From: a virus
Virus record (IMG/VR): IMGVR_UViG_3300002131_000066
Span: 1 to 31,378 of that record
Direction: 5' to 3' (one strand)
Length of the DNA: 31,378 nucleotides
Positions 1 through 31,378 of the stretch are shown here, in pieces (the stretch's first letter is position 1; each line of letters starts with the position of its first letter). The notes under the pieces are model-generated. The model ran no database searches. It saw nothing but the letters and a program-made list of their open reading frames with translations, and was not told the origin of the DNA. Position numbers and translations under genes: made by a program.

Positions 1-3000
1 ACTGCAAGTGATTTTTTACCTAAATTCTTTAGAACACAAGCAAACAAAAAGTTTTTACAAGGCACACTTGATCAACTTATACAGCCCGGCGTCGCTGAAA
101 AGATTAATGGTTACTACGGTAGAACAACTGCTAAAGCATACAAAACTACAGACAACTATGTAGATGATGTAACTAATGATAGAACCAATTATCAATTAGA
201 ACCTGCTACTGTTATCAAAGACAATTATGAAAATGTAACTTTTTACAAAGATTATAATGACTATATTGGTCAGCTAGGAGTTTTTGGTGCAAACACTGCT
301 AATCACAGTCGTTTAAACAGTCAAGAAACATATGCATGGAACCCAAATATTGATTGGGACAAATTTGTAAACTTCCGTGAATATTATTGGTTGCCAAACG
401 GTCCTATTAGTATGCCTGTAAGAGGACAGAGTAGAGAAGTTGTTAGTACGTATGCTGTTACAATAGAAGATCAAGGTGACAACGTTGCTTATGTGTTTAA
501 TGACGGATTAACACGTAATCCTAAACTAAAGCTCTATCGCGGACAGACATACCGTTTTGAAATTGATACACCTGGCCATCCAATGGCAATTGCCATCAGC
601 AGAACATTTACTCCTGGTACTGCAATACTAACAGCAGGTACAGAAGGTCTTCGCGGTTCAGGACTGTTTGATGCAGTACTGTACGGTAATGAATATGACC
701 AAGGTGAATATATTATTCTTCCAAGCGGCGGCAGCGTAACATTTGCTGCTGATGATAACGTTTCAACATTATATCCAGACGGCATCCGTAAGCTAGGTGA
801 AGAAGGCGAAGAAGTAGCCATTGCTTATGTCGAAAAAGGCACAATAGAATTTACTATTCCTTTTAATGCACCTGATAAACTATACTACATTAGTAAAAAT
901 GCAGTAGATACTAGCGGTATTTTTAAAATCTATGATATTGAAGAAAATGCGTTCTTAGATGTTGCTGAAGAAATACTAGGTAAGAAGACATATCTAAGTG
1001 CAAATGGTGTAGAACTATCAAACGGAATGAAAATTACATTCCAAGGCGATGTTACACCTGCAATGTACGAAACTAACGATTGGTATGTAGAAGGTGTTGG
1101 CACTAAAATAACTTTAATAAAAGATCAAGATTTAATTATCCCAGCAGCATATAGTGATACTAAGCGTATTCCGTTTGATAGCGATAATTTTGATACCCTA
1201 CCGTTTGGTGATGCAAGTGCATATGCAACCGAAAAAGATTATATTGTAGTTAATAGAGCATCTCTTGACAGAAATGCGTGGAGTCGTTATAATAGATGGC
1301 ACCACAAAGATGTAATCTTAAAAAGTTTTCAATTAAACAATCTTCCTAGAGACGTTGACGAAACTGCTCGTGCAAAACGACCTATTATAGAATTCGAAGC
1401 AGGATTAAAATTAAATAACTTTGGTGCATACGCTAAAACAGATGTTGACTTAATTGACACATACACTACAGATGTATTCAGTACAATTGAAGGACAAATA
1501 GGTTATAATATTGACGGAGTTAATTTAGCTGATAACATGCGTATATTGTTTACAGCAGACACAGATATATTAGTAAGCGGAAAAATTTATCAAGTTAAGT
1601 TTGTTACAATTGGAAATGTTAGACAAATTAGTTTAGTTGAAACTGTTGATACAACACCAATTGATCTTGAAACAGTATTAGTTACACAAGGCGCAAAAAA
1701 TGCTGGTAAGAGTTACCACTATCACGGCAACGCATGGGTAGCTGCACAGGAAAAAACAACACGCAATCAATCACCGTTATTTGAAGTGTTTGATGTAAAT
1801 GGAAACAGTTTTAGTGACGGAACATATTACGGATCAACTACATTCAAAGGGTCTAAATTATTTTCATATGCAGTAGGTGAAGGCAATGTAGATACCGAAT
1901 TAGGATTTGCTTTAAGTTATAAATCAATTGAAAACTCGGGTGACATTGTTTTTGACTTTAATTTGTTAAACGATACATTTACATATCAAACTGAAACTGA
2001 TTTATTTTCACAGGCTATTAATAGCGGTTATTTAAAGAAGTTTAAATCACTTACTTTATTTAATTACGTAAATGGGTTTAGTAGTACTCCAGCTGTTAGT
2101 AAACAGTATGTCATAAGAGAATATGTAGCAACAGATATTCAAGTTAACAACTTTAAAATCGATGTTTATAACAACTCAAGTAGTCTAACAGACCTAAAAA
2201 TAGTAGTATTTGTAAACAATAAATTAAAATTAGCTAACACCGACTATACAATTGATAAAACTTCTGCTAATGCTGTTGTTGTTTTTAATAATGATTTAAC
2301 AGTTAATGATGTTATTAAAATTAAAACAGATAGTAAAACTATTAAAAATTCTAACGGTTACTATGAGTTTCCGTATAACCTAGAACGTAATCCGTTAAAT
2401 GACGATGTTAGTCAATTTACACTAGGCGAGGTAATTGATCACGTTGACAGTATGTTAGAAGACATACCTAGATATTCGGGAGCATACCTTGGTTCAAGTA
2501 ACTTACGTGATCTAGGCGACTTAGATCGATACGGCAAACGATTTGTTAAACATAGCGGCCCGATTAACTTACCATTATATCATGTAACTAATAAAAGTTA
2601 TAATATTATAAAGGCACTAAAGTATTCTAAAAAAGAGTATTCAAGATTTAAGAAAACTTTCTTAGATACTGCTGCTAGTTTAGGATATGATGGTCCAATT
2701 AAAACTCATGTTGATCTTATTTTAAAAACGATTAACAGTGATAAATTAAAGTCGCAACCGTTTTACTTTTCGGACATGCTTGCATTAGGAGCATCTAATA
2801 AAATTGAATACAAAGTATTAGATTCAAGAGTAACAGATTATCCAATTACTACTAAGTATAATCTTTTAACTTTAAGTTCAAAAAGCATAACTATCTACCT
2901 AAACGGAGTTCAGCTAACAAATATTAAAGATTATAACTTTGATGTAGCTGGATACGTTTCGATTGCCGCTGGCCAAGTAGAAAATGACGTAATTGAAATT

Positions 3001-6000
3001 CACGAGTATGCAACTACAGACGGAAGTTTCGTTGCTCCAACTCCTACTAAATTAGGGTTGTATCCTAAGTACTATCCTGAGTTAACTATTGACGATACTG
3101 TGCTTGCAGATGAACCGGTGTCAACAGGTCCGTTTAAAGTCTACGGTGAAGATAGTACTACTGGCACTAGAGGTTGGTTCTATCCTGTTTATACAACTAA
3201 GAGTGCAGCTGGCGCAGGAGCAGCATCAAAATCTTATACGTTTGTTGGAATGAATAAAATATTCTATATGCCAACAGTTGGCGCAACTCTTGGAGCAAAT
3301 GATAACATAGAAATCAATGAATACCCAGTGGGTGTTGCTTTTATTAGAGGACACGACGGTAGTTATGTTAAAGCTTATAAAGATTTTAGAGACGAATTAT
3401 TATTAGAATTAGAAAAAAGAATTTTTAATAATATCAAAGCAAAATATTCAACCGATAGACTAGATGTCAATACATTCATTGGCGGCGAATTTAGAACTAA
3501 TGAATTTACAAAAGTTGAAGTTGATAATACGCTTCTTGGAGATTTCCAAAAGTGGTTGCAAGAAAATTTAAACAATCAAACATATACTAATAATACATTT
3601 TATAATAGAAACAACAACTGGACATTTAATTATTCAGACACTACGTCTCCAAACGGCATTGAAAACGCAGGCTTTTGGAGAGGTGTTTATATAAGAGCAT
3701 TTGATACTGATCGTCCTCACAGTCATCCTTGGGAAATGTTGGGGTTAACAACTAAGCCGAGCTGGTGGAATACTGTTTACGGTCCTGCTCCTTATACAGG
3801 TGATAACCTAGTATTATGGAGAGATTTAGAACAAGGACGTATTGCAGATCCTGCAAATACTAGAATTGATCTAAACTATGCTCGTCCTGGACTAACTAGT
3901 TTTATCCCAGTTGATAGTAACGGTAAATTATTATCACCGTTGAATAGTAAATATGCTAAGAATTTCCAAATTCAAAATGCTACTAGAAACTTTAAATTTG
4001 GCGATTACGCTCCGATTGAAAATGCATGGCGCAGAAGTCCTGAGTATCCGTTTGCTATATTAACTGCAATGTTGTTAAACAAGCCTGCAAAAACAATGGG
4101 CTTGGGATTTGATATTTCGAGAATATCGAAGAACTTGGCTAATCAGTGGGTTGATATAGATACAAATAAACCTATAGTTATTAAAGATTTAACATTGCCA
4201 AATACATATGAGTCAGATGTTAGAACTAACACAGCAGGTTTAGTAAACTACATTTACAATCTTGTAGCAAGTGATATTTTAACAGTATACGAAGGATATA
4301 GAACTGAATTAGCATCAATTACTAATCAATTAGGTATTAAGATTGCTGGATTTACAAGTAAAGAAAAATTTAATATAATTCTTGACAGTAGATCGCCTAC
4401 GCAATCTCAGACACAAGATGGCATATTTGTTCCTCAAGAAAATTATCAAGTTTTCTTAAACACAAGTAGTCCTAGTGAACTAGCAGTGTTTAGTGGTATT
4501 ATTGCAGAACGCACTGAGTTAGGATATGTAGTAAGAGGATACAATATTGAAAAACCGTATTTTGAATACTATACAGCTAGAGAAGGATCGTCTGCTAGTA
4601 CAGTAACAGTTGGTGGAATTTCTGAAAAGGTATCTCCTTGGGATTCTAATACCTCTTATCTTAGCGGCGAAGTAATACAGCATAATAATGCATATTATAG
4701 AGTAATTAATTCTTTTACTACTAGTTTAACATTTGATACTAATAATATAGTTAAACTTCCTACATTGCCACTAAAGGGTGGAAGAACAGCGCAGTTTAAG
4801 AAAGACTTTGATACTGCTGAAATTAAAACTCTACAATACGGCAGTCGTCTTAACACTGCACAAGAAGTAGTTGATTTTATTCTAGGATATAGTGTAAGAC
4901 AAAAAGAAATTGGATTTAGTTTTGAAAATGTTATTGATGGTTCAAATTCAGTTGAAAATTGGAGTCAAAGTGCAAAAGAATTTTTATTCTGGACAACACA
5001 AGGTTGGGCAAATAGTTCTTTAATTGCACTAAGTCCTGCTGCAAACTTGTTAGAATTCCAACGAGATTATTATGTAGTTGACAACATCAAAGACGAGTTC
5101 TACGGTTATAGTATTTTTAAAGCCGACGGGCAATTCTTAGCTTCAGAATTTAACAGCCTGTTAAGAGATCAAAATAGTTTTGGTATTGAAACAGTTGGGA
5201 CCGATGAAGGATTGTATCACGTATCGCTACCGCTAGTCCAAAAAGAACATGTTGTACTATTAGACAATACAACAGATTTTAATGATACAATTTACAACCC
5301 GAGAACTGGTTACAGACAAGAAAGAGTTCGTGTCAACGGTTATAGATCAGATAATTGGAATGGTGGACTCAACATTCCGGGATTTGTTTATGATGATGCA
5401 AGATACACTGACTGGGCGCAATGGAAAGATTATGTTATTGGTGATATTGTAAAATATAAACAATACTATTATGTTGCAACTAGCAATGTAAGCGGATCAC
5501 AGAACTTTAATTCTACATTATGGTATCGCCTAAACGAAAAACCAGTATCACAACTAATGACTAACTTTGATTACAGAGTTACACAGTTTACTGATTTTTA
5601 CGATTTAGATTCAGATAGTTTTGATATCGAACAACAAAAAATGGCACAGCATTTGATAGGTTATCAAAAGCGCCAATACCTTGCAAATATAATCAATGAC
5701 GATGTAAGCCAGTTTAAATTCTACAGAGGCGCAATTGCTGACAAAGGCACAATGAATGTGTTTACTAAATTGTTTGATGCGCTAGGTAATACAACTGACA
5801 ACTTACAGTTCTATGAAGAATGGGCAATCCAAGTCGGCCGCTTTGGCGCAGTTGATGATGTTCAACAAATAGAATATAACTTAAAACAAGATAAAATGCA
5901 AGAGTCGCCTCAAGCAGTTGAACTTGTAAGTTCGTTGCCTGCAACAAACTTTGATAAAATTTATAGAATTTTACCAAACGAAGTGTTTGACAAACCTGCA

Positions 6001-9000
6001 GGATATACACATGCACCGTTTCCTACTAAAACAATAACTAGCGAATATATTAGAACTGCTGGTTATACAAACGAAGATGATGTTGATTTTGTTGTTAGCA
6101 ACATGATAGATTTGTCAGCAGTAGATACTAATCAAATTAAACTAGGCGACACTATTTGGATAACTGACACAGATAATAAATCGTGGACAGTAATGCAATT
6201 GGTTCGAGCAAATGTAAACGCCCTCAAAGTAAACACACTTATTCGAGAAATAGCAGACAATGGTTTAAATCTAGTTGAAATAACATTAGACAAATGGGCA
6301 GTTGGGATACTATCGGTAGGCGACTATATTGGCGTTCGCGGAGCAACTGCATATTCAATCAATGGATTGTATGAAATTGATAATATCAATCTTAATACTA
6401 TTCAAATAAGAGTTCCATCAGGTAATGACATTTCAAATTTTGAAGAAGAAAAATTTGCAATGTCTAAGTTAAGAACTGTAAGAGTTGAAGACGTTACTGG
6501 AATTAATGCTGCAACTAATCAAGACATTTATAGCAAACAACGTCTATGGATTGATACATATAATAGTGAATGGGCAGTATTAGAAAATAATGCAGTTTAT
6601 TTAAATTCTCAAGCAATCACAAACCCATCAGAATACGATAGTACTGATCAGGGATTTAGTAACAGTGTTGCAATAACAAAAAATAATACTAATGTTTTTG
6701 TGTCAGCACCTAATGATGCCAATGGCAAAGTATCAGTGTATAGAAGAACTAGAGAATCTTCAAATCTGTTATTAGATCAAGAAATTACTATAGAAAACGA
6801 CAACTTGTTTACTCGTGCTAATAGTAATTTTGGAAGAAGTGTTGCAGTATCGCCTGACGGCGAATATCTTGTTGTAGGTATTCCGCAAGCTAGTGATGTT
6901 AACACTCGCCTATCATATAAAACAGATGCTGCTACAGGATTAAGCACATTTGATTTCCAGCCAGATGCAAACTATATTAAAAATGATATTGTACGTTATA
7001 GAGAGAGCTTGTGGAAAACAAATAGAGCAATTCTTCCACAAATAGCCAACCAACCATTTAGTACGTTTGATACATATGTAAACATTGCTAGTGCAGCAGA
7101 TGCTGACAGCACCACTCTAAACTTATTAGTTACTGGCGACCCGGGGTTACCAAACAACACAGTTAGTCATTTATTAGTACGTGCTCCTGAAGACATGTAT
7201 ATTGGTACAACTGCAGGCGATACTGTAAACTTGTACTGGAATAGACGTAGTTTTGCATATCCAACACTAGATAACTACCTTCCATTTGCTGGAGTAATTC
7301 CTCAAATTACAATAGATTTTATAAGCCAAGATCATACCATTATTGAAAAAATTGACCATGTATTTTTTGTTGATACTTTTGTGACATTGCCAACTGTAGG
7401 TGCTACTGTAACAACCGATAGTGGCAGTGCAACAGTAGCATATGTTGGCAATCGCAGAGATAGTGCAGTAATTTATGTTAAAAATACTAATGGTGTTTTT
7501 GATATTACTGGAGAATTGTTTATTGAAGAGCTAGACTTTGTGGGATTTTATACCGAAGAGTCGACATACAGCACAACTGATGCAGTAGGCGGCTTTTGGA
7601 TGATTGCTGCGCCTGCATATTTAAACAATAGCACCTATTATGATACAGCCCGCGGCTTAGTTTATGCAGACGTTAGATTACAAGGATCTGCAAGAAGTCT
7701 CAACGAATATTATAACATTCAAGACACTGTAGGTACAATTGGAATTTATGTAACTAACAAGAATCAAGCAAGCTATATTGAACAGTTATCATATCGCGGC
7801 GATCCAGCTAACCAAGATGCTGCTGACGGAGTTGAGAGAGATCTTCCTAGCAATAAATGGGTAGCACGAGCAGGAAAATTGTTTACTGATAATTTAACTA
7901 TTGGAAATACTACTCAGTTTAGATTGTATGATCTTGACAATAGAACTATTGACGTTGCTAGTGCGGGATTTACTTACGATATTTTTAACAAACAACAAAC
8001 AATTGTTGATTTATGGGACGGATATATTGACTTTACACTAAGTGAATTTGACTTCCAAGGATTTGCATACGAACCACAAGTTGGCGACGTCCTTGAAGAT
8101 GTACAAATTCCTAGAGACGGCCAAGGCGGCTTAGCTCTAACTACTATTACAACTAGTAGTGCTGAAGTAATGTTCATGCAACGTAACTTTACCAGCGTTA
8201 GAGTTTATGTAAAGATTGTTCCAAATTTAAACGGCACTACCGGTACTTGGACACAACAATCAAATATTGGCCGATTCCAGTTGCGCAGAAGAGCCAACCC
8301 AAGTTTAAGATCTGGCGATGTTGCTCGTACAATTGGTACAGTGACAGACATTAATAATAGTATTGTACTAGGTACATCTTTAATTGGTAAGCTAGTAGTA
8401 TTTGAACACACTAGCACGTTTGATATTGTTTCTAATCCAACTATTGTTGACGAAGAATATTGGTTCTTTGACGAAACAATAGAGTCAGGAATTCAAAGAT
8501 TACCAAATCCTCCGTACAGCTTAAATAAAGACTATACACAAATCTATAATATTCCTGCAGAAAAAACAGGATCTAGTTCTTCAATGGAAAACGAAGGTGC
8601 TATTGCTATCTATAGAAAATTGCGTGACGGTACTTATAGATTCCAAACTGTATTTGTATCAGAATATAGAGCAGCAAATAGAAACTTTGGTTCTAAAGTT
8701 GCAATAGTACAAACTGGCAACTACTACACACTACTAGTTGCTAGTGATAGTATTGCTAGTGCCGGCGAAACTGATAGTACTGGCAGAAGAGTACAACCTG
8801 GTGCAATTGAAATATTCCGCCATGGAACAAAAGCAACTGACAGCTTTAAGGGTGAATATCAATTAATAGCATACTCAGTGGGCGACATTGTAATATACAA
8901 AGACGATTATTATATTGCACTTAAAAATACAACTGCTGACCAAAATGTTATAATTGATCCGATTTATTGGAATAAAATTAGCTGGAAACACGGTAAAGAT

Positions 9001-12000
9001 TCAAACTTCCGCGGCGCATTTGACAGCACTTACACCTATAAAAAGGATAACATTGTTGTACACGACAATGTATTGTGGAAAGCACTAACAAATATTGCAG
9101 TAGGCGCAGCAATTCCTAGTGTTTTAAATAACTCTTGGATAGAAGTTACCACAGATGTAGATTATTTAGGATACTTGCCAAACTTAACTGCAAATGCATT
9201 TTATGATGAAGCAGTATTTGATCCTATTGAAAACATATTAGAATTTAGCAAGAGCTTTGACATCAGCGATGATGCTCAAGTATTAGTTGTAACAAGTACA
9301 CAGACTGATACGTCTAGTACAACAAATACAAAACTTGCAATCTATCGTGCAATTGAAGATAAATTTGTATTAGATCAAGTAATTGCTGCTCCTACTGATG
9401 TAGACGCCTGGGGCGACAAAGTTAGCATGAATCCAGTAGGAACACAAATTGCTGTAAGTTCAATGCTAAACGATTCTAACAAAGTTAATCAAGGTGTTGT
9501 ATATGTTTATACACAAACAGCTGGAACATTTACTTTAACACAGACACTAACGCCGCCAAATAATGAAGAAAGCGAAGGCTTTGGCTTTGGTCTATCTTAC
9601 GGCACTGATAACTTAGTAGTATCGAGCTTAAATGGTGATCAGACAATACCAACTACGTTTGACGTTACAGTGTTTAGTGCTACAGAAGATACTGCAACAA
9701 CATTTGATAACGAGTTTACAAACTTTAGAAATATTAAACTTGACAAGGGTGTGGTATACGTTTATGAAAATATTAACAATAACTTAATATATTCAGAGCA
9801 ATTTGTTTATCCATTAACACAAACTACGTTTGGTGAGAACATCTATACTAATAACAATCATGTATATATTGGTATGCCAGATCAAGTTGACGGCGATAGC
9901 AAAGGTATGCTGCTTGACTTTAGAAAAAATGAACGCACATTTGCATGGGGTGTTATTAGCGAAGGTATTACTCCAGTAGACGTTGAGAACATGCGCGGCA
10001 TGTTCTTGTATAACAAGCGTGAAAATCGTATTGTAAGTTATATCGATTACATTGACCCAGTACAGGGCAAAATTGCAGGACCAGCAGATCAAGAAATTAC
10101 ATTTAAAACACCATTTGATCCAGCAGTATATAACACAGGAAATACTTCAGATAGCTCAGTTGATCCTAACAGAGCATGGACAGAAAAACACGTAGGACAA
10201 GTTTGGTGGAATATATCAAGTGCTAAATTTGAACACGCATACCAAGGATCGACAACATTCCAAAAAAATAACTGGAACAAGCTAGCCGCTGGCGCAAGAA
10301 TTGATGTATTTGAGTGGGTTGAAAGTAACTTCATTCCAAGTATATGGGATAGTATTGCCGATACTCCTGACGGAATAGCTGCCGGAATTAGTGGTATTAG
10401 TTTGTTCGGCGATGCTAGATACTCAACTAAAATAATATATGATAATATTAGTAAAACGTTTGCTAACAGATATTATTTCTGGGTAGTTAACAAAGTTACT
10501 GTTCCAGTAATGGAAAACAGAAAACTAAGCATTAGAGATATTGCAGCACTAATTGAAAATCCAAGAACACAAGGGTATCCATTTGTAAGCTTACTTTCTA
10601 ATAGCAAGTTTGTTCTTAATAACTTTGATACACTTATCAATAGTGACGATTTAGTATTAAATATAAAATATTCTACAGGTCCTAAACGATCACAAAATGT
10701 ACATAGCCAGTACAAATTAATATCAGATGGTTTAAGTACAAGTAGACCAGATCCTGATATTGAACGTAAATGGTTTGACAGTTTAATTGGTTTTGACGAC
10801 AATAATAGAATTGTTCCAGATCCTAGTATTACTATAAAAAATCGTTATGGTGTCCAAAATCGTCCAAGACAAAGTATGTTTGTTAATAGATTTGAAGCAT
10901 TAAAACAAACTATTGAAAGAATAAACTTAAAGTTAGCAGAAAATCTTATAGTCGACGAATATGATATTTCGTCATTAACACAACAAGATACTAAGCCTAC
11001 TTTAATATCTCAAGATTATGATTTAGCAGTAGATACTTTAGCTGAACTTGTATTTGTAAGTACAAATAAAATTACACCTGCGGTATTAACGCCAATAATT
11101 ACTAATGGTCGAATTTCTAGAATTAATATTACTAATGCAGGCAGAGGTTATAAAGTGGCCCCTAGCTTTAAAATTAATGGCAAAGGAACTGATGCAGAGT
11201 TTAATGTTACTATTAATAACTTAGGTCAAATTACTTCGGTTAAAATTACTAACGCCGGTAAGGGGTACGATGCAACCACTAACATTACAGTTAGACCATT
11301 TACAGTTTTAGTTAATGCTGACGAAAGTATACAAGACAAATGGGCATTATATTCTTGGAACGGAAGTGCTTGGTACAGAAGAAAACTACAAAGTTATAAT
11401 GTTGATTTGTTTTGGGATTATATAGACTGGTATGCCCCTGGATTTAATCAGTTTACAAATATTAATAATACAATTTTAGGATCTTATCAGTTACCTAGTT
11501 TAGATAATAATATAGGTAACATTGTAAAAATTGAAACAGTTGGATCTGGCGGTTGGTTATTACTACAAAAAGTGGACGATCAGGATACTGAAGATTATAC
11601 AATTAACTATAATACTATTGGTCGCCAAAACGGCACAATACAGTTTAAAGATACGCTGTATGATTATGGCAAAAATACTGTAGGTTTTGACAATCGCAGT
11701 TTTGATAGTAATTTTTACGATAACAATCCGAGTGTTGAGTTAAGAATTATACTTGAAACTATTAGAGATAATATATTTGTAGGTGATTTAGAAATTGAGT
11801 ATAATCAATTGTTTATGGCTGCATTGCGTTATGTAATGTCAGAACAACAATCAGTTGATTGGATGTTTAAAACTAGTTTTATAAAAGCAAAGCATAATAG
11901 AGAATCATTAAATACAAAAGATATAACATTTAATAATGAAAACTTAGCAAGCTATCAAGACTTTGTTGACGAATTTAAACCTTATTCAACAAAGGTACGA

Positions 12001-15000
12001 GAGTTTGTTAGCGAATATACATCATTAGAACCTACAAATAGTAGCATTAGCGACTTTGACTTGTCTCCTGTTTACAATAAAACTACAGGAACTATTCAGC
12101 CAAGTAACGCAATTGTTGTCAACGGTGTAGTTACGAATGAAAATCTTGATACTACTACATATCCACGTAAAAATTGGAAGGATAATCACGGTTATCAAGT
12201 AACTGAAATTAAGTTAGGCAGCAGCGGCAGCGGCTATACGTTCGAACCTATTGTTAAATTAGTAGGCGGCAACGGCACTGGCGCAACAGCAAAGGCGTAT
12301 TTAGGTTACGGCAACATCACTAGTATTAAAGTTACTAATCCGGGAAATGGTTATACAAGTGCTCCTACAGTTGTTATAACAGGATCACAGTTAGATACTG
12401 GAACAGCTCCGGCAGCAACAGCAGTACTAGGCAACGGCGTTGTAAGAACTCCGCGTGTTAAGATTAAGTTTGACAGAATTTCTGGAACATTTACATTTAC
12501 GTCTTTAGCTAAAACTGAAACATTTACAGGTACTGGATTTGAGTCACGTTTCTTCTTAGAATGGCCAATGGATCTTGATGTTAAGAAAGTAAAAGTATAT
12601 GTAGATAATATTTTACAGTTGCGTAGTAAGTACACATTTGAAAATATTGAAAATACAGATAAGACTTATATTAGAGAACAAGGCAAGGTATTATTTACTA
12701 CTCCGCCTAAGCCAAATGCAGTTCTCCGTATAGAATACAATATTCCGTTAAGCATGTTAAATGCGGCAGATAGAATCAATTTAGCGTACAATCCAATTGC
12801 AGGAATGTATGGTAAAGAACTAGCGCAGCTAATGACAGGCATTGACTACGGCGGAGTTGAAGTCCGTAGCTTTGGCTTTACTGGCGCCGCGGGATTTGAT
12901 ACTGCTCCTTGGTATACTGATAACTGGGATGAGTTTGATAACACATTTGAAGATGAAGTATTTACAGCAGACGGCTCAACAATTGCAGTACCGTTAAGTG
13001 CAGCTTTAGAAACTGGCGTTGTTTATAACCTTTATAAAAACGGTGTAAGAATTGATGATCCTAATTTTGATGCAGCTACTCCGACTAATGTAAATGCTAT
13101 TACAAACAGCATTACAGGTGACGGCACAACTGATATAATTTATGTACAAGATTTAGGCATAGAATTACTAGACGGCGATGTATTTGTTGTAAGAAAAACT
13201 ACAAGTGATGGTAGTGTTATTCCTGACGCTACTAGCTATGACACTGCACTAAGCGGCGGCGACCTAGCTTATACATCAGCTCGCGGTATTGCAGCAGAAG
13301 AAATTATTGTAGACGGCGACGGATTTGTTACTCCTACAACTAGTGCCGGACCTGAAGAACTAGTACCCGGACAAATTCTTGACACACTTGATATTAAAGT
13401 TTACACAAGAGACAGTGCAGGCCAAGGCGTTATTAACAGTCAAAGCTATATTATGGATAGCACACTAACTTACAATTTAGGTGTTACTCCGAGCAGCAAA
13501 GATGCAGTTATTGTAAAAGTTGCTAACGTTATATTACCGCAAACTGATTATACCATTAACTGGGCAGCTAATACTGTAACATTAAACTCTGTAACACTAG
13601 GAGCAGAGCTTACTATTGTAACAGTTGCACAAGGAACTCAAAATATATTAGACTTTGGACAGCTTGTCGGTGATGGTTCAACTACTGAATTCGAAACAAC
13701 AGTTGATTGGATTGAAGGCGCAAGCGTATATGCAAGCATCAACGGTGTGCAACAAGCAGTCGTTGCATTTAAGTCAGAAACTACTACTAAAACAGTTATT
13801 AGATTTAACGAAGTAGTAGCTAACAATTCAGCAATTAATTATACTGTATTTGCAGCAGACACTGAAGTTAACTACAGTCAAATTACTAAAGATACATTTA
13901 CTGGTAATGGAACTAATGCAGCGTTTACATTAGCAAATGCACCATTGTATGCTATTCCGTCAGAACATAATGTAATTGTTAAAGTAGACAACACTATTCT
14001 AAATGCAGGATATAATATACAATATACAATTCCTGAAAATAATCAACGTGAATATCCATTAGAAATATTCCAGATGCCGCAAGGTAGTTTGGATGTTGAA
14101 GATGTTAAGGTATTCTTAAACGGAGTTGAAATTACAACTCCTACACAATGGCGTTTTGAAATTGCTAATAGTAGTATTACACTGTCGGACGAAATTGGTG
14201 TACCGGGCGACTTAGTTGAAATGTATGTAATTACAGACGGCGATTATAGAATTTCTGGAACTACAGTTACTTTAGATACTGCACCTGTTAACGGAGCAGT
14301 TGTCGAAGTGATACAATTTACAAATCACGACTTGTTAGGTATTGAACGTATCAATTACGATGTAGTGTCAAGAACTACACTAATACCAGAAGATGTAGAT
14401 TATATTACCTACAACAGACTAACAGTTGGAGAAATTACGCTACGTGCGCCAGCAGTTGATGCACAGTACGTTTGGGTAAGTGTAAACGGTGAGTTACTAT
14501 CACCTAGTGTAGATTACTATGTCACAGATGACAAGTTAAAAGTGCAATTAGTTAGACAGCCAGCAGCAAATGATGTTATAGATATTGTTCACTTTACTGC
14601 ACCTGTAATTACTCCTAAATTTGCATACAGACAGTTTAAAGATATGCTAAACAGAACACATTTTAAGAGACTTGATACTGCACCTGCTAAACTAGCACAA
14701 GCATTAAACTATTACGATTTAAGAATCGAGTTAGATAATGCAAGTAGTTTGTCAGAACCAAACAAGGGACAAAATTTACCAGGCGTAATTTTTATCGAAG
14801 GCGAACGAATTGAATACTTTGTAAAAGAAGGCAATACTCTGCGCCAACTACGTAGAGGTACGCTAGGAACTGGCGTTAAAAACACATATGCAATTGATAC
14901 TAAAGTATACGACCAAAACATAAGTAAAACTGTTCCGTACAAAGATCAAACTCTAGCGTCTAACGCCACAGCAGACGGTGCTACAAGCGTATTTGAAATT

Positions 15001-15315
15001 GGATACCCAGTAGCATCAATAAATGAAATTGAAGTGTTTGTAGGCGGTGTGCGTATGCGTAAGACAGCACTAGATGTGTTTAGCCCGCTAACTGCTCTAG
15101 ACAGTCCAGAAGGTGATGCTACAGTTGCAGCAGACTTTACTTTTGATGCAGTTACTAATGCAATTACAATGCTTGCTACTCCATTAGCAGATACTAGAGT
15201 AACGGTTGTGAAAAAAGTGGGCCAAAGTTGGACAAATAATGGAACATCACTAGGTGATACAGAAAATAGCATTGCAAGATTCTTACGTGCCGGAACATCT
15301 GCGCTACCTGAATAA
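1..15315 (+). CDS. Giant virion structural protein, 5' partial (at least 5104 aa), likely baseplate/tail-tip
   Basis: The frame is open from the first base, so the gene starts upstream of the window. The TTG at 391 is internal and the preceding codons continue the same protein (DFLPKFFRTQANKKFLQG near residue 4). The segments LDRNAWSRYNRW (about residue 418), HSHPWEMLGL (about 1240) and APIENAWRRSPEYPF (about 1335) resemble what I recall from very large structural proteins of marine T4-like phages. Recognisable modules, in order, are a cupredoxin-like domain, short carbohydrate-binding-like motifs, FG-GAP-like blades, paired GxGY repeats and a C-terminal run of beta-sandwich repeats. I see no transmembrane segment and no clear enzyme motif. 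The gene sits directly before tail-fibre genes, which suggests a baseplate or tail-tip role. Equivalence to T4 gp7 is possible but unproven. Virion structural protein is well supported; exact location is inference. Confidence 0.85.
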   Translation, partial: TASDFLPKFFRTQANKKFLQGTLDQLIQPGVAEKINGYYGRTTAKAYKTTDNYVDDVTNDRTNYQLEPATVIKDNYENVTFYKDYNDYIGQLGVFGANTANHSRLNSQETYAWNPNIDWDKFVNFREYYWLPNGPISMPVRGQSREVVSTYAVTIEDQGDNVAYVFNDGLTRNPKLKLYRGQTYRFEIDTPGHPMAIAISRTFTPGTAILTAGTEGLRGSGLFDAVLYGNEYDQGEYIILPSGGSVTFAADDNVSTLYPDGIRKLGEEGEEVAIAYVEKGTIEFTIPFNAPDKLYYISKNAVDTSGIFKIYDIEENAFLDVAEEILGKKTYLSANGVELSNGMKITFQGDVTPAMYETNDWYVEGVGTKITLIKDQDLIIPAAYSDTKRIPFDSDNFDTLPFGDASAYATEKDYIVVNRASLDRNAWSRYNRWHHKDVILKSFQLNNLPRDVDETARAKRPIIEFEAGLKLNNFGAYAKTDVDLIDTYTTDVFSTIEGQIGYNIDGVNLADNMRILFTADTDILVSGKIYQVKFVTIGNVRQISLVETVDTTPIDLETVLVTQGAKNAGKSYHYHGNAWVAAQEKTTRNQSPLFEVFDVNGNSFSDGTYYGSTTFKGSKLFSYAVGEGNVDTELGFALSYKSIENSGDIVFDFNLLNDTFTYQTETDLFSQAINSGYLKKFKSLTLFNYVNGFSSTPAVSKQYVIREYVATDIQVNNFKIDVYNNSSSLTDLKIVVFVNNKLKLANTDYTIDKTSANAVVVFNNDLTVNDVIKIKTDSKTIKNSNGYYEFPYNLERNPLNDDVSQFTLGEVIDHVDSMLEDIPRYSGAYLGSSNLRDLGDLDRYGKRFVKHSGPINLPLYHVTNKSYNIIKALKYSKKEYSRFKKTFLDTAASLGYDGPIKTHVDLILKTINSDKLKSQPFYFSDMLALGASNKIEYKVLDSRVTDYPITTKYNLLTLSSKSITIYLNGVQLTNIKDYNFDVAGYVSIAAGQVENDVIEIHEYATTDGSFVAPTPTKLGLYPKYYPELTIDDTVLADEPVSTGPFKVYGEDSTTGTRGWFYPVYTTKSAAGAGAASKSYTFVGMNKIFYMPTVGATLGANDNIEINEYPVGVAFIRGHDGSYVKAYKDFRDELLLELEKRIFNNIKAKYSTDRLDVNTFIGGEFRTNEFTKVEVDNTLLGDFQKWLQENLNNQTYTNNTFYNRNNNWTFNYSDTTSPNGIENAGFWRGVYIRAFDTDRPHSHPWEMLGLTTKPSWWNTVYGPAPYTGDNLVLWRDLEQGRIADPANTRIDLNYARPGLTSFIPVDSNGKLLSPLNSKYAKNFQIQNATRNFKFGDYAPIENAWRRSPEYPFAILTAMLLNKPAKTMGLGFDISRISKNLANQWVDIDTNKPIVIKDLTLPNTYESDVRTNTAGLVNYIYNLVASDILTVYEGYRTELASITNQLGIKIAGFTSKEKFNIILDSRSPTQSQTQDGIFVPQENYQVFLNTSSPSELAVFSGIIAERTELGYVVRGYNIEKPYFEYYTAREGSSASTVTVGGISEKVSPWDSNTSYLSGEVIQHNNAYYRVINSFTTSLTFDTNNIVKLPTLPLKGGRTAQFKKDFDTAEIKTLQYGSRLNTAQEVVDFILGYSVRQKEIGFSFENVIDGSNSVENWSQSAKEFLFWTTQGWANSSLIALSPAANLLEFQRDYYVVDNIKDEFYGYSIFKADGQFLASEFNSLLRDQNSFGIETVGTDEGLYHVSLPLVQKEHVVLLDNTTDFNDTIYNPRTGYRQERVRVNGYRSDNWNGGLNIPGFVYDDARYTDWAQWKDYVIGDIVKYKQYYYVATSNVSGSQNFNSTLWYRLNEKPVSQLMTNFDYRVTQFTDFYDLDSDSFDIEQQKMAQHLIGYQKRQYLANIINDDVSQFKFYRGAIADKGTMNVFTKLFDALGNTTDNLQFYEEWAIQVGRFGAVDDVQQIEYNLKQDKMQESPQAVELVSSLPATNFDKIYRILPNEVFDKPAGYTHAPFPTKTITSEYIRTAGYTNEDDVDFVVSNMIDLSAVDTNQIKLGDTIWITDTDNKSWTVMQLVRANVNALKVNTLIREIADNGLNLVEITLDKWAVGILSVGDYIGVRGATAYSINGLYEIDNINLNTIQIRVPSGNDISNFEEEKFAMSKLRTVRVEDVTGINAATNQDIYSKQRLWIDTYNSEWAVLENNAVYLNSQAITNPSEYDSTDQGFSNSVAITKNNTNVFVSAPNDANGKVSVYRRTRESSNLLLDQEITIENDNLFTRANSNFGRSVAVSPDGEYLVVGIPQASDVNTRLSYKTDAATGLSTFDFQPDANYIKNDIVRYRESLWKTNRAILPQIANQPFSTFDTYVNIASAADADSTTLNLLVTGDPGLPNNTVSHLLVRAPEDMYIGTTAGDTVNLYWNRRSFAYPTLDNYLPFAGVIPQITIDFISQDHTIIEKIDHVFFVDTFVTLPTVGATVTTDSGSATVAYVGNRRDSAVIYVKNTNGVFDITGELFIEELDFVGFYTEESTYSTTDAVGGFWMIAAPAYLNNSTYYDTARGLVYADVRLQGSARSLNEYYNIQDTVGTIGIYVTNKNQASYIEQLSYRGDPANQDAADGVERDLPSNKWVARAGKLFTDNLTIGNTTQFRLYDLDNRTIDVASAGFTYDIFNKQQTIVDLWDGYIDFTLSEFDFQGFAYEPQVGDVLEDVQIPRDGQGGLALTTITTSSAEVMFMQRNFTSVRVYVKIVPNLNGTTGTWTQQSNIGRFQLRRRANPSLRSGDVARTIGTVTDINNSIVLGTSLIGKLVVFEHTSTFDIVSNPTIVDEEYWFFDETIESGIQRLPNPPYSLNKDYTQIYNIPAEKTGSSSSMENEGAIAIYRKLRDGTYRFQTVFVSEYRAANRNFGSKVAIVQTGNYYTLLVASDSIASAGETDSTGRRVQPGAIEIFRHGTKATDSFKGEYQLIAYSVGDIVIYKDDYYIALKNTTADQNVIIDPIYWNKISWKHGKDSNFRGAFDSTYTYKKDNIVVHDNVLWKALTNIAVGAAIPSVLNNSWIEVTTDVDYLGYLPNLTANAFYDEAVFDPIENILEFSKSFDISDDAQVLVVTSTQTDTSSTTNTKLAIYRAIEDKFVLDQVIAAPTDVDAWGDKVSMNPVGTQIAVSSMLNDSNKVNQGVVYVYTQTAGTFTLTQTLTPPNNEESEGFGFGLSYGTDNLVVSSLNGDQTIPTTFDVTVFSATEDTATTFDNEFTNFRNIKLDKGVVYVYENINNNLIYSEQFVYPLTQTTFGENIYTNNNHVYIGMPDQVDGDSKGMLLDFRKNERTFAWGVISEGITPVDVENMRGMFLYNKRENRIVSYIDYIDPVQGKIAGPADQEITFKTPFDPAVYNTGNTSDSSVDPNRAWTEKHVGQVWWNISSAKFEHAYQGSTTFQKNNWNKLAAGARIDVFEWVESNFIPSIWDSIADTPDGIAAGISGISLFGDARYSTKIIYDNISKTFANRYYFWVVNKVTVPVMENRKLSIRDIAALIENPRTQGYPFVSLLSNSKFVLNNFDTLINSDDLVLNIKYSTGPKRSQNVHSQYKLISDGLSTSRPDPDIERKWFDSLIGFDDNNRIVPDPSITIKNRYGVQNRPRQSMFVNRFEALKQTIERINLKLAENLIVDEYDISSLTQQDTKPTLISQDYDLAVDTLAELVFVSTNKITPAVLTPIITNGRISRINITNAGRGYKVAPSFKINGKGTDAEFNVTINNLGQITSVKITNAGKGYDATTNITVRPFTVLVNADESIQDKWALYSWNGSAWYRRKLQSYNVDLFWDYIDWYAPGFNQFTNINNTILGSYQLPSLDNNIGNIVKIETVGSGGWLLLQKVDDQDTEDYTINYNTIGRQNGTIQFKDTLYDYGKNTVGFDNRSFDSNFYDNNPSVELRIILETIRDNIFVGDLEIEYNQLFMAALRYVMSEQQSVDWMFKTSFIKAKHNRESLNTKDITFNNENLASYQDFVDEFKPYSTKVREFVSEYTSLEPTNSSISDFDLSPVYNKTTGTIQPSNAIVVNGVVTNENLDTTTYPRKNWKDNHGYQVTEIKLGSSGSGYTFEPIVKLVGGNGTGATAKAYLGYGNITSIKVTNPGNGYTSAPTVVITGSQLDTGTAPAATAVLGNGVVRTPRVKIKFDRISGTFTFTSLAKTETFTGTGFESRFFLEWPMDLDVKKVKVYVDNILQLRSKYTFENIENTDKTYIREQGKVLFTTPPKPNAVLRIEYNIPLSMLNAADRINLAYNPIAGMYGKELAQLMTGIDYGGVEVRSFGFTGAAGFDTAPWYTDNWDEFDNTFEDEVFTADGSTIAVPLSAALETGVVYNLYKNGVRIDDPNFDAATPTNVNAITNSITGDGTTDIIYVQDLGIELLDGDVFVVRKTTSDGSVIPDATSYDTALSGGDLAYTSARGIAAEEIIVDGDGFVTPTTSAGPEELVPGQILDTLDIKVYTRDSAGQGVINSQSYIMDSTLTYNLGVTPSSKDAVIVKVANVILPQTDYTINWAANTVTLNSVTLGAELTIVTVAQGTQNILDFGQLVGDGSTTEFETTVDWIEGASVYASINGVQQAVVAFKSETTTKTVIRFNEVVANNSAINYTVFAADTEVNYSQITKDTFTGNGTNAAFTLANAPLYAIPSEHNVIVKVDNTILNAGYNIQYTIPENNQREYPLEIFQMPQGSLDVEDVKVFLNGVEITTPTQWRFEIANSSITLSDEIGVPGDLVEMYVITDGDYRISGTTVTLDTAPVNGAVVEVIQFTNHDLLGIERINYDVVSRTTLIPEDVDYITYNRLTVGEITLRAPAVDAQYVWVSVNGELLSPSVDYYVTDDKLKVQLVRQPAANDVIDIVHFTAPVITPKFAYRQFKDMLNRTHFKRLDTAPAKLAQALNYYDLRIELDNASSLSEPNKGQNLPGVIFIEGERIEYFVKEGNTLRQLRRGTLGTGVKNTYAIDTKVYDQNISKTVPYKDQTLASNATADGATSVFEIGYPVASINEIEVFVGGVRMRKTALDVFSPLTALDSPEGDATVAADFTFDAVTNAITMLATPLADTRVTVVKKVGQSWTNNGTSLGDTENSIARFLRAGTSALPE
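451..936 (+). other. Cupredoxin-like domain in the giant protein
   Basis: Window codons about 151-312 read as a beta-barrel with the order YAVTIEDQGDNVAYVFNDG, LKLYRGQTYRFEIDTPGHP, then YYISKNAVDTSGIFKI. This follows the cupredoxin-like pattern seen in phage and secreted proteins: a strand, a gap, 'L.l.rG.tY.F......HP', and a final 'Y.c..H..m.G.i.i' strand. The usual copper-ligand Cys/His of the last loop is replaced (YYISKNAVDTSG), so a purely structural, non-copper role is expected. Fold assignment is by eye. Confidence 0.5.
4630..4716 (+). other. Carbohydrate-binding-like module 1 (CBM5/12-like motif)
   Basis: The peptide PWDSNTSYLSGEVIQHNNAY followed by YRV has the spacing W-x5-Y-x2-G-(D/E)-x-V-x5-(Y/W)-Y typical of the short chitin-binding-like (CBM5/12) fold. 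It is the first of five such motifs in this protein. Confidence 0.45.
5404..5532 (+). other. Carbohydrate-binding-like module 2 (CBM5/12-like motif)
   Basis: YTDWAQWKDYVIGDIVKYKQ, then YYYVATSNVSG and a closing LWYRL, gives the fullest match to the family pattern: W...Y..GDiV.Y...YYvA........W. The conserved aromatic residues are the ones that usually contact sugar rings in this family. Confidence 0.5.
6952..7035 (+). other. Carbohydrate-binding-like module 3 (CBM5/12-like motif)
   Basis: DFQPDANYIKNDIVRYRESL, then WKTNRAI, keeps the Y..nDiV.Y...lWk core. The first tryptophan is replaced by Phe. The module lies just after an FG-GAP-like blade. Confidence 0.4.
8854..8982 (+). other. Carbohydrate-binding-like module 4 (CBM5/12-like motif)
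   Basis: YQLIAYSVGDIVIYKDDYYI followed by ALKNTTADQN and a closing IYWNKIS keeps the Y..GDiV.Y...YYiA...........W pattern. It is directly followed by module 5, forming a tandem pair. Confidence 0.5.
9007..9147 (+). other. Carbohydrate-binding-like module 5 (CBM5/12-like motif)
   Basis: FRGAFDSTYTYKKDNIVVHD, then NVLWKALTNI and a closing NNSWIEV, matches W/F...Y...D.VvhdnvlWkA........W. It is in tandem with module 4, and both lie between FG-GAP-like blades. Confidence 0.45.
11107..11300 (+). repeat. Two GxGY beta repeats in the giant protein (first pair)
   Basis: GRISRINITNAGRGYKVAPS and GQITSVKITNAGKGYDATT are two units of one repeat of about 39 residues, of the form 'G.I..i.itnaG.GY..ap...i.g.Gt.A.f'. 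The repeat resembles ones I recall from marine phage structural proteins; its function is unknown. Confidence 0.6.
12193..12390 (+). repeat. Two GxGY beta repeats in the giant protein (second pair)
   Basis: YQVTEIKLGSSGSGYTFEP and GNITSIKVTNPGNGYTSAP, each followed by a '.v.i.G....Ga.A.a.lg.G' half, are further copies of the repeat found at 11107-11300. They are separated from the first pair by about 900 bases of unrelated sequence. Confidence 0.6.
12940..15240 (+). repeat. C-terminal stack of about six small beta-sandwich repeats
   Basis: Units share the pattern 'f.gdGtt..f.l..........v.V.vnGv.l....dY.v....i.l..ap..gd.i.v'. Examples are FTADGSTIAVPLSAALETG, LVGDGSTTEFETTVDW, FTGNGTNAAFTLANAP, VEDVKVFLNGVEITTPTQW, YVWVSVNGELLSPSVDYYV and ATADGATSVFEIGYPVASI. 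More diverged copies appear upstream near 2140-2340 and 2850-3010 (ITIYLNGVQLTNIKDYNF). Such stacks form extended rods in phage tail proteins. Unit boundaries were set by eye. Confidence 0.55.
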
Positions 15316-15319
15316 ATAC
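15312..15319 (+). promoter_or_regulatory. Putative T4-type late promoter (ATAAATAC)
   Basis: ATAAATAC overlaps the stop codon of the giant gene and stands 16 bases before the next start codon, followed by a TAGGA ribosome-binding sequence (15324-15328). T4-like phages use TATAAATA as the whole late promoter. The first base differs here (A at 15311), and in AT-rich DNA chance matches occur, so support comes mainly from the repeated pre-gene placement (also 19921 and 22402). Confidence 0.5.
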
Positions 15320-15335
15320 AGTATAGGAAAAATAA

Positions 15336-15938
15336 ATGAGCGATAACATGCAAGACACAAACGGAGTACTAGTACAAGGGCATATCAAAATTTTTGATCC
15401 CGAGTCACAAAAAGTATATATTGACAAGCGCAATGCAATTCATTATGAGAATATGAGTCTTGCATTAGCCGAAAGTTTAAGTAATGCTGGACAAGGATTT
15501 ATATATGAGATGAGCTTTGGCAACGGCGGCACAAGCGTTGATCCAACAGGCATTATTACATATCTAACACCTAACAGCACAGGAACAAATGCAAGTCTAT
15601 ACAACCAAACCTATACTAAAGTTGTTGATGATAGAAGTGTAAACAATACCGATCCTGCAAGAAACAAACTAGAAACTCGTCATGTAAGCGGCACTAACTA
15701 TACTGATATTGTAGTAAGTTGTTTACTTGATTACGGCGAGCCTAATGGGCAAGATGCATTTGATACTGCAAGTGCAACTGACAGTCCGTATGTGTTTGAC
15801 GAATTAGGTCTGCGCAGTTACAGTACTAGCGGTACTGGTAGATTAATTACGCATGTTATTTTTCATCCTGTACAAAAATCACTTAATAGATTAATTCAAA
15901 TTGACTATACAGTGCGTGTACAAAGTTTAGCAGGTTAA
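15336..15938 (+). CDS. Virion structural protein, fibre-proximal (200 aa)
   Basis: This 200-residue protein has no signal peptide, membrane segment or recognisable enzyme motif. It begins with a short beta region (VLVQGHIKIFDPESQKVYID), followed by a helix (ENMSLALAESLSNAG) and glycine-rich strands with MSFGNGGTSVDPTGIITYL. A later FDELGLRSY segment and a C-terminal pair of strands resemble tail-collar-fibre or baseplate connector proteins that carry an 'elGL' strand. The ATG is preceded by TAGGA, 7 bases upstream. It lies between the giant structural gene and three fibre genes, so a role in joining fibres to the baseplate is a reasonable inference. I do not recognise a named family with confidence. 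Confidence 0.7.
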   Translation: MSDNMQDTNGVLVQGHIKIFDPESQKVYIDKRNAIHYENMSLALAESLSNAGQGFIYEMSFGNGGTSVDPTGIITYLTPNSTGTNASLYNQTYTKVVDDRSVNNTDPARNKLETRHVSGTNYTDIVVSCLLDYGEPNGQDAFDTASATDSPYVFDELGLRSYSTSGTGRLITHVIFHPVQKSLNRLIQIDYTVRVQSLAG

Positions 15939-15948
15939 GGAGTAAATT

Positions 15949-18003
15949 ATGCCATATACAATAAGTTACACTGACACTGTTAACAAAGGTGTCATAACAG
16001 TTGAAGATAACACACTTAATAGCGAAACTACTTTAAATTTTCCAGGTAGGGGCGAAACAGCATACGGTTCTTCTATAAACACCAATTTCTTACATCTATT
16101 AGAAAATTTTGCAAATACAACAGCGCCACCACGCCCAGTTGAAGGACAACTTTGGTATGATACTACCTCGGGCGTTGACCAACTTAAGGTATATGACGGA
16201 ACTAATTGGGTAGCAAGTGGCGGACTTAAAAAAGCCAGTGCAGCTCCGGCAGTGGCAAATTCAAGCGCAGGCGACTTGTGGGTCAACACTGAAAGTCAAC
16301 AACTTTATTTGTTTACTGGATCAGCTTGGGTACTTGTAGGCCCAGACTTTAGTGACGGTCTATTAACAGGCGCCCAAGCACAAGCAATTGTTGGCGTTGA
16401 CGACGTAACTTACAATGTACTATCAATTAAAGTTGAAGATCAGCCAGTAATTATTATTAGTAGTCAAGGTTTTATACCAAAAACGTCGATTAAAGGATTT
16501 AGAACAGGTATTAACCCTGGTATGAATATTGCTAATGAAGCAATTGTAGGTACACAGGCATTAAAATATTACGGAACTGCCGAAAAAGCAGAAGCACTAG
16601 TTGTAGGAAATGTATCGATTCCGGCAAGTAATTTCTTAAGAGGCAATGCTGCAAGTAGCACAGATTTTCAATTAAGTGTTAAAAGCAATGACGGTATTAA
16701 AATAGGTACAGGCGGCCAACTAAGTTTAGGTATTGACGGCGAAACAGGCGTTATACAACATAACACAAGTGGATCGAGTATTGACATTAGAATGCGTAAC
16801 GGTAACTTAACTCCTACAGTTATGAGCATTAACAGTGACGGCAATGTAGGATTCAATAACGGCGCACCCGAACAAGCAGTTGATATTAAAGGAAATATTA
16901 AACTTTCTCCTAAAGTAGGCGAAGCTGAAACTGGAGTGCTACAACTTACAAGTATAATTAACTCTACATCAATCGGAACTGGTAGTATTATTACAACAGG
17001 TGGTATCGGCGTTGCACTTAATGCATACATAGGCGGCGATGTTGACATCGGCGGCATATTACAAACTGGTAATATTGCACCTGATACTCCTAGTGCAAGA
17101 AATATCGGTACTACAAATAACAAATATGATCAAATATATGCTACAACATTCTTTGGCAACCTTCAAGGAAACGTAAGTGGTACAGTTAGCGGTAGAGCAG
17201 GCAGTGCCGACAGACTAGCAAGTGCTACAACTTTTGCACTAAGCGGCGACGTTAATCCTGCAAGTTTTGAATTTGACGGACAAACTGGCGGCAGTACAAA
17301 AACATTCAATGTAAGTATTGCAAACAGTTTTATCTCAAATAAAACTGTAACATACGATGCAGGAAATGCAGACGAATTACTATTAAATGTAACTACAGGC
17401 ACAACTGGCGTATACAGAATTACAAAACGTAATTTCTTAAAATCTATTCCTCTTGTTCCAGCAGGCGCAATGATGCCATATGGAGGCGAAGAAGCACCAA
17501 CAGGTTGGTTGTTATGTGACGGTAGTGAAATTAAAAAATCTGACTACAATTTGCTATGGTTAGCAATACAACATAACTTTAAAGATCCTAGTTTAGTTAG
17601 TGATAACGGTGTTGCTTATTTTACGTTGCCAGACTTTAGAGGACGTTTTGCACTAGGTCTTGACAACATGGGCGGCCCAAGTGCAAACAGAGTGACTGGT
17701 ATTGCTGCTGATGCAATTGGCGGAAACGCAGGAACAGAAACAAAAACTATTGCAACTGATAATTTACCAGAACACGAACACGATTTAGAAGGCGAAAGCG
17801 GTACACAATTCTACGGAATTAGAGTAGGCGCCGGTGAACCTGTAGATGAAAATGCTATTACATTACCTATTGAGCCCGGATTAGGCGGTACACAAGGTAT
17901 TGCTGCAAGCGGCGGCGTCAAAACAGATGCAACACTAGGAACACCATTAGATGTTATGAATCCTTTCTTAGCAGTCAATTACATTATCTATACTGGAGCA
18001 TAA
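15949..18003 (+). CDS. Tail fibre protein with C-terminal tail-collar domain (684 aa)
   Basis: The first ~130 residues (LNFPGRGETAYGSSINTNFL, then GQLWYDTTSGVDQLKVYDG and GDLWVNTESQQLY) are shared with the next two proteins and probably attach the fibre. A middle part holds beta-rich fibre segments (GGIGVALNAYIGGDVDIGG; ARNIGTTNNKYDQIYATTFF). From about residue 503 a phage tail-collar domain (Pfam PF07484 type) begins with VPAGAMMPYGGEEAPTGWLL and CDG, then FTLPDFRGRFALGLDNMGG. A histidine motif (LPEHEHD, about residue 607) and the end NPFLAVNYIIYTG are also typical; such histidines bind metal in T4 gp12. Start is ATG with AAGGAG 6 bases upstream. It is likely an adhesin that contacts the host surface. 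Family call is strong; receptor is unknown. Confidence 0.88.
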   Translation: MPYTISYTDTVNKGVITVEDNTLNSETTLNFPGRGETAYGSSINTNFLHLLENFANTTAPPRPVEGQLWYDTTSGVDQLKVYDGTNWVASGGLKKASAAPAVANSSAGDLWVNTESQQLYLFTGSAWVLVGPDFSDGLLTGAQAQAIVGVDDVTYNVLSIKVEDQPVIIISSQGFIPKTSIKGFRTGINPGMNIANEAIVGTQALKYYGTAEKAEALVVGNVSIPASNFLRGNAASSTDFQLSVKSNDGIKIGTGGQLSLGIDGETGVIQHNTSGSSIDIRMRNGNLTPTVMSINSDGNVGFNNGAPEQAVDIKGNIKLSPKVGEAETGVLQLTSIINSTSIGTGSIITTGGIGVALNAYIGGDVDIGGILQTGNIAPDTPSARNIGTTNNKYDQIYATTFFGNLQGNVSGTVSGRAGSADRLASATTFALSGDVNPASFEFDGQTGGSTKTFNVSIANSFISNKTVTYDAGNADELLLNVTTGTTGVYRITKRNFLKSIPLVPAGAMMPYGGEEAPTGWLLCDGSEIKKSDYNLLWLAIQHNFKDPSLVSDNGVAYFTLPDFRGRFALGLDNMGGPSANRVTGIAADAIGGNAGTETKTIATDNLPEHEHDLEGESGTQFYGIRVGAGEPVDENAITLPIEPGLGGTQGIAASGGVKTDATLGTPLDVMNPFLAVNYIIYTGA

Positions 18004-18004
18004 C

Positions 18005-19915
18005 ATGAGTTATCAACTAAACAAAACAGACGGTACATTATTGCTAGATCTAATCGATGGTCAAATTGATACTGTTAGTACAAACCTTACATTAGTTGGT
18101 AGAAACTATTCAGGGTACGGCGAATATTTTAACGAAAACTTTATTAGACTATTAGAAAATTTTAATAATAGTGCTGCACCGAGTAATCCTTTAACAGGAC
18201 AACTTTGGTGGGACAGTAGTGATCAGCGATTAAAGGTGTATGATGGAACACAATGGAAGGCTAGTGGAGGCCCAATTGTACAAAATACTCGTCCACAAAT
18301 GGTTGCAGGCGATGTGTGGATTGATAATCTAAACAATCAAGTATATGCATTTGACGGTACTGACTTAATGCTTATGGGGCCGCAATATACAGTAACTCAA
18401 GGCAAAAGTGGATTTGAAATAGGTAGTATTCTTGATTCACAAAGCCGTTCACGCACTGTTGCATATTTGTATGTAGGTGGAATATTATCGGCAGTAATTA
18501 GTAATATCGAATTTACTCCAATTTATGCACAGCGCATTTTAGGCCTTGTTACAGCATCAAATCCTAACGGTATTATTAGAGTTGGAATGAACATAATTGA
18601 TACTGCTAATTTTAAATTTAGAGGAATTGCAGATTCTGCAAACTCTCTTGTTACTGCTGGTGGCGTAGTTAGAGCTGCTGACAGTTTCCTTCCATCAACT
18701 GCAAATGGTATTACAACAGGCACACTAACAATTCAAAACTCAGGCGGTTTAACAATTGGCCTATCACAAAACAACGTACAAAAAGTTGTAGGTCCTAGAT
18801 TTTATATTGAAAACCAACTTACTGATCACGATTTAAGTTTACGGGTTAAGTCAAGTACGTTTGGTGCTATTTCAGTTGATGCAATTTATATTGATGCAAG
18901 TACAGCTAGAGTTGGTATTTTTACAACTAATAGACTTCCGGAATACACCTTAGACGTTGCAGGCGATCTGCGTGTTACTGGCGATTTAATTGTTGAAGGC
19001 GCAAGAGTAGCATTAGATGTTCAAACACTAAGAGTTGAAGATAAAGTTATTGAAATTGGCGTACTAAATGATAGTACAGAACTTACAGATGCACAAGCAG
19101 ATGCTTCGGGTATACAGGTTAATAGCAAAAACGGTAGCAAAGATATTCTTTGGAAGGTTGCTACTAATGCATTTACTTCAAATGTAAACTTTGATTTATT
19201 AAACAGTACACAAAGTTACAAAATTGGCGGCGTTGATAAACTTACAAATACTAGCTTAGTAAATATTACTAAAGCACTAGACTTAGATCAAATCGGTACA
19301 TTAACAGTATTGCAAGTTGATGAAATTAACATTAACGGTAAAGTTATTAGTTCTACTAATGATATGGCAATTACATCAACTAACGGTATTGCAATTACTG
19401 CAGGCGCAGCTATTAATATAACTGATGCCCAAAAAATTACTGGTGTGGGAAAAGCAGTTAGTGCAAGAAAAGCAGCTGAATTATCTGCAACAGAATCAAC
19501 AGCTGGTACAGTCACAACAAAAGAATATGTAGATGAAGAAATAGTAACAGAAACTATTGTATTCAGTATGGATATTACTGGACTTGGAACTGATGCAACA
19601 CTACAAAATGCAGTAGCAGGATATTTAGATGATTTATATCCAGCAGCAACTCTAAACACTAATAAAATTGCACGTATACATACAACATCTTATGCTGGAG
19701 CAACAGTGCAAGGTGTAGATGTTGAAAGTGCAAAAAATGTAAGTTATATTGCTGTCGATAGTAATGGAACTCAGAACGAATCAGTAGTTCAAGACGTTAG
19801 CTTTGCTGCCGAAGGTGCAAGCGGACTAGTTGTTCTTACACCGGCTAGAACACTAATGACATATAAATCTAACGGAACTACTTGGGCATACCAGTCAATA
19901 ACTGTGTATCCGTAA
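18005..19915 (+). CDS. Tail fibre protein, second paralogue (636 aa)
   Basis: The N-terminal ~225 residues follow those of both neighbouring fibres: LTLVGRNYSGYGEYFNENFI, then LTGQLWWDSSDQRLKVYDG and GDVWIDNLNNQVYAFDG. A later shared segment includes RVGMNIIDTANFKFRG. The centre has LDVAGDLRVTGDLIVEG and VQTLRVEDKVIEIG, a pattern common in trimeric fibre shafts. A possible helical region follows (KAVSARKAAELSATESTAG, then TVTTKEYVDEEIVTE). The C-terminal ~115 residues (from FSMDITGLGT) lack the collar and peptidase-like ends of its paralogues, and I do not recognise that tip. ATG lies 1 base after the upstream stop with GGAG at 17995-17998, implying coupled translation. Fibre identity is secure; receptor is unknown. 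Confidence 0.82.
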   Translation: MSYQLNKTDGTLLLDLIDGQIDTVSTNLTLVGRNYSGYGEYFNENFIRLLENFNNSAAPSNPLTGQLWWDSSDQRLKVYDGTQWKASGGPIVQNTRPQMVAGDVWIDNLNNQVYAFDGTDLMLMGPQYTVTQGKSGFEIGSILDSQSRSRTVAYLYVGGILSAVISNIEFTPIYAQRILGLVTASNPNGIIRVGMNIIDTANFKFRGIADSANSLVTAGGVVRAADSFLPSTANGITTGTLTIQNSGGLTIGLSQNNVQKVVGPRFYIENQLTDHDLSLRVKSSTFGAISVDAIYIDASTARVGIFTTNRLPEYTLDVAGDLRVTGDLIVEGARVALDVQTLRVEDKVIEIGVLNDSTELTDAQADASGIQVNSKNGSKDILWKVATNAFTSNVNFDLLNSTQSYKIGGVDKLTNTSLVNITKALDLDQIGTLTVLQVDEININGKVISSTNDMAITSTNGIAITAGAAINITDAQKITGVGKAVSARKAAELSATESTAGTVTTKEYVDEEIVTETIVFSMDITGLGTDATLQNAVAGYLDDLYPAATLNTNKIARIHTTSYAGATVQGVDVESAKNVSYIAVDSNGTQNESVVQDVSFAAEGASGLVVLTPARTLMTYKSNGTTWAYQSITVYP

Positions 19916-19920
19916 AAACG

Positions 19921-19928
19921 ATAAATAA
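19921..19928 (+). promoter_or_regulatory. Putative T4-type late promoter (ATAAATAA)
   Basis: ATAAATAA lies in the 40-base gap between two fibre genes, 27 bases before the next ATG and upstream of a strong AGGGG ribosome-binding site (19941-19945). An overlapping TATAAT (19929-19934) lacks a convincing -35 element, so the phage late-type reading is preferred. Confidence 0.5.
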
Positions 19929-19955
19929 TATAATAGCACTAGGGGTTACATAATA

Positions 19956-21437
19956 ATGGCATATGCAATAGACAGATATAACAACACACTGTTAACTACA
20001 GTGGAAGATGGTACAGTTGACCAAACAACTGACCTTAAATTCATCGGTAAAAACTACGCAGGTTACGGCGAAATACAAAATGAAAACTTTTTGTTCTTGC
20101 TTGAAAACTTTAGCGGAGCAAATCAGCCAAGTAGACCAATTAGCGGTCAAGTTTGGTTCGACAGCGGCACAAGTAAATTAAAATTTTATGATGGCGCAAA
20201 GTGGCGCACTACAGGCGGCGCCGAAGTTGGCGCAACAGAGCCAACAGGATTAGCTACTGCTGATTTTTGGTGGGATACCGGTAATGATCAGTTATATGTG
20301 TACAACGGTACAAACTTTGTACTTATAGGGCCACAGAACGCAGGCGAAGGCGTAACCCAAATGCAAAGCCTTGAAGTTCTTGATACTACAAGTGCTACAA
20401 GAGGATTAATTGCCTCTGTTATTGAAGACGAAACTATATTTGTTATAAGCCCAACGCAATTTGATTTAAATGCAAGCCAAACAGCACTAATTGCACAAGG
20501 ATTCGACAGAATTTATAAAGGTATTACACTAAGAAATACTAAATTAGCAACAGCCGGTGTTACTAGTACTACTGATAGATTCCATGGCACTGCAACAAAT
20601 GCTGATAAATTAGGTGGTATTGCTGCTGCAAACTTTGTACAAACTGGTGTAGGTAACACAATATTTACAAGCTCAGTTGAAATACCAGACGATGGTATAT
20701 TAATTGGCGATTCAAACGATTTCCAACTTATAGTTGATACAAATGGGTTTGATGGAGTTATTCAAAACGTTACTACTAACGGTGTAATTAAGTTTAAAGT
20801 TACTAGCGGCGCAGGCGCATTAACACATGTTGCAACAGTGCAATCAACTGGAATAGTTCCAGCTGCTGATAATACATTTACATTAGGATCTGCTAGTTTT
20901 GGATTTTCAAATGTGTATGCAGCGACCTTTACAGGCGAAGCAACTAAAGCAGCTACATTAAGAGTTGGTAGCGATTTCCGCAGTGCAAGTTCAAGTGCAA
21001 CAAACAATACAGTTGCAGTTAGAGATGCAACAGGTAACATTGCTGCAAATCTATTCCAAGGTACTGCAACACAAGCACGTTATGCTGACTTAGCAGAAAA
21101 ATATACTACAGCAGAAGAATTAGCACCTGGCACAGCAGTAGCAGTGTGTAAATGCGAAGATCATGAAGTAGAACCTGCAACATCAAGTAATCATTGCATT
21201 GGAGTTGTTTCAACAAATCCAGCAATTATGATGAATAGTGAAGCTGAAGGGCAATATATAGCACTTAAAGGACGAGTTCCTGTAAGAGTTAAGGGTGCAG
21301 TTGTTAAGGGTCAAGCAATATATGCAATGGCAGACGGCGTAGCCACTACACTTGCAACAACAGCATTAGTTGGAGTTGCTTTAGAAAGTAACAGCGATGA
21401 GGGTGAAAAATTAGTCGAATGCGTACTTAAGGTATAA
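19956..21437 (+). CDS. Tail fibre protein, third paralogue, with G2-peptidase-like C-terminal domain (493 aa)
   Basis: The N-terminus repeats the attachment region of the two preceding fibres: LKFIGKNYAGYGEIQNENFL, then ISGQVWFDSGTSKLKFYDG and ADFWWDTGNDQLYVYNG. The middle has shaft-like segments (FTLGSASFGFSNVYAATFTG; ATGNIAANLFQGTATQARYA). From about residue 375 the end reads ADLAEKYTTAEELAPGTAVA, then IGVVSTNPAIMMN and ALKGRVPVRVKGAVVKGQAI. This resembles the 'DLAE.Y......PGtvv......ivGVvStnPa..m.....GrVpv.v.G' end of many phage fibres and the Peptidase_G2 type. I cannot show that autocleavage residues are present. The gene has its own late-type promoter and AGGGG site. Confidence 0.82.
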   Translation: MAYAIDRYNNTLLTTVEDGTVDQTTDLKFIGKNYAGYGEIQNENFLFLLENFSGANQPSRPISGQVWFDSGTSKLKFYDGAKWRTTGGAEVGATEPTGLATADFWWDTGNDQLYVYNGTNFVLIGPQNAGEGVTQMQSLEVLDTTSATRGLIASVIEDETIFVISPTQFDLNASQTALIAQGFDRIYKGITLRNTKLATAGVTSTTDRFHGTATNADKLGGIAAANFVQTGVGNTIFTSSVEIPDDGILIGDSNDFQLIVDTNGFDGVIQNVTTNGVIKFKVTSGAGALTHVATVQSTGIVPAADNTFTLGSASFGFSNVYAATFTGEATKAATLRVGSDFRSASSSATNNTVAVRDATGNIAANLFQGTATQARYADLAEKYTTAEELAPGTAVAVCKCEDHEVEPATSSNHCIGVVSTNPAIMMNSEAEGQYIALKGRVPVRVKGAVVKGQAIYAMADGVATTLATTALVGVALESNSDEGEKLVECVLKV

Positions 21438-21446
21438 GGATCCATC

Positions 21447-22370
21447 ATGGCAGATATTACAGCAGCACGAATTAACAATTTACAATCTAGTATTGCACTT
21501 ATATTAGGCACAGGTTCTGGACAAAACGGTTACGGACAGCCTGTTACTAGTTTACCAGTTAACAACACCGGAGACGTAGTTGAAGCTGCGGATATTAACA
21601 CAATATATGCAGACATTCTTAAAGCAAGAGTTCACCAAGTAGGCGCAGGCGATATTGGCATTGCTGAAGTTGTACAAAATCTTAATACAGTTGCTGAGGC
21701 AACAAGTACATTTGTTAGTAATGCTGGTATCACTAGTATCGACCCAGATGGATTTAAGAAAGGCATTTTAGATTTTGAAGGCCTTATGGCACAAGTCCAA
21801 GCGGATAAAGCAGTAATGCATCCTACACAAGCTGCATTAGAACCTGCAATATCAAGTGCTAGATCTAGTACATGGAATGGTTTGATTTATCACGAAGTAA
21901 CTGCTACATTTAGTTCAGCCAACGCCAGACGCTTTTTCTTTAATACAGGCGGCGAAATTAGAATAAGTGCTAATAATACTGGAGCAGTAACTCCTAAAGG
22001 ATTAGACTGGAATCAATTATGTTCGCAAGTAGGAACAATTAAATTTAGTGCAGAAACAACAGTTTCAACTACTGGCGGTGGCTCGTCGATTGGCAATTAC
22101 GATTTAACAAGTGCGTATCAAGATATATACACAAAAGTAGGCAGCGGTACATATAGTGCAGTATACGCTGGTAATATTTATACTGTTAAAGCACGTTCTG
22201 ATATTGATACACGTATTATTTTTAGAATTGAATTTAACGATGTAGTATTTGACAACAATATTGATAATAACGTTGACGGTAGACTTGAAAGTATAATACA
22301 ACATTATCGTGCAAATAGCGGAGTTACAGTAGCTGCTCCGTCATATTTTAATACACACACATTGGCATAA
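21447..22370 (+). CDS. Structural/adhesin protein, short member of a second fibre family (307 aa)
   Basis: The N-terminus (MADITAARINNLQSSIALIL, then GTGSGQNGYGQ and ADINTIYADILKARVHQVG) matches that of the next gene. Both then carry a similar beta-rich region: STWNGLIYHEVTATFSS, ARRFFFNTGGEIRISA, DWNQLCSQVGTIKFSAET and SSIGNYDLTSAYQDIY. I recall proteins of this type downstream of fibre genes in marine T4-like phages, without a known function. There is no signal peptide or membrane segment. AGGA overlapping the upstream stop (21437-21440) sits 6 bases before the ATG, so it is translated with the fibre gene. It may be the core form of which the 745-residue neighbour is an extended version. 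Structural role is inferred from context and paralogy. Confidence 0.72.
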   Translation: MADITAARINNLQSSIALILGTGSGQNGYGQPVTSLPVNNTGDVVEAADINTIYADILKARVHQVGAGDIGIAEVVQNLNTVAEATSTFVSNAGITSIDPDGFKKGILDFEGLMAQVQADKAVMHPTQAALEPAISSARSSTWNGLIYHEVTATFSSANARRFFFNTGGEIRISANNTGAVTPKGLDWNQLCSQVGTIKFSAETTVSTTGGGSSIGNYDLTSAYQDIYTKVGSGTYSAVYAGNIYTVKARSDIDTRIIFRIEFNDVVFDNNIDNNVDGRLESIIQHYRANSGVTVAAPSYFNTHTLA

Positions 22371-22401
22371 TCAGACTCTTTTGTATATAGAATATTTTTA
22401 A

Positions 22402-22409
22402 ATAAATAC
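22402..22409 (+). promoter_or_regulatory. Putative T4-type late promoter (ATAAATAC)
   Basis: In the 62-base gap before the 745-residue adhesin gene, ATAAATAC (with TTAA just before it) lies 23 bases before the ATG, with an AAGAGA ribosome-binding sequence between them. This is the same octamer as at 15312. Confidence 0.55.
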
Positions 22410-22432
22410 TTTGATAATAAAAGAGATGATGA

Positions 22433-24670
22433 ATGCCAACAACAATACTAGCAAGTAGATATAATACACTTCGTAATCAAGTAAATTTAGTACTTGGTAC
22501 TTCTGCTGATATTAGTGCTACTTATGGCTACGGCCAACCTTTTAGCACAAGCAGTGTAGTTGGTACACGAACAGCACCGACTGTAGCAGATGCAGATAAA
22601 ATATCTGCACAAGATTACGAAGATTTATATATTGATTTAATTAGGACACGTTCACATCAAGTTGGCGCATCGGTTGCAATTGATGAATTTGTAATCGGCG
22701 ATTACGAGGTTAATACTGCAACTGCTGATAAAATTGAAGAAGCATATATTTTAGGATTAGAATCTTTAGCAACTAGTATTGCTACTGATAGATTAACTGT
22801 TGCTCCTGCTAACTTAACTATAGCTAGTTTACCAGCAGCAAGCAGCACTCGTCCTGCAAGCGCAGGTACATGGAACGGAACACTTAGTCATATTTTTACT
22901 GTAACATTTCCGTCTGTTGTTGCTAGGAGACATTTTTTTAACGCTGGCGGTGAAATTCGATTTAGTGCGTCAGTTGATTATACAGGAAGTCAAGCTAAAA
23001 CAGTAGATTGGCAATCAATTTTAAGCATCATGGGAACAACTAGTTTCAAAGCAGAATCAACAGTTAATAATGTAGGAATTGGCTCTGGATCTAGTATAGG
23101 CAATTATGATCTTAATTCGACATATCAATTAGTTTATTCTACAACCGGCGGCGCAGCCTATTCTCGCAATAGTTATAATATATATGCTACTAATGAAACA
23201 ACATTAGATGGTACATCTGCTATAAAATTTAAAGTAGAGTTTACAGACGGACTTCCTAATGATCTTACTTTTGGTATTGATGAAGCAGTATTTGGTACAT
23301 TTAATAGTATTATATCAACAGCAACTCCTAGCAGTCAAATATCTATTAACGGAACAGTGCATGATGCAGTTATTATTGATTCTCCGCCAGTAGGAGCAAC
23401 CATAAGAACATTATCAGGTGTTCTTACACCGAGTTATAATATTAGCGGACCTGCAAACGTTAACGAAGGTGCAAGTTCAGCATTTACAATTACAACCACT
23501 AATGTTTCAAACTCTACAACGGTATATTGGTCAACAAATGCAGTATCCGGCGGCCAGCCAACTGGCACAGATTTTACCGATGGAGTAACATCTGGTACAG
23601 TTACTATTAATAACAACACCGGTACAATTGCACGAACACTTAGCAATGACTTGACAACAGAAGGAGTTGAAAGTTTTTCAATTAGCTTACGGTCGGGCTC
23701 AGTTTCTGGAACAATACTAGCAACTAGCGGCATTGTTGCTATTGGTGATACTAGCACAACACCGGCAGCGTCACCTCCTCCCCCAGATCCGAGTCCGCCT
23801 CCGGGTCCAACTCCTACAGAATTTACTTTCTCAGTCAGTCCTGCTTCTGACATGAACTTTAATATACCGATATCTCAAGGCACTGTTAGCTATGCATATA
23901 CAGTAACTTGCAGCAGTGGAAGCGGATCGATCACAGTTCAAGAAATAAGTAGACCTAGTCAGTGGAATGTATACGTAGACGGAGTAAGTAGTCCAGGAGC
24001 ATCAACTACTTTCTCAATGAGCGCCGGCCAGAGTCGTTCGGTTATCCTTGGCATAGAACCATTAACTGTTGGCACAGGCACTGGCGGATTTGCCTTTTTA
24101 AAAGCTGAAGGTGACGGCCAGCGGTTTGATAGAAGTTGGTCAGGAACTGCAAGGCCGGCAGAACCGAGTATTAGCTTTACTCCGAGCTCTGGATATATCA
24201 ATGATACAACTTATACACTATCATGGGATGATGCTGATGCAGGAGCAAGGACAGTTACACTAAATTCTCCTGAAGGACCGACATATAATACTACTGATCC
24301 TAGCGGGTCTACATCAAGCACATTGGGTATAGTCGGTACATGGAGTGCAACAATTGATACTAGTGGCGGAAGCGCATCTGCATCAGTAACCGTAAGTTCT
24401 CCTCCTCCGCCTCCTCCTGTAATACCGGCACCTAGTATTAGCTTTACACCGAGCTCTGGAACTATTAATAGTACCGTATATACTATATCTTGGAATGCTA
24501 ATGGAGCATCATCAACAAGTGTAGTTATTACAGGGCCAGATGGCGGAACTATTCCTTTCAGCGAACCTTCTGGTAGTATATCAAGTACATTGGGTATAGT
24601 TGGTACATGGAGTGCTAGTATATCAACCGCCGGCGGATCAGCAAGCGATAGTGTTCAAGTAAATCCATAA
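22433..24670 (+). CDS. Long adhesin of the second fibre family with Calx-beta-like and Ig-like domains (745 aa)
   Basis: Residues 1-~305 are homologous to the preceding 307-residue protein (YNTLRNQVNLVLGTS; RTRSHQVGAS; ARRHFFNAGGEIRFSA; SSIGNYDLNSTYQLVY). A Calx-beta-like domain follows at about 334-441 (ISGPANVNEGASSAFTITTT, then TVYWSTNA and TEGVESFSISLRSG). Next come a proline linker (about 444-463), a beta domain (about 463-570, SVSPASDMNFNIP), and two Ig-like repeats at about 579-655 and 668-745, separated by a second proline stretch (PPPPPP). Multi-domain ends of this kind in phage fibres often bind host surface glycans; that is family knowledge, not shown here. The ATG at 22433 is chosen because nearby ATGs at 22426 and 22429 are in other frames. 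Confidence 0.8.
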   Translation: MPTTILASRYNTLRNQVNLVLGTSADISATYGYGQPFSTSSVVGTRTAPTVADADKISAQDYEDLYIDLIRTRSHQVGASVAIDEFVIGDYEVNTATADKIEEAYILGLESLATSIATDRLTVAPANLTIASLPAASSTRPASAGTWNGTLSHIFTVTFPSVVARRHFFNAGGEIRFSASVDYTGSQAKTVDWQSILSIMGTTSFKAESTVNNVGIGSGSSIGNYDLNSTYQLVYSTTGGAAYSRNSYNIYATNETTLDGTSAIKFKVEFTDGLPNDLTFGIDEAVFGTFNSIISTATPSSQISINGTVHDAVIIDSPPVGATIRTLSGVLTPSYNISGPANVNEGASSAFTITTTNVSNSTTVYWSTNAVSGGQPTGTDFTDGVTSGTVTINNNTGTIARTLSNDLTTEGVESFSISLRSGSVSGTILATSGIVAIGDTSTTPAASPPPPDPSPPPGPTPTEFTFSVSPASDMNFNIPISQGTVSYAYTVTCSSGSGSITVQEISRPSQWNVYVDGVSSPGASTTFSMSAGQSRSVILGIEPLTVGTGTGGFAFLKAEGDGQRFDRSWSGTARPAEPSISFTPSSGYINDTTYTLSWDDADAGARTVTLNSPEGPTYNTTDPSGSTSSTLGIVGTWSATIDTSGGSASASVTVSSPPPPPPVIPAPSISFTPSSGTINSTVYTISWNANGASSTSVVITGPDGGTIPFSEPSGSISSTLGIVGTWSASISTAGGSASDSVQVNP
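24167..24670 (+). repeat. Tandem DNA-level duplication of an Ig-like module, 267-base period
   Basis: Two copies start at 24167 and 24434. The stretch 24170-24193 matches 24437-24460 with one mismatch in 24 bases, and 24314-24348 matches 24581-24615 with two mismatches in 35. The period is exactly 267 bases (89 codons), and the intervening parts have diverged more. Both copies encode PSISFTPSSG at the start and SSTLGIVGTWSA near the end. Confidence 0.85.
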
Positions 24671-24681
24671 CCATTCTCTTC

Positions 24682-24710
24682 TTGACAAATTGTTAGTTTC
24701 AATATATACT
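24682..24710 (+). promoter_or_regulatory. Strong sigma70-type promoter upstream of the modification cassette
   Basis: TTGACA (24682-24687) is a perfect -35 box. It is separated by exactly 17 bases from TATACT (24705-24710), which matches five of six consensus -10 bases. The expected start of transcription is near 24717, about 20 bases before the ATG at 24737, leaving room for the AGGAG site at 24725-24729. No ATAAATA element is present in this gap. In T4-like phages this kind of promoter is read by unmodified host polymerase and is usual for early genes. Confidence 0.7.
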
Positions 24711-24736
24711 AGTAATAATAAACTAGGAGTTTAACT

Positions 24737-25087
24737 ATGGATGAACGATTAGAAAAAGCATTGAACTTTTCTAACTACATGCTAACACTTAATAATCAAA
24801 AAAGATTGATAGCAGAAAAATATCAAGAAGAACTAATTTATTTTTACAACGGGTCTCAGTTTAGTGTTACACGAGAATTAATTACATTTGTAAACTTAAT
24901 GATAACTGCTGATCAAGACGATATTGTTATAACTGATGACAATAGTATTCCGTGTTTTATTGAAAATTTGTCAGAATTTTACGATGAAATTGTAAGTGTA
25001 TACATGCTGGCATCTAATAGATATCATGCAGAATATTCAAAATTAAAAGCAAACCGTAGCGTAGAGAAATTAGTTGATTATGAGTAA
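24737..25087 (+). CDS. Small conserved phage protein of unknown function (116 aa)
   Basis: The protein is acidic and mostly helical in appearance: an N-terminal helix region (MDERLEKALNFSNYMLTLNN then QKRLIAEKYQEELIYFYNG), a middle helix (SVTRELITFVNLMI), a short strand with DDNSIPCFIENLSEF, and a C-terminal helix ending NRSVEKLVDYE. I recall similar small proteins in other marine T4-like phages but know no function. There is no metal-binding or enzyme motif. It is the first gene after the sigma70-type promoter and has a good AGGAG site 7 bases before its ATG. It overlaps the next gene by 8 bases, so it is co-translated with the glycosyltransferase-like gene. A regulatory or adaptor role is conceivable but has no support in the sequence. 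Confidence 0.72.
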   Translation: MDERLEKALNFSNYMLTLNNQKRLIAEKYQEELIYFYNGSQFSVTRELITFVNLMITADQDDIVITDDNSIPCFIENLSEFYDEIVSVYMLASNRYHAEYSKLKANRSVEKLVDYE

Positions 25088-25931
25088 AGGTGCATTTTTA
25101 ATTGCACGAAATAACGGCCATATTGACTATGTAAAACAGGCAGTATTTCTTGCAAGGCGAATAAAAAAATATTTAGACGTTCCTGTAACTATTGCTACTG
25201 ACAGTGTTGATTATTTAGAATCAACTTTTGGTGTAGCAGATTTTGATAGAGTCATTAGGCTAGAAAATACGCAAGATAGTAATTTACGTTATTATTTTGA
25301 CGGTACTTTATCTAAACAAACAGCTAGTTTTAAAAATAACAACCGTGCAAGTGTTTATGATCTTTCTCCGTACGACGAAACACTGTTATTAGATACCGAT
25401 TATATTATTTCAAACGAGTTATTAAAGTCAACTTTTGACTCAACATTTGACTTTATGTTATATAAGAAATCTAGTGACGTTGCAAACGTGCGCGACAAAA
25501 GAGAATTTGATAAAGTAAGCAACACTGGGGTTGATTTTTATTGGGCTACTGTTGTATTTTTTAGAAAAACAGAAACTAATAAAATATTCTTTGACCTTGT
25601 TGCGCATATAGAACAAGAATGGAATCATTATAGACGAGTTTACCAAATAACTTCTAGTTTATTTAGAAACGACTATGCTTTTAGTATTGCAATTCATATA
25701 ATGAATGGGTTTGTACCTGGAGATTTTGCACAGCAATTGCCAGGTAGTATGATGTATACCACTGATAAAGATGTATTATGGCAGCTTAATGACGACGAAA
25801 TGATGTTTTTAGTAGAAAAGAAAGAATACTTAGGCGAATATACTGCACTAAAGACGTCAGGACAAACTATTCATGTTATGAATAAATCTAGTCTCAATAG
25901 AATAATTGATCAGGAGTTTGCAAATGACTAA
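25080..25931 (+). CDS. Glycosyltransferase-like protein, DxD type, first of a pair (283 aa)
   Basis: The N-terminal strand-helix (MSKGAFLIARNN; YVKQAVFLARRIKKYLDVPV; TIATDS) and the motif LLLDTDYIIS (D105 and D107) have the layout of GT-A glycosyltransferases related to GT8. In that fold the DxD binds the metal and sugar nucleotide, and such enzymes move a sugar from a nucleotide donor to an acceptor. Donor and acceptor cannot be read from the sequence. There is no signal peptide or membrane segment, so it should act in the cytoplasm. I take the ATG at 25080, inside an 8-base overlap (ATGAGTAA) with the previous gene, rather than the TTG at 25074. It is similar to the next protein over its length (K-G; NYV/DYV; TD; DTD), suggesting an old duplication. 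Confidence 0.7.
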   Translation: MSKGAFLIARNNGHIDYVKQAVFLARRIKKYLDVPVTIATDSVDYLESTFGVADFDRVIRLENTQDSNLRYYFDGTLSKQTASFKNNNRASVYDLSPYDETLLLDTDYIISNELLKSTFDSTFDFMLYKKSSDVANVRDKREFDKVSNTGVDFYWATVVFFRKTETNKIFFDLVAHIEQEWNHYRRVYQITSSLFRNDYAFSIAIHIMNGFVPGDFAQQLPGSMMYTTDKDVLWQLNDDEMMFLVEKKEYLGEYTALKTSGQTIHVMNKSSLNRIIDQEFAND

Positions 25932-26766
25932 AGGAATTGTAGTTCTTGCACAAAATAACACAACTGACAATTATGTAGAACAGGCGTGTTTATTGGCAAT
26001 GAGTTTGAAGCTGCACAACACCGTTCCTATTAGTATAGTTACTAATGATATAGTGCCGGACGAATATTGTCATTTGTTTGATCAGATTATTCCTATTCCG
26101 TGGGGTGATTCTGCAGCCTCATCAGATTGGAAAATTGAAAATAGATGGAAGTTGTATTATGCTACTCCATATAGAGAAACAATTATAATGGATACTGATA
26201 TGTTAGTGTTACAAAACATTGACACTTGGTGGGATTTCTTATCAAAATACGAACTATTTTTTACAAGTAAGGTTTTAACTTATAGAGGCACGCCTGCTAA
26301 TACTAGTTACTATAGAAGAACGTTTATTGATAATAATTTACCAAATTTATTCAGCGGATTACATTATTTTAAGAAGTGCGATTTTGCACATAAGTTTTAT
26401 AACTTGTTAGATATAGTAGTAAAAAACTGGAAACCGTTTTATGAACAACATCTAGAAGCAACGCATCGACCTAAACATATGAGCATTGATGTGTGCGCAG
26501 CAATTGTTACACGTATATTAGATTGCGAATCTAAAATTACAAACACAGTGGTTACGTACCCTAGTTTTACTCATATGAAACCGCATTGTCAAGACTGGCA
26601 CGAAGTTTACATTAATTGGCAAGATCAAATTGGAGTTTATATTTCAAAAGACGGAAGTTTAAAAATTGGAAATTATGCACAAACAGGAATTTTACATTAT
26701 ACTGAAAACGACTTTTTGACAAAGACTCCTGTTGTAGAAATATATAGGAGTTTGTTAAATGTCTAA
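25924..26766 (+). CDS. Glycosyltransferase-like protein, DxD type, second of a pair (280 aa)
   Basis: MTKGIVVLAQNN, YVEQACLLAMSLKLHNTVPI and SIVTND repeat the start of the previous protein. The predicted metal-binding motif is IIMDTDMLVLQ (D90, D92), preceded by RWKLYYATPYRETI, as in GT8-like enzymes where the acceptor-side helix comes before DxD. Further on, LFSGLHYFKK and a late LHYTEN supply a histidine in the place where GT8 proteins have a metal-binding H. No membrane segment is seen, so a soluble cytoplasmic enzyme is likely. ATG at 25924 is chosen over the TTG at 25906 because AGGAG (25912-25916) is 7 bases upstream and the overlap with the previous stop is again 8 bases. The acceptor is unknown. 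Confidence 0.72.
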   Translation: MTKGIVVLAQNNTTDNYVEQACLLAMSLKLHNTVPISIVTNDIVPDEYCHLFDQIIPIPWGDSAASSDWKIENRWKLYYATPYRETIIMDTDMLVLQNIDTWWDFLSKYELFFTSKVLTYRGTPANTSYYRRTFIDNNLPNLFSGLHYFKKCDFAHKFYNLLDIVVKNWKPFYEQHLEATHRPKHMSIDVCAAIVTRILDCESKITNTVVTYPSFTHMKPHCQDWHEVYINWQDQIGVYISKDGSLKIGNYAQTGILHYTENDFLTKTPVVEIYRSLLNV

Positions 26767-27424
26767 TCTACACGATTTAATTAAAAATTTGCAAGTTGGT
26801 GTAATTAGTACTAATTCATATGTATACTACGATAAAGACTCTGGCAAAATACATAAGATTAGCTCAACAAATACACCTGATGAGAATTTTGAAATTGTTG
26901 CAATCCCAAATAAAGAAGTAAATCCTATTCTTACAGGAGAAAAGCGTATAGACGAGTTTGTTATATTTTATGATGTTAGTTTAAAACAAATACGTCTAAA
27001 GCCTGTTACCTTTACTGGAATCCAATATACTGCATCTAATACATGTTATCAGTTACCTATTACAAATTCTGTTCTGTGTCACCAACTGCCTGTTGTTAGC
27101 ACTAACAAGAATTCTGCTATTGACGATAATGATATTGTTGTGCAACAAGATATTGTTAAAAAACAATGGAATATTTTAATTAACCCGCATACTAAGAACT
27201 TCTTAATTAAAAATACTCACGGCTATGATGAGACATTAAATTTTAGTGTTACATCAAAGCACGATCCAAATATATTTTATAGAAGTTTAGAATGCACAGT
27301 AGGAGATTTATTGTCTGACGATATTACAAGTATACCGTTCAAATATGAAACAGAAAGTAGTGTAGATGACGTAAGTATATATACAGCAAAATACTTTGAC
27401 AACTATGTACACGAGGTTATTTAA
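26759..27424 (+). CDS. Unknown protein in the glycosyltransferase cluster (221 aa)
   Basis: I do not recognise this protein. It appears mostly beta-structured, beginning with a short helix (MSNLHDLIKNLQVGV) and a strand pair NSYVYYDKDSGKIHKISSTN. There follow GEKRIDEFVIFYDVSLKQIR and KKQWNILINPHTKNFLIKN, which look like related strand repeats. The C-terminal part has FSVTSKHDPNIFYRSLECTV. It has no signal peptide, membrane segment or visible catalytic motif. The ATG overlaps the previous gene by 8 bases, with AGGAG (26746-26750) 8 bases upstream. Its own stop shares a base with the next ATG (TAATG), so it is firmly part of the operon. A structural or accessory protein whose surface is modified by its neighbours is one possibility. 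Confidence 0.68.
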   Translation: MSNLHDLIKNLQVGVISTNSYVYYDKDSGKIHKISSTNTPDENFEIVAIPNKEVNPILTGEKRIDEFVIFYDVSLKQIRLKPVTFTGIQYTASNTCYQLPITNSVLCHQLPVVSTNKNSAIDDNDIVVQQDIVKKQWNILINPHTKNFLIKNTHGYDETLNFSVTSKHDPNIFYRSLECTVGDLLSDDITSIPFKYETESSVDDVSIYTAKYFDNYVHEVI

Positions 27425-28338
27425 TGGCAAAATTTAAACCAATCGACTGCGATATCATCTACCTTAGTTACGATGAACCAAACGCAGAAAAAAACTACGC
27501 AGACTTACTTACTAAAGTGCCGTGGGCAAAACGGGTACACGGCGTAGAAGGTAGTGATGCAGCGCACAAAGCATGTGCTAGACTAAGTGAAACAGATCGA
27601 TTTATTACTGTTGACGGTGACAATCGTATTAAGGAAGAGTTTTTAAATCAAGAAATTGATTTTGATGAGCATGCTGATTTAAGCAGTAGTGTAATTAGTT
27701 GGGCTGGAAAAAATGTTATCAATGGATTGATCTACGGCAACGGTGGATTAAAATGTTGGCCTAAAGAATATGTACTCAAAATGAAAACACATGAGAATGC
27801 TGATCCGAATAATCAACATGCCCAAGTTGATTTTTGTTGGGATACAAAGTATATACAAATGGAAGGCACATACTGCGATGTGCATAACAACTCTACTGCA
27901 CAACAAGCATGGCGAGCAGGTTTCCGTGAAGGTGTCAAGATGGCACTGGACCGCGGCTTGCGTGTTACTAAAGAAGAATTTGTAAAACTGCATTGGAAGA
28001 ATCTACACAGACTTTATATTTGGCTCATGGTAGGAGCAGATGCAGAAAACGGTAACTGGGCTATACTTGGATCAAGAGCTGGATTATACATGACAATGTG
28101 TACAGACTGGGACTTTGTTAATGTTCGCGATTTTGAATATCTAAATGATTTATGGAAAGTTTCTTTTGAGTCAATTGAAGATGTTGAGTATGAAATAGAA
28201 GAATATGGTATTAAATTAATTGATCAACTGGATATTCCTATTGCTGAAGTGCCGTTAAATGCGCAACAAAGTAAATTCTTTAAAACAATTTACCAAAATC
28301 CTATGCGCATGTCAAACAAGTTTATGGAAAAAGAATGA
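27424..28338 (+). CDS. DxD glycosyltransferase-like protein, family 'SYDEP', long paralogue (304 aa)
   Basis: The N-terminal strand DIIYLSYDEPNAEKNYADLL, then WAKRVHGVEG and FITVDGDNRI (D64, D66), resembles a GT-A-type nucleotide-sugar domain with a DxD-like metal site. A second conserved block is NGLIYGNGGLKCWPKEYVLK. A third, WRAGFREGVKMALD, leads to HRLYIWLMVGADAENGNW and AILGSRAGLY. All blocks recur in the 224-residue protein two genes on. The long form has an extra C-terminal ~70 residues after DFEYLNDLW. Similar proteins, as I recall, occur in marine myoviruses as glycosyltransferase-like or hypothetical. ATG shares one base with the upstream stop, with GAGG 7 bases upstream. Activity is inferred from fold-like features only. 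Confidence 0.62.
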   Translation: MAKFKPIDCDIIYLSYDEPNAEKNYADLLTKVPWAKRVHGVEGSDAAHKACARLSETDRFITVDGDNRIKEEFLNQEIDFDEHADLSSSVISWAGKNVINGLIYGNGGLKCWPKEYVLKMKTHENADPNNQHAQVDFCWDTKYIQMEGTYCDVHNNSTAQQAWRAGFREGVKMALDRGLRVTKEEFVKLHWKNLHRLYIWLMVGADAENGNWAILGSRAGLYMTMCTDWDFVNVRDFEYLNDLWKVSFESIEDVEYEIEEYGIKLIDQLDIPIAEVPLNAQQSKFFKTIYQNPMRMSNKFMEKE

Positions 28339-29594
28339 AAAAAGATACACTATGTACAATACCTTGGATGCATTTAAATTTTGAACCAAATGGCAAAGTT
28401 GTTCCGTGTTGCTTAACTTCTTCGCACAACTATTTTGCAGGAGATCTTAATACAGAAAGTATTCAAGAAATTTGGAATAGTGACAACATGAAAGCTCTTC
28501 GAAAAGAGATGCTTAATGGTGTTGAACCAAAGATATGTGACAAGTGTTTTAATAAAGAAAAAGTTACGCCTGAAAGTGGAAGATTTTTTAATAACAGAGA
28601 TTTTCCAGAAGTATTAGAAAAAATTCCAGAAATAACATTAGAAGATGGTACGTGTACTGAAATGGATTTAAAATATTGGGATTTTAGATTTAGTAACTTG
28701 TGTAATTTTAAATGTCGTAGCTGCGGCCCTCGGTATAGCAGTGCTTGGGTACCTGATGCTAAAAAACTAGGTTACACAGATCAAGAAAAAGTATGGAGCA
28801 TCGGATCAGTTGATGATCAAACTAATTTTGATTTCCTCAAAGACCAAATTGATGTTGTAAAGCGTATATATTTTGCAGGCGGCGAACCTTTATTGATGCC
28901 CGAGCATTGGCAAATTTTAGACATGTTAGTCGAAAAAGAAAGATTTGATGTTAAGTTAAGTTACAACACTAATGCATCTGTTTTGTCTTACGGTAAGAAA
29001 CATATTCTTGATTACTGGAGTAAATGGAAGTTTGGAAAATTAGAAGTGTGGCCAAGTATTGACGAGATAGGCGAAAGAGCAGAATTAATAAGATCAGGAA
29101 CAGTATGGTCTAAGGTTGAAGAAAATTTAATAGAACTTACAAAGTATGAAAATATTATATTACGACCTGGTCTTACTATAGGTGCTTGGAATGTGCATCG
29201 ATTGCCCGAAATTATCAATCATTTAATTTCTTTAGGAGTAATCAAAGGTCCTAATCCAAAAATAAAAGGTATTAAGTATAATAACTTCTTTATTAATTTA
29301 TTAGAACACCCTGTGCATTATCATGTAAGCATTTTATCTGATGAATATAGAGAACAAATATCTGCAAAGTTAAATGCATTTATTATAGAATATAACGAAA
29401 AGTACAACACAGATATTGCACCGACGTTTGTACACATTTTATCTGAACTAAAGAAACCTTTTAATTTAAAAGCTGCAAAAAAATTCTTAGAATTAACTAA
29501 TCAGTTAGATAAGTTACGCAATGAAGATACTTTTAAAGTATTGCCAGAAATGGAAGATGTTAAACGTAGTGTAGAGAGGCACATAAATGTATGA
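28335..29594 (+). CDS. Radical SAM enzyme with N-terminal twitch-type Cys domain (419 aa)
   Basis: The radical SAM cluster motif is C123-NFK-C127-RS-C130 (in SNLCNFKCRSCG), the CxxxCxxC that holds the catalytic 4Fe-4S cluster. FAGGEPLL (G182-G183-E184) is the SAM-binding GGE motif. Ahead of it, residues 1-75 carry C7, C25, C26, C68 and C71 (LCTIPWMHL; VPCCLTS; ICDKCFNKE), with GDLNTESIQEIWNSD between. These match the SPASM/twitch-type auxiliary cluster domain, here N-terminal rather than C-terminal as in most such enzymes. Proteins with this N-terminal arrangement are known as 'twitch domain-containing radical SAM' proteins; their substrates are mostly unknown. The start overlaps the previous stop by 4 bases (ATGA). 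It lies between two paralogous DxD proteins, suggesting it acts on a sugar, glycan or peptide that they handle. Confidence 0.85.
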   Translation: MKKDTLCTIPWMHLNFEPNGKVVPCCLTSSHNYFAGDLNTESIQEIWNSDNMKALRKEMLNGVEPKICDKCFNKEKVTPESGRFFNNRDFPEVLEKIPEITLEDGTCTEMDLKYWDFRFSNLCNFKCRSCGPRYSSAWVPDAKKLGYTDQEKVWSIGSVDDQTNFDFLKDQIDVVKRIYFAGGEPLLMPEHWQILDMLVEKERFDVKLSYNTNASVLSYGKKHILDYWSKWKFGKLEVWPSIDEIGERAELIRSGTVWSKVEENLIELTKYENIILRPGLTIGAWNVHRLPEIINHLISLGVIKGPNPKIKGIKYNNFFINLLEHPVHYHVSILSDEYREQISAKLNAFIIEYNEKYNTDIAPTFVHILSELKKPFNLKAAKKFLELTNQLDKLRNEDTFKVLPEMEDVKRSVERHINV

Positions 29595-30261
29595 TATTGT
29601 TTTCATAAGCTATAATGAACCTACTGCTGATGCAAATTATGCAGCACTAAAGGAAAGATTTCCAATAGCTAAACGAGTTCACGGTGTAAAAGGCATTCAT
29701 CAAGCACACATTAAAGCAGCAAAAAAGTGCTTTACTAAAATGGTATGGATTGTTGATGCAGATGCAGTAATTAAAGAAGATTTTAACTTTGAATATGAAG
29801 TGCCCGATCATCAATTAGATCACGTACACGTTTGGCGCAGTCAAAATCCGATTAATGATCTAGTCTACGGGTACGGCGGCATTAAGTTATTTCCACGAAA
29901 AATGACAATTGATATGGATGTTAGTAAGCCTGACATGACTACAAGCATTAGTAATAATTTTGTATTAATGCCGTATATTGCAAATGTTACTGCATTTAAT
30001 ACAGGCGAGTTTGAAACTTGGAAAAGTGCATTTAGAGAATGTTGTAAACTTGCAAGCAAAGTTATTGATAGACAAAAGTCAGAAGAAACTGATAAAAGAT
30101 TGCACACATGGTGTACAATAGGAGAAGATCGTCCATTTGGTAGCTATGCTATTCAAGGTGCAAAAGCAGGCGCAGCATATGGCGCAAGAAATCGAGGCAA
30201 TGCAGAAGCACTTAAACAAATTAACGACTTCGATTGGTTAAAGGAAAAGTTTAATGAGTAA
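29587..30261 (+). CDS. DxD glycosyltransferase-like protein, family 'SYDEP', short paralogue (224 aa)
   Basis: This is a shorter homologue of the 304-residue protein. The blocks correspond in order: DIVFISYNEPTADANYAALK; AKRVHGVKG; VWIVDADAVI (D57 and D59, the DxD-like motif); NDLVYGYGGIKLFPRK; ETWKSAFRECCKLASK; and RLHTWCTIGEDRPFGSYAIQ then GAKAGAAYG. It ends shortly after the last shared block, so it lacks the C-terminal extension of its paralogue. Start ATG overlaps the radical SAM stop by 8 bases, with GAGAGG (29574-29579) 7 bases upstream. A GT-A-like sugar transfer role is the best guess; the family has no function I can name with certainty. Confidence 0.62.
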   Translation: MYDIVFISYNEPTADANYAALKERFPIAKRVHGVKGIHQAHIKAAKKCFTKMVWIVDADAVIKEDFNFEYEVPDHQLDHVHVWRSQNPINDLVYGYGGIKLFPRKMTIDMDVSKPDMTTSISNNFVLMPYIANVTAFNTGEFETWKSAFRECCKLASKVIDRQKSEETDKRLHTWCTIGEDRPFGSYAIQGAKAGAAYGARNRGNAEALKQINDFDWLKEKFNE

Positions 30262-31087
30262 TGAAAGTACTTTAAGCTGGGTAAGAGGTCTATCAGAATA
30301 TTTAAGATTTGTTGATGATAAAGAAGCAAAAAAGTTTATTGATTTTTTAGAACAAGCTATGTATGCAGATTCGCCAGTAATTGATGATACTAATCAAGCA
30401 GGAATGATTGAATTTATAAGTGTATTAAGAAAGTTTACACCAAACCCAATTTTTGATATATTTCATAAGTATTACAGATTAGGTAATAACCCATTATTGC
30501 TACAAGATGCATTTAGTAGAGGACAGGTATTAAGTAAAATCTGGTTAGCTGAAGAATTATTAAAAATTAAAAATAATTTTGAAATGATTCATGTACATGC
30601 AGGATGGTTTGGACAGCTACGTCTTTACCTTGATGCAGCAAATATCTCTTATAATAAAATGAGAATTTTTGATATTGATCCAGCTGCACTAGAAGTGAGC
30701 GACAAAATTTTTAATAATGATAAAATTAAAGACTTTGAAGTAAAATCTGCAAGTTTAGATATTACAAATCCTACTTGGTTATTTAGAACAGGATGCGAAT
30801 ATAATATAACTGCTACATCTAAAGAAAAAACAATACCTGATCTTGTAGTTAATACTAGCGCAGAACACTTTAACGAAGATTGGTATACTAAATTTACTAT
30901 TAGAACTCAAAGCAGTGATCCTCTTTTTGTAATTCAAACAAACAATTTATTTGAGGTAGAAGAACACATAAACTGTGTACACAGTATAAATGAAATGTTA
31001 ATTAAATTTCCAATGACACGGATCGAATATGCAGGCGAAAAAGAACTATTTGGTTATAAAAGATTTATGTTGATTGGTAGACCATGA
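30254..31087 (+). CDS. Methyltransferase-like protein (277 aa)
   Basis: An N-terminal helical region of ~100 residues is followed by a Rossmann-like order: MIHVHAGWFGQLRLYLD (motif I position, V114-Q121), RIFDIDPAALEVSDKIF (D140/D142, the acidic residue after the second strand that would bind the SAM ribose), and DLVVNTSAEHFNEDWY (about residue 198). This is the layout of class I SAM-dependent methyltransferases. Motif I is atypical: it has HAGWFG in place of the usual G.G.G, so SAM binding is not assured. It overlaps the previous gene by 8 bases (ATGAGTAA) with AAGGA 8 bases upstream. In the cassette it could finish a sugar or peptide modification begun by its neighbours. A non-methylating nucleotide-binding role is an alternative. 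Confidence 0.55.
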   Translation: MSNESTLSWVRGLSEYLRFVDDKEAKKFIDFLEQAMYADSPVIDDTNQAGMIEFISVLRKFTPNPIFDIFHKYYRLGNNPLLLQDAFSRGQVLSKIWLAEELLKIKNNFEMIHVHAGWFGQLRLYLDAANISYNKMRIFDIDPAALEVSDKIFNNDKIKDFEVKSASLDITNPTWLFRTGCEYNITATSKEKTIPDLVVNTSAEHFNEDWYTKFTIRTQSSDPLFVIQTNNLFEVEEHINCVHSINEMLIKFPMTRIEYAGEKELFGYKRFMLIGRP

Positions 31088-31305
31088 ATATAGATGATTT
31101 AAGTTTAAGAGAATTGCAAAAGGAAAGCGCTCGTGCGCTAAGTACTATAGACGCAACAAATAATAACATATGGCAGTTTAACAAGCAAGCACATCATAAT
31201 AGCCAAAATTGGTATACAGCAGTTATTAAATGGTATGTAGAACAGTACGGCGACTTACCGAGTAAAGTTGGCCCAGGTAAGGATGTAAAATTAATATTGG
31301 AATGA
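31084..31305 (+). CDS. Small hypothetical protein (73 aa)
   Basis: I do not recognise this protein. It is a short soluble protein with an N-terminal helix (LSLRELQKESARALSTIDAT) and a tryptophan-rich middle (NNIWQFNKQAHHNSQNWYTA, then VIKWYVEQYGDLPSKVG). There is no signal peptide or zinc motif. The ATG overlaps the stop of the methyltransferase-like gene by 4 bases (ATGA) and only a weak ribosome-binding sequence is visible, so translation probably depends on coupling. The close packing argues for a real gene. Its role may be accessory to the cassette. Confidence 0.6.
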   Translation: MNIDDLSLRELQKESARALSTIDATNNNIWQFNKQAHHNSQNWYTAVIKWYVEQYGDLPSKVGPGKDVKLILE

Positions 31306-31307
31306 CA

Positions 31308-31378
31308 ATGAACGTAATTGAAATTTTAAAAGAAAATAAAAAATCTATAATTGATCAAGCAGTAGAGTGGATTAAAAA
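31308..31378 (+). CDS. Start of a further gene, cut by the window edge
   Basis: ATG at 31308 lies 2 bases after the previous stop and opens a frame without stop to the window end (23 codons: MNVIEILKENKKSIIDQAVE then WIK). The start reads as a helix. Nothing can be said of its function from so short a piece. It continues the same operon and strand. Confidence 0.5.
   Translation, partial: MNVIEILKENKKSIIDQAVEWIK

What the first reader, a model, noticed from the sequence alone, without database searches (positions are those of the whole stretch)
24737..31378. Phage operon joining four DxD glycosyltransferase-like proteins, a radical SAM enzyme and a methyltransferase-like protein
Four predicted GT-A-like proteins in two paralogous pairs, one twitch-type radical SAM enzyme, one atypical methyltransferase-like protein and three unknown proteins are packed without gaps, right after the tail-fibre genes. 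Seen in the sequence: order, overlaps, DxD and CxxxCxxC motifs. Inferred: they build or modify a glycan or glycopeptide, either on the phage's own fibres or on the host surface, for example to alter adsorption or block superinfection. I know of no described phage pathway with this exact set.
Basis: partly seen in the sequence, partly recalled or inferred. Interest (0 to 1): 0.75.

Follow-up and report, generated by a model that had tools for sequence, protein, structure and literature searches.

The report
Early sugar-enzyme operon behind phage fibres
Large uncultured T4-like aquatic phages carry, right behind their tail-fibre genes, a fixed five-gene block with three sugar-transferring enzymes plus a changing tail of radical-SAM and methyl-transfer enzymes, usually switched on early in infection, so it probably re-decorates the host cell surface rather than building the virion.

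Summary
All nine genes exist, in order, tightly packed. The first DxD pair is glycogenin/GT8-like, the second pair has a GT-A-type fold, the radical SAM enzyme belongs to NCBIfam NF033640 (N-terminal twitch), and the methyltransferase-like protein has a moderate-confidence class I methyltransferase fold. In ~240 related loci five of these genes, o1-GT8a-GT8b-o4-GT2, form an almost invariant block behind fibre genes. With o1 as independent query, successive links hold 80/80, 76/76, 73/73 and 61/61. The rest is a variable tail: radical SAM genes follow nearly every block, but five blocks lack them, so they are add-ons. New here: the block starts with its own sigma-70-type promoter (window 24682-24710), shared by 64 of 90 relatives against 3 expected; adjacent fibre genes carry T4 late motifs. 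The same promoter type precedes gp55, a pre-late gene, in 15 of 17 carrying genomes tested, including the window's own phage. The block is thus probably expressed early, which favours a host-surface target over the virion. A minority of relatives have a late promoter instead. No cultured phage searched carries the block. Best reading: fibre-linked, early, glycan-remodelling island; confidence moderate. Substrate unknown.

The parts
24682..24710 (+). sigma-70-type promoter TTGACA-N17-TATACT (11/12), 26 nt before o1; AGGAG ribosome-binding site at 24725-24729
   Evidence: conserved in 64 of 90 distinct o1 upstreams vs 3.2 in shuffles
24737..25087 (+). o1: 116-aa soluble protein of unknown function, first gene of the invariant block
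   Evidence: followed by GT8a in 69/69 and 80/80 loci; no Pfam/PHROG/NCBIfam family
25074..25931 (+). GT8a: glycogenin/GT8-like glycosyltransferase, DTD motif (ATG start probably 25080)
   Evidence: profile A1 hits glycogenin at 1.3e-9, DxD aligned
25906..26766 (+). GT8b: second glycogenin/GT8-like glycosyltransferase, DTD motif (ATG start probably 25924)
   Evidence: follows GT8a in 78/78 and 76/76 loci
26759..27424 (+). o4: 221-aa protein of unknown function, the fastest-diverging member of the block
   Evidence: no family match
27424..28338 (+). GT2 (G5): GT2-like GT-A enzyme with VDGD motif, the most conserved member of the block
   Evidence: follows o4 in 78/79 and 61/61 loci
28335..29594 (+). 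radical SAM enzyme with N-terminal twitch domain (NF033640)
   Evidence: 361.5 bits vs cut-off 170; twitch domain matches BtrN; invariant cysteines
29587..30261 (+). G7: second GT2-like GT-A enzyme, variable tail
   Evidence: AlphaFold model pLDDT 89.5, GT-A-type fold
30254..31087 (+). MT8: class I methyltransferase-like protein, variable tail
   Evidence: AlphaFold model pLDDT 69.8; Foldseek top hits are nearly all SAM methyltransferases; motifs conserved
31084..31305 (+). o9: 73-aa protein, companion of MT8 (next gene in 23 of 65 cases)
31302..31378 (+). start of the next array gene (316 aa, unknown), cut by the window end
   Evidence: same-phage record, L003 12968-13918
15949..24670 (+). 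five fibre/virion-type genes upstream of the block (15949-18003, 18005-19915, 19956-21437, 21447-22370, 22433-24670)
   Evidence: first three match PHROG tail/fibre or virion families; order conserved in relatives
22402..22408 (+). T4-type late promoter motif ATAAATA before the last fibre gene (also at 15312-15318 and 19921-19927)
   Evidence: motif before 64/147, 25/90 and 24/30 distinct upstreams of the three fibre groups

Best explanation
The region is the start of an early-transcribed glycan-remodelling island of a large T4-like phage, genetically tied to the adjacent fibre genes. Its fixed core is o1-GT8a-GT8b-o4-GT2; its variable tail adds radical SAM enzymes, more GT2-like enzymes, a methyltransferase-like protein and sometimes a UDP-sugar dehydrogenase. 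Proposed mechanism: host RNA polymerase reads the block from its sigma-70 promoter soon after infection. The soluble GT-A enzymes transfer sugars from nucleotide sugars, in the cytoplasm, onto a host envelope glycan precursor (LPS or capsule type). Radical SAM and methyltransferase enzymes tailor those sugars (for example oxidation, deoxygenation, epimerisation or methylation). The new surface no longer fits the fibres encoded next door, so the infected cell is closed to superinfection or to wasted adsorption of progeny. Shown: gene order, folds or families of the enzymes, promoter sequences, co-occurrence, absence of transmembrane segments. Inferred: early timing (from sequence, no RNA data), glycan as substrate, host surface as target, and the exclusion benefit.
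For: Block strictly syntenic behind fibre genes. GT8a/b match glycogenin; G5/G7 have a GT-A-type fold with invariant DxD. The radical SAM twitch domain matches BtrN, known as an aminosugar-pathway dehydrogenase (function from general knowledge). UDP-glucose/GDP-mannose dehydrogenase in 16 of 66 arrays with enough sequence. Sigma-70 promoter before o1 in 64/90 distinct upstreams vs 3.2 shuffled, in 31 of 53 GT8a clusters at 70% identity. The same promoter type before gp55 in 15 of 17 carrying genomes, including the window's own; fibre genes have late motifs instead. T4-like early = sigma-70, late = NATAAATA is established (PMC2984593, PMC1524935). All nine proteins lack a transmembrane stretch. 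Host-surface change by phage LPS-type genes has been proposed for P-SSM2 (PMC2984593).
Against: In 11 of 53 clusters the block has a late motif instead, so early timing is not essential to its function. Early-made enzymes can persist and still act on virions. Promoter class is inferred from sequence. Bacterial homologues of the radical SAM enzyme that were inspected sit beside unrelated genes, not in polysaccharide clusters. No substrate, host or nucleotide sugar is known. Some tail genes (UDP-sugar dehydrogenase) more often have late motifs.
Confidence: 0.45

Rival explanations
1. Virion glycosylation: the soluble GT-A enzymes and tailoring enzymes decorate the phage's own fibres or other virion proteins, changing adsorption or hiding epitopes, as in mycobacteriophages or chloroviruses.
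For: Invariant position behind fibre genes. GT8a/b resemble glycogenin, a protein-glycosylating enzyme; structural neighbours of G7 include peptide S-glycosyltransferases ThuS/SunS and a PBCV-1 capsid glycosylation enzyme. 11 of 53 clusters have a late promoter. o4 diverges as fast as the adjacent fibre.
Against: Most clusters, including the window, have a sigma-70 promoter like gp55, while the fibre genes have late motifs.
Confidence: 0.25
2. DNA hypermodification: the GTs and radical SAM enzymes build a sugar-bearing modified base that protects phage DNA from restriction.
For: Early expression would fit; phages of the T4 group glycosylate hydroxymethylcytosine, and radical SAM enzymes occur in some hypermodification pathways (general knowledge).
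Against: No TET/JBP match above cut-off in 19 records and a thymidylate synthase/dCMP hydroxymethylase family match in only 2 of 19 (most records are fragments). Position behind fibre genes has no obvious link to DNA.
Confidence: 0.07
3. Peptide or protein modification of a RiPP-like kind: SPASM/twitch radical SAM enzymes modify a small protein such as o1 or o9, which the GTs then glycosylate.
For: Weak similarity of the radical SAM enzyme to several peptide maturases; small conserved proteins o1 and o9 in the arrays.
Against: o1 and o9 show no cysteine-rich core or obvious leader/core layout; the only solved-structure match of the profile is BtrN, not a peptide maturase; UDP-sugar dehydrogenase in the arrays.
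Confidence: 0.08
4. No joint function beyond cargo: the tail is a hypervariable island of unrelated auxiliary genes, and only the five-gene block is a real unit.
For: Tail content varies strongly and five blocks end without radical SAM genes.
Against: 64 of 66 distinct arrays with enough sequence carry a radical SAM gene, on average 3.3 (sample biased because some loci were chosen by radical SAM similarity), and tail genes are mostly same-strand and overlapping.
Confidence: 0.15

Closest known systems
Host recognition cluster of pelagimyophages (PMC7029224)
   Same: Island in the structural region of marine T4-like phages with fibres, several GTs (GT8 most common) and radical SAM cassettes; proposed host surface modification
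   Different: Described as large, non-syntenic and hypervariable; the invariant o1-GT8a-GT8b-o4-GT2 block, its dedicated promoter and its occurrence in jumbo-type relatives are not reported in the passages read
T4-like phage TARA_ERS488813_N000010 with 12 radical SAM genes (PMC5332604)
   Same: T4-like marine phage rich in radical SAM genes
   Different: Paper discusses them among Fe-S-related genes; no GT block described in the passage read
LPS gene clusters of cyanophage P-SSM2 (reviewed in PMC2984593)
   Same: T4-like marine phage with surface-glycan genes proposed to alter the host surface against other phages
   Different: 24 LPS biosynthesis genes in two clusters; none of the block proteins queried match any phage record by tblastn
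Vibrio phages K566 and K567
   Same: Only annotated phages matching the radical SAM enzyme (24.6% identity); several radical SAM genes close together
   Different: No GT8-like, GT2-like, o1 or o4 homologue in the stretch examined
gtr serotype-conversion operons of temperate phages
   Same: Phage GTs changing the host surface glycan
   Different: gtr operons use membrane proteins (flippase, bactoprenol GT, membrane GT); here all nine proteins are soluble

Membership tests
NF033640 twitch-domain radical SAM protein | score above curated cut-off | tested here: met
   361.5 bits vs 170
NF033640 twitch-domain radical SAM protein | CxxxCxxC core and N-terminal twitch cysteines | tested here: met
   C123/C127/C130 and C7/C25/C68/C71 invariant in 27 sequences
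CAZy GT8 (GT8a, GT8b) | sequence similarity to a characterised member with DxD aligned | tested here: met
   profile A1 vs glycogenin-2, 1.3e-9, DxD aligned
CAZy GT8 (GT8a, GT8b) | match to the Pfam GT8 model | tested here: not met
   no GT8 model match in any of 23 members; therefore called GT8-like, not GT8
GT2 family (G5, G7) | GT-A fold with DxD | tested here: met
   model pLDDT 89.5; Foldseek top 50 all glycosyltransferases; best Z 11.7 over 135 residues, rmsd 2.7; D57/D59 invariant; IspD-type nucleotidyltransferases score nearly as high
GT2 family (G5, G7) | Pfam GT2 gathering score | tested here: not met
   best member E 0.0075, window G7 13.9 bits vs 27; therefore GT2-like
Class I SAM-dependent methyltransferase (MT8) | Rossmann methyltransferase fold | tested here: inconclusive
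   Foldseek hits nearly all methyltransferases at E about 1e-5, but model pLDDT only 69.8 and no family match
T4-like phage | gp23 capsid and gp55 late sigma factor | tested here: met
   gp55 in the same-phage record G001 and 19 other records; gp23 in several relatives, not in G001, a fragment
Pelagimyophage host recognition cluster | lies between VrlC and neck gene gp14 | not tested
   a giant virion gene and fibres lie upstream; gp14 not sought
Phage DNA glycosylation pathway | enzyme making the hydroxymethylated base | tested here: inconclusive
   none by TET/JBP above cut-off; PF00303 in 2 of 19 records; most records incomplete
gtr serotype-conversion operon | membrane flippase and membrane GTs | tested here: not met
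   maximum 19-residue hydropathy 1.37 among nine proteins

The most novel reading that the evidence does not exclude
A widespread, undescribed module of uncultivated T4-like phages in which fibre (receptor-binding) genes are physically coupled to an early-expressed enzyme block that remodels the receptor those fibres use, with twitch-type radical SAM enzymes as sugar-tailoring enzymes in a viral glycan pathway.
Probability: 0.35. Interest if true: 0.78.

Novelty: new variant of a known kind. Interest (0 to 1): 0.6.

Why it matters
Why aquatic T4-like phages carry so many glycosyltransferases and radical SAM enzymes is an open question. The conserved five-gene core, its independence from the variable tail, and a promoter of the pre-late class turn a vague 'hypervariable island' into a defined unit with testable timing and target. 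If the target is the host surface, it would link receptor binding and receptor change in one locus; radical SAM chemistry on viral glycans would be new.

Tried and rejected
tblastn of o1, GT8a, GT8b, o4, G5 and MT8 against 50,697 phage records gave no match (G7 and o9 not queried). Pfam, PHROGs and NCBIfam gave no family for o1, o4, o9. Bacterial homologues of the radical SAM enzyme were examined for polysaccharide neighbours; those inspected by eye sit beside unrelated genes. The idea that the block simply follows the fibre genes into the late programme was tested with ATAAATA counts and dropped for most clades when the sigma-70 promoter appeared. Radical SAM as an obligate part of the unit was rejected. 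Within 15-31 kb of the window the promoter scan alone is not above chance (67 found, 63.3 expected); the support comes from conservation. A first reading of gp55 promoters picked wrong genes on minus-strand loci and was replaced.
Full report
WHAT WAS CHECKED. The nine ORFs of the finding are all present on the + strand between 24737 and 31305, each overlapping or abutting the next. Upstream lie a 5,104-aa open frame and fibre/virion-type genes. The record is a 31,378-base virus fragment. A 66,455-base record of the same phage (100% identity) shows that the array goes on past the window with four more radical SAM-family proteins and unknown proteins.

WHAT THE PROTEINS ARE. A profile of the first DxD pair finds glycogenin in the PDB at 1.3e-9 with the DxD aligned; no Pfam GT8 match is reached, so they are called GT8-like. 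The second pair (G5, G7) gave a confident AlphaFold model (pLDDT 89.5); its best Foldseek matches are glycosyltransferases and in the structural re-alignment the best chain is B4GALNT1 (Z 11.7, 135 residues, rmsd 2.7), with IspD-type nucleotidyltransferases close behind. The invariant D57/D59 favour glycosyltransferase over nucleotidyltransferase. The radical SAM protein scores 361.5 bits against the NF033640 cut-off of 170; its twitch domain matches BtrN. MT8 folds, at moderate confidence, like class I methyltransferases. o1, o4 and o9 match nothing. None of the nine has a transmembrane stretch.

THE CONSERVED UNIT. From 80 loci found with the radical SAM protein and 80 with G7, neighbours were clustered and orders counted: o1 is followed by GT8a in 69/69, GT8a by GT8b in 78/78, GT8b by o4 in 75/80, o4 by a GT2-like gene in 78/79. 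GT8b falls into 56 clusters at 90% and 35 at 70% identity. With o1 as an independent query the same links hold in 80/80, 76/76, 73/73 and 61/61 visible cases, and a fibre-family gene precedes o1 in 69 of 80. What follows is variable: GT2-like, radical SAM of several subfamilies, MT8, an unknown family, UDP-glucose/GDP-mannose dehydrogenase, a QueC-like protein, an aspartyl-hydroxylase-like protein. Of 80 core blocks, 72 have a radical SAM gene within 14 genes, five end clearly without one, three are cut. These samples are the top relatives of each query, and two of the three queries are tail genes, so frequencies of tail genes are biased upwards.

PROMOTERS. The 66-nt gap before o1 holds TTGACA-N17-TATACT (24682-24710). 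Among 90 distinct o1 upstream stretches 64 carry a sigma-70-type site of at least 10/12 (57 at 11 or more) against 3.2 in dinucleotide shuffles; 14 carry the T4 late motif ATAAATA; none carries both. Fibre genes show the reverse: late motif in 64/147, 25/90 and 24/30, sigma-70 near chance level. The inner genes of the block (GT8a, GT8b, o4) have neither above chance. Grouped by GT8a at 70% identity, 31 of 53 clusters are sigma-70, 11 late, 11 neither or mixed.

WHAT THE PROMOTER MEANS. In T4-like phages early genes use sigma-70-type promoters and late genes NATAAATA read by gp55 (PMC1524935; PMC2984593). This was tested inside the group. In one 137-kb relative the few strong sigma-70 sites lie before o1, a GT2-like gene, gp55, an SbcD-like (gp47-type) nuclease and one unknown, and late motifs before baseplate, fibre and other virion genes. 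gp55 was then located in 20 of 25 carrying records; 15 of 17 readable upstreams have the sigma-70 site, mostly 12/12, including the window's own phage. gp55 must act before late transcription, so the block is most likely pre-late too, although it sits among late genes. This is inference from sequence.

INTERPRETATION. Pre-late expression, solubility, glycan enzymes and fixed linkage to fibres fit enzymes that change the host envelope glycan. Glycosylation of the virion remains open, because early enzymes can persist and a minority of clades use a late promoter. DNA hypermodification is not supported by a search for base-hydroxymethylating enzymes, but most records are incomplete. In close pairs G5 is the most conserved (92%) and o4 (54%) and the adjacent fibre (62%) the least.

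KNOWN AND NEW. GT- and radical-SAM-bearing islands in T4-like marine phages are described (PMC7029224; PMC5332604) and host-surface change has been proposed. Not found in the searched literature: the invariant five-gene block and its pre-late promoter. No annotated phage record matched the block proteins queried; only two Vibrio phages match the radical SAM enzyme. The capsid protein of a carrying record is closest to jumbo T4-like phages such as Vibrio phage 2.275.O.

Noticed in passing
L083, L084, L101: The whole block, or most of it, lies in contigs of bacterial MAGs (Rickettsiales MED657, twice; Rhodobacteraceae NAT686); these look like phage contigs binned by mistake, or infections of those hosts.
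   Followed up: partly
window 1-15315: A single open frame of at least 5,104 aa whose start matches a PHROG virion structural family.
   Followed up: no
window 22433-24670: Last fibre-type protein has proline-rich linkers and repeated domains at its C-terminus.
   Followed up: no
window 26759-27424 and relatives: o4 diverges as fast as the adjacent fibre protein although its neighbours are conserved, as if it met the same changing partner.
   Followed up: partly
o1 upstreams of L005, L009, L051, L052, L181, L214 and others: Promoter class of the same block has switched from sigma-70 to T4 late type in a minority of clades.
   Followed up: yes
L327-L328 (record G017, about 1-42 kb): The array runs to the end of the 137-kb record with about 40 genes, nearly all on one strand, including many radical SAM genes.
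   Followed up: no
L002 14971-21707: Vibrio phage K566 has several radical SAM genes close together with unknown proteins and no GT block.
   Followed up: partly
window 31084-31305: o9, a 73-aa protein, is the next gene after MT8 in 23 of 65 cases and is highly conserved; function unknown.
   Followed up: no
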